Positions 1-64,000 of a DNA stretch of 64,000 bases are shown one piece after another. The DNA is taken from assembly GCF_003253705.1 (NCBI RefSeq), contig NZ_QKYU01000024.1:1-64000 (forward strand), in the 5' to 3' direction. The notes beneath the pieces were generated by a model, which saw only the letters and a program-made list of their open reading frames with translations, was not told the DNA's origin and ran no database searches. The stretch's first letter is position 1; each line of letters starts with the position of its first letter. The DNA comes from Humitalea rosea (lineage in GTDB: Bacteria; Pseudomonadota; Alphaproteobacteria; Acetobacterales; Acetobacteraceae). A program made the translations under genes and the position numbers.

Positions 1-89
1 GCGGGGGCGCGCAGCGCCCGCCTTGAACCGAACCGGGATCCCGGCAAGCATCAAAAGGCAGAACGACCATTGACCAGCAAGACAGTCGC

Positions 90-467
90 TTAGCCGTTTC
101 CCTCCAGGGCCACGGCAGCGACCGGGCCGGTGGCGCGGTCCCAGAAGGCGGCCGCCATCTCATCCATGTCCATCAGGCGCTCGACGGCCTCGGGGGAGAG
201 CGGCAGCGGCTTGCCGGCTGCGTCGCCAATGCCCTCCCAGGCGGTGACGGCGTGGCGGGCGAGCGCCTTGACCAGGAAGGCGAATGCCAGGCCGCGCGCC
301 ATGTCGGGGTCGAGGTCGGTTTCCCCGGCCCGCAGTGCGCCGAGGCGGCGCGCGGATCCGGCCTGGGCGGCGGCCATGACGGCAGTGGTGACGGGGCGGA
401 TTTCCACGCGGACGCCGCGGGGAAGGTCGAGCCAGTACGGCTCGGTCGGGAGGTCGAGGGTGAGCAT
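90..467 (-). CDS. Phage tail protein, probably tail assembly chaperone-like
   Basis: A 125-residue acidic, alanine-rich soluble protein with no membrane segment. It is the leftmost complete gene of the minus-strand late operon and lies where siphophages put the tail assembly chaperone, after the tail tube gene and before the tape measure. The N-terminus (LTLDLPTEPYWLDLPRGVRV) reads as a beta-rich start, followed by helices with many Met/Asp residues near the end. No catalytic motif is visible. The foreign gene at 794-3688 separates it from the tail tube gene. The function rests on position and size only; it could be another small tail component. Confidence 0.55.
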   Translation of the reverse strand: MLTLDLPTEPYWLDLPRGVRVEIRPVTTAVMAAAQAGSARRLGALRAGETDLDPDMARGLAFAFLVKALARHAVTAWEGIGDAAGKPLPLSPEAVERLMDMDEMAAAFWDRATGPVAAVALEGNG

Positions 468-793
468 TGGGGGTCTCCATTTCGATGGTTCTTGGTGCCG
501 ATGCGGTCAGCCAGAAGCGGCAGTTGCAATCGCTTCAAGGCCGAGGCCTGCCATCGGCGCGGCGCTGCGTGATGGTCAGCAGCGCAGCACGAAGGCAAGA
601 AATCCGGCTTTCGAGCCATTTCGGAATGTCGGCTCACGCTGAGGTTCGCTTGAAGAGTGGCGCGGAGACGACGGGCTATTCTTCGGGCAGGAACGTGCCA
701 GGCGATCCACAGTCACGTCCTTGTCCGTGATCGACATGGCGTAACCGCCCATCTATTCAGAAGAAAACCATCTGTCTGATCACGAGGTACGCT
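468..793. other. Intergenic stretch upstream of the inserted defence gene
   Basis: I see no convincing gene in these 326 bases. The stretch separates the divergent starts of the tail chaperone-like gene and the nuclease-STAND gene, so it should hold the promoters of both. A GAGG ribosome-binding site lies about 8 bases before the GTG start at 794. No sigma-70 pair with proper spacing stands out. Base composition looks less GC-rich than the phage genes on either side, which fits insertion of foreign DNA. Confidence 0.4.
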
Positions 794-3688
794 GTGGCCA
801 ACGATTCCGAGGCCGCCAAATCGAGCGGCGCGAAAAATTTTGTTGAGGACGTCGCAGTCGTCGACGAGCGTCAACTTGTCCGTATTGAGGCCGTCCATCG
901 CGGCTTTCTTTATCAGCACATCTATGGAGCGATCTGCCTTCTTCTGGCCGGGGCAAACGGCGTCGACCGGGTCATCGTGGAGCGCGATGAGGATGTGGAG
1001 ATCGTGCTCCCGCATCGGCGGGTCTACATCCAGATCAAGACGCGGATCGGCAGTCTGAGCTTTGGAGATATCGAAGGCGCCCTTCAGCGCTTCGATGAGA
1101 TCAGGCGCGAGCATGGCAAGGGCGCGCGAGATGGCGACGCGGGCTTCTTGATCGTATCTAACGCGGCGCCGTCGGGGCCGCTTCTGAAGAAGTTCGCCTC
1201 TGACGACTGGCCGAAGGACGTTCAGTTGCACTGGCCCGACGGTCCGGCACCAACGGACTCGTTCCTACCCGTGCCTCCGAAAAGTATCGGCGACGCAATC
1301 AGCACCTGCTCCACGCTCGCGGGCAAGTTGCCCTTCGCCTTGTTGAAGCCGGAGACGCTCACGTGGAAGCTCGCAAGCATCGTGATGTTCGCGTCGGCGG
1401 GAAGTCCGCCACGGCAGGATCATAGCTTCTCCCGCGAGGAGTTGACGGCGCTCTTCGAACAACTGGTCGTCCAGATGCAGGAGCTGCCAGCTCCGCCGCC
1501 AGTATACAGGGCGCAGATCGATGAGCCGGCGCTGCTTGGTGACCAGTGCGTCCGCATCGTCTCGGGCCTGTCGGGTGCCGGAAAGACGGCTTGGGTCGCA
1601 GAGGCGGCCCTGCATGCCCCACTTCCGGTAACGTACATCGACGTCGTCGACACGCCTGGACCGGCTCTCGCATCGGCTGTCACACGCGAGGTCGCCGCCA
1701 GAATATTCGGGCGGTCGGGCGGGAAGCTCGGTGAAATCCTGCTTCCTGGTGCCAGCGGCCTCGACACGCTCGGCGCGCTCAGCGTCAAGCTCGGTGAGGA
1801 GGGCGTCTATGTCCATGTTGTGATCGACAACGCGCACAGGGTCCCGGCATCCGACATCGAGGCGATCGTCGCCCGCGCGCCGCACCTCCGCTTCCTACTG
1901 CTCGCGCAGCCGGGTGCGGAGGTCATCGCTATGGAAGCAAGGCTGGCTGTCACGGCCGAGACATTGCATGGATGGGACGAGGATACGATCGCAGCAGCGC
2001 TGCACGACGCGGGATGCCAAGCCGATTTCGGCGACTGCCAGCGCCTGTCGCGCCTGACGGGTGGCTTGCCGTTCTACGTCCTCAACGCCGCCACGGTCGC
2101 TGCCCGGGAATACGGTGGATCGGTCCGAGCCTTCTGTGCGGATGTGGAGGCGCAGACCCACGTCGTGGAGACCGCACAGGAGATCATCCTGAAGCGCGCA
2201 TTCGAGGGACTATCGGCGGAGGCCCGCGAGACGATCGCGATCCTGAGCTTGGCCGACGTCGCGCTTTCGCGGGACGAGGCCATGAAGCTTCTTCAAGGCG
2301 CTTCCGACATCGATGCCCGCGCGGGTGCCGCAAGATTGCGAGCCCTGCCGGCGACGGGTGCGCTCGAGCTTTTCGGCAATTCCGCTCTCAAGGTCCACGA
2401 CGCCGTGCGCATGCTCGGACTCGCGGATCTTGCAGGGCGGGGCGGCGCGGCCGAGAGCAAAGCGAAGGCCGCCCTTCGCGAGGTGATCATCGTCTCGATC
2501 CGCAAGGATTGGAGCATAGCAAAACTGGGTCTTCTCATCCGCCTCTTCGGGCAGCTGGGAGACGCGAGGATCCTCGTCGGGTTCGCGACAGACGAATTGT
2601 TCCACGAGATGGGTGTTTGGCCGGAGATCGAGCCATTCTTGGTCGACATCGCAGCGAGCGCGGAAGCGGATCCTGAAACGCGTCTCTGGGCGCTGGATGG
2701 GCTCGTGTTCAACGACCTCAGGGAAGGGGCGTTCGAACCCGCCCGCGGTCGCATCGACGAGATGCAGGTCCTGGTCGAGGCAAACGGACTCGGCGAGGAC
2801 GAGTGGTTGGCCTGGGGCATGAAACGCATGCTCCTCCGGTCGATGCTGGGGGACGCGAAAGGCGTCAATGAGATGCTCGGGATGGTCGAGCGGCGCATTT
2901 CGGCGAAAGCCGAGCATATGCGTGTGTTCCGCTACAACCGGGCGCTCGCCCTCTTCAAGCTCGGTGACAACACCACTGCCGTCGCCGCGGCTTCCGAACT
3001 GATCGAGGAGTATTACGGGGAGCTCGGTATCACCCCCGGAGATGTGATGGGGCGCAGTGCCGGGGAGCTGCGCCGGCAACTGCCCACAGTTCGGGACATC
3101 ACCAATACGCTGAAGCATCTGGCCGACACACTCGACCTGCTAGCGCAGGCTGCCGGCAGGATGAGCCAGCGCTCTGTGTTGGCACGCATCCATGCGATGA
3201 AGTTCTATGAGCTCGCCCACGCGTTCGACTCGCTGGTGCGGGTTGGTCTCGATCTGGTCGACGAGCTTGTCTGGGTGAACGACTTCATCGGCGCCCGGCA
3301 GGTTCTTGAGCGGAGCATCTTCCCGATCATGCAGGGAGTTGGGCTCGCTTCACGCGTCATAGAGACTCGGGCGCTCTATGCGGTGGTCCTCGCCTATTGC
3401 GGCGACCACCAGGCCGCAGCCGATGAAGTGGCGCGTCTGCGGCCGTTTGAGGAGGCGATGGCACCGGGGCATCGTGAGGCGTTTCAGAACCAGAAGCGGC
3501 TCATCGAGAATGTGCGGCGGTTCGGCGGGCCGCGCCAGCAGGAGGTCAATATTCCCGCATCCCTGCAGGCGCTATTCGATCAGCGTCGTGGCGCGCCGAG
3601 GGTCGTCGAGCCGCGTAGGAAGGTCGGGCGCAACGAGCGCTGCCCGTGTGGCTCGGGCAAGAAATACAAGCAGTGCCACGGACGGTGA
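794..3688 (+). CDS. Cap4/DUF4297-like nuclease - STAND NTPase - TPR - SEC-C protein (Avs-like defence)
   Basis: A 964-residue protein with four visible parts. Residues about 30-130 resemble the dsDNA nuclease cap of Cap4/Avs-type proteins: GFLYQ, then E63-x-D-E-D67-x-E69 and Q80-I-K82, a PD-(D/E)XK pattern. An NTPase follows with P-loop GLSGAGKT (K264) and a Walker B-like segment (VHVVIDNAH, around 340), then a winged-helix-like stretch. Residues about 560-900 are helical, TPR-like repeats, the usual sensor part of STAND proteins. The last 20 residues form a SEC-C zinc motif (CPCGSGKKYKQCH). The GTG start has GAGG upstream. It lies on the strand opposite the tail genes that flank it. By analogy with Avs, the repeats would recognise a phage protein and release the nuclease; that is inference. 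Confidence 0.72.
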   Translation: MANDSEAAKSSGAKNFVEDVAVVDERQLVRIEAVHRGFLYQHIYGAICLLLAGANGVDRVIVERDEDVEIVLPHRRVYIQIKTRIGSLSFGDIEGALQRFDEIRREHGKGARDGDAGFLIVSNAAPSGPLLKKFASDDWPKDVQLHWPDGPAPTDSFLPVPPKSIGDAISTCSTLAGKLPFALLKPETLTWKLASIVMFASAGSPPRQDHSFSREELTALFEQLVVQMQELPAPPPVYRAQIDEPALLGDQCVRIVSGLSGAGKTAWVAEAALHAPLPVTYIDVVDTPGPALASAVTREVAARIFGRSGGKLGEILLPGASGLDTLGALSVKLGEEGVYVHVVIDNAHRVPASDIEAIVARAPHLRFLLLAQPGAEVIAMEARLAVTAETLHGWDEDTIAAALHDAGCQADFGDCQRLSRLTGGLPFYVLNAATVAAREYGGSVRAFCADVEAQTHVVETAQEIILKRAFEGLSAEARETIAILSLADVALSRDEAMKLLQGASDIDARAGAARLRALPATGALELFGNSALKVHDAVRMLGLADLAGRGGAAESKAKAALREVIIVSIRKDWSIAKLGLLIRLFGQLGDARILVGFATDELFHEMGVWPEIEPFLVDIAASAEADPETRLWALDGLVFNDLREGAFEPARGRIDEMQVLVEANGLGEDEWLAWGMKRMLLRSMLGDAKGVNEMLGMVERRISAKAEHMRVFRYNRALALFKLGDNTTAVAAASELIEEYYGELGITPGDVMGRSAGELRRQLPTVRDITNTLKHLADTLDLLAQAAGRMSQRSVLARIHAMKFYELAHAFDSLVRVGLDLVDELVWVNDFIGARQVLERSIFPIMQGVGLASRVIETRALYAVVLAYCGDHQAAADEVARLRPFEEAMAPGHREAFQNQKRLIENVRRFGGPRQQEVNIPASLQALFDQRRGAPRVVEPRRKVGRNERCPCGSGKKYKQCHGR

Positions 3689-3914
3689 CCGTCGCCCCAA
3701 TTCATCCCTGAGCCATCGTGGCGGTCAGAATGTCTGCTACTGCCCGTCTAACGATCATAAACCGTCGGTTGCCTGACGGCCAAATCATGTTGTCGCGTGT
3801 GAGCCTAAACGGCCTGTCTCCTCAAGCCGCATCCAGGAGTGGAGCGGACGTCCGCTTGACTCGCGTGCGATAGTCGATTCTCGACCAAAGCGAACTCAAT
3901 TAGGGCGATGGACG

Positions 3915-4868
3915 TCACGCATACTCCGTCCCCGCCTGCTGGTTCCGCAGCACCGCCGTCATCATCCGCGTTGCCGTGGCGTTGAACGCGGCCCTGAAAT
4001 CGAAGCTGGCCTCCACGCCCGCCGGCCCTTCGATCGGCGTCTTGGCCAGCGCCAGATAGACCTCGTGCAGCGTGATGGTGAGGCTGCGGTTGGCGTCGAT
4101 CGTGAAGGCCAGGGCGAATTCCGCCGAGGTGCCAGCCTGCGCCTGGGCCAGCAGCGTGGTGTTCTCGAAGCGCACGGTGATCTGGCCGGTGCAGCGGGCG
4201 ATGCCAGGATCCACGCCCTCGACGCGACGATCGGCACGGATGGTCCGCACCGCCTCCATGCCGTTGGCGTAGGTGAGCCGCGCCCCGGTGACCTGCGCCA
4301 GCGCGGAACCGCTCCGCGTGATGGAGCCCTGCGCTTTGTTGAAGGCGGTATAGGCCGCGCTGGTCGGCGTGCCGCCTGACGTGGCGCCCGTGCGCACCGA
4401 CCCTTGGCCGAGCAGCCCGAAGGTGGCCGTCGCGGCACCGGTCGGCGTGAAGTCCATCTCCAGCGTGTCGGCGCGCACGCCCGTGCACACGTCGAAGGAC
4501 GGCACGTCCGGATAGCCGATCTCCATGGCGTTGGAGGGCAGCGACGCCGCCCCGGATGCGAAGGTGTGGGTGAAGTTGGTCGTGCCCGTGGTGGTCGGCG
4601 CGCCAAACAGAAGCCGCAGCCAGTGGCCGATGTTGATCAGATCGATCGGCACCACGGCCTGCCCGGCGACCGTCACCGTGTCGAGGAAGGGCGCCGCGGG
4701 ATCCCGGTTGCTGCCGACGCCGATCACGTCGGCATCGAGCAGCGGCTGCTCGGCGCCGAGATCGCAGGACAGGAAGGGCATGCGCCGCCAATTGCCGCCT
4801 GGCGCGGTGCCGTAGGTGGATTCGGGAAAGGTCAGCAGGCGGCAATTCGCGCCGATGGCACGGGGCAT
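3915..4868 (-). CDS. Phage tail tube (major tail) protein
   Basis: A 317-residue structural protein. The start (PRAIGANCRLLTFPESTYGT) and the glycine/threonine-rich beta-strand body are typical of the tail tube proteins of long-tailed phages, and the length fits. It would polymerise into the tube through which DNA passes. It follows the tail terminator-like gene in the same direction with 21 bases between them, consistent with an operon. The next late gene (90-467) is separated from it by the opposite-strand defence gene and by 226 bases (3689-3914) in which I see no gene. Confidence 0.8.
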   Translation of the reverse strand: MPRAIGANCRLLTFPESTYGTAPGGNWRRMPFLSCDLGAEQPLLDADVIGVGSNRDPAAPFLDTVTVAGQAVVPIDLINIGHWLRLLFGAPTTTGTTNFTHTFASGAASLPSNAMEIGYPDVPSFDVCTGVRADTLEMDFTPTGAATATFGLLGQGSVRTGATSGGTPTSAAYTAFNKAQGSITRSGSALAQVTGARLTYANGMEAVRTIRADRRVEGVDPGIARCTGQITVRFENTTLLAQAQAGTSAEFALAFTIDANRSLTITLHEVYLALAKTPIEGPAGVEASFDFRAAFNATATRMMTAVLRNQQAGTEYA

Positions 4869-4889
4869 GGGCGTTCTCCTGGACGGGGA

Positions 4890-5336
4890 TCAGGCCAGCG
4901 GCGAGCCGGCGACAGTGAACCAGAGGGTGACGGTCATGGCGGCAGCGCGAGCCGCGGCAGCACCCTCGAACTCGACATCCTCGAAGGACGCACTGCCGGG
5001 CTGCGCCCACTCGACGGCGCCGCCCAGCGTGCGATTGGCGGCGATCGCCGCGGAAACATCGACCAGCAGCGCGTCGAGCAGGGTGTTGCGTGCGGCCGGG
5101 GTGGCGCCGGCGACGGTGATCTCGACCTCGGCGCGATGCTCGACCTGCCAGGCCAGCGGGGAGAGGATCGGGGTCTCCTCCACCGTCTCACCGTCGCGGA
5201 CGACCACCAGGCCACCGGCGGGGATGCGCTGCGGGATTGTCTCGCCGCGCAGCACCAGCGGTGCCGGGTTCCTGGCCGCCAGCGACGTGAGCAGCCGGCT
5301 GTGCAGCGCGGCGATGGCCGTCTCCCGCGCGCTCAT
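4890..5336 (-). CDS. Tail terminator / minor tail protein-like
   Basis: A 148-residue protein beginning SARETAIAALHSRL, with a central beta-rich region (LVVVRDGETVEETP) and a second alpha/beta half, a layout like the gpU/tail-terminator family that caps the tail tube. The start overlaps the stop of the upstream DUF6441-like gene by four bases, so the two are probably translationally coupled. Its place directly before the tail tube gene supports the call. I see no single diagnostic motif. Confidence 0.6.
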   Translation of the reverse strand: MSARETAIAALHSRLLTSLAARNPAPLVLRGETIPQRIPAGGLVVVRDGETVEETPILSPLAWQVEHRAEVEITVAGATPAARNTLLDALLVDVSAAIAANRTLGGAVEWAQPGSASFEDVEFEGAAAARAAAMTVTLWFTVAGSPLA

Positions 5337-6058
5337 GCGGCCCTCCCGCTCTCACGTTCCCAGGCCGCCACGAAGCGGCCCGGAAGGCGGCGCAGCCCAC
5401 GCTCAGCCGCACCCCGCACGTCGAGCCGCTTGGCGAGCTTCACCTGCGGCAGGAGCAGGAACATCGGCACCATCCCCTGTTCCAGCAGGCCGCGCGCCCA
5501 GGCCTCGCGCCCCTTGCGGTTGCCGGTGCCGACCTCGGTGACGCCGCCCGCCACCAATCGCGTCCGACGCCGCCGCCCGGTCTGCTCGCCTTGGCGCAGC
5601 GGCAGACACCACACGAAGCCCCGGCCTGACTTGAAGGGGCGCAGGAAGGCCTGGCCGGAGGCGACCATCTGCGCCGGCGTCACCCGCATGCCCTTCTCAC
5701 CGCGACCGCGCCGTCCTCGGGCCGCGTTGAAGCCGGTCGGGATGGCCAGGAACTTGCCGCCACCCTTCGCGCGGATCAGCGCGCCGCGCTCGAAGGCATC
5801 GATGACGTTCGGCACCTTGGTGAACACCAGCCCCGCCGGCCGCAGCGATTGCCCGGACCGCGGGAAGATCATCGACCGCCAGGCATTGGCGATGCCGCGC
5901 GCGTTGCCCGAGAAGGCGGTGGTGACCTGCCGGCGGAGCTCGGCCTTCACCTGCTCGGTCTCGGCGCGGATCGCGGTCATCGCGGCGCGCTCGCCCGCGC
6001 GCACCTCGTCCGCCAGCAGCTTCCGCAGGTCCCCGACGATGCTGGCGCCGAGCCGCAT
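5333..6058 (-). CDS. DUF6441-like phage tail-completion protein
   Basis: A 241-residue very basic protein. An N-terminal helical region is rich in charged residues (DLRKLLADEVRAGERAA). A middle part (KGGGKFLAIPTGFNAARG) and a basic tail follow. It resembles the DUF6441 family found in tail gene clusters of alphaproteobacterial prophages, where it stands in for the HK97 gp10-like head-tail or neck component. It overlaps the downstream tail-terminator gene by four bases. The exact role is inferred from order. Confidence 0.6.
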   Translation of the reverse strand: MRLGASIVGDLRKLLADEVRAGERAAMTAIRAETEQVKAELRRQVTTAFSGNARGIANAWRSMIFPRSGQSLRPAGLVFTKVPNVIDAFERGALIRAKGGGKFLAIPTGFNAARGRRGRGEKGMRVTPAQMVASGQAFLRPFKSGRGFVWCLPLRQGEQTGRRRRTRLVAGGVTEVGTGNRKGREAWARGLLEQGMVPMFLLLPQVKLAKRLDVRGAAERGLRRLPGRFVAAWERESGRAA

Positions 6059-6061
6059 GGA

Positions 6062-6361
6062 TCAGCGTCCGCCAAATTTGCGGCTGAGGATCCGCAGCAG
6101 CAGGTCGTGCAGAGCCGCATAGCCGAGCGTCCCCGCCAACCACGCCACCGCGAACAACCACCAGCCATCGAGCTCGAAGGCATGGGCGATCAGCCAGGCG
6201 CCGGTGCCGAGGCTGCCGCCGGCCAGCGCGTGCAGCAGATAGGCGCGGGTCAGCAGTGGCCGGTCGGTGGTCGAGAAACGCGCCATCGCCCCAAGCGCGC
6301 CGAGCGCGCCGGCGAGCAACGCCTCGCCGACGATGCCGCCGATGCGTTCGGGGTCGATCAT
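6062..6361 (-). CDS. Small holin-like membrane protein
   Basis: A 99-residue protein with hydrophobic segments at about 8-28 (IVGEALLAGALGALGAMA), 42-60 and 66-85 (WWLFAVAWLAGTLGYAAL), and a basic end (ILSRKFGGR). This pattern fits a phage holin or a LydA/phage_holin_4-like protein, which permeabilises the inner membrane at lysis. It is close to a gene with a lysozyme-like fold candidate (6677-7315). A membrane-bound virion assembly role cannot be excluded. Confidence 0.5.
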   Translation of the reverse strand: MIDPERIGGIVGEALLAGALGALGAMARFSTTDRPLLTRAYLLHALAGGSLGTGAWLIAHAFELDGWWLFAVAWLAGTLGYAALHDLLLRILSRKFGGR

Positions 6362-6371
6362 GGCGGTGCTC

Positions 6372-6680
6372 CTATCGGCGGCAGAAGACGCGCCAGGCGA
6401 TGCCGGCGGCGTCAGGCTCGGCGTGCTGGACGGTCAGGGTGTCGGCGCCGAGCGTGAAAGTGTCGCCCGCCTCGACGATGGGCAGCACGGCGATGGCCAC
6501 CGTCAGGACATCGCTGGCCTGGATCACGCTGGTGCCGAAGGCGTCGCCCAGCCGATCCGGCGCCGAGCGGACCACGCGGAGCAGGACCGGAGCCCCGGAC
6601 CCGCCCGCGCGGTAGGTCGCATCAGCGCCGATGTTCGGATCCGCGGCCAGCGCATCCATGGCCGCGGCGAAGGCGCTCAC
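6372..6680 (-). CDS. Phage head-tail joining protein (gpFII-like)
   Basis: A 102-residue protein, read from a GTG at 6680 that overlaps the stop codon of the upstream gene (GTGA). After a short helical start (SAFAAAMDALAADPNIGADA) comes a beta-barrel-like body (VLLRVVRSAPDRLGD; VLTVAIAVLPIVEAGDTF; ending AGIAWRVFCRR), the form of the small lambda gpFII/DUF2163-type joining proteins that connect head and tail. It acts in virion assembly. An earlier in-frame start would lie in the body of the neighbouring gene and is not favoured. Confidence 0.6.
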   Translation of the reverse strand: MSAFAAAMDALAADPNIGADATYRAGGSGAPVLLRVVRSAPDRLGDAFGTSVIQASDVLTVAIAVLPIVEAGDTFTLGADTLTVQHAEPDAAGIAWRVFCRR

Positions 6681-7315
6681 GCTGGCAGCCGCAGCCGCCA
6701 GGCGAGCACGCCGACCACCGCCGCCACGATGACCGCGATGGCAACAGCCGGCGCCAGCGCGCCCAGCGCCTGGATGGCTGGTGCCGCCTGCGCCACCGCG
6801 GTGGCGATGCCCGCTGCGCCCACGAGGACCGCACCACGCCCGGTGCCGGTGACGGCCGCCACCTCGCGCAGGGTCACCGGCGGCGCCGGCGGCACCCCTG
6901 CGAGCGTCAGCGCGCGGTCGATAACCGCGGTCGGATAGCTCAGCCCCGCGCATTCATGATGGATGATGGCCTCGACCAGCGGCCGGAGGTGATCGTGCCG
7001 ATTCAGATCGATCGCATCATCCGGCCCGACGCCGATACGCCGCGCCACTACGGCAACATAGGCCGCGGTATCGTTCTCCACCTTGGGCGCCCAGCGCTCG
7101 ATGATCGCGCGCGGCGTGCGCAGCTTGTGCCGGTCCTGATAGGTAACCAGCAGCGCCGCCAGCGCGCGGATGCCGAACTCGTGGCTCGTGAAGCGGCAGA
7201 AGCGCCCGTCCGAGGGTGGCTCGGCCAGGCCCTGCCACGCATTGGCGGGGACGTGCTCGATGTTCCCCGGGTTGCGGTTGCGATAGCCCCGCGTGGCCGT
7301 CGGATCGGCGCTCAT
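6677..7315 (-). CDS. Phage lytic/structural protein with NRNPGNI motif and C-terminal membrane segments
   Basis: A 212-residue protein. Residues about 10-115 match the family often called phage structural protein or endolysin-like, with RGYRNRNPGNIEH, then WQGLAEPPSDGRFCRF, FGIRALAALL and IIERWAPKVENDT. This family is suspected to cleave peptidoglycan, either in the virion or at lysis. Residues about 150-205 hold two hydrophobic helices, suggesting membrane anchoring. The start at 7315 overlaps the end of the DUF2190 gene; the end overlaps the next gene by four bases. The gene sits in the structural operon near the holin-like gene. Confidence 0.65.
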   Translation of the reverse strand: MSADPTATRGYRNRNPGNIEHVPANAWQGLAEPPSDGRFCRFTSHEFGIRALAALLVTYQDRHKLRTPRAIIERWAPKVENDTAAYVAVVARRIGVGPDDAIDLNRHDHLRPLVEAIIHHECAGLSYPTAVIDRALTLAGVPPAPPVTLREVAAVTGTGRGAVLVGAAGIATAVAQAAPAIQALGALAPAVAIAVIVAAVVGVLAWRLRLPA

Positions 7316-7659
7316 GTGCCGGACGCTGGAACGCGCAGCAGCACGGCGCGCACGGTGGTGTCCGCAACCAGCGCCGCCACGGTGGCGAGGCCCACCTGGA
7401 AGTTGCCGGTGGCGGTGGTGGTGAGGCGGCGGTTCGTGTTGTCCCAGAAGAGGCGAGCACCGGCGGTGATCGCCAGCGCCGGCTCCTTGGTGATGTCGAA
7501 GACGCCTTTGGTCTGGCATTCGATGACGGCGTTCTGCACGCCATCGATGGCGGCCACGCCGAAGAGCGCGCCGACCAAAACACCCTGGCCGGAGGTGACG
7601 CCGCCCGCATAGGGGACTGCGAGCGCCAGGCTGTCGCCCGGCTGCACATAGTTGCGCAT
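7312..7659 (-). CDS. DUF2190 family capsid decoration-like protein
   Basis: A 115-residue protein opening with RNYVQPGDSLALAVPYAGGV and rich in glycine, valine and alanine. This matches the DUF2190 family, small phage proteins next to the major capsid gene that probably decorate or stabilise the head. It lies 82 bases downstream of the protease-capsid fusion gene and overlaps the next gene by four bases. Confidence 0.78.
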   Translation of the reverse strand: MRNYVQPGDSLALAVPYAGGVTSGQGVLVGALFGVAAIDGVQNAVIECQTKGVFDITKEPALAITAGARLFWDNTNRRLTTTATGNFQVGLATVAALVADTTVRAVLLRVPASGT

Positions 7660-7741
7660 GGGGATGAGGTCTCCACAAACGCAGAAGCCGCCCGATGGGG
7701 CGGCCTCTGCATGGGTTCACGATGGAAGGGAGGAGCCGGGA

Positions 7742-9817
7742 TCAGGTGCCCGGATTGAACCAGGCGCCGCGCCAGTCGATGGCGCCGACGCCGAAGTCGA
7801 AGATCACGCTGACCTCCACGCCGTCGACGCCCTGGACATTGCCGGTGGTGACCTGCGGCCCCTCGGCGCCATTGAGGTAGCCGTAGACGTAGACCGGCGC
7901 GGCCATCGGATCCGAGAAGAGGTACCAGCGGTTGGCCGGGATCAGCGGCTCGACCAGCGGCTGCACGAAGCCGGCGTAGACGTTCGCGTTGCTGGTCTGG
8001 GTCGCCTGGACGGACACCGTGAGCTGCCGCGCGGCAAGCTCCTGGTTCGGCCCGACCAGCAGGCGCATCTGCGCACCCACCGCGATCGGCAGGCCGTCGA
8101 GGGTCTTCTGACGCATCACCGCGGCACGGCCGAGCGCCAGGTTCGGCAGGTCGAGCGCGGTGCCCGCACCCGCCTTGTTGGCTCGCGCGGCCGCCGTCCC
8201 GAAGACCGCGGCCGCGCCGGTGGTGAGCGTGGGGCCGTCGCCACCCGCGCTATTCACCAGCGCATAGGCCGTCGCATTCTCGAAGTCGGCGACACGCCGG
8301 CCGATCATGGAGGCGAAGTCAGTGAAGGCGCCCAGATCGTCATTCACCAGCATCTGGCGCGTGACGCGGATGCGCCGGGCGAAGGTCTGCAGGAACACGA
8401 GCTCCTGGCTCTCCGACATGGTGCCGGCCTGGACCTCGCCATTCTCCGACAGCGGCAGCAGCGTCGGGAAGTCGCCGACCCGCAGATGGCGGTGCGGCTT
8501 GAAGTCCCGAAAATCGCGGCGGAGGAACAGCGTGCGGTAGGTGGGCGCTGCCGGCGCGTAGGCAGCCAGCAGCATCTTGTTGGCCGCGGCCGAGAGCAGC
8601 GCGGGGAAGTCGCTGGTGGTGTGGAAGGCGCGCTCGGCCAGGATGGTCGGGTTGCGCGGGACGTTCCGCTCGCCCCGGGCGCGGAGCAGTTCCCCGATCA
8701 TGTCGGAGGGCCGCCAGCCCAGGAACTCTGTGTGGCGGCCGGTCGCCGGCGCCTGGTAGCCGGGCATCGTGCGGGCGGCGAGCGCCTCGGCCATGGCGTC
8801 GAGGAGCTGCGACGGGTCCTCGTTGGATGGGCCGGTGTCGGGGCGCGCCGGCAGGGAGGGACGCGCGGCGCCGCTGGTGAAGGCCTCCCACAGCCGACCG
8901 CGCAGCACCTCGGGAGAGACGCGGTCGCGGATGGCGCCCTCCCGCATGGTGTCGAGCATGTCGGCGGTCACCAGGCCGCGGGCGGCGGCCAGCACCGGCT
9001 CATAGCCGGCGATGCGCTCGACCGCGGCACGCTCCGCCTCAGCCCGGATGGCATCGAGGTCCGGCGCGGGCGGTGCGGCGCGGGTGGGTTCCGGCGGGGC
9101 GGTGGCGGTCACAGCGTTCTCCTGGTGCGGGGTGGTGGGCGGCGCAGGCGGCGCCGGCGCGGGATCCGGCAAAGCCGGCGTCGTCTCGGGCATGGGTGGT
9201 TCCTCGGGGATGGTCAGGGCGGGTTCGATGGCGGTGGCGGGGGCGCCCTGGTCCCCCTCGCCACGCACGACGGCAGCCGCGTCCACCGGGACGGGCACGA
9301 TCGAGATCTCGTAGGGCTCCCAATCCACGGCGCGGTGGATGGTCTGGCCGGTGGCGGCATCGGGCCGGGGCTCGTAGCGATGGACGCGGTAGCCAACGCT
9401 CACCGACTGCAGCGTGCCGTCGGCGACCCGCTGCCAGACCGGCTCCACGTCGTCGGCGCCGCTGAATTGCAGCGTGGCGTAGCCGCGGCCGGCGTCGAGC
9501 CGGGCGGCGGTGACGCGGCCCAGCACGTCGCGCGTGCCGGCACGGCGATGCGTGTCCAGCACCGGCGCGCGGCCGGAGCGGAGCGCGTCCATGCGCACCG
9601 CTGAGGGCGCCATGTCGAGCTCTTCGAGGATTGGCCCATAGGGCGGCACGAAGTTGCGGGCGCGCGCGCCGGTGCTCCACACCACCTCGACGGTGCGAGC
9701 TGCGCGATTGACGCTGACCGGTGCGGCCAGGGCGCGGCACGCCACGATCGACTGCCCAGCGGTGGGAAGTCGATCGGGCGCGGAGGATACCCCGCCCGGT
9801 TCGATTGGTTCGGTCAT
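7742..9817 (-). CDS. Prohead protease - major capsid protein fusion
   Basis: A 691-residue fusion. Residues about 20-175 are a U35-type prohead protease, with the probable catalytic His in VLDTH and Ser in LQSVSVGYR. A proline/alanine linker (about 180-245) and a charged scaffold-like helical segment (DAIRAEAERAAVERIAG) follow. From about residue 340 onward the protein is an HK97-type major capsid subunit (FLGWRPSDMIGELL ... FLQTFARRIRVTRQMLVNDD ... GVEVSVIFDFGVGAID). The protease would cut itself and the scaffold away as the head matures. Such fusions are known in alphaproteobacterial prophages. Confidence 0.88.
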   Translation of the reverse strand: MTEPIEPGGVSSAPDRLPTAGQSIVACRALAAPVSVNRAARTVEVVWSTGARARNFVPPYGPILEELDMAPSAVRMDALRSGRAPVLDTHRRAGTRDVLGRVTAARLDAGRGYATLQFSGADDVEPVWQRVADGTLQSVSVGYRVHRYEPRPDAATGQTIHRAVDWEPYEISIVPVPVDAAAVVRGEGDQGAPATAIEPALTIPEEPPMPETTPALPDPAPAPPAPPTTPHQENAVTATAPPEPTRAAPPAPDLDAIRAEAERAAVERIAGYEPVLAAARGLVTADMLDTMREGAIRDRVSPEVLRGRLWEAFTSGAARPSLPARPDTGPSNEDPSQLLDAMAEALAARTMPGYQAPATGRHTEFLGWRPSDMIGELLRARGERNVPRNPTILAERAFHTTSDFPALLSAAANKMLLAAYAPAAPTYRTLFLRRDFRDFKPHRHLRVGDFPTLLPLSENGEVQAGTMSESQELVFLQTFARRIRVTRQMLVNDDLGAFTDFASMIGRRVADFENATAYALVNSAGGDGPTLTTGAAAVFGTAAARANKAGAGTALDLPNLALGRAAVMRQKTLDGLPIAVGAQMRLLVGPNQELAARQLTVSVQATQTSNANVYAGFVQPLVEPLIPANRWYLFSDPMAAPVYVYGYLNGAEGPQVTTGNVQGVDGVEVSVIFDFGVGAIDWRGAWFNPGT

Positions 9818-9842
9818 GAGATGTGCTCCTGGCGTGGCGCCG

Positions 9843-11336
9843 CTACGGCGCGGCGAAGCCCTGCGCGTTGACGTAGACCTGCGCGCCGGTGGTGATGCAG
9901 GCGACGTTCATCGCCGTGGCCGCGGTGCCGCGCAGCGGCGTCGGGAAGGTGATCTCGACCGGCGCCGGCATCGCCGCCGCCAGCAACTGCCGCCAGATCA
10001 CCGTCGCGCCGTCCTTGATCACCACTTCGGTCGCGATCGTCGCGTGCGCATTGCGGATGTCGATCGAGGTCACGTAGTTCCGGATGCCAGCAGCGGCGGC
10101 CGCCCTGAGCACCACGTCGGTGGTGTTGATGATCCCGCCCGCGGCGGCGGCGTATTGCCAGTCCGCCTCTGGGATGGCGTAGGGCTTGGTGACCAGCGCG
10201 CCGATCAGCGTCGCGAGAAGGTCCACGCCGCGCGCCGTGGTGACGGCGACCGGGTTGGCCGAGTAGCCCGTCGCCGCCAGCACCGGTACCGCGCCGCTGG
10301 TGTTGCGGGCCTGGCCACCCACCGGGGTGACGCTCGGCGGGATGGTGCTGAGCACGTTCACGCCCAGCCCCTGGCCAGCAACGGACTGGCCGCGACCCGC
10401 CGTGATCTCGGTGGTGAGCTCGGCGTAGTCCGCGATGGTGACGAACTGGACCTTGATGTCGGTGTTCGAGACCGGCGCGAGGTTGCGCGAGATCGAGGCC
10501 CAGCCAGTGTTGAGATAAGCGCCGGTGAAGGTCGACCCCACCAGGTCAAAGCTGTTCGCGTCGATGACCGTGATCGTGAATGTCCCGTTCGCCCCCGGCA
10601 CGCCCGAGACATCGGCGACCGTCACCACATCGTTCGTGGCAAAGCCATGCGCCGCGCGGGTGATGCGCACCGCGCCGGAGCCGTTGTTCGCCACCGCGGA
10701 GATACCGCTGATGAACTGGCGGTTCCGCACGCGGATCCGGAAGCGATAGAGCGCATTGGGCTCCGGAATCTGCTGGTGGCGGACATAGGAGTTGGAACGC
10801 GCTGCGGTGGTGTCGAGCAGGCGGCCGTGGAAGTAGCATTCGTCGTTGGTCGGCTCGAGCTCCAGCACCGACCAGCCCGCGGGCGCGGTGGTGGGAATGG
10901 TGCTGCCGGAGGTGCTGCCGAGGCGCGGCGCGCCCTCGCTCTGGACTTCGTAGTTCGCGAGCGTGGCGCTGGCGCCATCCAGCCGCCAGGCCGCCACGCT
11001 GCGGCCGTCCGGCTGGGCGGTGGTGGGATCGATGCTGACCAGCTCGAGCCAGACCGACTGACCGACGATGCGCTGACTCATGTTCACCGCCACCATGACC
11101 CGGAGCGGGATGGTGAAGGTGGTGCGGCTGGTGAGCGTCAACTCGTCATCGAGCGTGGTGCCGGTGGAGATGGTGACCGCGCCATCCGCCACGGTGTGGG
11201 TGATGCCGCCGCCGGTGGCCCCGATCTCCCACCGCGCCGGGTTGATCTCGGTGCCGTTGAAGCTGTCGCGGAACTTCTTCTGCATGCTCTTGATCTTGAG
11301 CATGTCGTCGGTCCAGTCGTAGGCGCCTGCGATCAT
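9843..11336 (-). CDS. Virion structural protein with FCCH-like segment
   Basis: A 497-residue protein starting at an ATG (MIAGAYDWTDDMLKIKSM). The first half is a beta-rich sandwich (residues about 20-165), like a carbohydrate-binding or tail-fibre domain. Around residues 230-275 is a segment (RAAHGFATNDVVTVADVSG, then NGTFTITVIDANSFDL) similar to the FCCH domain seen in many phage virion proteins. The C-terminal third is alanine-rich and beta-helical in character. It lies between portal and capsid genes, so it is probably a minor head or head-fibre protein. The role is not certain. Confidence 0.6.
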   Translation of the reverse strand: MIAGAYDWTDDMLKIKSMQKKFRDSFNGTEINPARWEIGATGGGITHTVADGAVTISTGTTLDDELTLTSRTTFTIPLRVMVAVNMSQRIVGQSVWLELVSIDPTTAQPDGRSVAAWRLDGASATLANYEVQSEGAPRLGSTSGSTIPTTAPAGWSVLELEPTNDECYFHGRLLDTTAARSNSYVRHQQIPEPNALYRFRIRVRNRQFISGISAVANNGSGAVRITRAAHGFATNDVVTVADVSGVPGANGTFTITVIDANSFDLVGSTFTGAYLNTGWASISRNLAPVSNTDIKVQFVTIADYAELTTEITAGRGQSVAGQGLGVNVLSTIPPSVTPVGGQARNTSGAVPVLAATGYSANPVAVTTARGVDLLATLIGALVTKPYAIPEADWQYAAAAGGIINTTDVVLRAAAAAGIRNYVTSIDIRNAHATIATEVVIKDGATVIWRQLLAAAMPAPVEITFPTPLRGTAATAMNVACITTGAQVYVNAQGFAAP

Positions 11337-12829
11337 TGGGATGCTCCTGGATTGGGGGCAGCGCCCGCATCCGCACGCGGCGAAGCAGCGCCGGTGGCTG
11401 CAATCTCGATGGCAGCGAGCTGAGCTGCGTCCTGCGCGGCACCGGACTTCGCGACGCGGCGCGGATCGCTGTCGAGCGAGAGGCCCGCCTCGTCGAGCAG
11501 GGCATTCGCCTCGCGGATCATCTCGACGACCTGGCGGAAGTCGTAGCCGAAGGCGCCGACCGCCTCGGGCTGCGGCACGAAGCCGGCGCGGACCTGGGCG
11601 ATGAGCGCGGTGGTGTCCTTGAGCGGGTCGATCATCTCGTGGGCCGGCGGGACGTGCGACAGACCGTCGGGCACCTCTGCGCCCCACAGCCCAAGCAGCG
11701 CACCCTGGGCGTGGAAACGATCGGCGACGGGCCGCACCAGCATCGGGATCAGCATTCCGTACTGCACCTGCTCGCAGAGGCGCCGGAACTCGATCTTGCC
11801 GGCACGGAGCGAGGAGTAGTTCGCCTGGGTGAGATCGCCCGCGACCTGGTCGTAGGTCAGGCCCGTGCCCACCGCAGAGGCTTCCAGCGCGCGGCGGGCA
11901 AAGGCCGCGTGGCTCCCACCACCACTCGGATTCACCACCTCCACGGATCCCATGCCGCGCCGGTACAGGATCATCCCTGGCTCGAAGCTTTCCACCGTGC
12001 GGCCCTGGGCATCGCGCAGCAGGCCCGATGCGGCGCCGGTCATGGCGTCATCGCCATCCTCGGACACAACCGCGGCCAGGCAGGCCTCGATCTTGGCCTT
12101 CATCAGGAGCGCAGCCTCGTAATCGCCGAGATCCCGGAGGCGAGTCAGCACCGGCGCCAGCCACGAGACATCGCGCAGCTGGCCCGGCCGGCGCTTGCGG
12201 TAGATATGCAGCACGTCGCGGGCCGGGACGCGCTGGCTGCTCAGCCAAGTGGCGCCGCCCGGCAGAACCCAGGATGCGCCGGGATGCACGCGGTGCAGCC
12301 AATAGCCCACCGGCTCGCCCGCCTCGCCCAGGCCGATGCCCTGCAGGGTGGGGACGCCGTCGATGACGCCCTGCCGTGCCGCATCGAGGTGGTCGCTTTC
12401 CAGCACCTGCAGCCGCAGGCCGATTGGGTTCGCCGTCGTGATGTCGGCCGGCAGCAGGCGGACGAAGCATTCGCCGCTTTCCACCACGGCCCGCATCACC
12501 AGCGCCTGGAGGCCATAGAGGTCGAGCCTTCCCTCGGCGTCGCAGGCCGTGCTGTCGGACCAGCGGCGCCAGGCCTCGGCGTGGGGCTTGTCCGGCCAGC
12601 GGGTGGTGATGCCGGCCCCCACCGCGTTCCCGGTCCAGAGATCGACGATGCGGGCGGCGTAGGGGTCGTTGCGGACTGCATCGCGGGCGCGGCGCGCCAC
12701 CGTGGGCGCCGCGGCGCCAACCTCGGCCGTGGCACTGCTGCCGGAGGCCGCCCAGTTCGAGGCGCGGCTGTCGTGGGCGGCGGCATAGCCACGCAGGGCG
12801 TCCCAGGCATCGCGGAGACGCCCCATCAC
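11333..12829 (-). CDS. Phage portal protein (lambda gpB family)
   Basis: A 498-residue protein of the lambda-type portal family. Visible features are NDPYAARIVDLWTGNAVG near the N-terminus, the GECFVRL strand, the segment RDVLHIYRKRRPGQLRDVSWLA, and TYDQVAGDLTQANYSSLRAG, all typical of the gpB group. Twelve copies would form the DNA channel at the capsid vertex and serve as docking site for terminase and tail. It overlaps the gpW-like gene upstream and the FCCH protein gene downstream by four bases each. Confidence 0.9.
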   Translation of the reverse strand: MMGRLRDAWDALRGYAAAHDSRASNWAASGSSATAEVGAAAPTVARRARDAVRNDPYAARIVDLWTGNAVGAGITTRWPDKPHAEAWRRWSDSTACDAEGRLDLYGLQALVMRAVVESGECFVRLLPADITTANPIGLRLQVLESDHLDAARQGVIDGVPTLQGIGLGEAGEPVGYWLHRVHPGASWVLPGGATWLSSQRVPARDVLHIYRKRRPGQLRDVSWLAPVLTRLRDLGDYEAALLMKAKIEACLAAVVSEDGDDAMTGAASGLLRDAQGRTVESFEPGMILYRRGMGSVEVVNPSGGGSHAAFARRALEASAVGTGLTYDQVAGDLTQANYSSLRAGKIEFRRLCEQVQYGMLIPMLVRPVADRFHAQGALLGLWGAEVPDGLSHVPPAHEMIDPLKDTTALIAQVRAGFVPQPEAVGAFGYDFRQVVEMIREANALLDEAGLSLDSDPRRVAKSGAAQDAAQLAAIEIAATGAASPRADAGAAPNPGASQ

Positions 12830-13062
12830 TTGCTGCCCTCGCGGGAGAAGCTGGCGAAGGTGACGCTGGGGCGGCGCGCAGCGGTGTTCTCGGCAGCATG
12901 CAGGACGGAGAGCGCACGGCCGAGCTCGTCGAGCGAGCGGTATTCCACGGTGCGGCCGTCGAAGGTCACGCGCGTCGTGCCGCCGGTGAAGGCGGCGGCC
13001 AGCACGGCGGCGCGGGTGCCGGCAGGCTGCGCCAGCGCCCAGGCGAGGACGGTCGGGTCCAT
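12826..13062 (-). CDS. gpW-like head-tail connector protein
   Basis: A 78-residue protein (MDPTVLAWALAQPAG) with the helix - beta hairpin - helix pattern of lambda gpW: VTFDGRTVEYRS forms the hairpin and LDELGRALSVLHAAEN the helix. It would stop up the portal after packaging. It lies between the large terminase and portal genes, as in lambda, and overlaps the portal start by four bases. Confidence 0.75.
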   Translation of the reverse strand: MDPTVLAWALAQPAGTRAAVLAAAFTGGTTRVTFDGRTVEYRSLDELGRALSVLHAAENTAARRPSVTFASFSREGSK

Positions 13063-13075
13063 GATGGTCCTCCTC

Positions 13076-15010
13076 TCAGCGAAGCCAGCCATTGCGCGGT
13101 GCGAGCCAACCACGCGGGCGCTGGGTGTCGGGCGCAGGCGCCGATCCGACCTGCGGCGCCGGCGATGCGTCTGCGACATTCCCAGCGGCGGGAATGTCGC
13201 TCGGCCGGAGGGGAGCGTCCGCCGCCTCATCCCTCAGCCGTGCCCAGAATTGCTCGCCATACCGATCGGCGCCGAGCAGCCAGAGCGCGGCGCGCGCCAG
13301 CACCGCGCAGTCCAGCGCCTCGTTCCGTTCCCGCAGCTTGGCCCATTCCTGACGGGCGAAGCCGCGGCGGTCCTTCGTCGTGCGCAGCTGCCCGGCGACC
13401 AGCTGCTTGACCCATTCGACGTCGATCGCGCGCGGCAGATGCACCCAACCGGGTGGAAGCTCCTCCGCGTCGCCGCGGCCGAGCCAGAGGCGGCGATAGA
13501 GATCGGCCTTCCAGGTCGAGACGGACACGGTCCAGAGTTTCAGGCCACGGCGCAGCTTCTGACCGTTCACCAGCGCATCCACTGACGTCGGGCCCTGGAC
13601 GGGCTGCGCCCGGTTCCAGCCGTCGATGCCCTTGGTCGGCGCGATGCGGGGATCCCGCAGGCGGCGCAGATGGCCATAGACGGCGGCGGTGTCGCGGCCG
13701 CCGGTGTCGACACAGAGTCGGGCAATGCGCATGGCGCCACCGCCCTGGCGTGGCCAGTCGCGCGCCAGCACCCGGGCCAGTTCGTCCCAAGGTTCCCGAT
13801 CGCGCGGGCTGCCGGTGATGACGACGTGATCGACCAGCCACGAGGAAAAGCCCTCTGCCCAGCCCCAGACGTCGCATTCCAGGCGATCATCCTGCACGTC
13901 GACGCCGGCGGTGAGCACGAGGGCGCCGGGCGGGACCGCGCCCATCGGAAAGTCCTCGCGGCGCTCGACCAGGCGCTCCCAATCCGGCGCCTCGCCCTGC
14001 TCCTGCCAGGTCTCGCCCAGCACGGTGTTCTTGAAGGTCTTGATGTCCTCGGGCTTGCCCTGGGCCGCCTCCCAATCGCGGGCGATCTGCTCCCAAGAGA
14101 GCCACCCCACCGGTGAGTAGAGCGCCGAGATGTGGAAGCCGATGGTGTGCGGATCCTGGCCCTCCGCCGTCGCGCGCCACTCGCCACTGCCGAGCATGGC
14201 GGTCTTGTCGTGCTCCTGCATCGGGTGGTCGCAGGCCGAGCAGTGGTACCGCGCCGTCTCCGGCGCGCCCTTCTCCCAGAGCAGCCGCTCGAAGCGCATC
14301 CACTGCATCTCCCCGCATTCCGGGCACGGCACGAAGAAACGCCGCTGGTCGGAGGCGAGATACTCCCGCTCGATGCGGCTGCGGCCGGCGATGGTGGGCG
14401 TGGAAACCAGGAAGGCCTTGCGCCGCCAGCCGAAGGTGCGGGCGCGGGCCTCGGCCAGAGCAATCGGATCACCCTCGCCCGCGACATCGCCGGGATAGGC
14501 GTCCACCTCGTCGAGAAACAGAAACCGCGCCGTCATCGAACGCAGCCCGACGGCGCTGTTCGCACCCGTCAGCACCAGGATGCCGCCAGGGAATTCTTTC
14601 GACAGCATGGTGTTGCCGCTGTCGCGCGCGCGGGCCGGCGCAACCCGCTCCCGCAGCGCGGGCGTCTCCTCCAGCAGCGGATCAATGCGCTGGCGCGAGA
14701 AGCGCTTGGCCAGTTCCACGGTCGGCTGCACCGCCAGGGCGGGCGCCGGCACATGGTGCATGATGTAGCCGAGCCAGTTGTTGCCGCTCTCCGTCGCGCC
14801 GACCTGCGCGCCCTTCATGAACACCACGCGGCGGGCGGGATGCACCGCCGACAGCGCATCCATTACGTCCTTGAGGTAGGGCGTGCGGCTGGTGCGCCAG
14901 GGGCCTGGTTCCGCTGAGGCGCGGCTGCCGAGCATGCGATGGCGCTCGGCCCATTCAGAGACGGTGAGCTGCGGCGGCGGGCGCAGCATGGCGCCAACGC
15001 GGCGGCGCAC
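13076..15010 (-). CDS. terL: Terminase large subunit (lambda gpA family)
   Basis: A 644-residue packaging motor and nuclease. The ATPase part has the adapted P-loop MKGAQVGATESGNN (about residues 65-78) and Walker B FLFLDEVDAYPG. A zinc-binding pair of CxxC motifs (CPECGEMQ ... YHCSACDH) follows, and the nuclease half contains LVLTAGVDVQDDRLE and the LCVDTGG segment. The length fits the gpA family. A GTG start at 15010, with the stop of the small terminase gene four bases away, is preferred; an ATG seven codons later has no ribosome-binding site. Confidence 0.92.
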   Translation of the reverse strand: MRRRVGAMLRPPPQLTVSEWAERHRMLGSRASAEPGPWRTSRTPYLKDVMDALSAVHPARRVVFMKGAQVGATESGNNWLGYIMHHVPAPALAVQPTVELAKRFSRQRIDPLLEETPALRERVAPARARDSGNTMLSKEFPGGILVLTGANSAVGLRSMTARFLFLDEVDAYPGDVAGEGDPIALAEARARTFGWRRKAFLVSTPTIAGRSRIEREYLASDQRRFFVPCPECGEMQWMRFERLLWEKGAPETARYHCSACDHPMQEHDKTAMLGSGEWRATAEGQDPHTIGFHISALYSPVGWLSWEQIARDWEAAQGKPEDIKTFKNTVLGETWQEQGEAPDWERLVERREDFPMGAVPPGALVLTAGVDVQDDRLECDVWGWAEGFSSWLVDHVVITGSPRDREPWDELARVLARDWPRQGGGAMRIARLCVDTGGRDTAAVYGHLRRLRDPRIAPTKGIDGWNRAQPVQGPTSVDALVNGQKLRRGLKLWTVSVSTWKADLYRRLWLGRGDAEELPPGWVHLPRAIDVEWVKQLVAGQLRTTKDRRGFARQEWAKLRERNEALDCAVLARAALWLLGADRYGEQFWARLRDEAADAPLRPSDIPAAGNVADASPAPQVGSAPAPDTQRPRGWLAPRNGWLR

Positions 15011-15014
15011 ATGC

Positions 15015-15530
15015 TCACGGCTGCGAAGACCGCTCCCCTCCGAGGCCTGCTGGATCGAAGCGATCGGCCGCCTCCGTCAGCAGGTCGTTGATGTGGCTCT
15101 GCAGGATGGTCTGCAGCAGATGCGGATCGACGCTGATCTCGGCGGCGATCAGGCCCGACACGCGTGCAGGCCAGTTCAGCAGCGAGTCGCGCATGGTGCT
15201 GCCGATCTCGTCGAGCGCGGCGTTGGCTTCGGTGACATCGACCAGGCGACGCTTGGTCTCGTCGAGCGAAAGGCGCTGCGCCTCCACCTTCAGGGCAAGC
15301 TGCGCGACCTTCAGCCGGGCGAAGGGCGTGCCGTCGGCGCCGGCACCGCTGGCCAGGGGCGAGCGGTTGGGATCGGCGGTCTCGGTCAGGCGGCGGCGGG
15401 TCTTGTCGATGTCCCAGCTACCGTCGGGCTCGCGGGCGATGCGACCCGCGCGCTCGGCCTTGTGGATGGCGGTGTCGCTGACGCCGAGGCGACGGGCGGC
15501 CTCGCGCGTGGAGGCGGTCAGTTCCGGCAT
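15015..15530 (-). CDS. Terminase small subunit-like protein with HTH
   Basis: A 171-residue protein. Residues about 5-45 form a MerR/Nu1-like helix-turn-helix with the signature AARRLGVSDTAIHKAERAGR followed by a wing (DGSWDI). A long helical middle (LKVAQLALKVEAQRLSLDETKRRL) and an acidic C-terminal part suited to oligomerisation come next. It would recognise the packaging site and load the large terminase, which follows at four bases. The ATG at 15530 has a GGGAGG site about 9 bases upstream. The HTH module is nearly repeated twice in the protein at 24806-25429. Confidence 0.75.
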   Translation of the reverse strand: MPELTASTREAARRLGVSDTAIHKAERAGRIAREPDGSWDIDKTRRRLTETADPNRSPLASGAGADGTPFARLKVAQLALKVEAQRLSLDETKRRLVDVTEANAALDEIGSTMRDSLLNWPARVSGLIAAEISVDPHLLQTILQSHINDLLTEAADRFDPAGLGGERSSQP

Positions 15531-15620
15531 GGCGGCGACCTCCCGCCGCACGTGATGGTCATCACGAGCAAGGGCCCGCTACCTGCCGGCGGCGGGCCCT
15601 CGACGTGTCCGGCTCCGTGG

Positions 15621-16478
15621 TCAGGCCGGCAGGTGGTAAATGGTGAAGGAGCCCTTCGCGCCCGTCTTGTTCGGGCCGACCATCCGCTCGCGCGACTTCA
15701 CCTCGACCGCGTGGCCCTTCTTCTTCAGCCCGGCGAAGAAGCCGCGGACGGTGTGCTGCGCCCAGCCCGTCGCTTCGGCGATCTGCGCGACCGTGGCACC
15801 CTCGGGGCGGCGCAGCATGGCGATCACCTGCTCCTGCTTCGTGCCCTCCCGCGGCTTGCGTGGCGCTCCGGCCTCGCGCGCGGCGCGGGCCGGCTTACCA
15901 GCGAGCAGGGTGCGCAGCGCCTCCATCGGGGCATCGAGCGCGGCGATCATGTCCGTGGCGCGGTTGGCCTCGTCGTCCCAGGCGGCGAGGACCGCCGCGG
16001 CGGCGTCGCGCAGGCTGGTCCGCGGCGCGGCGGCGCGTGCCGCGAGGACCTGGTCGAGCAGGGCGATTTCCTCCGCCAGGGGCGCGCCATGGGCGGGTTC
16101 GGCTTCTTCCGCGGGGGTATCCCCCTCGGCGGCGTCGTCCGCGCCCGTGGGCGCCGTGTCGGGCACGCTGGCCTCGATGCCCGAGCAGTCGGGCTCGCCG
16201 GCCCCCACGTCGCCCTCGTTCGGGTCGATGCCGATGGCGCGCAGCCCCTCGTCGGTGATCCGCGCCACGATCCAGGTGCCGTCCTCGTCCTGCCGCCAGC
16301 CGAGCCCGACATGCTCCCGCGGCGCGTTGATCTCGGTGAGCAGGTTGTTCTTGATCAGGCTGCGGAACACCGCGTTGCGGGCCGCGGCCGGCAGGGTCTT
16401 CGGCGCGCGGGCGAGGCCCATCTCATGCTGCGCGGCGGCGCTGAGGATCGCGTGCTGGCTGTCGGAAAGCTTGGTCAT
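15621..16478 (-). CDS. DUF3489 domain protein
   Basis: A 285-residue protein. The start (TKLSDSQHAILSAAAQ) and the C-terminal 80 residues (KQEQVIAMLRRPEGATVAQI, then ATGWAQHTVRGFFAGLKKKG) match the DUF3489 family, which has a winged-helix form and is common in alphaproteobacterial prophages. The centre (about 115-160) is an acidic linker. It may be a DNA-binding regulator or an assembly factor for the late genes. The upstream gap to 16574 contains no gene. Confidence 0.7.
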   Translation of the reverse strand: MTKLSDSQHAILSAAAQHEMGLARAPKTLPAAARNAVFRSLIKNNLLTEINAPREHVGLGWRQDEDGTWIVARITDEGLRAIGIDPNEGDVGAGEPDCSGIEASVPDTAPTGADDAAEGDTPAEEAEPAHGAPLAEEIALLDQVLAARAAAPRTSLRDAAAAVLAAWDDEANRATDMIAALDAPMEALRTLLAGKPARAAREAGAPRKPREGTKQEQVIAMLRRPEGATVAQIAEATGWAQHTVRGFFAGLKKKGHAVEVKSRERMVGPNKTGAKGSFTIYHLPA

Positions 16479-16573
16479 CGTGGTGGTCTCCGGTTCCGGG
16501 TGCCGGACATCGGCCCCTACTGCCGGGAGCCCCGCCGGCCTCGCCGGTCGGGGCGGTGCGGGGGCAGCCCGCT

Positions 16574-16810
16574 TCAGCAGGCGTATTCGCCGCGGCGGAA
16601 ATGCTGGTCCGCGATATCCTTCAGCTTCGCGGTGGCATCCGAAAGCCAGGCCGCTTCGCCCCAGAGCACCGTCTCGGGGTCCGCGCCGAAATGGTCCGCG
16701 CTGGCCTGGGTGAGTTCCGCGAGGAGGGCGTCGAATTCGGCCTTCTTCGCGAGGAAGGCGGCCAAGCTGCATTCCTGGTTGCGGGCGGCGCGGGCTTCGC
16801 GGTCGGACAT
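16574..16810 (-). CDS. Small hypothetical phage protein
   Basis: A 78-residue soluble protein (MSDREARAARNQECSLAAF) of mainly helical character with a hydrophobic WGEAAWLSDATAKLKDIAD stretch. I do not recognise a family. Codon use agrees with the surrounding minus-strand genes, and it is placed between a DUF3489 gene and two methyltransferase genes. Function unknown. Confidence 0.5.
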   Translation of the reverse strand: MSDREARAARNQECSLAAFLAKKAEFDALLAELTQASADHFGADPETVLWGEAAWLSDATAKLKDIADQHFRRGEYAC

Positions 16811-16910
16811 CGTGGTCTCCGTCGTGGTGCAGGGCGGGGTGCTCTGCGTGTGACGGACCATTCGCGCTGTGGCGCGCACGAGCCAAGCAAGATGCAGCGG
16901 CGCGGAATTG

Positions 16911-18179
16911 CTAAGTTTCGGCGGTCTGGATCACATCATGATCGACGACGCCACGCGCCGCGGCGACATCGGCGAAGATGCGATCATCACCTTCCAGCAC
17001 TGCGGCCTCGCCGGTGGTCTCCTGCCACCGCCGCACGATGACATCGGCATAGGCCGGATCGATCTCCAGCAGCACGGCACGCCGCCCCGTGCGTTCGGCG
17101 GCGATCATCGTGGTGCCTGAGCCGCCGAAGCAGTCCAGCACCGTGTCGCGCGGCTTGCTGCTGTTGCGGATGGCCCGCTCCACCAGCGACACCGGCTTCA
17201 TGGTGGGATGCAGGTCGTTCCGCGCCGGCTTGTCGAAGTGCCAGACGTTCCCTTGGTCGCGAGCGCCGCACCAGTAGTGCTGCGCGCCGGCCTTCCATCC
17301 GTAGAGCATCGCCTCGAACTGCTGGTGGTAGTCGGCGCGGCCAAGGGCGAAGGTGTTCTTCGCCCAGATGATAGTGCTCGACCACTTGCCGCCCGCCTCC
17401 TGCCAGACGCGATGCAGCGTCGGCCATTCGGACGAGGACATGCAGACGTAGCAGGCGCCCTTCGTGACCGAGAGCAGGTTGGCCAGCGCGGGACGAAGGA
17501 ACTCGGGAAAGCCGCCGCCGAGCGCGTCATTGGCGATGGTCATCTTCGCCGCGGTACCGCCCTCGTAGGCGACATTATAGGGCGGATCCACGAAGCCCAT
17601 GTCGGCCAGGTGGCCGGCGCCGAGCGCGCGCTGTACGTCCGTCAGCTTCGTCGCGTCGCCGCACAGCAGGCGGTGCTCGCCGCAGCGCCACAGGTCGCCG
17701 GTGCGCGTGACGGGCTCCGCGGGCAGCGGCGGTGCGTCATCGGCATCATCGCCAAGGCCGGCATCGGCAGCCGCCAGCAACCGGTCGAGCTCCATGCCGG
17801 AGAAGCCGAGTACATCCAGGTCGACCACCGCCTCGTCGCGGATCCGCGCGATCTCAGCGGCCAGCAGCGCCTCGTCCCAGCCGGAGTTCAGGGCAATCTG
17901 GTTGTCGGCTAGGCGGAGCGCCCGCGCCTGCGCGGGGGAGAGATGGCCGAGCCGCAGCACCGGCACGGAGGCGAGCCCGAGCTGCTTCGCCGCCATGACG
18001 CGGCCGTGGCCGGCGATCAGCACGCCTTCGGCATCGACCAGAACCGGGTTCACGAAGCCGAACTCAGCGATGGACGCGGCGATCTGCGCCACCTGCGACG
18101 GCGAATGCGTGCGCGCGTTCTCGGCATAGGGGACCAGCGCTGCGACCGGCAGAGTCGAGACGACGAGATCAGGCTGCAT
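16911..18179 (-). CDS. ParB-N - DNA methyltransferase fusion (DPPY type)
   Basis: A 422-residue protein. Residues about 5-125 are a ParB-like nuclease/CTPase-type domain (IAEFGFVNPVLVD ... LIAGHGRVMAAKQLG ... LRLADNQIALNSGWD). The C-terminal part is a beta-class amino methyltransferase: catalytic DPPYNVAY (about 210), and SAM-binding CFGGSGTTMIAAERTGR near residue 365. It should methylate the exocyclic amino group of adenine or cytosine in phage DNA. Its start overlaps the end of the next, related gene by 11 bases, so the two are probably co-translated. Confidence 0.88.
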   Translation of the reverse strand: MQPDLVVSTLPVAALVPYAENARTHSPSQVAQIAASIAEFGFVNPVLVDAEGVLIAGHGRVMAAKQLGLASVPVLRLGHLSPAQARALRLADNQIALNSGWDEALLAAEIARIRDEAVVDLDVLGFSGMELDRLLAAADAGLGDDADDAPPLPAEPVTRTGDLWRCGEHRLLCGDATKLTDVQRALGAGHLADMGFVDPPYNVAYEGGTAAKMTIANDALGGGFPEFLRPALANLLSVTKGACYVCMSSSEWPTLHRVWQEAGGKWSSTIIWAKNTFALGRADYHQQFEAMLYGWKAGAQHYWCGARDQGNVWHFDKPARNDLHPTMKPVSLVERAIRNSSKPRDTVLDCFGGSGTTMIAAERTGRRAVLLEIDPAYADVIVRRWQETTGEAAVLEGDDRIFADVAAARGVVDHDVIQTAET

Positions 18180-19638
18180 TGCCGGTGACCTCCGTTCGCG
18201 CCGCGGCGACGGCATCGTAGTCGCGGCCATCGTCGGCCAGCGTAACCGGCAGATCGGGATGCAGCATCCGCCAGCGGGCGATCGCCAGGTCGACATAAGC
18301 GGGCGCCAGCTCGATCGCGCGCACGCGGCGTCCGGTGCGCTGACCTGCCAGGATGGTGGTGCCCGAGCCGTCGAAGGGCTCGAACACGACGTCGCCATCG
18401 TCCGTGTAGGTGCGCATGAGGAATTCCGGCAGCACGACCGGGAACACCGCGGGGTGCTCCGTCTCGATGCCCCGGCCCTTGTGGCGGGTCAGGCGCAGCA
18501 CGTTGTCGGGGATCCGGAAGTCCTGCACCGGCAGGCCGGCATGCTGGTATTCCGAGATGGTCCCGTCGGCCGCGCGCAGGCCGCTGCCCTTGTTCGGCGT
18601 GCCGGCCCATTTGCAGGGGACGATCTTGTTCGCCTGCCGGGCCTGACGATTGAAGTGGAAGACCAACTCGAAGGCGGGTGCGAGGCGACCATTCCAATCG
18701 CCGGGCAAGCCGGGGCCCTGGTCCCAGGTGTAGAGCCCGAAGCGGCGCCAGCCGCGGGCGCGCATCCAGTCGAGCCAGCCCGACCAGTAGGGGATCCATT
18801 CGCTGTCGCGGTGGATCAGGCCGAGGTTCACCAGCACCTGGCCATCCGGTCGCATGGCCGCGTCGAGGTGCTGGAACACGCCGTGCATCAGGGCATCCCA
18901 ATCCGTGACGCCGCCGGTGGTGTAGTCGCGCTGGTTTCCGTAGGGCGGCGACGTGAACAGCAGCGCGCAGCGGTCCTCGCCCATGACGCGCGCCACGCTG
19001 GCCGCGTCGGTGCTGTCGCCGCAGAGCAGCCGATGCTCGCCCAGCAGCCAGAGGTCGCCGGGCCGGGTTACGGCCTGGCGCGGCGGCTCCGGATCAGCAT
19101 CGGCAGGATCCTCCGCCGGCGCATCCTCGGTGACCGCCGCGCCTGCCGCACCGCCCCCCTCGGCGGGATCCGCAGACAGAGCCTCGGGCGCGTCGCCGTC
19201 GGACACGGCATCTCCAGCCGCCGCGAGGATGTCCGCGAGCTCACCCGCCGAGAAGCCGAGCGCGCCGAGGTCGATGTCCTGCGCCGCCTGCACCGCGGCG
19301 AGCGCATCACGCAGCAGCGCCTGGTCCCAGGTCGCGTTCTCCGCGATGCGATTGTCGGCGAGGCGCAGCGCCTCCTTCTGCGCCGCGGACAGGTGCCGCA
19401 GCACGATCACCGGCACCTTGGCCATGCCGAGCGCGGACGCCGCCTCGAGGCGACCGTGGCCGGCGATCAGCACACCATCCTCATCCACCAGCAGCGGGTT
19501 GGTGAAGCCGAAGGCCAGCATGCTGGCCTTGATTTGTTGCAGCTGCTCGGCGCTGTGGACGCGGGCATTGCCGGCATGCGGGCGCAGCTCCGCCACCGGA
19601 CGCAGCACAATCTTCGCCGCCATCCAGGGGAGCGTCAT
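18169..19638 (-). CDS. ParB-N - DNA methyltransferase fusion (SPPY type)
   Basis: A 489-residue protein with the same build as its downstream neighbour. An N-terminal ParB-like part carries AFGFTNPLLVDEDGVLIAGHG and LRLADNRIAENATWD. An acidic linker of about 60 residues follows, then a beta-class methyltransferase with TSPPYGNQRDY as motif IV and EPFDGSGTTILAGQRTGR as motif I. The S rather than D before PPY suggests a different target base (N4-cytosine enzymes often have SPPY). It probably modifies phage DNA against host restriction. Upstream DNA holds repeated GGTTTGCAG motifs that may control this operon. Confidence 0.88.
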   Translation of the reverse strand: MTLPWMAAKIVLRPVAELRPHAGNARVHSAEQLQQIKASMLAFGFTNPLLVDEDGVLIAGHGRLEAASALGMAKVPVIVLRHLSAAQKEALRLADNRIAENATWDQALLRDALAAVQAAQDIDLGALGFSAGELADILAAAGDAVSDGDAPEALSADPAEGGGAAGAAVTEDAPAEDPADADPEPPRQAVTRPGDLWLLGEHRLLCGDSTDAASVARVMGEDRCALLFTSPPYGNQRDYTTGGVTDWDALMHGVFQHLDAAMRPDGQVLVNLGLIHRDSEWIPYWSGWLDWMRARGWRRFGLYTWDQGPGLPGDWNGRLAPAFELVFHFNRQARQANKIVPCKWAGTPNKGSGLRAADGTISEYQHAGLPVQDFRIPDNVLRLTRHKGRGIETEHPAVFPVVLPEFLMRTYTDDGDVVFEPFDGSGTTILAGQRTGRRVRAIELAPAYVDLAIARWRMLHPDLPVTLADDGRDYDAVAAARTEVTGNAA

Positions 19639-19648
19639 GGTGCCATCC

Positions 19649-19730
19649 GGTTTGCAGGGGGTTTGCGGGGCAACGGCGCGGCGCCGGTTTGCAGCTAACA
19701 ATTTGAAGCCGCGGGGTAAGGCTGCAAACC
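19649..19730. promoter_or_regulatory. GGTTTGCAG repeat cluster, putative operator
   Basis: GGTTTGCAG occurs at 19649-19657 and 19686-19694, a variant GGTTTGCGG at 19660-19668, and the inverse CTGCAAACC at 19722-19730. The cluster lies 11-92 bases upstream of the methyltransferase start at 19638. Clustered direct and inverted 9-mers at this location look like regulator-binding sites. The regulator is unknown. Confidence 0.45.
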
Positions 19731-19953
19731 GCAACCCATATTTTCGGCCTGGCGCTAGCGATGTTGCGCGCTTCCGCCCCCCGCATACAGCGGGGCCAGG
19801 AAGGAACCATCGGCTCGAGAGCCACTGTGGCTGATCAGCGGGCCGGTGGCTCGGGAGCCACTCGGCTGCGGTCGCAATTCAACGACTATCGAGACACTAT
19901 CCCTTCTGGTTCCGGTGCCGCAATCCGGTTTCAGCGACGCCGAGACTGCGTGG

Positions 19954-19966
19954 TGGACAATGTCCA
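19954..19966. promoter_or_regulatory. TGGACA-a-TGTCCA palindrome, putative antitoxin operator
   Basis: A perfect 6-base inverted repeat with a one-base centre, ending 33 bases before the antitoxin start at 20000. DUF1778/TacA antitoxins are ribbon-helix-helix repressors that bind short palindromes in their own promoter, so autoregulation here is likely. Confidence 0.45.
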
Positions 19967-19999
19967 TACAGAGTCGTAGAACCAGCCTCGGAGGCCACC

Positions 20000-20323
20000 A
20001 TGCCAACACCTGCCAAGCGCATCACCACCCCGACCCGCCGCCCGGCGAAGGACCAGCCTGCCATCACCGTCGGCGCAATCAACATACGCGTCCGGCCCGA
20101 GGATCGTGCCCTGATCGACGAGGCCGCCGTGCTCTCGGGGAAGTCGCGTTCCGAGTTCATGCTGGAGGCTGCGCGCCGCGCTGCGACCGACGCCATTCTC
20201 GACCGCACGCTGTTCCGCACCCAGCCGGCTGCGTACGCCAAGTTCCAGGCGCTGCTCGACGCGCCGCCCAACCCGAACGGCCGGCTTCGCAAGCTGCTGG
20301 AGACCGCGCCACCGTGGGAGTGA
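20000..20323 (+). CDS. DUF1778 antitoxin (TacA-like)
   Basis: A 107-residue protein. The ribbon-helix-helix part (INIRVRPEDRALIDEAAVL, then SGKSRSEFMLEAARRAA) is the DUF1778 signature, here preceded by a basic 25-residue tail. The C-terminal part (LLDAPPNPNGRLRKLLETAPPW) is the segment that wraps the acetyltransferase toxin. The downstream toxin gene overlaps it by 10 bases, the usual antitoxin-first order. A ribosome-binding site (CGGAGGCC) lies just before the ATG. Confidence 0.88.
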   Translation: MPTPAKRITTPTRRPAKDQPAITVGAINIRVRPEDRALIDEAAVLSGKSRSEFMLEAARRAATDAILDRTLFRTQPAAYAKFQALLDAPPNPNGRLRKLLETAPPWE

Positions 20324-20823
20324 GTGCCGACGGGCTGAGCGCCCCGGCGCCGCTCGAAGACAAGCACGACCTGGCGTTGTTCGATAGCGGCGAGGCCTCG
20401 CTTGACGACTGGCTGCGGCGGCGTGCACGGGCGAATCAGCTGGCCGGCGCGTCACGGACCTTCGTGGTGTGCCGCGCAGGCTTCGTGGTGGGGTTCTACT
20501 GCTTGGCGGCTGGGGCTGTGGCCGTGACCGCCGCTCCAGGGCGGGTGAAGCGCAACATGCCCGACCCGATCCCGATGGCGATGCTGGGCCGACTGGCTGT
20601 GGACCGCAGCCTGCATGGTCAGGGCATCGGGCGGGCGCTACTGCGGGATGCGGTCTTGCGCGTGCTGCAGGCCAGCGAAGTGCTGGCGGTGCGCGGGGTG
20701 TTGGTGCAGGCCCTGAACGCAGACGCTCAGCGCTTCTACCAGGCCTGCGGCTTCATACCGTCACCGATCGACCCGATGACGCTGATGGCCACGATGACGG
20801 ACCTGAAGGCCGCTTTGGGCTGA
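20314..20823 (+). CDS. GNAT acetyltransferase toxin (TacT-like)
   Basis: A 169-residue GNAT protein. Visible are the DDWLRRRARANQLAGASRTF start typical of TacT/AtaT toxins, the acetyl-CoA motif A (AMLGRLAVDRSLHGQGIGRA), and the end YQACGFIPSPIDPMTLMATM. Relatives acetylate aminoacyl-tRNA and stop translation. The start is probably GTG at 20314, overlapping the antitoxin; GTG at 20320 is also possible. It lies in the prophage and may serve stability or superinfection exclusion. Confidence 0.87.
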   Translation: MGVSADGLSAPAPLEDKHDLALFDSGEASLDDWLRRRARANQLAGASRTFVVCRAGFVVGFYCLAAGAVAVTAAPGRVKRNMPDPIPMAMLGRLAVDRSLHGQGIGRALLRDAVLRVLQASEVLAVRGVLVQALNADAQRFYQACGFIPSPIDPMTLMATMTDLKAALG

Positions 20824-20826
20824 GGC

Positions 20827-21381
20827 TTACGCGGCACGCTCCCGCGGTTGCAGGCCATAGTGGGCGGCCAGCACACCGAGCGCGGTGAGCAGGATGCCCT
20901 GCGCCTGGACGTGATGGACCGGACGGCCCGACCACCCCTGCCGCATCGCCCATTCCCGCAGGGAACACTCGAGGCCGAGCACGTGCCACAGGCAGCTTCC
21001 GCCGGCACTGTCCGCGCCACCGAAAAGCTCCAGGGCCGCGGCCAACCGACGCCGCGCCGCAGCCTGGCGTTCGCTCAGCAGATCGCCTCCGCCACCCTGG
21101 ATACGCAGCAGCTGCGTCGTGCGCATGCCGTCCAACGCTGCGAGGCGGAAGGTCACACGGAACATTGCCCCGGCCTCGTGCATCTGCGGCGTGATGCTGC
21201 CATTGGCCAGCATCAGCCCAAGCGTATCGACGGCACGACGATGCGCAATGGGTGAGCCCGTGTCCGGATCCGCGTCGCGGACCGGCTCGGAGAAGCCGCC
21301 GTGTTGCAGACGCCACTTCGACGGCTTCGCCAAATCGTCGTGTTTCGGCTTCGACACCTTGGTCTTGCGCTTACCGGCCAT
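20827..21381 (-). CDS. Phage protein, DUF6456-like
   Basis: A 184-residue basic protein. The first 30 residues are Lys/Arg-rich, followed by SPIAHRRAVDTLGLMLANG and a C-terminal part (LGLECSLREWAMRQGWSGR, then LTALGVLAAHYGL) that resembles the DUF6456 family of alphaproteobacterial, probably DNA-binding, proteins. It ends four bases after the GNAT gene, in convergent orientation. It overlaps the following small gene at its start. The match is by pattern only. Confidence 0.55.
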   Translation of the reverse strand: MAGKRKTKVSKPKHDDLAKPSKWRLQHGGFSEPVRDADPDTGSPIAHRRAVDTLGLMLANGSITPQMHEAGAMFRVTFRLAALDGMRTTQLLRIQGGGGDLLSERQAAARRRLAAALELFGGADSAGGSCLWHVLGLECSLREWAMRQGWSGRPVHHVQAQGILLTALGVLAAHYGLQPRERAA

Positions 21382-21601
21382 GGTGGTTCTCCCCGTTGCG
21401 GCGCCCCCAGCGCCGGTTGGCTTCGTTGGTGATGGCCTGGCGGAGCCAGTCGTCAGTGATGTCGGCGACGGGCAGAGCGGCCACGCCGTGCCGATGCCAG
21501 GCAGCCGCACGCATGGCGTTCACCTCGCTGTCGTTGGTCGGGCTGCGCGTGCCGCGGTCGAGGCAGGACCGGGGCGGCAGCGGTGCGCCGTGCATGCTCA
21601 T
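21371..21601 (-). CDS. Small hypothetical phage protein
   Basis: A 76-residue protein (MSMHGAPLPPRSCLDRGTRS) whose second half (ITDDWLRQAITNEANRRWGR) is basic and helical. It overlaps the start of the DUF6456-like gene by 11 bases, suggesting one transcript. No family recognised; the overlap and codon bias support a real gene. Confidence 0.45.
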   Translation of the reverse strand: MSMHGAPLPPRSCLDRGTRSPTNDSEVNAMRAAAWHRHGVAALPVADITDDWLRQAITNEANRRWGRRNGENHHGR

Positions 21602-21669
21602 GCGCGAACTCCCGCTGCTCGCTGGAGAAAGCCCTTGGGTTTTGTCGTCCTCTGGCCTACATAGAGGCC

Positions 21670-21951
21670 GTGGAATTCGAGTGGGATGACGCCAAGAGCG
21701 ACGCCTGCTTCGCCGAGCGCGGTTTCGACTTCGCCTATGCGGTGCAGGTGTTCCTCGACCCGGATCGGCTGGTCGAAGTCGACAACCGCTTCGATTACGG
21801 CGAGCAGCGCTATCGCGTGCTCGGCCAGATCGAGGGGCGGCTGTTCCTGGTGGTCTACACGCCGCGGAGCGACGCGTTCCGGATGATCTCGGCCCGCAAG
21901 GCCAACGCCAAGGAGGTGGCTCGCTATGGGTACAGTTCGCGTGACGCTTGA
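21670..21951 (+). CDS. brnT: BrnT family ribonuclease toxin
   Basis: A 93-residue protein from a GTG start (VEFEWDDAKSDACFAERGF). It has the BrnT features: EFEWDDAKS, FDFAYAVQVFLDPD, ERYR-like GEQRYRVLGQIEGRLFLVVY, and the end RMISARKANAKEVARYG with the catalytic arginine-rich patch. BrnT is an RNase that inhibits growth. The partner HTH gene overlaps its 3' end by 26 bases. Confidence 0.85.
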   Translation: MEFEWDDAKSDACFAERGFDFAYAVQVFLDPDRLVEVDNRFDYGEQRYRVLGQIEGRLFLVVYTPRSDAFRMISARKANAKEVARYGYSSRDA

Positions 21952-22252
21952 CGCCGCCAAGCCGCTCAAGGGCCGGATTGACCCGCGGCGGGTCGATGCG
22001 ACGACCGAGACCGACATCCAGCGCCACGCCGCCGAGGACGATGCAGCGTCGGCGCAGGACGCGGCGGCATACACGCGCCGGGTGCGTCGGCGGACGGGGC
22101 TGACGCAAGCCGCCTTTGCCGCGCGAATTGGCGTGCCATTGGACACCGTGCGGAACTGGGAGCAGGGCAAGCGCCTGCCGGCCGGACCGGCCAAGGCGCT
22201 GCTAAAGATCCTGGACCGCGCACCGGAGGCTGCGCTGTCGGCGCTGGCCTGA
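21926..22252 (+). CDS. HTH antitoxin paired with BrnT
   Basis: A 108-residue protein. Residues about 50-100 are a Cro/CI-type helix-turn-helix (RRRTGLTQAAFAARIGVPLD, then TVRNWEQGKRLPAGPAKALL). The N-terminal 45 residues, with GRIDPRRVDATTETDI, probably contact the toxin; they look like the BrnA linker. Canonical BrnA has a ribbon-helix-helix domain, so this is a variant antitoxin with an XRE-type DNA-binding part, a known alternative. It overlaps brnT. Confidence 0.8.
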   Translation: MGTVRVTLDAAKPLKGRIDPRRVDATTETDIQRHAAEDDAASAQDAAAYTRRVRRRTGLTQAAFAARIGVPLDTVRNWEQGKRLPAGPAKALLKILDRAPEAALSALA

Positions 22253-22323
22253 CCTGGCGTGGTCCTGCGCCGACTGGCGCCTCGTGCGCGTGCGCGCGGA
22301 CGTCCCCTGGGGAGGAGGAGAAA

Positions 22324-22421
22324 CTTCAATAATAATAATACTTCAATGGGTCTCTCTCCTGGCCCTAGGGCGCCCGCGCATCTGCATTCGCCTGCGCGCG
22401 TGAAAGATTGAATTATTGAAG
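22324..22421. repeat. AT-rich inverted repeat between convergent genes
   Basis: CTTCAATAAT at 22324-22333 is matched by its exact reverse complement ATTATTGAAG at 22412-22421, with a further CTTCAAT at 22341-22347 and an AAT triplet run. The sequence is strikingly AT-rich in a region otherwise near 70% GC. It lies in the 235-base gap between the antitoxin gene end (22252) and the primase gene end (22488), both of which read towards it. A terminator, a protein-binding site or a replication element are all possible. Confidence 0.4.
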
Positions 22422-22487
22422 ATCTCGCGGAGACCGGCCCTGCACCTGGGGTTCCGAGCGCGAGATACCTCATGCGGGCGAGATACT

Positions 22488-24809
22488 TCATGGCACACTC
22501 CTTCCAACGAGCGCCGTCCCGGTGGGCGTGGTCGCGGTGTAGTAGGCGGTCGGCCTCGTCGTCCCGGGCTCGACGTCCATGACCACGAGGCCTGCCTCGA
22601 TGAGCGAGGCGATGATTTCCTCGCGCTCCCGGCGCGACAGGAACTGCGAGCGCCTGGTGATGTCGCTGCGCGACTGGCGTCCGCCGTCGCGGATGATCGC
22701 GAGCAGCCGCTTGTGCTTCGCCTCCGTGTCATTGTCGGAGACCCTGCGCTCGGCCTCGCGCAGCAGCGTGGCGATGCAGTGCTCGACCAGGCCGCTGGCC
22801 CAGGTCACGTCCTGCGCCTGGGTGACGGGCCTGGAAGGATCACGGCTGATCGCCGCCAGCATGGCCAGCTTTGCGGTGTTCTCCGCGTAGCGGCCGAACA
22901 GCGCGGTGGCGTAGGTGCCGCGGTGGGAGCGTAACAGGGCGGTCGCCTCTCGCCGCACACTGGCCATGGCAACGTCGGCGTCCGCGGTCAGCGGCACTGT
23001 GTAGGCGTGGATCGGCGCAGAGGATTCCATTGCGTCGGCGATATTTCCGCCATGGCTGTGACCTGGCACGCCGCGCGCGATCCCCTGCAAGGCCGACACC
23101 AACGGAGGCGGCGGGTCCATCGGCGCCGGCGTCTCATTGCGCTCCGGGTAGTCGTCGTCGGTCAGGAACACCAGGAAGCGCGCGATGGAGCCGTCCGCCA
23201 GAGCGCCGCCTTCCAGCGCCGACCAGAACGGACCTGGCACGGTGACGCCCCAGATGCAGGCGCAGGGCTGCTCGATGGTCACGCGCGGCCGCGCCTTCTG
23301 GTCGGCGTATTCGGCGCCGATGTAGGGCTCAGCCGCCGAGGTGTAGAGCTTCGTCAGCTCTGACCAGATAGCCGCCTTATGGGCCGGCGCGCGCTGGTTC
23401 AGGACCAGCTTCAGGAACTGGCCAAATTCGTCCACCTGGAACAGTCGGGCGGGATGGCGCTGCAGCGACGTGAGCAGTCCCGCCGAGGAGGCGAGATCCT
23501 CGCCGCCGAGGTAGCGATCGAGGCCCGCGGCATAGATCGCGCGCTTCGCGCATCGCCGGGCATGGTCTTTCCCGCCGCCGCTGTCGGCGATGCCGATGGC
23601 GTAGACGTTGCTGCGCAGGTCAGTCGGCGTGCGGTACCGGCGGCCGGCGATGGCGCCGACCAGGCAGATGGCGGCACCCAGCGAGAGGAACGGCTGCGGG
23701 CTGACGGCGCTGGCCGTGGCGTAGTTGAGGAACAGCTTCAGCGTGCCGTCCACCTTCAGCAGCTCGGGCGGGACGCGATAGGGCTTCGGCGGCGGCGCGA
23801 TCGGCAGCGGCGCGACCGCGACCTTCGCCAGAAGGCCCGCCGCGGGATGCGGCTGTGCCGCCTGCTCGGCCATCGTGCCGTTCAGCGTCAGAGCGGGATC
23901 CGGCACCCAGCCGCGCTGCTCGGCCAGCCAGTAGATCTTCCCCGCGCCGACGCTGTGCGGTCGCAGCGAGGCCCAGCGCCGCTCGGGGGTGTCGGATCGA
24001 CCCGACTGGCCCGACTTCCCGGATCGCCGAGACCAGTCGAGCCAGAGGTCGCGCCCCTCCTCGCCGATCGCGGCCTTGATGGCGGCGCCGACGGTGATCC
24101 ACTCGTTGCCCGGCAGGTCATTGTTCGGCAGCCAGTCCAGCGCCGCAACGATGGCGTCCCGCGTGCCCTTCGGGTCGCTGGGGCCGCGCCAAGTGCTGGT
24201 GGGCGCGTCTGCGAGGATCGAGTTGACCCGGACCTCGTCGGGGACGAGCTGCCAGGCGGCCTCCAGGAAAGCCGCGCAACTGGCCTCATCCACCACCGGC
24301 AGCCGCGACAGCGGCAGCTCCACCAGGCTGTCCTCCGGCCACTCGTAGGGGCGACCAGTGTCGGGGTGGATGGCATAGGCGACGAATTGCTGGCCGCGCG
24401 CCAGGAGTTCGAGGGGATGGCGCTTGCGGCCTGCGAAGGGTGTGGCGGCCCGATAGACGAGCAGCCGCTTGGGGGCGCGGCCGATGCGCAGGCAGGGGGT
24501 GTCTCCGAGCATGGAGGCGGCGAGTCCGGCGATCTGGATGGCCAGCGCGCCGTCCAGGATGTCGATGTCGATGCCCACCACCGCGCCGGTGGCGATGCCG
24601 ACGCCGCAGCCCGGCCAGCGGCGCCAGATGTCCACCTCGAAGGGCTTCGTCGGCCGGTCGCAGTGACGCGCCCAGTCGGGATAGGGCGACCATTCCCCGC
24701 CAGTGAACCGCCCCGGCACCTTCGTGCCCGGCATGATGGGGATGACCGAATAACCGTTGTCGGCCAGGCGCTCGCCGCAATCGGCCATGAAGGAGGGGGC
24801 ATCGGTCAT
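22488..24809 (-). CDS. Bifunctional DNA primase/polymerase (Prim-Pol) with DUF3987-like helicase part
   Basis: A 773-residue replication protein. Residues about 10-185 are a Prim-Pol domain: GYSVIPIMPGTKVPG, the metal-binding pair in VVGIDIDILDG, and GQQFVAYAIHPDTGRPYEW. From about residue 330 an ATPase follows, with a degenerate P-loop (GIADSGGGKDHA) and a Walker B-like LFQVDEFGQF. The C-terminal 60 residues form a winged helix (SRSDITRRSQFLSRREREEI). It would prime and perhaps unwind phage DNA. Its start overlaps the end of the upstream gene by four bases. Confidence 0.85.
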   Translation of the reverse strand: MTDAPSFMADCGERLADNGYSVIPIMPGTKVPGRFTGGEWSPYPDWARHCDRPTKPFEVDIWRRWPGCGVGIATGAVVGIDIDILDGALAIQIAGLAASMLGDTPCLRIGRAPKRLLVYRAATPFAGRKRHPLELLARGQQFVAYAIHPDTGRPYEWPEDSLVELPLSRLPVVDEASCAAFLEAAWQLVPDEVRVNSILADAPTSTWRGPSDPKGTRDAIVAALDWLPNNDLPGNEWITVGAAIKAAIGEEGRDLWLDWSRRSGKSGQSGRSDTPERRWASLRPHSVGAGKIYWLAEQRGWVPDPALTLNGTMAEQAAQPHPAAGLLAKVAVAPLPIAPPPKPYRVPPELLKVDGTLKLFLNYATASAVSPQPFLSLGAAICLVGAIAGRRYRTPTDLRSNVYAIGIADSGGGKDHARRCAKRAIYAAGLDRYLGGEDLASSAGLLTSLQRHPARLFQVDEFGQFLKLVLNQRAPAHKAAIWSELTKLYTSAAEPYIGAEYADQKARPRVTIEQPCACIWGVTVPGPFWSALEGGALADGSIARFLVFLTDDDYPERNETPAPMDPPPPLVSALQGIARGVPGHSHGGNIADAMESSAPIHAYTVPLTADADVAMASVRREATALLRSHRGTYATALFGRYAENTAKLAMLAAISRDPSRPVTQAQDVTWASGLVEHCIATLLREAERRVSDNDTEAKHKRLLAIIRDGGRQSRSDITRRSQFLSRREREEIIASLIEAGLVVMDVEPGTTRPTAYYTATTPTGTALVGRSVP

Positions 24810-25429
24810 TCGCTGCCACGCTCCTGTGCGGCGATCGCTGCGTCGCAGGCCCGCTCCAGGCGCAGGATCTCGGGATCGAGCGCCGCAATCTGCTCGGCGG
24901 CGCGCTGGAGCGCGCGGCGTGCAGCTTCAAGCTCCGTATGGATGTTGCGGACCGGGCCGATGATGTCCGTGTCAAGCTTGGAGAAGTACTGCGCAGGCTT
25001 GGCCCACGGCCCCCGCGAGCCGTGTGGCGCACGCTGTGCGGGCGTGGCCCGCGTCTTGAGGCCGGCGCTTACCTTTTCCACATCCCAGCGGCCATTCGGT
25101 TCCCGCGCGATGCGGCCGGATCGCTCTGCTTTCTGCAGGGAGGTATGGGAACAGCCGAGGCGTCGAGCAAGCTCGCGCGTCGAGGCGATGCCGCTTCCAC
25201 CGACAGGGCGGGGAGCATCATCTGCGGCGCCGGTCTGATCTGGCGCGACATCAGTTTTGACGCGACGCTCGCGCGCAGGCTTTCCCGACAGACCTCGCTG
25301 GACGTTCTCCACGTCCCAGGTGCCGTCATCTTCCCGCGCGATGCGCCCAGCGCGTTCGGCGTTCTGGATGGCGGTGTGCGAGAGACCGAGCCGGCGCGCG
25401 ACCTCTCGGGCCGAGGTGACGCCACTCAT
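24806..25429 (-). CDS. Double HTH protein related to the small terminase
   Basis: A 207-residue protein with two copies of one HTH module: about 6-47 (ARRLGLSHTAIQNAERAGR) and about 82-122 (ARRLGCSHTSLQKAERSGR). Each ends in a wing, WDVENV or WDVEKV. Both closely match the single module of the small terminase at 15015-15530. A C-terminal coiled helix (IHTELEAARRALQRAAEQIA) could oligomerise. It could be a DNA-binding protein acting at the origin or packaging site, made by duplication. It is coupled to the primase gene by a four-base overlap. Confidence 0.65.
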   Translation of the reverse strand: MSGVTSAREVARRLGLSHTAIQNAERAGRIAREDDGTWDVENVQRGLSGKPARERRVKTDVAPDQTGAADDAPRPVGGSGIASTRELARRLGCSHTSLQKAERSGRIAREPNGRWDVEKVSAGLKTRATPAQRAPHGSRGPWAKPAQYFSKLDTDIIGPVRNIHTELEAARRALQRAAEQIAALDPEILRLERACDAAIAAQERGSE

Positions 25430-25779
25430 GGGCGACCACCTGCAGCAAGCGGCGGCGCCGGATGCCGTCCCTGATCCAGCAGGCGAGCAAGCTCATCCTG
25501 GTAGGCGGTGATGATCACCTCCAGCAGCGTCAGCCATTCCGCCTCCGTCAGCACGGCGAGATCGGTTTTCCCGATGCTCTCCAGGTACTCGCCCGCCATG
25601 GGGCTGGCCGCCGCGATGGCTGCGATCTCGTGCTCGTCGGGATCAACCACGCCCCACCTCCTGCAGAGCGCGCTCATGCAGCGCATGGAACAGGCCGGCA
25701 GGGGCTCGGAGGTCCGCACGCGCGGATCGAACCAACCGAAGCCGCGGGCGGTACGGAGGCGACATGCGGCGCATCTCAC
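25426..25779 (-). CDS. DUF6511 zinc-finger phage protein
   Basis: A 117-residue protein. Cysteines in MRCAACRLRTARGFGWFDP and CSMRCMSALCRRWG look like a zinc-binding treble clef. The end (AGEYLESIGKTDLAVLTEAE, then WLTLLEVIITAYQDEL) is the DUF6511 signature. Relatives occur next to phage helicases. It overlaps the helicase gene end and the double-HTH gene start by four bases each. Confidence 0.75.
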   Translation of the reverse strand: MRCAACRLRTARGFGWFDPRVRTSEPLPACSMRCMSALCRRWGVVDPDEHEIAAIAAASPMAGEYLESIGKTDLAVLTEAEWLTLLEVIITAYQDELARLLDQGRHPAPPLAAGGRP

Positions 25780-27359
25780 ACGAACCTCGCGGCGGCGATC
25801 TCGGTGTACTGGCCCGCGGGCCGCACCTGGATCGCGATGGGACGGCGCAGCTGATCCAGCTGTTCGAGCGCCTCATCCACCGTCGTCGGGGGCGGCAGAT
25901 TGCCGGCGCGGCGCCGCCACCAGCCGACCGCCTTGTCCCGCGGGAAGCCGGTATGCTCGAAGCAAACCCACTCGCTGTGCCGCGCCAGGCCGCATTCGTA
26001 GGTGACGCGCAGCGAGGCTGGCTTCCCTGGCTTGTCGTGCCGGGCATAGGTGATGCCGGTCACATCGCACCACGCCGCCTGGATCTGCGTCGAGAGCAGC
26101 GCGTTCGACGCCGCCTGCGGCGCCACCTTCACGACCGGCGGCGGGAACTCATGGTCACACTCGATGCAGTGCCGCGCGCTGGCGTGGTTGATGGTCTGGC
26201 ATTCCGGGCAGACCTTGATCGGTGCCTCGCCGTCGCCGGCGGGTTCCTTCTTTCGTCCATCCACCGTGTCGATCGGACCGTGCCGCGCCGTGTTGCCGGC
26301 GAAGTCGAGCACCAGGCAGTCATCCTTGCCCTCGGCCAGGCGCGTGCCGCGACCCACCATCTGGACGTAGAGGCCCACACTCTTCGTGGGGCGCAGCAGC
26401 GCGATGAGATCGGTGCCGGGCGCGTCGAAGCCGGTGGTGAGGACATTGGCGTTGGTGACGCACCGCAGCCGCCCCGCCTTGAAGGCCGCCAGGATGCCGT
26501 CGCGCTCCGGCCCGGGCGTATCACCGGTCACGGTCTCGGCGGAGATGCCATGCTCGCGGATGGCATCGCGGACATGGCGCGCATGGGCCACGCCGGAGCA
26601 GAAGACCAGCCAGGAGCCGCGCCCCTCACCGTGCTGGACGATCTCGGCCACGGCGGCGCGGGTCACATCGTCGCGGTCGACCGCCGCCTCGAGGTCCTTG
26701 GCGATGAACTCGCCGCCACGCGTGCCGACGCCACCGACGTCGAGCTGCGTCGACGTCTGCTTGGGCACGACGGGGCAGAGATAGCCCTGCTGGATCATCT
26801 CCAGCACCGGCACCTGGAAAGCGATGTCGGTGAAGAGCCGATCCTTGCCTTCGTGGAGCATTCCGCTGTCCAGGCGATACGGTGTCGCCGTGAAGCCCAC
26901 GACCTTCAACAGCCCTGCGTTGATCTCGTTCAACTGCGCCAGGAAGGAGCGGTACATGCCGCTGTCGCCGCGGCCGAGCAGGTGTGCTTCGTCGATCAGC
27001 ACGAGGTCGCAGCGCTGCACCTGCCGCGCGTGGCGGTGGATGGACTGGATACCAGCGAACAGGATCTGCGCATGAATGTCGCGGCGGGACAGCCCGGCCG
27101 AGTAGATGCCGGCCGGCGCTTCCGGCCAGGCGCGCAGCAGCGCCATGAAGTTCTGCTGGATCAGCTCCTTCACGTGGGTGAGGATCAACACGCGGGTGTC
27201 GCCGTAGGCAGCGATGGCCTCACGCGTGAAGCCGGCGATGCACAGGCTCTTGCCCGTGCCGGTCGGCATCACGACCAGCGGATTGCCGCTGCTGGCCGAG
27301 AAGTAGTCGTACAGCGCCTCGACGGCGGCGCGCTGATAGGGGCGGAGCGCTAGGGTCAC
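25776..27359 (-). CDS. DEAD/DEAH-box helicase (SF2) with zinc ribbon
   Basis: A 527-residue helicase read from a GTG at 27359. Motifs: Q-like LRPYQ, I (MPTGTGKS), Ia (LTHVKELIQQN), II (DEAH), III (GFTATPYR), V (TTGFDAPG), VI (QMVGRGTR). After the two RecA domains comes a zinc ribbon (CPECQTINHASARHCIECDH, about residues 385-405) and a C-terminal part (AWCDVTGITYARH ... PRDKAVGWWRRR) typical of phage RecQ/UvsW-like helicases. It probably remodels replication or recombination intermediates. The start overlaps the stop of the nuclease gene (GTGA). Confidence 0.9.
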   Translation of the reverse strand: MTLALRPYQRAAVEALYDYFSASSGNPLVVMPTGTGKSLCIAGFTREAIAAYGDTRVLILTHVKELIQQNFMALLRAWPEAPAGIYSAGLSRRDIHAQILFAGIQSIHRHARQVQRCDLVLIDEAHLLGRGDSGMYRSFLAQLNEINAGLLKVVGFTATPYRLDSGMLHEGKDRLFTDIAFQVPVLEMIQQGYLCPVVPKQTSTQLDVGGVGTRGGEFIAKDLEAAVDRDDVTRAAVAEIVQHGEGRGSWLVFCSGVAHARHVRDAIREHGISAETVTGDTPGPERDGILAAFKAGRLRCVTNANVLTTGFDAPGTDLIALLRPTKSVGLYVQMVGRGTRLAEGKDDCLVLDFAGNTARHGPIDTVDGRKKEPAGDGEAPIKVCPECQTINHASARHCIECDHEFPPPVVKVAPQAASNALLSTQIQAAWCDVTGITYARHDKPGKPASLRVTYECGLARHSEWVCFEHTGFPRDKAVGWWRRRAGNLPPPTTVDEALEQLDQLRRPIAIQVRPAGQYTEIAAARFV

Positions 27360-28456
27360 GCGGCCACTCCCATCGCCGCAGCATCCACCTTGCTGAGCCA
27401 GCGCCCGCCCGTCTTGCAACCGGTGCAGATCAGCTCGGCGATGTGCGGCCCCTTGCCGGGCCCGACCCGATAGATCGTGGCGCGACAGATCCGGCACGGC
27501 AGGTGCGCGACGATGTCGGGCGGCGCCGCGGCGGGCACGCCGTCACGCCATTCGGTGCCGTCCGGCAGTCGATAGCTGACCCAGTCCTCGCCGGCGTCGA
27601 CCTGCTCGGCGGCCACGAAATCCGGCAGGTACAGATGCGCCGCGCATCCTGCCTCCTGCTCGCGCCGGCCGATAGGGGCGTGGTGGCGCGCGCAATGCCA
27701 GTCACCACCCGGGGCGGGCGAGGCATGGAGGCAGGACCGGCAGTGCCGCTCCGGTGCCGCACCGGCATGGCAGACGGCGTGGTGGTCGCAAAAGCGGCAC
27801 TGCCACCAGGCCGGGTCCTGGCTAATGCGGGCCGGCGGCCGGGCGGCACCGATGATGCGCTCGGCCTTGGCCAGGATGCGCAGCCCGGACTCGGCGTCGT
27901 GCCGGATACGCTCCTGGTAGAGCTCGTCCGTGTCCTTGCAGACCGCCAGATAGAAGGCTCGATCGAGGCCGGCGAGCTGCATGTAGGCCTGCATCTGCGC
28001 CCAGTGCAGCGGCTTGGAGGCGGCGACGCCATCGGCCTTCAGCTTGGCAAAGGACTTGGCGCTGTGGGTCTTGAATTCGCAGACGTGCCAGGTGCTCGGC
28101 GCCTCGGGCAGACCGATCGCCACTGCGTCCATGCTGCCGCCGAAGTGGCCGGAGGCATCGCGCAGGTTCCACTGACGCCCCGTCGCGGGATCCAGGTCCA
28201 GGACGGTGACGCCGACGCGGCGCAGGTCGGCGACGAAGCGGGCCTCGGCCAGATTGCCGGTGTCGAACAGCCGCAGCAGCCGTCCGGTGTGCCGGGCGCG
28301 GGTGGCCCACCGGAAGGAGTACCAGATGGCCCGCTCGCATTCGGTGCCGATCAGCGAGGCGCCGAGATGCGCGCGATAGCCGCTATCCGCTGCCGCCTCA
28401 TAGGCCGCGTAGATGGCGGTGATGGTGGGACATGCGGGCGAAGGAAGGACAGCCAT
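27356..28456 (-). CDS. Cas4/RecB-like PD-(D/E)XK exonuclease
   Basis: A 366-residue nuclease. LIGTECERAIWYSFRWA near residue 35, GSMDAVAI (about 109) and CEFKTH (about 127) form the PD-(D/E)XK core of the RecB/Cas4 family, followed by QMQAYMQLAGLDRAFYLAV. The Cys-rich stretch (CRFCDHHAVCHAG, CRSC) and a C-terminal zinc ribbon (CRICRATIY ... CTGCKTGG) follow. It probably resects DNA ends for recombination by the DUF669/Sak4 pair. The ATG at 28456 is the first start that keeps the conserved fold. Confidence 0.8.
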   Translation of the reverse strand: MAVLPSPACPTITAIYAAYEAAADSGYRAHLGASLIGTECERAIWYSFRWATRARHTGRLLRLFDTGNLAEARFVADLRRVGVTVLDLDPATGRQWNLRDASGHFGGSMDAVAIGLPEAPSTWHVCEFKTHSAKSFAKLKADGVAASKPLHWAQMQAYMQLAGLDRAFYLAVCKDTDELYQERIRHDAESGLRILAKAERIIGAARPPARISQDPAWWQCRFCDHHAVCHAGAAPERHCRSCLHASPAPGGDWHCARHHAPIGRREQEAGCAAHLYLPDFVAAEQVDAGEDWVSYRLPDGTEWRDGVPAAAPPDIVAHLPCRICRATIYRVGPGKGPHIAELICTGCKTGGRWLSKVDAAAMGVAA

Positions 28457-28514
28457 GACCTGATCCTGGTTCGAGGGAGAGAGGCCAGCAGGCGCGCGGC
28501 CTGCCGGCTGGTGA

Positions 28515-29054
28515 TCAGGCATTGCGGCGCCAGGGCGGGGTGGCCACGGCGCTGGTGCGGGTGGCCGGCGGAGGTGCCGCGGCGGCTGGACGGGGCCCCG
28601 GGGTAGCCGGGCGCGGGGTGGTGCCGGCGGCGGTGCTAGTGTTGGCCGCCGAGTAGCCGGCGACCTTGTTCCGCGCCTCACGGTAGACGCCGTATTTGTC
28701 GTTGCCCGCGGGTTCGACCCTCAGCGTGATGATCAGCGGCTTGAAGTGCAGCTGCTCGCTGTCGCTGACATGCACCTGGCCGACCGCGTGGCAGATGGCC
28801 GACAGCGTGCGCTGCGCGATCTCGACCGTCTGCTCGTTGCGGTTCACCAGATTCAGCTGGTCGAAGATCTTCCGGCGCGCGGAGGGGCCTTCCAGCACCT
28901 CGAACACCAGCTTGAGCAGCTGCCCATCGCCCGCCTTGGTCGGCAGCATCTCGCTCTCGATCAGATGCGCGAGGTACTTGCCGGGCGGCAGCACCTCGAG
29001 CGGGACAGCGGGGGCGACTTCCGTCGCGTCAAAGGTTCCATTCAGGGATGCCAT
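28515..29054 (-). CDS. DUF669 single-strand DNA-binding-like protein
   Basis: A 179-residue protein. Residues 1-125 match the DUF669 family: VPLEVLPPGKYLAHLIESEM, LLKLVFEVLEGPSARRKIFD and NRNEQTVEIAQRTLSAICHA. The C-terminal 55 residues are a Pro/Ala/Thr linker ending in PPWRRNA, similar to the disordered tail of SSB. It lies next to the Sak4-like ATPase gene, a standard phage recombination pair. Confidence 0.82.
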   Translation of the reverse strand: MASLNGTFDATEVAPAVPLEVLPPGKYLAHLIESEMLPTKAGDGQLLKLVFEVLEGPSARRKIFDQLNLVNRNEQTVEIAQRTLSAICHAVGQVHVSDSEQLHFKPLIITLRVEPAGNDKYGVYREARNKVAGYSAANTSTAAGTTPRPATPGPRPAAAAPPPATRTSAVATPPWRRNA

Positions 29055-29057
29055 GGG

Positions 29058-29849
29058 TCAGCTCCGGGCTTCGGTGGTGGAGGCGGGGGCGGCGCTGGGC
29101 GGCGTCGCGTAGAAGGGGATGCCGGCGGCGAGCTCGGGCCAGGACAGCGGCAGCGTCTCGGCCAGCCCGAAGCGGTTTTTCGCGAGGAAGGCCGGCCGCT
29201 CGGCGGTGTGCAGCAGGCGATCACCGCCGCTGACGCCGCGGACCACCTTCTTGTTGAAGCCGACGTCCGACTTCAGCGTGCTGACGCGGTAGTTCGCGAA
29301 GAGCACGGCATCGACATGCTCCTGCACCAGGGCCGATGCGCTGCGATGGAGCTTCGGCTGGTACCGGTCGTAGGGTTCCGTCTCGGGGCTGTCGAAACGC
29401 TTGATCTCGGCGTGGGCGATGAGGATCACGCCCATGCCGCGCTCCTCACGCAGCGCGTTCACGCCGTCGAGGAAGCCGCGCCAGGTATCCAGTGCCGCCA
29501 AGTAGCCCTTGCCGTAGCCGAAGGACTCGATGTCCGGCTGGCTGTGCGTCTGCGCCGTGTGCTGCCACACCAGCGGCTCCAGCCAGTCGAGGCTGTCCAC
29601 CACCAGCGTCTCGAAGTCATGCGGCTCGAAGTAGAGCGCGGCCAAAGCCTCCATGATCTCATCGAAGCTGCGCAGCAGCCCGAAGGTCGTCGCCTCGATC
29701 CGCCCGAGCCCATCCTCGGTCTGCAGAATGACGGGCCGAGGCGAGGCTGCGGCAAACTCTGTCTTGCCGACACCGGCGACGCCGTAGAGCAGCAGCCTCG
29801 GTGGGGAGAGGCTGGTGCTGCTGCGCAGGGATGCGAGGGAGATCGCCAT
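29058..29849 (-). CDS. Sak4-like RecA-fold recombination ATPase
   Basis: A 263-residue ATPase. The P-loop is LLLYGVAGVGKTEFA at about 20-34, Walker B is FETLVVDSLDWLEPL at about 80-94, and a third strand GMGVILIAHAEIKRFD follows. This is the AAA_24/Sak4 group used for single-strand annealing or recombination in phages. It lies between the DUF669 gene and a small gene with which it shares one base. Confidence 0.82.
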   Translation of the reverse strand: MAISLASLRSSTSLSPPRLLLYGVAGVGKTEFAAASPRPVILQTEDGLGRIEATTFGLLRSFDEIMEALAALYFEPHDFETLVVDSLDWLEPLVWQHTAQTHSQPDIESFGYGKGYLAALDTWRGFLDGVNALREERGMGVILIAHAEIKRFDSPETEPYDRYQPKLHRSASALVQEHVDAVLFANYRVSTLKSDVGFNKKVVRGVSGGDRLLHTAERPAFLAKNRFGLAETLPLSWPELAAGIPFYATPPSAAPASTTEARS

Positions 29850-30037
29850 CAGTTCGCCTCCTGCTTCGCGGCGCGCGGCTTGGCCTTGATGACATCAACC
29901 TTGATGTCGCCACCTGCGCGCGCGACGACTTCGGTGAAGCTGTCGAGCGTCGGCTCGAAGGCGGCGACGTCCTTCGCGCGGGCGACGGCATCACCCTGCA
30001 GCGGGATGACGACCTGGATGCGGAGTTCGTGCGCCAT
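29849..30037 (-). CDS. Small hypothetical phage protein
   Basis: A 62-residue protein (MAHELRIQVVIPLQGD ... EVVARAGGDIKVDVIKAKPR) with a beta strand, a helix and a basic tail. Its stop shares one base with the Sak4-like start and its start shares one base with the preceding gene stop, so it is embedded in the operon. It may be a small subunit or regulator of the recombination proteins. No family recognised. Confidence 0.55.
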   Translation of the reverse strand: MAHELRIQVVIPLQGDAVARAKDVAAFEPTLDSFTEVVARAGGDIKVDVIKAKPRAAKQEAN

Positions 30038-30513
30038 CACGCGGCGTCCTTCTGTTCGAGGGTGTAGGAGGGGCGGCCGGTGGCGACGGTGCGCGCCGGC
30101 TCGAAGACCGCGCGGATGCGCGGCGGCCAGGCCGTGAAGCGGCTTTCCGGCACGCGGATCTCGGTGGTGACGTAGTCCGCGGGATCCTCGCCCCACGCCA
30201 CGATGGTGGCGACCGCCACGGCCAGCTTCGGCTGGTCCCACGCCGCCTTTTTCGGGAGGTCGGCGACGACTTCGAAGGCGTCATCGGCGATGCGGACGCG
30301 GCCGGTGTCCTTGCCCTCGGCGCGACGGGCCGCGGCGGCGGGACCGCCGTAGCGGGCATGCAGCGAGTCGTGCAGCAGGTCGGCGAGGTACTTGGCGTCG
30401 GCCTTCAGCGCCCCGACCTCTTCCAGCAGCAGCGCCAGATGATCGACGGGCAGGCGGGCGGCCTGCGCGGCGTCCATCTCGCGCAGCTGCGCCAGAGTGG
30501 TTCGGTTGGTCAT
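30037..30513 (-). CDS. Hypothetical phage protein
   Basis: A 158-residue protein. It starts with a coiled helix (LAQLREMDAAQAARLPVDHL) followed by ALLLEEVGALKADAKYLADL and a part with ADDAFEVVADLPKKAAWDQP. Relatives occur in replication clusters of similar prophages; I know no function. It ends at the start base of the 62-residue gene, so translation is probably linked. Confidence 0.55.
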   Translation of the reverse strand: MTNRTTLAQLREMDAAQAARLPVDHLALLLEEVGALKADAKYLADLLHDSLHARYGGPAAAARRAEGKDTGRVRIADDAFEVVADLPKKAAWDQPKLAVAVATIVAWGEDPADYVTTEIRVPESRFTAWPPRIRAVFEPARTVATGRPSYTLEQKDAA

Positions 30514-30542
30514 GGTGGTCCTTCTGGTCGAGGGGATGGTGC

Positions 30543-30671
30543 TCATCGGACGGTCGCCAGTTCGGCGAGCCAGAGGAGCGCGATGAAGCCGCCGGCGAGC
30601 AGCGCGCCGCCGGCCAGGTTGCGGACCGCTTCGCCGATGGCGTGCACGCTGCGGGCGGTGCGCGGGCTCAC
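30543..30671 (-). CDS. 42-residue single-span membrane protein
   Basis: Read from a GTG at 30671 overlapping the stop of the upstream nuclease gene (GTGA), the pattern used throughout this operon. The protein (starting VSPRTARSVHAIGEAVRN) has one membrane helix, GGALLAGGFIALLWLAELA. It may be an inner-membrane exclusion or lysis accessory peptide. Confidence rests on the overlap and the clear membrane segment. Confidence 0.45.
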   Translation of the reverse strand: MSPRTARSVHAIGEAVRNLAGGALLAGGFIALLWLAELATVR

Positions 30672-31105
30672 AGCGTCGCCTCGGCGATGGCGTCGGCCGG
30701 CGGCAACGCGCCTTCCTCGGCCTGGCGCGCGCGACGAGTACGACTGCGATCGGAATCCGGGTCCGCGCACCGTGCGCTGCGGCCGACGATCTCCAGCCAG
30801 ACGTGCAGGGGCAGCACCACGAAGGGCGCTGCGCGGTCGCGCCAGAGGAACAGGGCGTCGTTTCCACCGAGCCAGCGCTCCAGCGTCTTGAAGCCGTCGC
30901 CCTCGGCGCGAGCCTTGACCTCTGCCTTCACCGGCTCCGAGCCGCGGACGTACAGGTCAACGTCGGCGCCGTTGCCGCGGTACCGGACGGCGCCGGACAG
31001 CGGCACACGCTCGGCGTGGATGCCGCACTTCAGGTGGGTTTCGACGATGGCGCGCTCACGGCGCAGGCCTTTGTCGCGGGATGGCTTCCCCATGGCTGGC
31101 CTCAC
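30668..31105 (-). CDS. Holliday-junction-resolvase-like PD-(D/E)XK protein
   Basis: A 145-residue protein. KPSRDKGLRRERAIVETHL, then AERVPLSGAVRYRGNGADVD and VKAEVKARAEG form the E...D...ExK pattern of the archaeal Hjc/VRR-NUC-like nucleases: E near residue 18, GADVDLYV, then AEVKAR. It would resolve branched phage DNA. A GTG at 31105 overlaps the upstream stop; an ATG four codons on is the alternative. Confidence 0.68.
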   Translation of the reverse strand: MRPAMGKPSRDKGLRRERAIVETHLKCGIHAERVPLSGAVRYRGNGADVDLYVRGSEPVKAEVKARAEGDGFKTLERWLGGNDALFLWRDRAAPFVVLPLHVWLEIVGRSARCADPDSDRSRTRRARQAEEGALPPADAIAEATL

Positions 31106-31485
31106 GCCGCCTGCTTGAGAGCAGCGGGGACCGGCATGGCCGCGCCGCGGAGGGCGCGCGGCCGAGGTCGCACGATCAGCAGGTAGGCGAAGCGCTCCTC
31201 GCCGAGCCGGCGCTGCACCAGATGCACCCAGCCGGCCTCGGCCAGTTGCAGAACACGGTCGGCGACAGCGCCGAGATCGCGGCAGCGATCCGGGCTAAGC
31301 ACCTGCGTCTGGGGTGCCCGATCCCGAGCCAGCATGCCGATGTGATAGGTGATGGTATCGCCGGGCACCGCATCGGCCAGGCGGTCGCAGAGATCGTTCT
31401 CGCTCACGACGATGGTCGTCGGTACGTTGGCCTTCGACACCTGGGCGGGTGGCAGCAAATGGGTGGTGAGGTGCACGAGGTGCAT
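31102..31485 (-). CDS. Hypothetical phage protein
   Basis: A 127-residue protein (MHLVHLTTHLLPPAQVSKAN). It has a mixed alpha/beta part (ITYHIGMLARDRAPQTQV) and a basic winged-helix-like stretch (VADRVLQLAEAGWVHLVQRR) ending in RFAYLLIVRPRPRALRG. It may bind DNA. It lies between the sigma-like gene and the resolvase gene in the early operon. Confidence 0.5.
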   Translation of the reverse strand: MHLVHLTTHLLPPAQVSKANVPTTIVVSENDLCDRLADAVPGDTITYHIGMLARDRAPQTQVLSPDRCRDLGAVADRVLQLAEAGWVHLVQRRLGEERFAYLLIVRPRPRALRGAAMPVPAALKQAA

Positions 31486-31526
31486 CGGTCGGCTCTCCCT
31501 GGAACGCATGGTTCGGCTCTTGTTCT

Positions 31527-32150
31527 CTACGGATCGGTGGGTGGGTTTTTCTCAGCCGGCGCAGTGAGCTGGGCGCGCGCGCTGCCGCGCCTCGGGCGAA
31601 GGCCCGTCGCGTGCAGCCAGCAGCGGAGATCGGCGACCGAGCGGTAGAAGGTCGGGCGGGACTGGGTGCTGGCCCGCTGCGCGCTCGGCACATCCCCCTC
31701 GGCGGCCAGCAGCCGCAGGATGGATTGCGGCGCGGTCGGCAGTTCCTCGGCCACGCGCTGGAGGTCGAGTTCCAGGCACGGATCGCTGTGATCCTGCTGG
31801 GTCGCTGAGCAGCCGTTAGGGAACGCATCCACTTCGAGCGGGAGAAAGACCGGCTGCGGCAGGTCGCGCTGGATGCGCGCGTGGTCGGCGACGACATGCC
31901 GGGCGACGAACCCGACAAAGGTCGACCACGCGCCGCGCTCCGGGTCGAAGTGCCGGCTGCGTTGCAGCATGGCGACCAGGATGTCCTGGCACAGGTCCTC
32001 CCGGTCGGGGGCGGAGAGTTGCAGCCGGCGCGCCCCCCGGGCGGCCCGGTGCCGGGCGGTGGAGAGGGCCTGGCGCAATTGTGGCTGGTCCCAGGCGGGT
32101 CGGTCGGCGGGGTCCGAAGTGCGTTGTGTGATCATGTCTAGCTCCGGCAT
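31527..32150 (-). CDS. Phage-encoded sigma-70 family (ECF-like) factor
   Basis: A 207-residue protein. Residues about 45-105 match sigma region 2: LSAPDREDLCQDILVAMLQR, SRHFDPERGAWSTFVGFVAR and HVVADHARIQRD. The C-terminal 50 residues (SRPTFYRSVADLRCWLHATG) could be the region 4 HTH. It is the first gene of the leftward early operon, so it could direct RNA polymerase to late phage promoters. ATG at 32150 or 32135 are both possible. Confidence 0.72.
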   Translation of the reverse strand: MPELDMITQRTSDPADRPAWDQPQLRQALSTARHRAARGARRLQLSAPDREDLCQDILVAMLQRSRHFDPERGAWSTFVGFVARHVVADHARIQRDLPQPVFLPLEVDAFPNGCSATQQDHSDPCLELDLQRVAEELPTAPQSILRLLAAEGDVPSAQRASTQSRPTFYRSVADLRCWLHATGLRPRRGSARAQLTAPAEKNPPTDP

Positions 32151-32220
32151 CGCGCTGGTTGCGTCGATGAGCGGACCGGACCACGAGGCGCTGCGGCCGA
32201 TTGACCAACAAAGGCGATAA

Positions 32221-32245
32221 ATGCCGGCCAGGATTGTGCCGGCAT
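32221..32245. promoter_or_regulatory. ATGCCGGC inverted repeat, putative phage operator
   Basis: A perfect 8-base inverted repeat (ATGCCGGC - 9 bases - GCCGGCAT), followed at 32252-32259 by a further GGCCGGCA half site. It lies in the 278-base divergent region between the sigma-like gene and the ImmA/IrrE gene. Its size and place suit the binding site of the XRE repressor at 33157-33444. Confidence 0.5.
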
Positions 32246-32370
32246 ATTCTTGGCCGGCAGGAAAACCAGAGGTTTCCGAGGACTACGCCGGGTCCGGGCG
32301 CCGCGTGGGATTTCGGTGCGAAGATTTAATGACTGGCACTTGTTCGCGATGCTGGACTCAGCACGGGTGA

Positions 32371-32387
32371 GGAACATAAAAGGAACA
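32371..32387. promoter_or_regulatory. GGAACA direct repeats upstream of the ImmA/IrrE gene
   Basis: GGAACA at 32371-32376 and 32382-32387 are 11 bases apart (one helix turn), and GTTC at 32342-32345 is a possible inverted half. They lie 42-58 bases before the ATG at 32429. They could be a second regulator site or overlap the promoter core. Confidence 0.35.
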
Positions 32388-32428
32388 CACGCCTTAACCC
32401 CTCACGTCATCAACCGAGGCTTGCCGCA

Positions 32429-33160
32429 ATGCCGGTATCCCTGACCTATGCCCACCACCCGCAGACCGGCGTCCCGCATCGGCTCACGGCCGAGGCTGTC
32501 TGGGCTGTCGCCGCCCAATTGCGCCGCGTCGTCGCGCGGAGGGACAGCGCCTGGGCGTTGGATGCGGGAGCGCTGGCTGCTACGGCGAGCGTGCTCGAGG
32601 TCAACAGCCGGCAGATCACCGCCGAGTGGGACTTCGCCCATGCAGTGCATGATGAGGACGGCCGCGCTGTGCTGGGCATCTGCGAGACCGACCCCGCGGC
32701 ACCGGGGCTGGCGCTGGTGTCGGTCAATGCGGGCATGATGGCCAACCGGCCAGAATTGGCGCTCAGCACGGCAGCGCATGAGGTTGGCCACATCGTGTTC
32801 GACGTGCCATCCGCCGTAGAGCAGCCCGCACGGCGCTATCGGTCGGTGACGGCCGACCCTGGCTGCCTCGATCGGGCCACGTTGCTGTCCGAGCGACGTG
32901 CCAATGAATTCATGGGGGCGCTGCTGGTGCCGCCTTCGCCACTGCATCTTCGCATGGTCGCGCATGCGCGGGCCGAGAAGCTGCTGATGGTGCATGCGCC
33001 ACATCGGGGACGCCCCGGATTCCGTGTCCTCGCCCGCGACACGCCCGAGGAAGCCCTGGCGGGTGTCGTGGCGGCGCTGGCCGGTGATTTCGGCGTCTCG
33101 GACAGATTCATCGCCGTGCGACTGCAACGCTACGGCTTGATTGAAGGAGCAGGGCTGTGA
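32429..33160 (+). CDS. ImmA/IrrE family metallopeptidase
   Basis: A 243-residue protein with the zinc motif AAHEVGHIVFD near residue 112-122 and a later glutamate in SERRANEFMGALLVP, the IrrE/ImmA signature. It probably cleaves the phage repressor after a DNA-damage signal and so induces the prophage. The following XRE repressor gene overlaps its stop (GTGA), the usual ImmA-ImmR arrangement, although here the peptidase comes first. The N-terminal 80 residues are not recognised. Confidence 0.85.
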   Translation: MPVSLTYAHHPQTGVPHRLTAEAVWAVAAQLRRVVARRDSAWALDAGALAATASVLEVNSRQITAEWDFAHAVHDEDGRAVLGICETDPAAPGLALVSVNAGMMANRPELALSTAAHEVGHIVFDVPSAVEQPARRYRSVTADPGCLDRATLLSERRANEFMGALLVPPSPLHLRMVAHARAEKLLMVHAPHRGRPGFRVLARDTPEEALAGVVAALAGDFGVSDRFIAVRLQRYGLIEGAGL

Positions 33161-33444
33161 GCTTTGGCAGGATCATCCGGGAGCGCCGGACCGCGCTTGG
33201 GATCGGCATGACCGACATGGCCGATCGGCTGGGGATCTCAGCGGCCTATTGGTCGCGGATCGAACGCGACATGGAGAGCCCGCCGCGGGATCAGCTCATC
33301 GAGCGCGCTGCCGCGATCCTCGGCCTGTGCCTGGATGATGTGTTTGTCGAGGCGCAGCGCCTGCCACCTGACATGCGCACGGATATGGCGAAGGTGGTAC
33401 GTGCCTATCGTCGGCTGCGCGCGATCGATCGGACGGAGAGGTGA
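33157..33444 (+). CDS. XRE/Cro-CI type repressor
   Basis: A 95-residue protein from a GTG start (SFGRIIRERRTALGIGMTDM). The HTH is TDMADRLGISAAYWSRIERD, followed by MESPPRDQLIERAAAILGL; the rest is a short dimerisation tail. It probably represses early phage promoters, with the palindrome at 32221 as a candidate site, and is the likely substrate of the ImmA-like peptidase. It overlaps both neighbours. Confidence 0.83.
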   Translation: MSFGRIIRERRTALGIGMTDMADRLGISAAYWSRIERDMESPPRDQLIERAAAILGLCLDDVFVEAQRLPPDMRTDMAKVVRAYRRLRAIDRTER

Positions 33445-34205
33445 TGGCCAAACCTTTCCCCCGCAAGCCGTTCTACGGGCTGGCCGAGCTTTGCGAGCGC
33501 TGGTCGCTCTCGGAAGCCGACATTGCCGCCTATGCCTTGGAGAGCGAGTTGACCCTGTCGATCGCGGTTGGTGGGCTGCGTGTCGAAACCAGCGAAGTCG
33601 AGGAGGATGCCGACGGGCGGCCGTTCAGCATTCCGACCGGAACGCGCTGGATCGTCGGAACCATGGACATCCGCAGCGTCGATGCCTGGTCCGTGTTGCT
33701 GAATGGCTCGCAGGCCATCGGGCGGTTCTGCGGCTTGCAGGGGGAGGTGCTTGATCTCCCGGACCAGGATGATGAGCGCGGCACGATCCTGGTCGACCGC
33801 CAGTCGCTGGTGGTGCGCCGGGCCGAGATGGAGCGGTTCCAGGAGGCGCAGGGGATCGGCGGTGCCCAATCTGCGATCGCTGCCGTGGCAGGCGCGAACG
33901 GGCGGGAGAAGTCACGCGGTGCTCCGCCCAAATTCGATTGGGAAGGCTGCTGGTGCGAGATCGCGAAGACCATTTACGACCCGGGACCACCGGCGACGCA
34001 GGCTGAATGGCTGCGGATGATCCAAGACTGGTTTGCCGATCAGTTGGGACCCGACAATGTGCCCTGCGACAGCTCGATCAAGGCGCGTCTGAGCCGGATT
34101 TGGCCGACCGTGAAGCCGAATATCGGACGACCGTCGGCACTGACGGCGGTGCATGGCGCCGCGCCGAGCCGGCCGGCTGAGAAGGTGCGGGTGGCGAGGC
34201 GGTAG
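33444..34205 (+). CDS. Hypothetical phage protein, possible DNA-binding regulator
   Basis: A 253-residue protein. The start (FYGLAELCERWSLSEADIAA) looks like an excisionase-type HTH. The middle is beta-rich, and the C-terminal part (QAEWLRMIQDWFADQLGPDN, then IKARLSRIWPTVKPN) is helical and resembles the end of other phage regulators. It starts at the last base of the repressor stop and is in the lysogeny operon. Excisionase or co-repressor is a guess. Confidence 0.5.
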   Translation: MAKPFPRKPFYGLAELCERWSLSEADIAAYALESELTLSIAVGGLRVETSEVEEDADGRPFSIPTGTRWIVGTMDIRSVDAWSVLLNGSQAIGRFCGLQGEVLDLPDQDDERGTILVDRQSLVVRRAEMERFQEAQGIGGAQSAIAAVAGANGREKSRGAPPKFDWEGCWCEIAKTIYDPGPPATQAEWLRMIQDWFADQLGPDNVPCDSSIKARLSRIWPTVKPNIGRPSALTAVHGAAPSRPAEKVRVARR

Positions 34206-34237
34206 AGAATAGGCAGGACAATGCGTGCTGGATCCCG

Positions 34238-34441
34238 ATGCCCCTGCCGAACCCAATCAATGGCCACCTTCCGCCGCACCTGCGTGAGGTGTGCACCATC
34301 CTTGCCGCGGGATTGGTGCGGCTGCGCAGCCGCGCTGCCGAGGAAGCTGCGCGCGAGGACGCCGACCGCGGAGAGCCTGACCTACACTTCCTGGCACCCC
34401 AGCGCCTGCATGCGAACCGGACCAACCGGAGACCCGCATGA
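34238..34441 (+). CDS. Small protein preceding DUF2924-recombinase cassette
   Basis: A 67-residue protein (LPNPINGHLPPHLREVCTIL) with a long amphipathic helix (LVRLRSRAAEEAAREDADRG) and a basic tail. Similar short genes are typical just upstream of the DUF2924 and serine recombinase pair in alphaproteobacterial phages. Its stop overlaps the next start by four bases, supporting reality. Function unknown. Confidence 0.55.
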   Translation: MPLPNPINGHLPPHLREVCTILAAGLVRLRSRAAEEAAREDADRGEPDLHFLAPQRLHANRTNRRPA

Positions 34442-34944
34442 AACGCGCCACCAAATCCAAAGCTGGCACCCCGCCGGCGCGGACCATCCCCGCCATCCCG
34501 CCGGCCGACGTGCTAGGCCGGCTCGCCGCGCTGAAGACCACCCCCACGCCTGACCTGAAGCAGCAGTGGCGGGAGCTTTTTGCGACCGAACCGCCGCCCT
34601 ACAACCGGCGCTTCCTGGAGAGCCGGCTGGCTTATCGCATTCAAGAGCTCGCCTATGGCGGCCTGAAGCCCGAGACGATCCAGCGCCTCGAGGCCCTCGG
34701 TGAACAGCTCGACGGCGGTAATCCCGTCCTCCGGCGCATCCGCGGCGACGACAAGCCGATCACCGGCACGCGGCTGATCCGCGAGTACCAGGGAGTCGAG
34801 TACAGCGTCACTGTGCTGCACGACGGCTACGAGTATCAGGGGCGCCCCTACCAGTCGCTCTCCTCCATCGCGCGCGCCATCACCGGCACGCGCTGGAATG
34901 GCTGGCTGTTCTTTGGCCTGAAGAACCGGAGGGGCACGGCATGA
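34438..34944 (+). CDS. DUF2924 protein
   Basis: A 168-residue protein. LKQQWRELFATEPPPYNRRF, LESRLAYRIQELAYGGL, and the C-terminal IREYQGVEYSVTVLHDGYEY plus YQSLSSIARAITGTRWNGWL are the DUF2924 hallmarks. DUF2924 genes lie almost always next to large serine recombinase genes. A role as recombination directionality or accessory factor has been suggested from this link and is not proven. It overlaps the recombinase gene by four bases. Confidence 0.88.
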   Translation: MKRATKSKAGTPPARTIPAIPPADVLGRLAALKTTPTPDLKQQWRELFATEPPPYNRRFLESRLAYRIQELAYGGLKPETIQRLEALGEQLDGGNPVLRRIRGDDKPITGTRLIREYQGVEYSVTVLHDGYEYQGRPYQSLSSIARAITGTRWNGWLFFGLKNRRGTA

Positions 34945-36290
34945 AGCGCAAGCCAGCCGCCGACGCCGCCATGCCGGCCACGGTGAGGAAGATCCGCGCC
35001 GCGGTGTACACGCGCAAGTCGAGCGAGGAAGGGCTCGACATGGAGTTCAACTCGCTGGATGCGCAGCGCGAGGCTTGTGAGGCCTACATCACCAGCCAGC
35101 GGTCGGAGGGATGGGTGCTCATCCGCGATCGCTACGACGATGGCGGCGTGTCCGGCGGCACGCTGGAACGACCTTCACTGCGGCGCCTCCTGGCCGACAT
35201 TGAGCGCGGGCTGATCGATGTGGTGGTGGTCTACAAGATCGACCGGCTGTCACGCGCGCTGATGGACTTCGCCAAGCTGGTGGAGGTGTTCGACGCGAAC
35301 AGCGTGACCTTCGTCTCCGTCACGCAGTCGTTCAACACGACCACCAGCATGGGTCGGCTGACGCTGAACATCCTCCTCAGCTTCGCGCAGTTCGAACGGG
35401 AGGTCATCGGCGAGCGCATCCGCGACAAGGTGGCGGCGTCACGGGCGCGCGGAATCTGGATGGGGGGCTTCGTGCCACTCGGCTACGACGCCAAGGACCG
35501 CAAGCTGCTGGTGAACGAGGCGGAGGCGGCACTGGTGCGCCGGATCTTCGAAGGCTTCGTCGAGACGGAATCCGGTACGAAGCTGGTCACCATGCTCCGG
35601 GCCGAAGGCGCCACCACGAAGCGCGGCCGCGCCTTCACCAAGAGCGACGTGTATCGGGTGCTCAGCAACCGGACCTATCTCGGCGAGGCGATGCACAAAG
35701 GGAAGTCGCACCCGGGCGAGCACGCTGCCATCGTGCCCCAGGCGATGTGGGACGCGGCGCACGCCCTGCTGTCGATCAGCCCGAAGACACGCGCCAACCG
35801 CACGCGGTGCCAGACGCCTTCGCTGCTGCGCGGGCTGATCTTCGGCAGCGACGGGCGTGCGATGTCGCCCACCCATGCGCGGGGGCGCCGCGGGCAGCAG
35901 TACCGCTACTATGTCAGCCAGTCGGTGCTGAAGGGTAGCGCCGCGGACGGCCCGGCCATCGCGCGCATTTCCGCCGCCGAGATCGAGGGCGCGGTCATCG
36001 CGCAGGTCCGTGGGCTGCTGCGCCAGCCGGAGGTGGTGCTCGGGGCCTGGCGCGCGGCACGGGCCTCGGCGCCGGATATGACGGAGGGCGAAGCCCGGCT
36101 GGCGCTGGAGCGGCTGGACCCGCTTTGGGAGGAGCTCTTCCCCGCGGAGCAGGCGCGGATTATCCGCCTCCTGGTCGACCGGGTGGACATCGGGGTAGGC
36201 GGCGCTGACGTGCGGCTGAAGCTGGAGGGACTGGCCAGCCTGGCGCGCGACCTGGCCACGCCACCCGAATCCGCGAGGGCCGCAGCATGA
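34941..36290 (+). CDS. Large serine recombinase (putative prophage integrase)
   Basis: A 449-residue recombinase. The catalytic domain has AVYTRKSSEEGLDMEFNSLD with the active serine in RKSS, DGGVSGGTLERPSLRRLL, and VVYKIDRLSRALMDFAKLV; the long helix follows FAQFEREVIGERIRDK. A Recombinase domain (DVYRVLSNRTYLGEAMHKGK) comes next. The usual zinc ribbon is degenerate: LLRGLIFGSDGRAMSPTHAR lacks the expected Cys pair. It would integrate and excise the prophage, which ends close to here. The att sites are not visible. Confidence 0.88.
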   Translation: MKRKPAADAAMPATVRKIRAAVYTRKSSEEGLDMEFNSLDAQREACEAYITSQRSEGWVLIRDRYDDGGVSGGTLERPSLRRLLADIERGLIDVVVVYKIDRLSRALMDFAKLVEVFDANSVTFVSVTQSFNTTTSMGRLTLNILLSFAQFEREVIGERIRDKVAASRARGIWMGGFVPLGYDAKDRKLLVNEAEAALVRRIFEGFVETESGTKLVTMLRAEGATTKRGRAFTKSDVYRVLSNRTYLGEAMHKGKSHPGEHAAIVPQAMWDAAHALLSISPKTRANRTRCQTPSLLRGLIFGSDGRAMSPTHARGRRGQQYRYYVSQSVLKGSAADGPAIARISAAEIEGAVIAQVRGLLRQPEVVLGAWRAARASAPDMTEGEARLALERLDPLWEELFPAEQARIIRLLVDRVDIGVGGADVRLKLEGLASLARDLATPPESARAAA

Positions 36291-36685
36291 CCGGCGCCGC
36301 GCAGATGCTGACCGTTCGGGTGCCTCTGGCGGTCCGGAAGCCGCGGGGCGGGCGGAAGCTGATGATCGCGCCGGGCGGCACCACGAACCGGGGCCCCTCG
36401 GCTGCGGACACCACGCTGGTGAAGGCGCTGGCCCGGGCGTTCCGGTGGCGGCGAATGCTTGAAGCGGGGCGCTATGGCACGATCGACGAACTGGCGGCGG
36501 CGGAGAAGATCAATTCGTCCTACGTCTCCCGTCTGCTGCGCCTGACGCTGCTGGCGCCGAAGATCGTCGAGGCGATCTTGGATGGGCGGCAGCATCCAGG
36601 GATGACGCTGCCGGGGCTTATGGAGCGGCTAATGGCAGAGTGGACGGAGCAGCTTCAGGCATTCTCCGAAAAGCGAGTAGGCTGA
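36287..36685 (+). CDS. HTH protein of the recombinase cassette
   Basis: A 132-residue protein overlapping the recombinase stop by four bases. The middle (TTLVKALARAFRWRRMLEAG, then YGTIDELAAAEKINSSYVSR) ends in a helix-turn-helix, followed by LLRLTLLAPKIVEAILDGRQ. It belongs to the small family that follows large serine recombinases in alphaproteobacterial elements. A DNA-binding accessory role is likely. Confidence 0.72.
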   Translation: MTGAAQMLTVRVPLAVRKPRGGRKLMIAPGGTTNRGPSAADTTLVKALARAFRWRRMLEAGRYGTIDELAAAEKINSSYVSRLLRLTLLAPKIVEAILDGRQHPGMTLPGLMERLMAEWTEQLQAFSEKRVG

Positions 36686-37086
36686 AACCGCGTGAACAGC
36701 GAGTTGGCTTATCTCACCACTCGTGCGGCACCGCCTGGCTTGCGGGAGGGGCCAAAGTCGCCGGGACACAGATCAATTCAAGCTTGCCGCTGACACTATA
36801 GCGGCGTCCGAGACTGGAGCCGGGCGCGCTGAAGGCAGGATAGTCGTCCTAACGCGCGATGATCCAGGGCTGTTGAAGGTTGTGCGACTGCAACTGCTGC
36901 CTCCGGAGATAGCCGGAACGCTTTGGACGATCGGCAGCGGGGGGCTCCTTCTTCCCCAGCTGTCACCGCCTATTCACAGAAGCCCAGCCGGGACGCTTCT
37001 CCGGCCTAACAGATCGCACTATAGATTGCCGCTAGCATCCGCGGCGTCGGCTATGTTGGGGTGTGCGCCCGTGGGAGGCCAATATC
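36686..37086. other. Junction between prophage recombinase cassette and phosphorothioation island
   Basis: I see no confident gene in these 400 bases. This is where an attachment site would be expected next to the serine recombinase cassette, but no matching duplicate core is visible within the window. Stop codons interrupt all frames that look partly coding, such as LAYLTTRAAPPGLREGPKSP soon after the HTH gene, which could be a decayed gene end. The GGGAGG before 37087 is the ribosome-binding site of the island's first gene. Confidence 0.4.
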
Positions 37087-38238
37087 TTGCCGAATCAAGG
37101 ACCTATATATTTCGACCATCAGGCGCATGCACCCATCGACCCTCGTGTCGCCGACCGTCTGGCCAGTGCCTTCCGGGAATACGACGCGAATCCCCACTCG
37201 GCCCACCAGCCGGGCGATATTGCACGGCGCGCTGTCGAGGAGGCGCGCCTCCAGGTGGGTGAGCTGATTGGCGCTGAGTCTGCAGAGATCCTCTTTACTT
37301 CAGGTGCTACCGAATCGAACAACCTTGCCATCGGCGGCCTGCGAGACTGGCTTGCCGCGTCTCACTTCCCCCGTGTGCTGGTCTCCGCCGGTGAGCACCC
37401 CTCGGTCATGGCCGCCGCCGCGGCTTTCTCCGCCAGTGTAGAGACGGTGCCCCTGCTTTCGTCCGGCGTCGTCGACCTGGGCCAGCTGGAGCGGATGCTG
37501 GGCGGAGCCGCAGGCCTTGTTTCGATAGCGGCGGCCAACCACGAGATCGGCACGATCCAGCCGATCGCCGAGATATCCCGAATCACCCGTTCTGCAGGGG
37601 CGCTTTTCCACTCCGACCTCGCCCAGGCCGCGGGAAAACTTCCTATCGACGCTGCACTACTCGATCTTGCCAGCATCTCATCGCACAAGATGTGCGGCCC
37701 AGTGGGCATCGGCGCGCTCTTCATCCGCCGCTCGCTCCGCCGGCACCTGCGGCCGATCCTTCATGGCGGGGGCCAAGAGGCGAACCTACGGCCCGGCACC
37801 CTTCCGGCGCCGCTCTGCGTCGCGTTCGGCGAGGCCTGCCGCTTCGCTCGCGACGAGATGGGAGGGGAGACAGATCGGGTCACGAGGCTCCGCGACGGGC
37901 TGCTTTTGCGGCTGACCGACCTCGGCGGCGTCTCAGTCAACGGCGGTCCCGCTCGTCTTCCCGGCAACATAAACATCTCGTTCGATGGCGTAGATGGCGA
38001 GGCACTCGTGCTCAGATTGCGCCCAAGCGTCGCCCTCTCCACCGGATCGGCCTGCACGTCCGCGTCGCTCGAGCCATCACACGTCCTCGCCGCCATCGGC
38101 GTGACTGGCGAGCGCGCGGAAGGGGCCGTGCGGATCAGCCTCGGGCGGTCAACCACGCCAGAGGAGGTACTGGCGGCCGGCGACGCCATAGCCGAGGCAG
38201 TCACGACGCTGCGCTCCACGCGCCGGAGGGTCGCGTGA
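37087..38238 (+). CDS. dndA: Cysteine desulfurase, DndA/IscS-like
   Basis: A PLP enzyme of about 383 residues that takes sulfur from cysteine and passes it on as persulfide. Motifs: GPIYFDHQAHAPIDPRVADR at the start, FTSGATESNNLAIGG, PLP-binding HSD (LFHSDLAQAAGK) and lysine (SISSHKMCGPVGIGA), and the catalytic loop STGSACTSASLEPSHVL. The TTG at 37087 has GGGAGG 8 bases upstream; a GTG at 37063 is the alternative. The dndC gene overlaps its stop by four bases, so this enzyme serves DNA phosphorothioation rather than general Fe-S assembly. Confidence 0.87.
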   Translation: MPNQGPIYFDHQAHAPIDPRVADRLASAFREYDANPHSAHQPGDIARRAVEEARLQVGELIGAESAEILFTSGATESNNLAIGGLRDWLAASHFPRVLVSAGEHPSVMAAAAAFSASVETVPLLSSGVVDLGQLERMLGGAAGLVSIAAANHEIGTIQPIAEISRITRSAGALFHSDLAQAAGKLPIDAALLDLASISSHKMCGPVGIGALFIRRSLRRHLRPILHGGGQEANLRPGTLPAPLCVAFGEACRFARDEMGGETDRVTRLRDGLLLRLTDLGGVSVNGGPARLPGNINISFDGVDGEALVLRLRPSVALSTGSACTSASLEPSHVLAAIGVTGERAEGAVRISLGRSTTPEEVLAAGDAIAEAVTTLRSTRRRVA

Positions 38239-39356
38239 CCACAAGCGCACTGCCCGCCACCGCCGAGGCGCCGCTCGACGAGCGGATCGCCGCAATCCTC
38301 GACGAGCTTCGGGACGAATACCGCCAGCCCCACGACTCGCCCTGGATCATCGGGTTCTCCGGCGGGAAGGACAGCACGCTCCTCGCACAATTGGTCTTTG
38401 AGATGCTACTCGCCCTGCCTCCGCGGCAGCGGGTAAGGCCTGTGCACGTTGTCGCGAATGACACGCTCGTCGAGTCCCCGGTGATCGCTCGGCACCTCGA
38501 CGCGGTGCTAGATCGCATCGCGCGTTCCATCGAGCCGCTGCGGCTACCTGTCACCGTCGCGCGCACGGTGCCCGACGTCGACCAGACCTTCTGGGTTAAT
38601 CTGATCGGACGCGGCTATCCGTCCCCCAGCCGAATGTTCCGTTGGTGCACTGACCGAATGAAGATCGCGCCCACGTCTCGCTATATCCGCGAGCAGGTCG
38701 ACGCCGCCGGACGTGTGATCATGCTGCTCGGTGTCCGGGCCGCGGAATCGGCACAGCGGGCCGTCAGCGTATTTCGTTACCAGAACGCGGGCGAGCGGCT
38801 GAACCCGCACAACACCCTCCATGGCTGCATGATATACAAACCAATCGTCGACCTAACCACCGAGGAGGTTTGGCAGGTTCTACTGCAGTCGGCGCCGCCA
38901 TGGGGCGGAAGTCATCGCGAGCTCGTCACCATCTACCGCAACGCCGCCGGGGGCGAGTGTCCGCTGGTGACCGATCGCGAGGAGGCCCCCTCCTGCGGGA
39001 CTAAGTCATCGCGCTTCGGATGCTGGACGTGCACTGTAGTGGAGAAGGACCGCAGCGCGGAGGCCTTCGTCGATGCCGGTCATGAGAACCTGGAGCCACT
39101 GCTCGCGCTACGCGACTGGTTGAAGGAAATCAGAGAGGACAACCGCCGGCGGTCACCGCGCCGACGCAATGGCCAGCTGAACTTCGTGGGGGAGGGGCGC
39201 CTCATCCCCGGCCCCTTCACCCTCGACGCGCGCCGCGAGATCCTCGTCCGATTGCTTGAGACGCAGGAGGAAGTCGGTTTCCAGCTCATCAGCCTCGAGG
39301 AAATCGAGGCGATCCATCGGCTTTGGGTCGCGGACTCAATAGGAACCGGCGCGTGA
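38235..39356 (+). CDS. dndC: DNA phosphorothioation sulfurtransferase DndC
   Basis: A 373-residue PAPS-reductase-fold protein. The ATP pyrophosphatase loop is IIGFSGGKDSTLLAQLVFE (about residues 37-55). The DndC signatures VVANDTLVESPVIA, GYPSPSRMFRWCTDRMKIAP and HGCMIYKPIVDLTTEEVWQV follow. Four cysteines for an iron-sulfur cluster are in GECPLV, PSCGTK and RFGCWTCTVV. DndC activates the DNA phosphate and inserts sulfur. The GTG start has GGAGGG close upstream and overlaps dndA; the stop overlaps the dndD-like gene (GTGA). Confidence 0.93.
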   Translation: MTTSALPATAEAPLDERIAAILDELRDEYRQPHDSPWIIGFSGGKDSTLLAQLVFEMLLALPPRQRVRPVHVVANDTLVESPVIARHLDAVLDRIARSIEPLRLPVTVARTVPDVDQTFWVNLIGRGYPSPSRMFRWCTDRMKIAPTSRYIREQVDAAGRVIMLLGVRAAESAQRAVSVFRYQNAGERLNPHNTLHGCMIYKPIVDLTTEEVWQVLLQSAPPWGGSHRELVTIYRNAAGGECPLVTDREEAPSCGTKSSRFGCWTCTVVEKDRSAEAFVDAGHENLEPLLALRDWLKEIREDNRRRSPRRRNGQLNFVGEGRLIPGPFTLDARREILVRLLETQEEVGFQLISLEEIEAIHRLWVADSIGTGA

Positions 39357-41599
39357 ACTACGTCCCCGAGCTAAGCCATTTCGCGGTCGAGACCCCGGGA
39401 AATCGAAAGATCGTTGCCACGCTGATGGCGATCCGCGCGGCGACGGGGGGCGCCGGAAATAGGCGTCCGCTGTTCTCGGCAATGGATAGCCTCCTGTCCG
39501 GTGCGGAGCAGCCCGAGAGAGAAAGTTCCGTCGTCGACCTTCCCTCCGCCGCAGGCGGTGAGGCCGTCCGGCTAACACGCCTACGGCTGCGGAACTGGAA
39601 GTCGTTCGAGCGGGCGGACCTGCTCCTTCCGGACGGTGGGAGGAGGCGTCCAATCGTGGTTGTCGGAGGTGCAAACGGGTTCGGGAAGAGCAGTATCCTT
39701 GAGGCCTTCGCTCTCGGGCTGTTCGGCCGGCGCGCGATCAGCGACGTCGGCTTCCTGATGCATGCGACCGGCGGCCGGTTCGGCCAGCGCCGCGGCTACC
39801 GGAAGCTTCTCGAGCGCACTCTTCACCGCTCGTCCAAGGCGTGCCTCGAGGGAATGTGCAGCGTCTTCATGGACTTCGACACCGCGGATGGCCCCGTCTC
39901 CCTCGAGCGAAAGTGGTACTTCGACGAGAAGGGCGAGCTCGTCGAGGACGAGGAGGAGCTCTTGGTCAGAGTCGGCGACGACCGGCACCTGCTCGTGACG
40001 CCCGGCGGCGTCCTTGCCCGCGACTGGTACCAGGAGGAAATTGAGCGCCGAATAATGCCTGCAAGCTTGGCGCCCTTCTTCGTATTCGACGGCGAGCAGG
40101 TCGAGCGATGGGCGGAGCGTCGGCTGTCCGACCAGGTGCGTTCCGCCGTTGCGCGGATGCTCGGCCTCGACGACCTGCGTGGGCTCGCGGATGATCTCCG
40201 CGCCTATGCTCGCGACCGTGAACGTGACTTTGTCGGCGACCGGACTGTCGACCTCACGGGAACGCAGGCTGAGCTGGACCAGCTTGATGCGGAAATAGCT
40301 GGGAACTCGGCACGCCTCGCCGGCATCGATGCCGTCCTAACGGATCGCCGCGCCGAGCGGGACGCTGCACTCGCCCGCATCTCATCGCTCTCGGCAGGGT
40401 CCCATGCCGATCTCCAAGCGTTCCTCGAGACCGAGCACAGGCTTACTTCCGAGCGTCAGCGCGTCGAGCGGGTCCTTGCGGACGTGATCGGCGAGCATGG
40501 TCCTCTACTCCTCGCAGGCCAGCGGCTGGCGGGACGCACGGCGGAGGCTATCGAGGCCGAGCTGGGGGCGGATCTGGCGGAACTCGAGCCGGATGTGGTG
40601 GACGCACTCTGGGCGCGATTCGTTTCAGTCGATCCGCCGCTGGCTGAGGACCAGATCGCGACGCTCAGGTGCCGCTTCGTGGAGGCACTTCGGCCGATGG
40701 AAGGCGTCCACTATAAAGATGCGCACCAGCACCTCGACAGACATGCGCGGCGCGTTGTGGCCGCGCGTCTCCGCGCCGCCTTCACGAATGGCCGGACGCA
40801 GGTTGAGGAGGCATCTGGATCGCTTAGGGGGGCCGTTCAGGGGCTCGCCGAAGCCCAGCAAGCGGCACTGGAGCAAGAACGGCGCTCGTCCGAGCGGGCA
40901 GACGCCCAGCGGGATCTTGCGCAGCTTAGCGCGGCCATCGAAGCCGCCGAGGGCGAGCGCGGTTCGCTCCGCGGTATCATCGAGGCGCTCAGGTCAAAAA
41001 TGGAGCCCTTGCGGGCAGAGGTGGTCCGCCAGGCGTTCCTTCTGCGCGAGGCCGAGCCCCGCATGCATGGCGCGGGCGTGGCGCGCTCCCTGGCCGCGTC
41101 GCTCGACGCGCAAATGGCCGCGATCGCCGACGTGGAGTACAGCCGGTTCGGCGAAGCGGTCACCCGGAGCTTCCGGGCCCTGGCGCACAAGAACCAAGTG
41201 TCGCGGATTAAGATCGGTCCAGACGGCACGGTCGCCATCTACGACCAAGCTGGGTCCGACGTGACCGACTACCGTCTTTCGGCCGGAGAGAGCCAGCTCT
41301 TCGCTATGGCGCTCATCGCTGCGGTGGGCAGCATAGTGGGCGACCGACTGCCGCTCGTTGTGGACACCCCGCTCAGCAGGCTGGACACGCGGCACCGCGA
41401 GAGCGTCCTGGCGATGCTAGGCGGACGGCGATCCCAGACCATCCTGCTGACGCAGCCGGAGGAGGTTGCCGCCCACCACCTGCAGCAGCTTGAGCCGGTC
41501 CTCGCGGGAGCCGTTCACCTCGTCCATTCGGTGGATCCAGGCACGGGCGTGGGTGTGAGCCGGTTCTCACCGGGTTACGATCCCGTCCTCGTACCTTAA
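39353..41599 (+). CDS. dndD: DndD-like SMC/ABC ATPase with N-terminal extension
   Basis: A 748-residue ATPase. After about 72 residues not seen in ordinary DndD (starting VNYVPELSHFAVETPGNRKI) the family start appears: VRLTRLRLRNWKSFERADLL. The P-loop is VVGGANGFGKSSILEAF, about 103-119. FFVFDGEQVERWAE, long coiled coils (about 310-590), signature LSAGESQLFAMAL and Walker B LPLVVDTPLSRLD follow. DndD is thought to hydrolyse ATP and possibly nick or bind DNA for sulfur insertion. The GTG at 39353 overlaps the dndC stop. The extension may replace a missing partner such as DndB; that is a guess. Confidence 0.82.
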   Translation: MNYVPELSHFAVETPGNRKIVATLMAIRAATGGAGNRRPLFSAMDSLLSGAEQPERESSVVDLPSAAGGEAVRLTRLRLRNWKSFERADLLLPDGGRRRPIVVVGGANGFGKSSILEAFALGLFGRRAISDVGFLMHATGGRFGQRRGYRKLLERTLHRSSKACLEGMCSVFMDFDTADGPVSLERKWYFDEKGELVEDEEELLVRVGDDRHLLVTPGGVLARDWYQEEIERRIMPASLAPFFVFDGEQVERWAERRLSDQVRSAVARMLGLDDLRGLADDLRAYARDRERDFVGDRTVDLTGTQAELDQLDAEIAGNSARLAGIDAVLTDRRAERDAALARISSLSAGSHADLQAFLETEHRLTSERQRVERVLADVIGEHGPLLLAGQRLAGRTAEAIEAELGADLAELEPDVVDALWARFVSVDPPLAEDQIATLRCRFVEALRPMEGVHYKDAHQHLDRHARRVVAARLRAAFTNGRTQVEEASGSLRGAVQGLAEAQQAALEQERRSSERADAQRDLAQLSAAIEAAEGERGSLRGIIEALRSKMEPLRAEVVRQAFLLREAEPRMHGAGVARSLAASLDAQMAAIADVEYSRFGEAVTRSFRALAHKNQVSRIKIGPDGTVAIYDQAGSDVTDYRLSAGESQLFAMALIAAVGSIVGDRLPLVVDTPLSRLDTRHRESVLAMLGGRRSQTILLTQPEEVAAHHLQQLEPVLAGAVHLVHSVDPGTGVGVSRFSPGYDPVLVP

Positions 41600-41680
41600 T
41601 CAAATCGATAAAAGCATGGTTGATGGCTTGATCAGACTTAATCTGGAAGCGCACTGTTCAGCGGCAAAGGGGAACATGGT

Positions 41681-42115
41681 ATGAATACGGCGGCCGCTGT
41701 GGCAGCACCGATCGGGATCTCCGACGTGGGAAGACTCGACTTCCGCACGTCGCGATCGGGGGAAACCGCGACAGCGTCCCTGCAGCGTGCACTTGGCCTC
41801 CAGTACAGATATCAGCCTGCCCGGCTCGCAATCGGCCGCTCGCTAGGTCTAGACACGCGGCCGGCACCCATCGCTAGTGTGGATGGCAAGGCCATAAGGG
41901 GTGAGACGCTGTTCGGGCAGGGTGCCGACGGGATCGGGCTCTGGATGAGCCTTATCGTGGAGCACGCAGGCCGTGGACCGCTGCCCCGGCGCGAGCTGCA
42001 GGAACTTGTCGCCGCGCACTGGGCACGGGGCGCCGGACTCCTTTGGGATAACCTACGCAGCTCGGCTAACGCGGCGGCCGACCTGGCGGCGCAGCTGTTG
42101 CGAACGCCCCGGTGA
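41681..42115 (+). CDS. dndE: DndE-like protein
   Basis: A 144-residue protein. DFRTSRSGETATASLQRALG, RYQPARLAIGRSLGLD, GETLFGQGADGIGLWMSLIV and LPRRELQELVAAHWARGAGL correspond in order to the DndE (DUF1832) layout: an N-terminal RTS helix pair, the conserved G-TLFG and a C-terminal H-RG helix. DndE binds DNA, probably nicked, in the modification complex. An 81-base gap separates it from the dndD-like gene; a GGGGA site precedes the ATG. The match is moderate and needs a profile search. Confidence 0.68.
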   Translation: MNTAAAVAAPIGISDVGRLDFRTSRSGETATASLQRALGLQYRYQPARLAIGRSLGLDTRPAPIASVDGKAIRGETLFGQGADGIGLWMSLIVEHAGRGPLPRRELQELVAAHWARGAGLLWDNLRSSANAAADLAAQLLRTPR

Positions 42116-42167
42116 GCCGTGAGACACCGCGCCCCTGTCAGCCGAGTCCAGTAGCTGGAGATCCGAT

Positions 42168-42386
42168 GTGGCGGTAAACCTTGCGACCGAGTACCGCGAC
42201 GTCGTGGAGGACGTAGCCCGCAAAACCGGGGTCTCAGCAGACCTGATTGTCGACCTCCTCAACCTTGAGCGCAGGCATCAGAACCTGCACGGCTGGGGCG
42301 CCCGGCCCGCCCTACGGAGGGACATCAGCGCGATTCTAGACCGGGCGCTCTCGGCCAGTCAGGCCGGGAAGGAAGCTGACCGGTGA
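42168..42386 (+). CDS. DNA modification system-associated small protein
   Basis: A 72-residue helical protein (VAVNLATEYRDVVEDVARKT, then GVSADLIVDLLNLERRHQNL and RRDISAILDRALS). The pattern VARKTGVSADLIVDLLNLE with HQNLHGWGAR resembles the small proteins that accompany DndD-like ATPases in some phosphorothioation loci. The GTG start has GGAG at about 8 bases. Its stop overlaps the second DndD-like gene (GTGA), so the two are co-translated and it is probably a subunit of that module. Confidence 0.62.
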   Translation: MAVNLATEYRDVVEDVARKTGVSADLIVDLLNLERRHQNLHGWGARPALRRDISAILDRALSASQAGKEADR

Positions 42387-44407
42387 GATTCACTAAGATC
42401 GAGCTCGAGAATATCTTCGCCTATGAGGGATTAGTGCCGTTCGATTTCCCCGAGGAGAACGGGGATCGTAACATCGTCCTCATTTGGGGGCGTAACGGGA
42501 TGGGTAAGACCAGCTTCCTGCGTGCCATCAAGCTCCTATTCGTAGGAATCCGTCCGGAGAAAAGCAGAACGGTCGGCTTTCCGCCAACAGTCTTGCCTGA
42601 GCGGCAGTTCGTGGCCGGCGACGGCGCCAGATGGTCCGGCCTCATCAACCGGCAGGCCGCGCGGCGAGCGGCGCGCGACGGCACCACGCCAACGGCCAGG
42701 GTCATGGCCTCGTGGACAACGGAAAACGGCCAATCCATCACTGTAGAGCGCCGCTGGATCCTGAAGCCTGGCAGCTTCGACGAGAATGCCGTCATATACG
42801 TTGGGGGCGAGCGTCTTACCGGAGACGTAGCAAAGGATCGTATCGGCGACCTTATGCCGTCGGAGTTTGTGGATTTTTTCTTCTTCGACGGCGAGGACAT
42901 AAAGGAGCTGGCCGAGAGTGAGGCTAGGCATCAGGCGGAGTTCGACCGGCTGCTTCGGATTACATTCATTACGGAGCTCGCTACCGAGCTAAAGGTGATC
43001 GGGTCGGAACGACGCCGGCGTGATATGGGCGAGAAGCTCCTGCACGACTACACGATCGTAGAGGCGGATCTCGTGAAGGCGAAGGGCGACAGCAAATCCG
43101 CCCAGCAATCCATCGCGGGGATCGAGGAGGCGCTCGCGCTCGACGCAGTGCAACTCCAGCGCCTCAACGTGCGCCGAGAGAACCTCAGCACTGGCGCATC
43201 AGAGGCGCAGCGCGCCGAACTGGAGGCGCGGCGCAAGCAGATCGGAGAGGACATCCAGGAAATCACAAGCCGGATCGCGAGCAAAGTTCCTCCGACAGCA
43301 CCTGTGGTCGCCAACTTGGCGCTAGTACGGGCTGCCCTGGCGGCCACGCAGCAGCGTGTGCAAAGCTTTAGTGCGGCAGAGGAGCGGTTTCTTGCCCGGA
43401 TCGCCGGTCGCATGCCAAGCTGGCTTGCTGAGGAGGCGGCTCTCGGGACGCAGGTTGCAGAGAACCTTGCCGAGCGGCTGCTCGACCGGATGAGGGGAGA
43501 ACTGCCACGCGGTGCAGGTGGCCCCTTCGCCTCGCTGGATCCTCTGAGGGCTGAGCGCCTACAGGCTATGCTTGCGCGCTGGGCCGCGGCCGGGAACGAT
43601 ATTCATCGGGCGCAGGCCAGCGAACTCGAGGCGCTTCGCCGGCTGCAGCGTGAGTTGCAGACCGCCGAGGAAGCGCTCATGCAGATTGAAGTCGGCTCCC
43701 AAGCCAACCTAGAACAGTACAAGGGCGTGGTCCGGGCGATTGCCGAAATCGAGGACCAGCAGAGTGAGCGCGCCGTTCGCAAGGGGCAGCAGCTCGAGAA
43801 GCGGAAGGATGCGGAAGCGCGGATTGCCGCGCTGCAGGCCAAGCTATCCGTCCTTTCCGAGTCGCAAGAGGCTGCCGCCCGTGAGCGGGACGAAGCCAAA
43901 TTCATCAGTAAGGTAGAGTTCGCGCTTAACGAGCTAGGCGAAGCGCTCCGCCGCTCGATCAGGGTGCGCCTCGAGGAGAGGCTCAACGCTCGTTTCCGCG
44001 AACTCGTCATGCATCCGCTGGTCGATAGGCTGACGATAGACGACGTTTACACCATGACCTACTTCGACGCACAGGGGCGTGAGGTTGGCCGGTCCAGCCT
44101 GTCGAGCGGCCTTAAGCAGCTTGCGGCCACTGCGCTCCTCTGGTCGCTCAAGGACGTTTCTGAACTCGACATGCCTGTGATCATCGACACGCCGCTGGGC
44201 CGGATCGACCGCGAGAACCAGGACAACATGCTGCATACATACTATCCGAGACTGGCCCGCCAAGTAATCATCCTGCCGACAAACTCCGAGATCGACAGGC
44301 GCCGGTTCGACCTCATCCGGGATCGGGTCGCCGAGCAGTTTAAAATTGTGAACGATAGCGGTGACAGTGCGCGCGCAGAGCGCGGTGGCACGCTGGTGCA
44401 GGCCTGA
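42383..44407 (+). CDS. Second DndD-like SMC/ABC ATPase
   Basis: A 674-residue ATPase of normal DndD build: start RFTKIELENIFAYEGLVPFD, P-loop LIWGRNGMGKTSFLRAIKL (about residues 34-52), FVDFFFFDGEDIKELAE, coiled coils about 210-530, signature SSLSSGLKQLAATALLWSL, and Walker B MPVIIDTPLGRIDREN. It is clearly not a copy of the first ATPase (39353) and lacks its N-terminal extension. It starts inside the small protein's stop codon and is followed after one base by the DndE-FtsK fusion gene, so these three genes look like one complex. It may act in restriction or modification. Confidence 0.82.
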   Translation: MRFTKIELENIFAYEGLVPFDFPEENGDRNIVLIWGRNGMGKTSFLRAIKLLFVGIRPEKSRTVGFPPTVLPERQFVAGDGARWSGLINRQAARRAARDGTTPTARVMASWTTENGQSITVERRWILKPGSFDENAVIYVGGERLTGDVAKDRIGDLMPSEFVDFFFFDGEDIKELAESEARHQAEFDRLLRITFITELATELKVIGSERRRRDMGEKLLHDYTIVEADLVKAKGDSKSAQQSIAGIEEALALDAVQLQRLNVRRENLSTGASEAQRAELEARRKQIGEDIQEITSRIASKVPPTAPVVANLALVRAALAATQQRVQSFSAAEERFLARIAGRMPSWLAEEAALGTQVAENLAERLLDRMRGELPRGAGGPFASLDPLRAERLQAMLARWAAAGNDIHRAQASELEALRRLQRELQTAEEALMQIEVGSQANLEQYKGVVRAIAEIEDQQSERAVRKGQQLEKRKDAEARIAALQAKLSVLSESQEAAARERDEAKFISKVEFALNELGEALRRSIRVRLEERLNARFRELVMHPLVDRLTIDDVYTMTYFDAQGREVGRSSLSSGLKQLAATALLWSLKDVSELDMPVIIDTPLGRIDRENQDNMLHTYYPRLARQVIILPTNSEIDRRRFDLIRDRVAEQFKIVNDSGDSARAERGGTLVQA

Positions 44408-44408
44408 C

Positions 44409-45905
44409 ATGGTCGACCGTGTTTACCTCAGCGTCGAGGAGCGGGGCTTGCTCAACAAGATCCTCGCGGACGGTCTGGGGCAAAGGGGCCAAAGGGATCC
44501 CCAATGGTCGGCCGCTCGGATCGCACTGGCGCGATCGCTCCAGATCACCGAAGCACCGGACTTGAAACGCTTTGCTGAGCAGTCCGGCGTGACAGGCGGA
44601 TCAGAAATTCACGCTAGACAGCTCACTGGGGAGGGCGCCGAGCAGGACGAAGACTACACTGACGTCTACCGTGCCTTACTCTCCGTCTATACCGGAACTG
44701 ATCTTTTCGCGGACGAGGGCGAATTCCACCGACACCTCCAGGCCCATCTGCGGCGCGGCATCCGCGATATCACCGAAGAGTGGAAGGAGGACAGTTCCTT
44801 CGCGGATTACCTGTTGCGTGAATTGTTCTTCGACCGGGGAGAGGCCGCCACTGCAGGCGAGATGGCCCCCGAACTCGCGGAGCGCGTGTCGCGGATCCTA
44901 GGACAGATCGGAGTGGGAGCACGCGTGGTTGAGACGCGCGAGGGCCCGCGCATCAGTAGGTTCGAGCTGGAGCTGGCCGAGCTCGAGGATTTGGACCGGC
45001 TCCGGAAGGGGCTAGGCAAGATCGCCTTTGCCCTTGGTTGGGGCGAGAACGCTGTGACCTCGTCGCTTGCGCCGGGCGAACGTCGCGTCTACCTCTCCAT
45101 CCCGAGGCCGGCGGCCACGTGGCGGACCGTGGACTGGTCACAGGTGCGCGACGCACTCGGTAGCCCCGCCGCTAAGGCAATGGCCCTTCCCGGCTGCATG
45201 GGAACCGATGTTCTCGGAGCGCCGTTCGTGTTCGACCTTGCCGAGGCGCCTCACCTCTTCGTCGGCGGCACGACGGGAAGTGGCAAGAGCATGTGTCTCC
45301 ACGCGCTGCTGCTGTCGATGCTGACAGGTCCCACCCCGCCCGAGCTGCTCCTGATCGATCCCAAGGCTGTCGAGTTCAATGCTTACGCCGGCAACCGGAA
45401 CGTGCGCGGTGGCAAGCCGGTGACCAGCGCCGATGACGCGATGGGTGCGCTCGATGAGCTTGTGGCCGAGATGGGCGCGCGCCAGGAAGTGATGAGCGCG
45501 CTCGACGTCCGCAATATCGCCGAGGCTAATGCGCGCGGTGCTGGACTGCGCCGGATCGTCGCCGTCATAGATGAGCTGGGCGATCTCTTCATGACCAAGC
45601 GCGAGATCGAGGTCCCGCTGATCCGCCTGGCGCAGAAGGCGCGGTCCTCCGGCATCCACCTGGTCCTCGCCACGCAGCGGCCCGAGGCCGCGACCTTCCC
45701 GGGCCTCCTGCGGTCCAACGTGCCGAGCCGGATCGCGTTGACTGTCCAGAAGGCTTCCGAGTCCAGGATTATCCTGGACGAGGGGGGAGCGGAGTCATTG
45801 CTCATGCGTGGCGACATGCTGATCCGCTTGGCAGGACGTCCAACCGAGCGTGCGCACGGATGCCGCGTCACAACCCAGGACATCCAGGAGGCGCTTGCCC
45901 GATGA
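44409..45905 (+). CDS. DndE-like - FtsK/HerA DNA translocase fusion
   Basis: A 498-residue protein. Residues 1-135 follow the DndE layout: VYLSVEERGLLNKILADGLG, WSAARIALARSLQITEA, DVYRALLSVYTG, and FHRHLQAHLRRGIRDITEEW. The ARxALxRSL and H-x-RG helices parallel the standalone DndE at 41681. After a linker with SRILGQIGVGARVVETREGP, the FtsK motor begins: P-loop VGGTTGSGKSMCLHALLLS (about 285-303), LLIDPKAVEFNAY, Walker B RRIVAVIDELGDLF, and HLVLATQRPEAATFPGLL. There is no membrane segment and no gamma domain. It would pump DNA for the DndD-like partner. The ATPase gene at 45902 overlaps its stop. Confidence 0.8.
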   Translation: MVDRVYLSVEERGLLNKILADGLGQRGQRDPQWSAARIALARSLQITEAPDLKRFAEQSGVTGGSEIHARQLTGEGAEQDEDYTDVYRALLSVYTGTDLFADEGEFHRHLQAHLRRGIRDITEEWKEDSSFADYLLRELFFDRGEAATAGEMAPELAERVSRILGQIGVGARVVETREGPRISRFELELAELEDLDRLRKGLGKIAFALGWGENAVTSSLAPGERRVYLSIPRPAATWRTVDWSQVRDALGSPAAKAMALPGCMGTDVLGAPFVFDLAEAPHLFVGGTTGSGKSMCLHALLLSMLTGPTPPELLLIDPKAVEFNAYAGNRNVRGGKPVTSADDAMGALDELVAEMGARQEVMSALDVRNIAEANARGAGLRRIVAVIDELGDLFMTKREIEVPLIRLAQKARSSGIHLVLATQRPEAATFPGLLRSNVPSRIALTVQKASESRIILDEGGAESLLMRGDMLIRLAGRPTERAHGCRVTTQDIQEALAR

Positions 45906-47035
45906 CGAGCCTCTCGATCACGCAATGGCAGCCGCTCCATCTCTGGCTAGACGAGATCGGTCCGTTCCAACAAGGCGTCGAGCACTTCGAGCTGTTCGGA
46001 CTCGACCAATCTGGGAGCCGCGCACCTGCCAACATGTACATGCTGCTGGCGCCCAACGGAAAGGGGAAGACGACAGCACTGAACTCGATCTTCGGACTGT
46101 TTGGACTAATTAACGAGACACCCATTGGCCGCTTCACCGACCCGTTAGAGACCGGCCGGGCCCAGCTCGACATCCGCGCCACGTGGTCGATCGATGGCGT
46201 GGAGCGAACCGTACTTCTCTCGCTATGGACTGGCACGGAGACACCGATCCGAAGCTGGACTAAGGATCAAATCACTGAAGATGCAGAGGCGGAAGTCTGG
46301 GCAAGGCTTGGCCTGGGGCGCAACCCAACGGGAACCTTTCCTTTAGATGGCAGCAACGATCTTGGCGCCATACTTCTCCGCGCGATCCAGTTGGGATGGA
46401 ACGAGCAGCCGACGGCACTAGGGGGTGTCTCCCAAGATCTTCCAACTGTTCTGCTCTTCCCCGCGGATCGGACGATCGTTGCCCCAACTGACGAGCGCGT
46501 GGTTCGGCGCCCACAAAATTTCGGCTACCAACCGGCCCAGAGGTTCGGTTCCGATGGAGCGGATTGGGGCAACTCGATCGACAATTTACTAATATGGCTA
46601 GAGTGGATTGATGATGGCCGAATTGAAGAGCTGATCGAATTTCTCAATTTGAACCTCTTCCGCGACGAGAAGGCAAAATCCATCCGGCGCCCGATTCGAC
46701 GCGAACTCTTGACCTTCATTGAGACGTCTACCGGGAGCCACCCGCTTTCTGGGCTGAGCCAGGGCGAGCGGGCGCTACTACAATTCTACGTCCGTACCAT
46801 TTCTCATATGACCCGAAACACAATCATCCTTATCGACGAGCTAGAGAACCACCTCCATCCGCGCTGGATGCAGCGGATGGTTGCCGCCCTAAAGACGATG
46901 GTCCGTCAGCCGGGTCGCCACGTGACGACGATCTTCACCACACACAACATGGAACTGATGGGGACATTCCGGCACGACTGGCCGGAGGATGGGCTCAGCA
47001 AGGGTGGATACATGATCGAGCACGAGATGAATTGA
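45902..47035 (+). CDS. ABC-type (AAA_21/OLD-like) ATPase of a putative ATPase-TOPRIM pair
   Basis: A 377-residue ATPase. P-loop LLAPNGKGKTTALNSIFG at about 47-64, signature LSGLSQGERALLQFYVRT near 282-299, Walker B TIILIDELENHLHPRW near 307-322, and the H-loop TTIFTTHNMELM near 348. The inserted middle (about 90-270) is without long coiled coils, as in OLD and AriA-type proteins. It probably acts with the next gene product, whose start touches its stop. The start overlaps the DndE-FtsK gene, so it is coupled to the phosphorothioation genes. Confidence 0.78.
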   Translation: MTSLSITQWQPLHLWLDEIGPFQQGVEHFELFGLDQSGSRAPANMYMLLAPNGKGKTTALNSIFGLFGLINETPIGRFTDPLETGRAQLDIRATWSIDGVERTVLLSLWTGTETPIRSWTKDQITEDAEAEVWARLGLGRNPTGTFPLDGSNDLGAILLRAIQLGWNEQPTALGGVSQDLPTVLLFPADRTIVAPTDERVVRRPQNFGYQPAQRFGSDGADWGNSIDNLLIWLEWIDDGRIEELIEFLNLNLFRDEKAKSIRRPIRRELLTFIETSTGSHPLSGLSQGERALLQFYVRTISHMTRNTIILIDELENHLHPRWMQRMVAALKTMVRQPGRHVTTIFTTHNMELMGTFRHDWPEDGLSKGGYMIEHEMN

Positions 47036-47946
47036 TGCCTAGTTTATCAGCCATTGGCGACCCAGAGAGCGTGAAGTATCGGTACAGCAAACGAACCATC
47101 TTCCTGGTCGAGGGCTCTGGTGACAAGAACGCGTTTGAAGCGATAGTCGGCGCCGGCTACGAGGCTGATATCGAATTTCAAATCGCCTCCGCCGGTGCGG
47201 GTCAAGGCGGCTGCAAGGCCGTACGCGACCGTGTTACGGAGTTGCGCCCTGGGAACAAGCGAATTTTTGGCCTGCTCGATGGCGAGGTGGCCGCGTCGGT
47301 CGGCGCCACTCAGGCGCTGCTGTACTGCACTGAGACCATTTTCACTGTTCCAGCAACAGACGGCCTTATATTCCTCGGTGTCCACGAGCTTGAGAACGTT
47401 TACTTCGAGAACGCGGACGTGCCCGCGATCATCTCTAGTCTTCGCTCAGCGGCAAGTCTCCACCGTCACCCCCCCGCTCAAGTAGCGCAGAGCCTTGACA
47501 ACAACGTCAGCCGCTTCATTCGAGCCTCAGTGTACAAATACACGTCGGCGTATTTTCACAGCCGCGGCGAGATGCGTGGGATCCTCAACACCAAGATTTT
47601 TGGGCACGCTCCATCGGCGGAGGTCAGAAAAATCGTCGTGGCGGCCGTCACTTCGGGTGGAAAGATTGATTGGAAAACGTTCGTGGCGCAGCTGATCCAG
47701 ACGGGGCGTAGTGCCCGGGGCGCGTTACGAGGGGTTGCCTCTTCACCAACAGCCAGGCGCAGCTGGCTCCTTCGGATAGCAGATGGCAAGGAACTGCTGG
47801 CGAAGTTGAGGCAGCTGCACGGAAACCTCGGCGATGAAGTGGAGGGCGCGCTCCTTCGCGATGTATGCAAGGGGGGGTATCCGAACGCATTCCGGACGGC
47901 ATTGTTTCGTGTTGCTGACGTTACACCGAGCACCTTCGCCAGCTGA
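47035..47946 (+). CDS. TOPRIM/DUF4435-like nuclease candidate
   Basis: A 303-residue protein. The start SAIGDPESVKYRYSKRTIFL leads into VEGSGDKNAFEAI (about 25-37), an E...D TOPRIM-like opening. KRIFGLLDGEVAASVG and IFLGVHELENVYFE follow in the order seen in DUF4435/AriB proteins, where the acidic residues bind metal. The C-terminal half is helical and basic. In PARIS and OLD systems such a protein is the nuclease partner of the ATPase encoded just before. The start ATG at 47035 uses the last base of the preceding stop. Confidence 0.65.
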   Translation: MPSLSAIGDPESVKYRYSKRTIFLVEGSGDKNAFEAIVGAGYEADIEFQIASAGAGQGGCKAVRDRVTELRPGNKRIFGLLDGEVAASVGATQALLYCTETIFTVPATDGLIFLGVHELENVYFENADVPAIISSLRSAASLHRHPPAQVAQSLDNNVSRFIRASVYKYTSAYFHSRGEMRGILNTKIFGHAPSAEVRKIVVAAVTSGGKIDWKTFVAQLIQTGRSARGALRGVASSPTARRSWLLRIADGKELLAKLRQLHGNLGDEVEGALLRDVCKGGYPNAFRTALFRVADVTPSTFAS

Positions 47947-48067
47947 CCTGCTTCAAACTTGATGCATCGCGCTCCACGGGAGGGCATTCTCGGGGGCGAC
48001 ACGGATGAGATGCTTGCAGGCGCTCGCGCCAGCCCACCGCTCCTCTTGACCAGAACACTCGCTGGTG

Positions 48068-50116
48068 ATGTCGAGGAGGCCCCGGGCGGCCAAGTGTCGC
48101 GATATTGAGACAGCCCATGACAACGCCAAGTTCCGCCGGACCAATTTCGCTCCTGCCGCCATGACCGCTCCGGCACGCCAGTTGGGAAAGCGTGTTGGAA
48201 ATGCGCTGTATCTGCACGCGTCGGCACTCTGCGTGGCTGAACCGCATGTACGCGAGCGCATCGAGAAGGCCGACGCAGCCTCTGATCATCCACCCTGGAA
48301 TGTTGCCAAGGTGCAGGCCACGGCCGTCTCCCTCCTGCTGTACGAGTCCTTCGACGACGCCGCGTTCCCGGCTCTGCTTGCTGCCACCCGCGTCAATCTT
48401 GAGGATGGTCAGACCTCGAAGACCGATTACCGCAGCCGCGCAAATCCACCGATCCTTCACCGCAAGGAGACCTTACTCCAGCCCGATGACCCCCGCCGCC
48501 CTCCATTCGCGGCGATAACGCGACTGGCAGAGGAGCACAATCTTTTCAGCGAACCTCATCGCATTGGGACCCGGAAAGCATGGTTGGAGCGTGTCGAGGC
48601 TGCCGGGCTTGTAGTCCGAGGCCCGAAGCTTCGCCGACTGGAAACGTCACTCGTCGATGTAGTTCGTCACCGAACGGCCATCGCTCGCCGCGACTTGTCT
48701 CAGCCCGTTCAGTTACTCGTCAATCATCGAATCCTCACGGAGATCGACACTGTGCTCGACTACGGGTGCGGCCAGGGCGACGATGTAGCTGCACTGGCTG
48801 CGAATGGCTTCCAGGCGCATGGGTGGGATCCTCACTATGCGCCGGACGGCCTGCGGCGGCCGGCTGACGTGGTCAACCTTGGCTTCGTGCTGAACGTCAT
48901 CGAGGATCGGCATGAACGCGCTGAAACCCTCACTGCCGCTTATAGATTTGCGAGGCGGGCTCTTTGCGTCGCCGTGATGCCGATCGGCAAATATAGCTTC
49001 GGCGCCCTTCGGCCCCATGGAGATGGCTACCTTACTGCACGCGAGACCTTCCAGAAGTACTTCGCTCAGCAGGAGCTGCGTGACTTCATCGCCGAAACCG
49101 TCGGCGAAGCGCCGGTTGCGTTTGCCCCAGGTATCTTTGTCGTATTCCGGGATAAGGATCTGGAGCAGGAGGTCCTGTTCAGGCGTCAGATCCGCGATAT
49201 CACGAGGCACTCCGGCTGGCATGCCCCAGACCGCCCTCGCCGGGCGGTCAATGCCCGCCCTGATCTCGCCGAGCGAATCAGCGCCGAGTTGCAAATGCTT
49301 TGGGCAGCCATCATCGACCGTGGCCGCATCCTCGATATCGAGGAGATCCCCGATGCCCTCCGCGAGCGGCTACGGGCTGCCAACGTGTCGGCAGCGCGGG
49401 CCATTGACCTATGCCTCTCCGTTTCACTCAACCGTGCGGGGCTTGCCGCGGCCGCCGCAGCCCGCAAGGAAGACCTTCTGATTCACCTTGCTCTCACCTT
49501 GTTTCCTGGCGCACCACGCTACACGACCTTGCCGCGTCCGATGCAAAGAGATCTCCGCGCCTTTTTTGGCAGCCACGCCGTGGCGATCCAAGAGGCGAAT
49601 ACGCTGCTGTTCTCTGTCGGAAAGCCGGAGGTAGTGCGTCATGCAGTGAATGCCGCCGTTGAGGGCGGGCTGGGTGGCATGCGGGACGTCGGCACGTTCC
49701 GCTTCTATGCACCCGCCCTGAACCGTCTGGGCGCTGTGCTACGGGTGCTCGTGGGCTGCGCCGGCATTCTACGTGGAGGTACAGAAGGAGCGGATTTCAT
49801 CGACATTAAGCTGGATGGCCGGCGGTTTACCTTCCTTGCCTGCAAAGATGCAACAGCTCGCTTGCCCATCTGCTCCGAACGCACCCGCGTAGACCTTACT
49901 CGGCTTAGGGTTTCGGTCGACCAACCTGATGGCATGGTCTTGTATCTCATAGGGTGCTTCTTGCCACGAGACGCACCCGGGGCAGCCGATCAAATCGCTT
50001 TTGACCGCAAGCTTGTGGCGGCTGGAATCGCTGACGAGGAGGGGCGGGGACCACGCTATGCCGAGCTGAACGAAATACTGCGGCTGCGTCGAGCGAAGGC
50101 GGGACCAATCAGCTGA
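48068..50116 (+). CDS. DNA phosphorothioation-associated methyltransferase
   Basis: A protein of about 682 residues. The N-terminal half (LGKRVGNALYLHASALCV, NPPILHRKETLL, IGTRKAWLERVEAAGL) and the SAM domain (VVRHRTAIARRDLSQPV; VLDYGCGQGDDVAALAANGF; GWDPHYAPDGLRRPADVVNL; GFVLNVIEDRHERAETL) match the family of methyltransferases associated with phosphorothioation genes. It may act on DNA or on another component. It lies 121 bases after the TOPRIM-like gene. The ATG at 48068 has no clear ribosome-binding site; ATG at 48161 is possible and still keeps the family core. Confidence 0.83.
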   Translation: MSRRPRAAKCRDIETAHDNAKFRRTNFAPAAMTAPARQLGKRVGNALYLHASALCVAEPHVRERIEKADAASDHPPWNVAKVQATAVSLLLYESFDDAAFPALLAATRVNLEDGQTSKTDYRSRANPPILHRKETLLQPDDPRRPPFAAITRLAEEHNLFSEPHRIGTRKAWLERVEAAGLVVRGPKLRRLETSLVDVVRHRTAIARRDLSQPVQLLVNHRILTEIDTVLDYGCGQGDDVAALAANGFQAHGWDPHYAPDGLRRPADVVNLGFVLNVIEDRHERAETLTAAYRFARRALCVAVMPIGKYSFGALRPHGDGYLTARETFQKYFAQQELRDFIAETVGEAPVAFAPGIFVVFRDKDLEQEVLFRRQIRDITRHSGWHAPDRPRRAVNARPDLAERISAELQMLWAAIIDRGRILDIEEIPDALRERLRAANVSAARAIDLCLSVSLNRAGLAAAAAARKEDLLIHLALTLFPGAPRYTTLPRPMQRDLRAFFGSHAVAIQEANTLLFSVGKPEVVRHAVNAAVEGGLGGMRDVGTFRFYAPALNRLGAVLRVLVGCAGILRGGTEGADFIDIKLDGRRFTFLACKDATARLPICSERTRVDLTRLRVSVDQPDGMVLYLIGCFLPRDAPGAADQIAFDRKLVAAGIADEEGRGPRYAELNEILRLRRAKAGPIS

Positions 50117-50419
50117 TGCGATCACACGTTCCTTCGTCCCGTGCCGTACCAAAGTGTTTGCACTCGAGTTACGGATTTCGGGCAAGTGGGGTTCGAACCA
50201 GGACAAGCGCCAACCTCGCTGAAACCCGCCTTTGACCTGGGTTTTTGAGTTCCGTACCAAAACGCCCAAGTCAGGAGGTCCGGAGAGAAAGGGCCTCCGG
50301 AGAGCGATTTTCCGCCTTCTCCGCGTCCGGCCAGTCAACAGGTCTGCTCCGAAAACCCCAGGAAACCTGCCACTCAGCGCGGCGGTCGGCCAAGTGGAGA
50401 GTGCGGCTCGTACATGAAC
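50117..50419. other. Gap between island and tRNA-Ser, with short repeats
   Basis: No gene is supported. CCGTACCAAA is repeated directly at 50144-50153 and 50252-50261. A TTCGAA-containing segment (GTTCGAACCA, 50191-50200) looks like a T-loop on the minus strand, perhaps a tRNA remnant. A GGACTTTGGC-type stem was not found. This may be an old insertion junction beside the tRNA gene. Confidence 0.35.
50144..50261. repeat. Direct repeat CCGTACCAAA
   Basis: Two perfect 10-base direct copies, at 50144-50153 and 50252-50261, 108 bases apart, flank the T-loop-like sequence at 50191. They could be target duplications of a lost element or parts of an att site. No copy was noticed near 36.7-37.1 kb. 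Confidence 0.3.
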
Positions 50420-50509
50420 TGGCGGACGGGGTGGGATTCGAACCCACGATACGCTTTCGCGTATACACACTTTCCAGGCGTGCGCCTTCGACCGCTCGGC
50501 CACCCGTCC
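50420..50509 (-). tRNA. tRNA-Ser (anticodon GGA)
   Basis: Read on the minus strand, the acceptor stem GGACGGG pairs with CCCGTCC, followed by discriminator G and encoded CCA (50420-50422). The D-loop region is TGGCCGAGCGGTC. The anticodon loop CTGGAAA gives GGA. A long variable arm with TATACGCGAAAGCGTAT is typical of class II serine tRNA. The T-arm GTGGGTTCGAATCCCAC is perfect. The length of 90 bases fits. Its 3' end faces the island. Confidence 0.96.
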
Positions 50510-50676
50510 AATGCGCCCCTATTAGGCAAGGCATCGCGACCCCGCAACCCGCGCTGTCACCAGTTCGCAACCCACCCGGCTCGCGCCATGCTCCATCCTA
50601 AGCAAAACTGGGGAGCATCACGCAGGGCAATCGCCTGACCCCCTCATGCTTTGAGCGGCGCGGGCTGGTGTGATTC

Positions 50677-50887
50677 ATGTCTGTCTCCGAAGGTTGGGAG
50701 GCAGGGATGGCGGATGTGTGTGGCCAGCGATCGTTGATCGGGCATTTCTCGGCGCTGGACGAGCCACGGCAGCCCGGCAAGGTGCTGTATCCCTTGCCCG
50801 AGATCATGCTCCTGGTGCTGTGCGCGACACTGTCGGGGGCCGAGGACTTCGTCGAGGTCCGCTTTTGGGGGCGCGAGAAGCTCCCCT
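50677..50887 (+). pseudogene. ISAs1-type transposase remnant (N-terminal)
   Basis: About 70 residues (RSLIGHFSALDEPRQPGKVL, then YPLPEIMLLVLCATLSGAED) match the DDE_Tnp_1-associated N-terminal domain of ISAs1-family transposases. The frame then leaves the family after FWGREKL, and no catalytic DDE part follows. It is therefore a truncated IS remnant, joined directly to a piece of an unrelated gene. Confidence 0.75.
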
Positions 50888-51356
50888 TAGCCTGTCGGCC
50901 CGGGCCATCGCGGACCTCGCCAGAGCACACGCCAATATCCGCTTGGTGAAGGCCGAGGACAGCGCCGTGGAGGTGCAGCGTCTGGTCGCCACCTGCGGTG
51001 GGGCCCTTACCGTATTCAATGGTCGGGCGGGGCTAGAACTGACCGACTGCCTGCGTGCCGGCTGCGCCGGGATGATCCCGGCGCCGGAATGTGCCGACGT
51101 CCAGATTCGGGTCTATGGGGCCGCCGCGGTGGGTGACTGGGCCGCCGCCGAGGCGCTTTACGCCCGAATCCTGCCGATGATCGCCTTCGCCATGCAGGGC
51201 GTGGCGATGTTCCTCTGCTATGGGAAACGGATGACCGCCTGGCGCATGGGCTTGCCCGAAGGGGTGGAGCGCTCGCCCGCCTTGGCTCCAACTCCCTTCG
51301 GGCTTGCCTGCGCCCGGCGATTTACCGAGGCGCTAGGGCCCTATCCCGGCGCCTGA
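50888..51356 (+). pseudogene. 3' fragment of a dihydrodipicolinate synthase/DapA-family gene
   Basis: About 155 residues (LSARAIADLARAHANIRLVK, VATCGGALTVFNGRAGLELT, LRAGCAGMIPAPECADVQIR) correspond to the C-terminal half of the DapA aldolase superfamily: the catalytic lysine region (IRLVKAED) and the GxxG loop of the barrel. The first half is missing and is replaced by the IS remnant, so the gene is disrupted. It would have been a pyruvate aldolase of sugar acid or lysine metabolism. Confidence 0.68.
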
Positions 51357-51371
51357 GGCCGCCGCTTTTCG

Positions 51372-51860
51372 CTACTTCCGGCGGCCGCGGCCATTGCCCG
51401 GTCCGTCGTTCGGGTCCGAATCGGTAACGCCGGTGCCACGGCGGCCCCGACCATTGCCGGGTCCGTCATTAGGATCGGAGTCGGTGACGCCGGTGCCACG
51501 CTGGCCGCGGCCGTTGCCCGGCCCGTCGTTCGGGTCCGAATCGGTAACGCCGGTACCACGGCGGCCCCGACCATTGCCGGGCCCGTCGTTCGGGTCGGAG
51601 TCGGTGACGCCGGTGCCGCGGCGGCCCCGACCATTGCCCGCGCCATCGTTGGGGTCGGAATCGGTGACGCCGGTGCCACGACGGCCCCGGCCATTGCCGG
51701 GGCCGTCATTGGGGTCGGAATCCGTAACACCGGTCCCCCGGCCGCCCTTCGTCCCCTGGGCTGCAGCGGGTAGGGCGGGTGCCAGCACCGTCGTCGCCGC
51801 GGCCAAATTCAGCATCAGGATGCGACGTTTCAGGCGGGACTTATCGGCGGGATCGGTCAT
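51372..51860 (-). CDS. Secreted protein of six 20-residue Asp/Asn/Gly repeats
   Basis: A 162-residue protein. Start MTDPADKSRLKRRILMLNLA, a signal peptide ending in ALPAAAQG, then six tandem copies of RGTGVTDSDPNDGPGNGRGR with few changes (one GAGN; one GRGQ). The D-S-D-x-N-D-G core resembles calcium-binding loops. It is probably exported and may bind calcium or surface polysaccharide. The ATG at 51860 is chosen because it gives a clean signal peptide; an ATG nine codons earlier would add a short basic start. It neighbours the exopolysaccharide genes. Confidence 0.7.
   Translation of the reverse strand: MTDPADKSRLKRRILMLNLAAATTVLAPALPAAAQGTKGGRGTGVTDSDPNDGPGNGRGRRGTGVTDSDPNDGAGNGRGRRGTGVTDSDPNDGPGNGRGRRGTGVTDSDPNDGPGNGRGQRGTGVTDSDPNDGPGNGRGRRGTGVTDSDPNDGPGNGRGRRK
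51380..51740. repeat. Six 60-bp tandem repeats within a secreted protein gene
   Basis: Six consecutive units of 60 bases, about 90% alike, code for the repeats described in the gene at 51372-51860. Differences are almost all at third positions, which suggests selection on the protein together with recent amplification or gene conversion. Confidence 0.75.
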
Positions 51861-51989
51861 GGCGTTTCCTCTGCGCTTGGCGGACATCCGGATCGTCTCG
51901 CAGCCTGATGCATTGCTGCAAGAGCTTAGGGCTTGAACCTTAACGAGTTCCTTATATGTTCTCATCACGACATCGGGTTACCGTGACTC

Positions 51990-52223
51990 ATGCCAAAAAA
52001 TCTACCCGCCTGGCGCCGCGATGCGCCCTCCAAAACACGCCAGACGCGGCGTGAATCTCGCCGGCGCCCGTGCCTCCGCCGTTCCGGGACGGCGGTGCCG
52101 CGGGACGTGCTGCCTGCCGAACCGGAGCTGCCGCCAGCGCTCCGGGAAGCCCTTTGGGCCTTCATCCTGGGCTTGCCGGCCGCCTGGACGATGGCCGAGG
52201 CGGCGCTTTGGCTCGGCGGCTGA
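51990..52223 (+). CDS. Small hypothetical protein with one C-terminal membrane segment
   Basis: A 77-residue protein starting MPKNLPAWRRDAPSKTRQTR, very basic, ending in LREALWAFILGLPAAWTMAE, which is hydrophobic enough for a membrane helix. No family recognised. A spurious reading frame is possible, given the high GC content. Confidence 0.35.
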   Translation: MPKNLPAWRRDAPSKTRQTRRESRRRPCLRRSGTAVPRDVLPAEPELPPALREALWAFILGLPAAWTMAEAALWLGG

Positions 52224-52368
52224 GGCGCTCGGCGGAGGGTGGCAAGGCCATGAAACGGCTTGCGATTCCAGGGTTGCGCTTGTGGTGGCCAGGATATCCG
52301 CCTTATTCTGCCAGTGCCTTACGCGTGACGACACCCGTTCCGCGCCGTCGTCGATCGCGGGCCAGCCG

Positions 52369-53709
52369 ATGCCTCTCATCCATCTTTCCGCCACAGGCCA
52401 AGGCCAGATCGCGGAGCCTCCCGCGCGGCTGAAGGTGGTGCTGGCGCCGACGCCGGGGCCGATGTCCCAGGCGTTCACGGTCTTCGGTGCCCTGTTCTAC
52501 AGCGCCGCGATCCTGGTGCTGGATTCCGCCGGTGCGCCGGATGATGTCGACCTGGGCGCCTTTGATCCGCTCAACACGCTGTTCCATGCCATCATCCTGA
52601 CCGGCAGCGCGATCTATGCGCTGCGGCATTGGCGCCGCATCCTGGGCCTGCTTGCCGGGACCGCCCCTTTCCTGCTGCTGCTCGGCTTCACTTTGGCCTC
52701 CGTGCTGTGGTCGCAGTCGTTCGAGCATACCCTGCGTCGCAGCATCGGTTTCGGCGCGCTCATCGTCTTCACGCTCTACGCCTATGATCGCCACGGTTTG
52801 CGCGGCTTCATGCGCCTCGCCCTGCTCGGCGCGCTCCTCGGTGCGGGGGCGAGCCTGTTGGAAGTCCTCCTGCGCCCGACGATCGGCTTCGACACCGGCG
52901 AGTACGCCAATGCCGTCCGCGGCATCTATGGCGTCAAGAACTCCTTCGGCGCCGCTTTGCTCGATGGCATGCTGGCAATGAGCTTCCTGCTCCTGCATCA
53001 GGTACGGGTGCGTCTGCGCGATATCGCGATCATCCTGTTCCTGCTCGCGATGCTGGTGCTGTCGCGCTCCACCACTTCGCTGCTGCTCTCGATGGCGGTC
53101 GCCGGGGTGACGTTGGGGATCTTGCTGATCCGTCGCGGTGGCGGCTGGCTCGGCGTGCTGATGCTGGCGGCAAGCCTCGGCTTCGGGCTTGCGACCATCG
53201 GGTTCGGCTTCTTCGGGCTTGAAGGGATCTTCGAGCTTATCGGCAAGGACCAGACGCTGACCGGACGCGTCTTCATCTGGCAGGCCGTCCATCGCATGAT
53301 CGACGAACGGCCCTGGCTCGGCTGGGGCTTCTCCGCCTTCTGGATCCAGGGGGCGCGACCGGCCGAACAGATCTGGCAGGATCTGCAATGGCTCGTCCCG
53401 CATGCCCACAACGCCTTCCTCGACATCGCCCTGCAATTGGGCTGGATCGGCGTCACGCTGATCGCCCTTGTCGCCTGTGCCACGCTCCTGCGCGTGCTAA
53501 GGGCGCTCGGCGGCCCCAAGCGGCAGGTCGCGATCTGGGGCCTCATCTTCCTCATCACCGCCACGCTCTATGGCTATGGCGAGGCCGCGATCTACCGCGT
53601 CAACCTGACGATGGTGCTGTGGATCATGCTGTGGCTCGATCTTGCCCCTATCCGCTCCGGCGGCGACCGGCTCCATGCCGGGATCAGAACGGCCGGACGC
53701 ATGGCTTGA
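52369..53709 (+). CDS. O-antigen ligase/Wzy polymerase-like membrane protein
   Basis: A 446-residue polytopic inner-membrane protein with about 10-11 hydrophobic segments. The conserved pattern of the Wzy_C/WaaL family is visible: LTLASVLWSQSFEHTLRRSI, GVKNSFGAALLDGMLAM, LSRSTTSLLLSMAVAGVTLG, TGRVFIWQAVHRMIDERPWL, GWGFSAFWIQG, and the periplasmic PHAHNAFLDIALQLGWIGV, with the catalytic His pair. It links or polymerises surface polysaccharide on lipid carrier. ATG at 52369 is chosen, as earlier in-frame sequence is not membrane-like. The flippase gene follows at once. Confidence 0.85.
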   Translation: MPLIHLSATGQGQIAEPPARLKVVLAPTPGPMSQAFTVFGALFYSAAILVLDSAGAPDDVDLGAFDPLNTLFHAIILTGSAIYALRHWRRILGLLAGTAPFLLLLGFTLASVLWSQSFEHTLRRSIGFGALIVFTLYAYDRHGLRGFMRLALLGALLGAGASLLEVLLRPTIGFDTGEYANAVRGIYGVKNSFGAALLDGMLAMSFLLLHQVRVRLRDIAIILFLLAMLVLSRSTTSLLLSMAVAGVTLGILLIRRGGGWLGVLMLAASLGFGLATIGFGFFGLEGIFELIGKDQTLTGRVFIWQAVHRMIDERPWLGWGFSAFWIQGARPAEQIWQDLQWLVPHAHNAFLDIALQLGWIGVTLIALVACATLLRVLRALGGPKRQVAIWGLIFLITATLYGYGEAAIYRVNLTMVLWIMLWLDLAPIRSGGDRLHAGIRTAGRMA

Positions 53710-53720
53710 GGCGGCGGGCG

Positions 53721-54977
53721 GTGCGCCTGCTTGAGGGCCGGCGCCTTGGCGCGGTCGTCGGCGTGCTGAACCAGGGGGTCATCAGCCTCGCCAACCTCGG
53801 TATCGGGCTGGCCGTGCTGCGGCTCGGCACCAAGGCGGAGTTCGGCGTCTATAGCCTGGGCTACATGGCGGTGATCATCGCCACCGGCTTCGCGGCAGGC
53901 TTGTTCGGTGCGCAGCTCACCGCCCGCGTCTATCATCGCGCGCCCACGGAGCGGCCCCGCTTCGCCGCGGCGCTGCTGCTCGGGCAGACGGTGGCGTCCG
54001 CGCTGCTGTGCCTGGTCATGCTCGCGGCCGCGCTGGCCGCCGGTCTCGCGACCCCGCCCGGCAGCGGCACCGCCACGCAGCAGACGGTCTTCCTCAGCAT
54101 CCTCGCCGCGCCCATGGCGATGACGCTGGATTTCCTGCGCTACCACCGGCTGGTGCTGCATCGCCCGGCGGAGGCGCTCGGGCTCGACATTGTCAATGGC
54201 CTTGGCTGGGCCGGGTTCTTCGTGGCCGGGCTGGCGCTCGGCATGCCGGTGCATGTCGCGGGTCTCGGCGGCTTCGGCATTGCCTGCGCCGTCACCAGCC
54301 TGCTGGGCCTGTGGGGCGCGCGCCTGCCTCTTGCGGCGGCGCGGCGCCAATGCGGCGCGGCCTTGGCCGAGGCCTGGCAGCAGGGACGATGGGCGCTCGG
54401 CGGCGTCGCGGTCACGGTCGCGCAGAACAATGCGCATGTGTATTTGCTCGCCTGGCTCACCAGCGCCGAGACGGTCGCGGAGCTGAATGCGGCACGCATG
54501 CTGATGTCCCCCGCAGCGCTGCTGACCACAGGGGTCAATCGCACCCTGATCCCGCGTCTCGCGGTGCTGCATGCCGAGGGGCAGGGGGCTCGGCTGCGGC
54601 GGCTGGCAGGGGAGGCGGTGCTGCTCGTGCTGGTGCTGCTGGTGCTTTACGGGATCGCGCTGCTCCTCGGCTGGGATGCGGTGCGCGCGTTGGTGCTGCG
54701 TGATGCCTATGCCGGGGTTGGCGTGCTGATGGTCGGCTGGGGGCTCGTCTATGCGCTGCAGGCGCTGACGGAGAATTTGTCGGCGCAGCTCCAGGCCCGG
54801 GCGGAGTTCCGTGCGCTGACGGTGCTGAACGCGATCACAGCACTGCCGGTATTGATTGCCGTGGTGCCCTTGATCCTCTGGGCGGGGGCTGCCGGCAGTC
54901 TGATTGCCCTGGCCTGTGGTCAGGCGGTGCTGGCGGCGCTGCTGTACCGGGTCGTGACGGCATCGGCGGATCGCTGA
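53721..54977 (+). CDS. Polysaccharide flippase (Wzx-like, MOP superfamily)
   Basis: A protein of about 418 residues with 12 or so membrane segments. VGVLNQGVISLANLGIGLAV, LGTKAEFGVYSLGYMAVIIA, ALAEAWQQGRWALGGVAVTV, and NAARMLMSPAALLTTGVNRT are in the usual order of Wzx/RfbX transporters, which move lipid-linked repeat units across the inner membrane. A GTG at 53721 with GAGGCGG upstream, or a TTG at 53706 overlapping the preceding stop, are the possible starts. Confidence 0.8.
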   Translation: MRLLEGRRLGAVVGVLNQGVISLANLGIGLAVLRLGTKAEFGVYSLGYMAVIIATGFAAGLFGAQLTARVYHRAPTERPRFAAALLLGQTVASALLCLVMLAAALAAGLATPPGSGTATQQTVFLSILAAPMAMTLDFLRYHRLVLHRPAEALGLDIVNGLGWAGFFVAGLALGMPVHVAGLGGFGIACAVTSLLGLWGARLPLAAARRQCGAALAEAWQQGRWALGGVAVTVAQNNAHVYLLAWLTSAETVAELNAARMLMSPAALLTTGVNRTLIPRLAVLHAEGQGARLRRLAGEAVLLVLVLLVLYGIALLLGWDAVRALVLRDAYAGVGVLMVGWGLVYALQALTENLSAQLQARAEFRALTVLNAITALPVLIAVVPLILWAGAAGSLIALACGQAVLAALLYRVVTASADR

Positions 54978-55026
54978 AGGCAGCAGACCTTGCGGAGCCA
55001 CAGGAGAGCGCATAAGCCAAACCGGG

Positions 55027-56595
55027 GTGAAACGATACGAAGCAGATCAGGGGGCTTTCTCGGTAATGCTTCGAGTGGTTTCATCGGTATGGGCACGCTC
55101 CGAGCGCGCTGCGATCTTGCTGTTGCTATCCTTCGCCGCACTGCTTCCCTGGTTTGCCGAACTGCCGCCGATGGTCGATCTGCCGCAGCACGCGGGGCAG
55201 GTTGCGGCGATGATGGATCTGCTTCTGGGCGACTTCCGCTGGTCCGGCCTGGCGCATCTGAATTTCGCCACGCCCTATCTCGTTGCCTATCTCTCCGCGG
55301 CGGCGCTGCATCTGGTCTTTCCCATCGCGACCGCGTTCAAGATCCTGCTCAGCCTCTCGTATCTCGCCACCGTGGGCGGCCTCGTCCTTCTGCGTCGCCG
55401 CCTGGGCGGCGACGCCCGGCTCGACTGGCTGTTCCTGCCAAGCTTCTTCGGTTTTCCCTACCTCTGGGGCTTCCTGCCTTTCTTGGTGGCGGCGCCGGTC
55501 TGCATCCTCATGCTTGCGGTTGGACACGCCTATGCGGAACGTGGCGGTGGGCTGCCAGGACTGCGGCTGCTTTTGATGGGCTGCCTGCTGTTCTTCAGCC
55601 ACGGTCTGATGTTCCTTCTTGGCGGCGCGATCTCCGGCGGCTTCCTGTTGCCGCGGCTGTTTCGGCGGGAGCGGCCGCTGACGGCGCTTTGGCCCTTCCT
55701 CATCCTCGCGGGGATCGCCATGGTCTATTTCCTGACCGCGCCGCTGCCGGTGGATTTCGATGCCAATGGCGTCCCGAGCCATGCCTATGGCGCACATCTG
55801 CGGACCAACTGGGGCGCGACCTGGCAGCGGCTGGGGGAATTCTTCGTCTATCCGCTCGGCACCATCGCAGACCTGTCGCTGTCCCCGCTTTGCTTTGCAT
55901 TTTTCGCCGTGCCACTGGTCCTTGGTGCGCGGATCGACTGGCGGAGGATGGATCGGCTTTTCCCCTTCGCGACGATCGTGGCGATCTGGATGCTGGTGCC
56001 GAACACCGCGATGCAGACGGGCTTCCTGTATGAACGCTTCGCGCTGTTCAGCCTGCCCTTCTACGCGCTGATGTTCGAGGCGGCACCGGCGACACCGTTC
56101 CGGGCGCGGGTGGCGCTTCTGCTCGGGCTCAGCGCCTGCCTCATCTTCTTCGGCATCTCGACGCGGCGCCTGCTGCGCTACGAGGTGGAGGCGCAAGACT
56201 TCAACCATGTGCTCGGCGTTGCCGCGCCAGGGGGCCTCGCCTTGTCGCTGATCTTCGACCGCAACAGCCCGGCGATGAACAATCGCGATCTCTACATGCA
56301 TTTCCCGGCCTGGTATCAGGCGCGGTCGCATGGCTTCGTCGAATTCAACTTCGCCTTCTTCCTGCCGGGCATCGTGCGCTACCGGCGGGGCGAAGAACCG
56401 AACCTGCCGGAATCGATCGAACTGCGACCGGAGGCATTCCGCTTCACCGAGCACGGAGGCGCACGGTACGACTACATCTTCACCCGCGGCGCCAGCCCTG
56501 CCCAGATCGCAACACTCGCCGATGGCGCCTGCAGCCTGACGCCATTGGCCCAGGCAGGCGCTTGGGCGCTCTATGCTGGTTGTCCGGCACGATAG
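55027..56595 (+). CDS. Polytopic membrane protein of the polysaccharide locus
   Basis: A 522-residue protein with about 10 membrane segments in residues 20-390, including LLLLSFAALLPWFAELPPMV, LVLLRRRLGG and FFSHGLMFLLGG. A soluble C-terminal part follows. The early loop ELPPMVDLPQHAGQVAAMMD has the acidic/His residues often found in the first loop of GT-C glycosyltransferases, but no further diagnostic motif is seen. Its position among glycan genes suggests a sugar transferase or modification enzyme. Unrecognised at family level. Confidence 0.6.
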   Translation: MKRYEADQGAFSVMLRVVSSVWARSERAAILLLLSFAALLPWFAELPPMVDLPQHAGQVAAMMDLLLGDFRWSGLAHLNFATPYLVAYLSAAALHLVFPIATAFKILLSLSYLATVGGLVLLRRRLGGDARLDWLFLPSFFGFPYLWGFLPFLVAAPVCILMLAVGHAYAERGGGLPGLRLLLMGCLLFFSHGLMFLLGGAISGGFLLPRLFRRERPLTALWPFLILAGIAMVYFLTAPLPVDFDANGVPSHAYGAHLRTNWGATWQRLGEFFVYPLGTIADLSLSPLCFAFFAVPLVLGARIDWRRMDRLFPFATIVAIWMLVPNTAMQTGFLYERFALFSLPFYALMFEAAPATPFRARVALLLGLSACLIFFGISTRRLLRYEVEAQDFNHVLGVAAPGGLALSLIFDRNSPAMNNRDLYMHFPAWYQARSHGFVEFNFAFFLPGIVRYRRGEEPNLPESIELRPEAFRFTEHGGARYDYIFTRGASPAQIATLADGACSLTPLAQAGAWALYAGCPAR

Positions 56596-56620
56596 GTCTC
56601 CTGGCCTTGCACAACCCGCC

Positions 56621-58054
56621 TCAGAGATTGTCGCGCGGCGGGTACAGCACGGCCGGCAAGGTCCGCAACAGGATGATGAGATCGGACATCAGCGACCATT
56701 CGCGGATATAGCTGAAGTCGTCGTCGACACGCCGGCGCAGCTTGTCCACGGTATCGGTGCGGCCGCGCCAGCCATTGACCTGGGCAAGCCCGGTCAGCCC
56801 CGGCTTGACGCGGTATCGCAACGGATATTCCGGCACGACTTCGGAGAAGATGCGCCCTTCGGTGGTGGTGCCCGGCGCATGCGGACGCGGGCCGACCAGC
56901 GACATCTCGCCACGTAGCACGTTGAAGAGTTGCGGCAGCTCATCCAGCGAATACTTGCGCAGGAACCAGCCGACCCGGGTGACGCGGTGGTCGCCCCGGT
57001 CGACCTGCACGCTGGCCTCGGCATCGGCCTCCTCCACGCGGAGGGTGCGGTATTTGAAGATGCGGAAGCGTTCGCCGAAGCGCCCGATCCGGTTCTGGCG
57101 GAAGAATACCGGCCCGGGCGTGTCGAGTCGGATCAGGATCGGCACGATGACCAGAACCGGCAGAAAGAGCGTGAGAAGGATCGCGGCGCCGATGCGGTCG
57201 AAGATGTCCTTCAGCGCGAGCATCGTCGTCGAGAGCGGCGGGCGAAGCAGCACCGGGATGAAGGGCTCCGGGCTGTCGGCGCGGTCGGTGGCCAAGGGGG
57301 GGGGCTGGTCCGGGATCAGGCGCAGCGTAATCGGCAGGAACCGCAACCGCGCGCAGAGGTCGGCGATGCGCCCGCCCGCGGTCCAGGGCAAAGCGAGGAA
57401 GACATCGGACAGATCCTCATGCTCGGCCGAGGCGATCAGATCGGCCACGCTGCCCAGCCGCGGCAGGTACTGCCCGAGCGGACCAGGGCGCGTGAAGCGG
57501 TCGTCATAGAAGCCGGTGACGGCGAAGCCGCCGCGCTCGAGTATGGGCAGCATCTCGACCGCCGCCTGGCTGTCGCCGATCAGCGCCGCGGGCCGGACCG
57601 GGCGTCGCACCAGGTCGCGCAAGGCAGGCCGGGAAGCCCCCCGCCGCAGCAGCACCAACAGCGTGCCGGACGTCGCCCCGGTCGCCGCCACCCAGACCAG
57701 CAGCCCCCAGTGGGAGGTCTGCAGCGGCATCGGCACAGTGAACACCGCCAGGGCGACCACGCTGCCAACCACCGACCGCAGCCCGCGCCCGGTCCGTCGG
57801 TCCATCGGCAGGTCCGCGAACCCGCCGAGCAGCCCACAGAGCACGAGGTGCATCGGCACCAGCCCACAGGCAGCGAAGGCCAGCGCCGAGAAATCCGCCG
57901 GGTGCTGCAGCCGCGCCAGCACGATACCCGCCGCCGCCATCGCCAGCGCCTCGGTCAGGCCAAGCAGCACGCCGGCCAGACGTGGATTGATGCCGCCGCT
58001 ACGCCGAGGCGCCGTCGCCATCTGCGGGAGCACAGGCACGAAAGTCGCATTCAT
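56621..58054 (-). CDS. Polyprenyl-phosphate sugar-1-phosphate transferase (WcaJ/ExoY-like)
   Basis: A 477-residue protein. Four to five N-terminal membrane segments and a CoA-binding-like middle (RPAALIGDSQAAVEMLPILE) lead to one more membrane helix and the catalytic domain: RIFKYRTLRVEEADAEASVQ, FLRKYSLDELPQLFNVLRGE, MSLVGPRPHAPG, and RYRVKPGLTGLAQVNGWRGR. It starts repeat-unit synthesis by transferring a sugar phosphate to undecaprenyl phosphate. It is on the strand opposite the upstream glycan genes and converges with the gene at 55027. Confidence 0.92.
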   Translation of the reverse strand: MNATFVPVLPQMATAPRRSGGINPRLAGVLLGLTEALAMAAAGIVLARLQHPADFSALAFAACGLVPMHLVLCGLLGGFADLPMDRRTGRGLRSVVGSVVALAVFTVPMPLQTSHWGLLVWVAATGATSGTLLVLLRRGASRPALRDLVRRPVRPAALIGDSQAAVEMLPILERGGFAVTGFYDDRFTRPGPLGQYLPRLGSVADLIASAEHEDLSDVFLALPWTAGGRIADLCARLRFLPITLRLIPDQPPPLATDRADSPEPFIPVLLRPPLSTTMLALKDIFDRIGAAILLTLFLPVLVIVPILIRLDTPGPVFFRQNRIGRFGERFRIFKYRTLRVEEADAEASVQVDRGDHRVTRVGWFLRKYSLDELPQLFNVLRGEMSLVGPRPHAPGTTTEGRIFSEVVPEYPLRYRVKPGLTGLAQVNGWRGRTDTVDKLRRRVDDDFSYIREWSLMSDLIILLRTLPAVLYPPRDNL

Positions 58055-58261
58055 CGGCGAAGGCGGCCGGAAGCGGGACCGGGCGGCGCGCGCCGCCTCA
58101 GTGCAGGCCGATCGGCCGAGGGAGAAACACCGGTTGCCAAACTCATCGCCGATGCGCCCCCGTGCGGTCGAAACCGCGACAGGGCGCCCGCGGATTGACG
58201 CAGCTCACCAGCCCGGTATTCGGATTTAACATGACTAGGCGGAAGTCGGAAGCGATGACAC

Positions 58262-59020
58262 TCACCGGTGCAGCGCCGCGCGCAGCACCAGAGCGAGGCC
58301 GGCGGTGCTGTCCACCAGATAGCGGCGCAGCATCCGGCGTGGGTTCATGGCAAGGCGATAGGCCCATTCCAGGCTGAGGGACCGCATCAGCTTCGGCGCG
58401 CGGCGTTGCGTCCCGGTCAGGAAGTCGATCGCGGCGCCACAACAGAGTCCGACCCCGCGCGCCTGGCCGGTGGCCGCGATGCGCAGGGCCAGCGCCTCGC
58501 CCTGCGGCGAGCCGACGGCGATGAAGGTATAGTCGGCCGCCGCCGCCAGCGCGGCCGCGACCGCCGCCGCCATCGCCTCGGGGTTGGTCGCCAGCCCCCA
58601 GGGTGGTTCGTGGTGCACCAGATGCTTCAGCCGGTAGCGCTGGCGCAGGATCGCGATGGCATCGGGCCGGCTGCCGATGACGCAGATCGTCGTATCTTCC
58701 GTGACGGCATCGGCAAACACAGTGGCGACGAGGTCCGATCCCGGCACGACCGGTGGCGCCGGAAGCCGGACGAGACGCGCGACCAGCCGCACGACACGGC
58801 TGTCCAGCAGCAGGAAGTCGGCGCGCGCGAACAGCGCCCGCATGCCCCCCTTGCCCTCATCCAGCATGGAAAGATGCGAGGCATTCGGCGTGGCGACGTA
58901 ACGGAACACCGGCTGTGTCGCGGCCTGCGCGATGAGGCGGACAACCTCCGCCATGGGCAGATCGACGAAGTCGAAGCCGAGGAAGCGCAGGCGCGGGACC
59001 GGGGGGAGGGGCAGGGGCAT
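58262..59020 (-). CDS. WecB/TagA/CpsF family glycosyltransferase
   Basis: A 252-residue GT26 protein. RFLGFDFVDLPMAEVVRLIA, YVATPNASHLSMLDEGKG, the segment DFLLLDSRVVRLVARL and VPGSDLVATVFADAV are followed by FIAVGSPQGEALALRIAATG and GVGLCCGAAIDFLTGTQRRA, the family order. It adds a hexosamine-type sugar to the lipid carrier product. ATG at 59020 is chosen because upstream residues do not fit the family. Confidence 0.88.
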   Translation of the reverse strand: MPLPLPPVPRLRFLGFDFVDLPMAEVVRLIAQAATQPVFRYVATPNASHLSMLDEGKGGMRALFARADFLLLDSRVVRLVARLVRLPAPPVVPGSDLVATVFADAVTEDTTICVIGSRPDAIAILRQRYRLKHLVHHEPPWGLATNPEAMAAAVAAALAAAADYTFIAVGSPQGEALALRIAATGQARGVGLCCGAAIDFLTGTQRRAPKLMRSLSLEWAYRLAMNPRRMLRRYLVDSTAGLALVLRAALHR

Positions 59021-59111
59021 CGCAGTGCAGCATAGCCGCGCTCTTCCCCGCGCGACAAAGCCCCCGCGCGGCGCTATGCCAAGATTGCGATGAGCGAGAG
59101 GCTGCGCGAGG

Positions 59112-60056
59112 ATGGACAGGAATGCGGATGCGGTGACGATCAGCGTCGTCGTCGCATGTTTCGACCGAATGGGGCTGCTGCGCCGGACCCTTGCGGCGCT
59201 CGCCGAACAGGTGCTGCCTGCGGGCGTGATCTGGGAAGTGATCATCGCCGACAATCATCCCGACCAGCTTGCCGCCGATACGCCGCCGATGCCCGGGCTG
59301 ACGATCCGCCACATTCCCGCCGCCCCCTTTCGCAATATCGCCGCCGCCCGCAACCGTGGCGTGGAGGCGGCGCGGGGGCGCTTCGTCGCCTTCCTCGACG
59401 ATGACGAGGCGCCCGAGCCCGAGTGCCTGGCGCAGCATCTGGCCGCGCTGGAGGCGAGCGGCGCCGATGCCTCCTTCGGCCCCAAATTCCCGATCTTCGA
59501 GGGGGGGGCGGCACCCGGATGGGACCCGCAGGCGCATTTCTACACCGTCGATTTCGGCCTGGCCGCTGGGGCCGCGCTCAATCCGCTGAACTGGTGGTCC
59601 GCCAGCGGGCGCGGCCTCGGCACCGGCAATGCCATGCTGAGGGTCGCGACCTGCCTGGACGCGCCGCTGCCCTTCGACGAGACGATGGGCCGCTCCGGCG
59701 GCGAGGACAGCCTGCTGTTCTTCCGCCTGGCCAAGCAGGGCCGGCGTTTCATCTGGACGCCCTCGGCGCGGGTGGTGGAGATCAACCAGACCGGGCGGCA
59801 GACCGCGGCCTATATGCGCGAGCGGCTGTGGCGCAGCGCCCGGCATTCGCGCATGGCGCGGCTCGCGGTCGGCGACAATCGCATGTTGACGGCGCTAGGC
59901 ATCATCGGCATCGGCCTGGCCCAGGTGGTGGTGCATGGCGGGCTCTGGCTGCTGACGCGGGGGGCGATGCGGCATCGGTTCGGCGTCGCCAAAGGCCTGG
60001 GCAAGCTCGGCCTCGGCGGGGATCTGGACTTCATCCCCGAGCCCCCACAGGGCTGA
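59112..60056 (+). CDS. Family 2 glycosyltransferase
   Basis: A 314-residue GT-A enzyme. The start ISVVVACFDRMGLLRRTLAA, the RNIAAARNRGVEAARGRFVA segment, the metal-binding FLDDDEAPEPEC, and the acceptor motif GRSGGEDSLLFFRLAKQGRR are all present. A C-terminal hydrophobic stretch (ALGIIGIGLAQVVVHGGLWL) would attach it to the membrane. It ends one base from the end of the convergent, related gene at 60058. Confidence 0.9.
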   Translation: MDRNADAVTISVVVACFDRMGLLRRTLAALAEQVLPAGVIWEVIIADNHPDQLAADTPPMPGLTIRHIPAAPFRNIAAARNRGVEAARGRFVAFLDDDEAPEPECLAQHLAALEASGADASFGPKFPIFEGGAAPGWDPQAHFYTVDFGLAAGAALNPLNWWSASGRGLGTGNAMLRVATCLDAPLPFDETMGRSGGEDSLLFFRLAKQGRRFIWTPSARVVEINQTGRQTAAYMRERLWRSARHSRMARLAVGDNRMLTALGIIGIGLAQVVVHGGLWLLTRGAMRHRFGVAKGLGKLGLGGDLDFIPEPPQG

Positions 60057-60057
60057 G

Positions 60058-61026
60058 TCAGCCGCCCGGAGCCTCGCTTTGGTAGAGGCCGTGGCGGTCG
60101 TGCCAGGCGACCTTGCCCCAGCCCGCCACCGCGCGCAGCGCCTGCCGTTGTGCCAGAGGCCGTGCCGCCGGCAGCAGCCACGCCGCCAATGAGAGCAGCA
60201 CCGCCACGCCGCCATGCACCACCGCCTGCGCGAGGCCGATCGCGCGCAGCCGCAGCGCCGTGCGGAGCGGGTGCGGCGCATTGCCCACGGTCGCCGAGGC
60301 ATAGGCCTGGGCAAAGGTGTAGGCGCGCTGCCGGTTGAAGGGAAAGCCGGTGCGATGCGGCAGCACCGTCTCCATCACCGCCGCGCCGGCGCACCAGGCA
60401 AAGCGGCGCCCACGGTTTTGCAGCCGCAGGAACAGATCCAGATCCTCGCCCCCCGAGGCGCCATAGGCGACATCGAAGGGGGCTGGATCGGTGAAGCAGG
60501 TGGCACGGCGCCAGATCGAGCTTGCGGTGCTGACCACGAACCCAGGGGGCTGCAACGGCCCCGCCGCCGCGATCGGGGTGCCCGTGGGCAGGTCGAGGAC
60601 GCGGGTGAAGGCAGAGGCGCCGGGGTCCCAGCCCGGCGGCCGCCCGTCCTCGAACACCGGGCGCACCGGGCCCAGCGCCGCATCCACGCGGTCATCGGCC
60701 ATCACCGCCACCAGCGCATCCAACCACCCCGGCGCGACCTCCAGATCATCGTCGAGGAAGGCGATCAGCGGCGCCCGTGCCGCCGCGATGCCGGCGTTGC
60801 GCGCGATCGAGATGTTGGGCGGCCCGCATGGGATGCAGCGGACCGGCACCGTCGCGGCCATGCGGTCGACGATGCCCTGGGCATGGCGGGCGGGGCCGTT
60901 GTCCGCGACCACGATCTCATGGGCGAGGCCGGTCAGCGTCGCCTGATCGAGGCAGATCCGCAGCGTGCGGGCGAAGAGGGCAGGGCGGTTGTAGGTGCAG
61001 ATCACCACCGAGACGATGGGGGCCAT
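60058..61026 (-). CDS. Family 2 glycosyltransferase, paralogue of the preceding gene
   Basis: A 322-residue protein. VSVVICTYNRPALFARTLRI, PNISIARNAGIAAARAPLIA, FLDDDLEVAPGWLDAL, and GASGGEDLDLFLRLQNRGRR give the GT-A core. The C-terminal membrane-like part (AIGLAQAVVHGGVAVLLSLA) is like that of the neighbour at 59112, so the two probably arose by duplication. It is followed on the same strand by no further gene before the convergent one. Confidence 0.9.
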   Translation of the reverse strand: MAPIVSVVICTYNRPALFARTLRICLDQATLTGLAHEIVVADNGPARHAQGIVDRMAATVPVRCIPCGPPNISIARNAGIAAARAPLIAFLDDDLEVAPGWLDALVAVMADDRVDAALGPVRPVFEDGRPPGWDPGASAFTRVLDLPTGTPIAAAGPLQPPGFVVSTASSIWRRATCFTDPAPFDVAYGASGGEDLDLFLRLQNRGRRFAWCAGAAVMETVLPHRTGFPFNRQRAYTFAQAYASATVGNAPHPLRTALRLRAIGLAQAVVHGGVAVLLSLAAWLLPAARPLAQRQALRAVAGWGKVAWHDRHGLYQSEAPGG

Positions 61027-61029
61027 GCG

Positions 61030-62010
61030 TCAGGCGAGTCCGCTTCGGCGCAGCCAGTCGGCGCTGTCCCGCAAGCCCTCGGCGAGGCCGATGCGCGGCG
61101 CCCAGCCAAGCCGCGCCCGCGCGCGATCGGTCGGATAGATCGCGCGGCGGGCGAAGAGTGCCAGCTCCCCCGGCCCCGGCGAGATCAGGATGCGCTGCGC
61201 GAGGGGCGCGCGCAGCGGCGGCGCGAGCCGAGCCAGCACCTTCAGCAGCAGTCCGCTGAGGCTGCGCCACCAGAGCGTCGCGGGGCTGATCTCGGGCGGG
61301 GCGGGGCGGCCCATGGCGGCGGCGAGCTGGCGGAACCAGCCATTCCAGGTGACGATGTCGGGGCCGGAGATGTTCATCGCCTCGGTGCCCTCGAGCGGGG
61401 CGGCGATGGCGGCGATCGCGGCCTCGGCGACATCATCGACATGCACGAGGTTGCACAGGCCCTCGCCGGCGGCCCCGAAGCCGCCCCAGGCGCCGGTGGC
61501 GAGGCGGCGCGCCATCTTGCCCACCCAAAGCTCCGAGCCCGCGCCATAGATGATGGTGGGGCGCAGAATCGCGACCTCGATCCCCGCGGCGCGGGCATGG
61601 GCCTCGGCCGCCGCCTTCCAATGCGGATAGCCGCGCCCGCTGCCGGAAAGCAGGGGGCGGTCCTCATCGACCCGGCCGGTCGCGTCGCCATAGACGCTGA
61701 TGCTGCTGAGATGCACGACGCGCCGCACGCCCGCCCGCGCCGCGGCGGCGAACAGGGCGCCGCTCCCATCGGCGGTGGTGGCGCGGTCGCCGACCGCGCA
61801 ATGCAGCACCGTGTCGATCCCGCGAAGTGCGGCCGGCAGCCCGGCGGGATCGCGCAGATCCATCACGCGCGGCACCACGCCGGCGGCGAGCGCCCGGCCA
61901 GCGTCGCGCGTGGCACCGAAGATGCGTGCCCCGGTGCCGGCCCGCGTCAGCCGGCGGGCGATGGCGCTGCCCACGAAGCCGCTGGCACCGGTGATCAGCA
62001 GGTCAGGCAA
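61030..62010 (-). CDS. NAD-dependent nucleotide-sugar epimerase/dehydratase
   Basis: A 326-residue extended SDR protein. The NAD loop is LLITGASGFVGSAIARRLTR, followed by VLHCAVGD, VVHLSSISVYGDATG, the YxxxK-like YPHWKAAAEAHARA and ILRPTIIYGAGSELWVGKMA. It probably makes or modifies a nucleotide sugar used by the transferases next to it; the GT2 gene follows after three bases. Its substrate cannot be told. The Y of the catalytic YxxxK is present as YPHWK. Confidence 0.87.
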   Translation of the reverse strand: MPDLLITGASGFVGSAIARRLTRAGTGARIFGATRDAGRALAAGVVPRVMDLRDPAGLPAALRGIDTVLHCAVGDRATTADGSGALFAAAARAGVRRVVHLSSISVYGDATGRVDEDRPLLSGSGRGYPHWKAAAEAHARAAGIEVAILRPTIIYGAGSELWVGKMARRLATGAWGGFGAAGEGLCNLVHVDDVAEAAIAAIAAPLEGTEAMNISGPDIVTWNGWFRQLAAAMGRPAPPEISPATLWWRSLSGLLLKVLARLAPPLRAPLAQRILISPGPGELALFARRAIYPTDRARARLGWAPRIGLAEGLRDSADWLRRSGLA

Positions 62011-62090
62011 GGGGAATGAGGGTGGTCATTGGTGGTTGGACAATGCCGCAACCAGACCCGATAAGCCACGCGCAGCATGGGAATTTTCCG

Positions 62091-63209
62091 GTGAAGATTG
62101 CATTCGTGGGCTGCGGTTGGGTCGCCGATTACTACATGACCACGCTGCCCGACCATTCGGGGCTTTCCCTCGCCGGCGTCTATGATCGCGACCCGGCGCA
62201 GCTTGCCCGCTTCATCGGCTATTATGGCGTTCCGGCCTACGAAAGCCTCGATGCGCTGCTGGCCGATCCGGCGGTCGGGATGGTCGTGAACCTCACCAAT
62301 CCACGCAGCCATTTCGAGGTGTCGCGCGCCGCGTTGCTGGCCGGCAAGCCCGTGTATTCCGAGAAGCCGCTGGCGATGTCGATGCCGGAGGCGGAGGCGT
62401 TGCGGGCCTTGGCCGCCGAGCGTGGCCTCGGCCTCGCCGCCGCCCCCTGCAACCATCTCAGCGGCCCGATCGAGGCGATGGCGCGGGAGCTGCGGGCCGG
62501 TCGCGCCGGACGAGTGCTGATGGCGCAGGCGGAGATGGATGACGGGCTGGTGCCCTATCTCGCGACGGGTGGCTGGATCAGCCATTCGGGCGCGGTCTGG
62601 CCGGCGAAGGATGAGTTCGAGATCGGCTGCACCTTCGAGCACGCCGGCTACCAGATCGCCCCGCTGGTGCGGCTGTTCGGCCCGGTGCGGCGGGTGACCG
62701 CGATCAGCGCGCTGCTGGTGCCGGAGAAGGGGCGTGACATCGGCGTGGGCGCGCAAAACCCCGATTGCGCGATCGGGGTGCTGGAATTCGACCACGGCCT
62801 GCTCGCGCGCATCACGCTGGGCATCGTCGCCCCGGTGAACCGGCTGCTGCGCGTGGTCGGCACCGAGGGCGTGCTGACCGTCTCCGACGTCTGGGACAAC
62901 CGCGCCAGCCTGCGCTGGAGCCGCACGGGGCAGGGTTTCTTGCAGCGTGCGACACGAAAGTTGGAGCTGAAGCTCGCGCGCTGGCTGCCGGGGGTGCTGC
63001 TGGGCCGGGGCCTTTCGGTCACGGCGCGCCGGCGACGCCGCCGGCAACCGACGATGGATTTTTCCCGCGGTGTTGCCGAGCTTGCGGCGCGGATCGAAAG
63101 CGGTGGCGAGACCGCGGCACTTGCCGCCCTGGCGGTGCACGTCACCGAGGTGACGGTGGCCTTGCAGGCGCCCGGCGGCGGCACGCGACAGATGCTGACG
63201 GGGCTTTAG
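62091..63209 (+). CDS. Gfo/Idh/MocA family oxidoreductase
   Basis: A protein of about 372 residues. KIAFVGCGWVADYYMTTLPD is the NAD(P) binding start, and YSEKPLAMSMPEAEALRALA holds the conserved EKP. The C-terminal domain (HSGAVWPAKDEFEIGCTFEH, then AGYQIAPLVRLFGPV) is of the type that oxidises sugar nucleotides or inositol-like substrates. A GTG at 62091 keeps the family start; an ATG at 62043 adds 16 residues. It diverges from the epimerase gene. Confidence 0.85.
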   Translation: MKIAFVGCGWVADYYMTTLPDHSGLSLAGVYDRDPAQLARFIGYYGVPAYESLDALLADPAVGMVVNLTNPRSHFEVSRAALLAGKPVYSEKPLAMSMPEAEALRALAAERGLGLAAAPCNHLSGPIEAMARELRAGRAGRVLMAQAEMDDGLVPYLATGGWISHSGAVWPAKDEFEIGCTFEHAGYQIAPLVRLFGPVRRVTAISALLVPEKGRDIGVGAQNPDCAIGVLEFDHGLLARITLGIVAPVNRLLRVVGTEGVLTVSDVWDNRASLRWSRTGQGFLQRATRKLELKLARWLPGVLLGRGLSVTARRRRRRQPTMDFSRGVAELAARIESGGETAALAALAVHVTEVTVALQAPGGGTRQMLTGL

Positions 63210-63218
63210 CCCGTCAGC

Positions 63219-63941
63219 TCAGGGAACGAAGCCGGCGCCGATGTTGCGGTTGATCGTGTAGCTGAAGCTCGGGTTGAACGGCACCGCGCGGGTGATGAAC
63301 TGGTCGACCCAAAGGTTGACCTCGGCGATCCGGCTGCGCGGCACGAAGATGATATCGCCCGGGAACAACGGCACATCGCTCGGCAGCCCGCCGGTGTTGA
63401 GCTGCTGCTGCAGATCCAGCGTCCGCAGCATCGGCTGGTTCTGCGGGTTGCGGCGGATGAGGATGACCTGGCTCACCCGCGCCTCCGGCTCGAAGCCGCC
63501 GGCCAGCAGCACCTGTTCGATGACACCGCGCCGGCCGGACAACGGGTAGGCGCCGCCGCGCTTCACCGCGCCGCCGACGAAGACCATCGAGCCGCCGGCC
63601 TCCTCAAGCGAAACGGTGACGATGGGCTCGGTGAGGGTGCGGCGGGAGGCGAGGGCGATCGCGGCCTCAAGCTCGTCGGTCGTCTTGCCCCCGGCCATCA
63701 CGCGCCCGGCGGCGCGCAGCCCGATCGCACCATCGGGCGCGACCAGCGAGGTTTCGCCCATCTCGGGCGTCAACAGGAACTGCACCCGCAGCTTGTCCCC
63801 AGCCGAGACGCGATAGGCGGGCGAGACCTCGGCCCAGGGCGCGAAGCCGGCGGGATCGGTCTCGACCGGCCGAAGGTTGGCCGTGGTGCAGCCGGCGAGC
63901 AGCAGCAGAATGCAGGTGAACGGAATGCTGGCAAATCGCAC
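63219..63941 (-). CDS. Polysaccharide export lipoprotein (Wza-like)
   Basis: A 240-residue outer-membrane protein. Lipoprotein signal ILLLLAGCTTANLRP with the lipobox Cys at 18, the Poly_export domain (YRVSAGDKLRVQFLLTPEMG, PDGAIGLRAAGRVMAGGKTT), and the SLBB-like GGSMVFVGGAVKRGGAYPLS. It would form the export channel with a Wzc-like kinase. It lies three bases from the end of the next gene on the same strand. Confidence 0.9.
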   Translation of the reverse strand: MRFASIPFTCILLLLAGCTTANLRPVETDPAGFAPWAEVSPAYRVSAGDKLRVQFLLTPEMGETSLVAPDGAIGLRAAGRVMAGGKTTDELEAAIALASRRTLTEPIVTVSLEEAGGSMVFVGGAVKRGGAYPLSGRRGVIEQVLLAGGFEPEARVSQVILIRRNPQNQPMLRTLDLQQQLNTGGLPSDVPLFPGDIIFVPRSRIAEVNLWVDQFITRAVPFNPSFSYTINRNIGAGFVP

Positions 63942-63944
63942 GAT

Positions 63945-64000
63945 CTACACCAGCCCCGCGAGTTCGGTCGGCAGCGCCGGGCGCTGATCGGTGAAGGCGA
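63945..64000 (-). CDS. C-terminal end of a further gene (partial)
   Basis: The last 17 residues of a gene entering from the right edge, ending ...TDQRPALPTELAGLV and a TAG stop at 63945-63947. It lies three bases upstream of the export lipoprotein start on the same strand, so it is probably part of the same polysaccharide operon. Too little is present to name it. Confidence 0.5.
   Translation of the reverse strand, partial: AFTDQRPALPTELAGLV

What the first reader, a model, noticed from the sequence alone, without database searches (positions are those of the whole stretch)
37087..45905. Phosphorothioation-type island with two DndD-like and two DndE-like components
A DndA-C-D-E set is followed, in tight coupling, by a small protein, a second DndD-like ATPase and a DndE-FtsK fusion. 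The duplicate logic suggests a modification module plus a reading or restriction module built from the same parts, different from Dnd-DndFGH(Dpt), Ssp and Pbe as I know them.
Basis: partly seen in the sequence, partly recalled or inferred. Interest (0 to 1): 0.88.

Follow-up and report, generated by a model that had tools for sequence, protein, structure and literature searches.

The report
Two-module Dnd island with PARIS-like effector
This stretch of bacterial DNA encodes one gene set predicted to mark the cell's DNA with sulfur and a second, related set fused to a DNA motor and followed by two genes resembling a known cell-suicide defence; the motor fusion is already in print, while the suicide-like pair and the origin of the small protein were not found there.

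Summary
In detail: dndA-C-D-E, a small protein (SP), a second DndD and a DndE-FtsK fusion lie in order. Two things were missed. First, the ORFs overlap on into an ABC ATPase and a Toprim nuclease-like gene (45902-47946). The latter folds like AriB of PARIS (VIA Z 14.0; next family, OLD Toprim, 6.8). The pair sits in 25 of 35 DndD2-DndE/FtsK loci and co-varies with them (Mantel r 0.905-0.958). Second, SP is DndC's C-terminal domain encoded separately: 16 of 16 short DndCs in such loci have a separate SP, while 0 of 16 in the 404-422 aa class do.

The DndE-FtsK fusion beside a DndD-like ATPase, and SP, are already published (PMC10853773), so the core is not new. In 20 of 35 loci the unit stands directly behind its own DndC with no second DndD, and in 14 of 15 such genomes tested it is the only DndD. 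The two-module island is best read as derived: the second module shed DndC's catalytic part, kept its tail, and joined a separate writer. The two DndDs belong to different clades.

Best reading: a phosphorothioate writer, a DNA-scanning translocase/reader, and a PARIS-like abortive effector. Architecture shown; function inferred.

The parts
37087..38238 (+). dndA-class cysteine desulfurase (start uncertain: GTG 37063 or TTG 37087)
   Evidence: TIGR03235 E=1.5e-94, below cut-off; PADLOC SspA/DndA
38235..39356 (+). dndC sulfurtransferase, 373 aa, lacking the C-terminal tail domain
   Evidence: TIGR03183 385.5 bits over cut-off, profile match ends at 364/447; no PF20306 match; 332 aa from PP-loop motif to end
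39323..41599 (+). first DndD (DndD1), with about 80 aa before the ATPase; start uncertain
   Evidence: TIGR03185 E=3e-61, below cut-off; own clade with 7 other rows, support 100
41681..42115 (+). free-standing DndE
   Evidence: PF08870 31.2 bits, over GA
42168..42386 (+). small protein SP, 72 aa: C-terminal domain of DndC encoded on its own
   Evidence: PF20306 49.8 bits; the same Pfam model and a session profile match C-termini of DndCs
42383..44407 (+). second DndD (DndD2) ABC ATPase
   Evidence: PADLOC PDLC02721 587 bits full length; groups with FtsK-linked DndDs
44409..45905 (+). DndE-FtsK fusion (ORF opens at 44361; ATG 44409 corresponds to the start annotated in L004/L007)
   Evidence: PF08870 over GA + PF01580; motor motifs identical in the two-row alignment A2
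45902..47035 (+). ABC ATPase of the PtuA/AriA kind (candidate sensor)
   Evidence: AAA_21 55.8 bits over GA; AF2 pLDDT 92.7; VIA Z 22.4 to PtuA, 16.9 to AriA, 15.9 to Rad50/SMC heads
47032..47946 (+). AriB-like Toprim/DUF4435 protein (candidate nuclease effector); TTG 47032 or ATG 47035
   Evidence: AF2 pLDDT 90.3; only AriB chains at Foldseek E<=0.001; VIA Z 14.0 and 12.5 to AriB; invariant E26, D82, E118, E120 in 26 rows
48065..50116 (+). Dnd-associated putative methyltransferase (accessory, not in all loci)
   Evidence: TIGR04096 424.8 bits over cut-off 150

Best explanation
It is a two-module phosphorothioate (PT) defence island of the FtsK type. DndA, DndC, DndD1 and free DndE put sulfur into the host's DNA (inferred from family). 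SP, DndD2 and DndE-FtsK form a second DNA-scanning ATPase/translocase complex. Its ancestors most likely worked directly with their own DndC; in this branch the catalytic DndC was lost and only its C-terminal domain remains, as SP (homology and length shown; the history read from trees). I infer that this complex moves along DNA, passes PT-marked DNA, and stalls or locks on unmarked DNA or when a phage blocks it. The AriA-like ABC ATPase senses that state, or a phage anti-restriction protein as AriA of PARIS does, and frees the AriB-like Toprim protein, which shuts the cell down by cutting nucleic acid, possibly tRNA as AriB does. Shown: genes, order, homologies, predicted fold of the effector, co-variation. 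Inferred: PT writing, PT reading, the docking role of SP, the trigger and the killing.
For: Gene content and coupling. Same nine genes in order on Mesorhizobium pM0123d. ATPase + AriB-like pair in 25 of 35 DndD2-DndE/FtsK loci. Searching 398 genomes with the AriB-like profile alone gave 11 genomes; they include the window and 3 genomes already in the set; of the other 7, 6 have DndD2-DndE/FtsK-ATPase directly upstream. Distance matrices of DndD2, DndE-FtsK, ATPase and AriB-like agree, r 0.905-0.958 over 25 loci, 0 of 2000 permutations as high. AriB fold; at E up to 0.1, DUF4435 matches 15 of 26 members (best 4.9e-8) and PADLOC AriB 17 of 26 (best 5.1e-12). SP = DndC tail: session profile, Pfam PF20306 over GA on 6 of 17 long DndCs tested, end of the DndC model matching 2 of 5 SPs, length classes. 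Two-module DndD2s form one clade of 11 nested among DndC-coupled ones. PbeBCD precedent. PARIS-like pairs beside another modification-based system, BREX, where deleting them left methylation unchanged (PMC12839542 and PMC9009780, passages).
Against: No PT chemistry, defence or interaction was tested. In one-module relatives the same trio stands with DndC, so it may be a writer. 10 of 35 loci lack the pair, so it is not indispensable. The window AriB-like protein has no Pfam DUF4435 match; the six type I proteins have D-G-E where the other 20 of 26 have D-R-D; the Foldseek TM-score to AriB is only 0.42 with rmsd 10.8. The ATPase is nearer PtuA than AriA, and AriA is hardly above Rad50/SMC heads, so 'AriA-like' rests mainly on its partner. 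The Mantel test does not control for shared organism history. One of the 7 newly found pairs stands without detected Dnd genes. Trees are quick ones, midpoint-rooted, without bootstrap; with more rows support for the FtsK-linked side falls to 87, one FtsK-linked row (L077) leaves it, and three FtsK-linked rows fall in the DndD1 clade.
Confidence: 0.5

Rival explanations
1. The SP-DndD2-DndE/FtsK module is a second writer. SP supplies in trans the tail that the short DndC lacks, so one DndC serves two scanning complexes that mark different sequences; the AriA/AriB-like pair is only a guard.
For: In 14 of 15 one-module genomes tested this unit is the only DndD and stands with the only DndC. Relatives on Aureimonas and Rhizobium phaseoli plasmids have a TusA-family sulfurtransferase gene right after the FtsK gene. 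Window DndC is tailless while SP is separate.
Against: In 11 rows of one clade the unit has no DndC directly before it, and it lives with two different kinds of writer. Two genomes, both MAGs and possibly incomplete, keep SP-DndD2-DndE/FtsK-ATPase-AriB-like with no DndC found at E<=1e-20; the SPs there rest on the session profile only, not on Pfam.
Confidence: 0.22
2. The AriA/AriB-like pair is an independent PARIS-like system parked downstream; the Dnd part works without it, with FtsK driving interference in the manner of Pbe.
For: 10 of 35 loci lack the pair; one such pair stands without Dnd genes; Pbe acts without it.
Against: Fixed position and overlapping ORFs, 25 of 35 loci, 6 of 7 newly found pairs in the same place, congruent distances.
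Confidence: 0.15
3. The second module is a DNA-segregation or transfer-control device of plasmids and islands that borrowed Dnd parts, not a phage defence.
For: FtsK motor; five relatives lie on plasmids of 35 to 949 kb; a serine recombinase and a tRNA-Ser gene flank the window island.
Against: AriB-fold effector and TIGR04096 neighbour belong to defence contexts; some copies lie on contigs over 1 Mb (L025, L030, L047), though whether those are chromosomes was not checked.
Confidence: 0.08

Closest known systems
FtsK-bearing subset of Dnd loci (HerA/FtsK clade 3 of Rakesh, Aravind and Krishnan 2024, PMC10853773; they credit their earlier ABC ATPase paper, which was not held)
   Same: DndE fused to HerA/FtsK next to a DndD-related ATPase in Dnd loci, and a small protein SP in related loci.
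   Different: Main text has no DUF4435, PARIS, AriA or RloB; it has SP as one of the genes that independently associated with the ATPase-DndE cores; no one-module versus two-module history in the sections read.
DndCDEA-PbeABCD of haloarchaea (PMC6459918)
   Same: A DndC/D/E/A writer followed by SP, a second ABC ATPase and a second DndE.
   Different: Pbe has PbeA (HKD nuclease plus SF2 helicase) and a CxC-type ATPase; the window has neither, but has the FtsK fusion and an AriA/AriB-like pair.
PARIS (AriA/AriB)
   Same: ABC ATPase plus Toprim/DUF4435 protein; AriB fold with VIA Z 14.0.
   Different: Part of a nine-gene Dnd operon; ATPase nearer PtuA by Z; trigger and substrate unknown.
DndFGH (Dpt) restriction
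   Same: DndH also carries a captured HerA/FtsK motor (PMC10853773).
   Different: TIGR03237 (DptH) and TIGR03238 (recalled as DptF) found in 0 of 26 genomes searched; both found in a positive control.
StySA-type BREX with ATPase + DUF4435 genes (PMC9009780, passages)
   Same: PARIS-like pair inside a DNA-modification defence operon.
   Different: Methylation-based BREX genes, not Dnd.

Membership tests
Dnd phosphorothioate writer | DndC sulfurtransferase | tested here: met
   TIGR03183 385.5 bits over cut-off 290.4
Dnd phosphorothioate writer | DndD plus DndE pair | tested here: met
   PF08870 over GA; TIGR03185 E=3e-61 though below its cut-off
Dnd phosphorothioate writer | PT in genomic DNA | not testable with these tools
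   needs mass spectrometry
FtsK-bearing Dnd (Rakesh 2024) | DndE and FtsK motor in one polypeptide beside a DndD-related ATPase | tested here: met
FtsK-bearing Dnd (Rakesh 2024) | HerA/FtsK domain belongs to their clade 3 | not tested
   their tree data were not held
PbeABCD | PbeA: HKD nuclease plus SF2 helicase | tested here: not met
   no such Pfam match among the ten proteins scanned, 37087-50116
PbeABCD | CxC motif in the second ATPase | tested here: not met
   no C-x-C in DndD1 or DndD2 of the window; the Halorubrum CxC-system ATPase has one
PbeABCD | SP + second ABC ATPase + second DndE after a DndCDEA writer | tested here: met
   but the window SP matches PF20306, the Halorubrum SP PF20304
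PARIS | AriB fold / DUF4435 | tested here: met
   VIA Z 14.0, rmsd 4.9, 244 aligned; DUF4435 in 15 of 26 members at E up to 0.1, not in the window's own
PARIS | AriA ATPase | tested here: inconclusive
   Z 16.9 to AriA, 22.4 to PtuA, 15.9 to Rad50/SMC; AAA_21 over GA
PARIS | self-contained two-gene cassette | tested here: not met
   embedded in a Dnd operon, overlapping ORFs
PARIS | triggered by anti-restriction protein, cleaves tRNA | not testable with these tools
   -
DndFGH (Dpt) | DptF and DptH genes | tested here: not met
   0 of 26 genomes including G000; both models rang on the Aliivibrio plasmid record

The most novel reading that the evidence does not exclude
A DNA-modification enzyme was turned into a sensor by losing its catalytic part. 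SP of two-module PT systems (possibly PbeB too) is the surviving docking domain of DndC; the catalysis-free DndD-DndE/FtsK complex reads what another writer wrote and reports to a dedicated PARIS-type effector. That would be a new route by which restriction modules arise from modification modules.
Probability: 0.35. Interest if true: 0.78.

Novelty: new variant of a known kind. Interest (0 to 1): 0.6.

Why it matters
How PT marks are read, and what cuts or kills in Dnd loci without DndFGH or SspE, is open. This locus names a concrete candidate effector, with an AriB-like predicted fold and conserved acidic residues, tied to FtsK-type Dnd operons. It also gives SP, so far described as a mostly disordered regulator, a testable identity: the detached tail of DndC. 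Together they suggest how a writer complex can become a reader.

Tried and rejected
Close relatives of DndD2 and DndE-FtsK in viral contigs: none confirmed. Local duplication of DndD/DndE: rejected by the trees. Classing DndD2 as CxC-type from PADLOC's PbeC label: rejected, no C-x-C. Type III DndC as parent of the window DndC: not supported, separate groups. Direct repeats marking island ends at tRNA-Ser: none of the four repeat families found in 22000-51500 involves the tRNA. AriB-like profile against PDB sequences: no match at E<=1; only fold comparison showed it. An early working label 'PbeB-like' for small ORFs in L036-L068 is withdrawn: those ATPases have no C-x-C and no DndC nearby, and were not followed up.

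Rows dropped or labelled by hand: L001-L003 and L006 (the window's own genome), L004 (same plasmid as L007) and L005 (broken reading frames) before the counts; L009-L011 and L016, L017, L019 are close kin, so 35 loci are fewer than 35 independent cases. One odd row (L070) was left out of tree 61; four rows (L010, L018, L028, L047) were labelled FtsK-linked by hand, L028 without its FtsK gene being on the contig. In tree 95, 18 of 24 DndC-less and 9 of 14 canonical rows were left out to save time. In one search L010 and L047 fell out by a spacing rule; L021's SP lies in an ORF over the 200-aa limit, L107's DndC piece scored under the limit, and L077 and L108 are cut by contig ends. In one search at most 30 candidates per genome were scored.

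Literature: one search was faulty (whole-word match of a word stem) and was repeated properly.
Full report
What is there. The ORFs then overlap into an ABC ATPase (45902-47035) and a 304-aa protein (47032-47946), followed by a TIGR04096 Dnd-associated methyltransferase (48065-50116). SP matches Pfam Sp-DndD (PF20306, 49.8 bits), and both DndE domains pass Pfam's gathering score.

Relatives. Mesorhizobium amorphae plasmid pM0123d has the same nine genes in the same order; Rhizobium sp. RCAM05350 has a copy with broken reading frames plus the methyltransferase. One capped scan of 84,980 genomes with a two-row DndD2 alignment kept 80 loci of 324 relatives; with the window, 35 loci carry DndD and DndE-FtsK. 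Type I is dndA-C-D1-E1-SP-D2-DndE/FtsK-ATPase-AriB-like: the window, L007, L008, L009, L010 and L011. Type II has the same second module facing a writer on the other strand (L012, L013, L014, L023, L038). Type III has dndC directly before DndD2-DndE/FtsK and no DndD1/DndE1 (20 of 35). L027 is a separate two-module case; L021 and L083 have no DndC at the locus, and L077 is at a contig end. A sample of the window's class gave 1 of 385 genomes with DndD2 at E<=1e-60, the window's own, so the unit is rare.

The effector candidate. The ATPase and AriB-like genes are in 25 of the 35 loci; L022, L024, L056, L077 and six Helicobacter loci lack them. In an alignment of 26 AriB-like proteins the invariant residues are E26, D30, G59, G79, D82, E118, E120 and K252, which reads as a Toprim-type acidic set (motif recalled). 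The six type I proteins have D-G-E at D82, the other 20 have D-R-D. At E up to 0.1, DUF4435 matches 15 of 26 members and PADLOC AriB 17 of 26. The window protein itself matches only PADLOC AriB, at E=4e-4, and no Pfam family. Its AlphaFold2 model (pLDDT 90.3) has two Foldseek matches at E<=0.001, both AriB of PARIS (TM 0.41-0.42). VIA-align gives Z 14.0 (rmsd 4.9, 244 aligned) and 12.5 for these, and 6.8 for the next row, an OLD Toprim domain. The ATPase model (pLDDT 92.7) is closest to PtuA (Z 22.4); AriA follows at 16.9, hardly above Rad50/SMC heads at 15.9. So it is a defence-type ABC ATPase rather than a clear AriA.

Is the pair really part of the system? Searching 398 genomes of the phylum with the AriB-like profile alone gave 11 genomes. 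Apart from the window, three contigs match those of L020, L021 and L026 in length, so they are not independent. Of the remaining seven, six have DndD2-DndE/FtsK-ATPase directly upstream, two of them at contig ends, and one (L113) has no Dnd gene detected nearby. Pairwise distances of DndD2, DndE-FtsK, ATPase and AriB-like over 25 loci correlate at 0.905-0.958, with 0 of 2000 permutations as high. This shows joint inheritance but does not separate it from shared organism history.

What SP is. A profile of 17 SPs searched against 15,375 ORFs hits, below E=1e-6, only SPs (including those it was built from) and the C-termini of nine long DndCs: L015, L017, L020, L022, L024, L026, L028, L056 and L067. 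Pfam's own SP model independently matches the C-terminus of DndC. Of 17 long DndCs tested, 6 score over the gathering cut-off (L027, L056, L080, L082, L087, L092), 4 below it (L015, L017, L022, L067) and 7 not at all (L013, L020, L024, L026, L089, L090, L091). The end of the DndC model TIGR03183 (positions 383-445 of 447) matches 2 of 5 SPs tested, weakly (E 0.005 and 0.003).

Lengths tell the same (41 loci with FtsK-linked DndD). Measured from the PP-loop motif, 13 DndCs are 331-343 aa long, and three more (L016, L019, L110) are short ORFs; all 16 loci have a separate SP (15 by profile, two of these weakly; L118 by RefSeq annotation). Sixteen DndCs are 404-422 aa long and none of the 16 loci has a separate SP; the tail is recognised by profile in 10 of the 16, not in the six Helicobacter ones. 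Four DndCs of 457-461 aa belong to separate canonical-type writers (L013, L014, L027, L038); three of those loci do have a separate SP, beside DndD2 (L013, L014, L038). In L016 and L019 an in-frame stop separates what is one ORF in the close relative L017. I conclude that SP is the DndC tail domain as a separate protein.

History. In a tree of 91 DndD proteins the 37 FtsK-linked rows group together with one long-branch row, L048 (support 99), and the 11 two-module DndD2s of types I and II form one clade (99) inside them, among DndC-coupled ones; DndD1 of type I, L012 and L023 is a different clade of 8 (100). DndC behaves likewise: the 21 type III DndCs group together (support only 50; 98 with L048), the window's DndC lies in a separate clade of 8 (99), and L013, L014 and L038 carry canonical DndCs. 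With 16 more DndDs the clade of 11 stays (99), but support for the FtsK-linked side falls to 87, L077 leaves it, a long-branch CxC ATPase joins it, and three FtsK-linked rows (L088, L117, L118) fall in the DndD1 clade. So FtsK is joined to two DndD lineages. Genome-wide, of 15 type III genomes tested (of 21 such loci), 15 have one DndC and 14 one DndD; the genomes of L021 and L083, both MAGs, have no DndC at E<=1e-20 but keep the rest. 0 of 26 genomes have TIGR03237 (DptH) or TIGR03238, and both models rang on a positive record. The second lineage is C-SP-D-FtsK, with TusA following in Aureimonas and R. phaseoli; its DndE domain is weak (L117 below GA, L088 no match). In L119 (over GA) and L120 (just below) DndE is fused to a HerA-type motor instead. 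I read this as follows: the second module of the window began as a whole Dnd module, lost its catalytic DndC, kept the tail as SP, and now lives with a separate writer.

Mechanism. For the nearest tested system, PbeABCD, deletion of pbeB, pbeC or pbeD (SP, ABC ATPase, DndE) abolishes protection, PT-marked virus escapes, and no cleavage of viral DNA was seen (PMC6459918, passages). PARIS is triggered by the phage anti-restriction protein Ocr (PMC9122126, passages); AriA recognises Ocr and releases AriB, which degrades host tRNA-Lys (PMC12707154, passages). PARIS-like pairs are also recruited to BREX (PMC12839542, passages), where deleting them left methylation unchanged (PMC9009780, passages). 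I therefore infer writer, scanner/reader and abortive effector. The main rival is that the second module also writes.

What is known. PMC10853773 (abstract, sections 12, 14, 16, 17, 22, 24 and passages read) reports HerA/FtsK fused to DndE beside a DndD-related ATPase in a subset of Dnd loci, and SP as a small, mostly disordered protein. Its main text has no DUF4435, PARIS, AriA or RloB; Toprim and OLD occur only in another setting or in a reference. Paper searches for DUF4435 with phosphorothioate, AriB with PARIS and phosphorothioate, DndE with FtsK and PbeB with DndC gave nothing, in what I read of them, that describes the AriA/AriB-like pair in Dnd loci or SP as the DndC tail. Only open-licence papers are held, supplements were not available, and several listed papers were not opened.

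Verdict. A real, rare, already-noticed Dnd arrangement, extended here by a recurring PARIS-like effector pair and by the identity and likely origin of SP. New variant of a known kind.

Noticed in passing
window 32429-36685: IrrE-like peptidase (weak, below GA), an ORF that reads like an XRE-type regulator (by eye), and a large serine recombinase upstream of the island; tRNA-Ser at 50420-50509 downstream: the island looks mobile, but no flanking repeat was found.
   Followed up: partly
window 51341-51968: ORF built of about 20-residue repeats (60-nt units) just past the island.
   Followed up: no
L117 11581-11817; L118 11641-11844: A TusA-family sulfurtransferase gene directly follows the FtsK gene in one-module loci, suggesting a sulfur-relay partner.
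   Followed up: no
L119 10025-11629; L120 5088-6788 (-): DndE fused to a HerA-type motor instead of FtsK.
   Followed up: partly
L036-L068, e.g. L057 9100-9366 and 9992-11989: A 24-row DndD clade with no DndC nearby and no CxC motif; in many loci of this kind a small SP-like ORF lies upstream (PF20306 over GA in the five tested).
   Followed up: no
L113 8775-10865: An ATPase + AriB-like pair of this subfamily without Dnd genes nearby, preceded by an ORF that looks like an FHA domain (by eye).
   Followed up: partly
L029 8844-9743: A Helicobacter one-module FtsK-type Dnd locus without the pair is followed by what looks like a DNA methyltransferase (by eye).
   Followed up: no
window 47278-47286 (D82-E84 of the AriB-like protein) and L007-L011: The D-G-E variant of the Toprim motif is confined to the six type I loci; the other 20 of 26 have D-R-D.
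   Followed up: no
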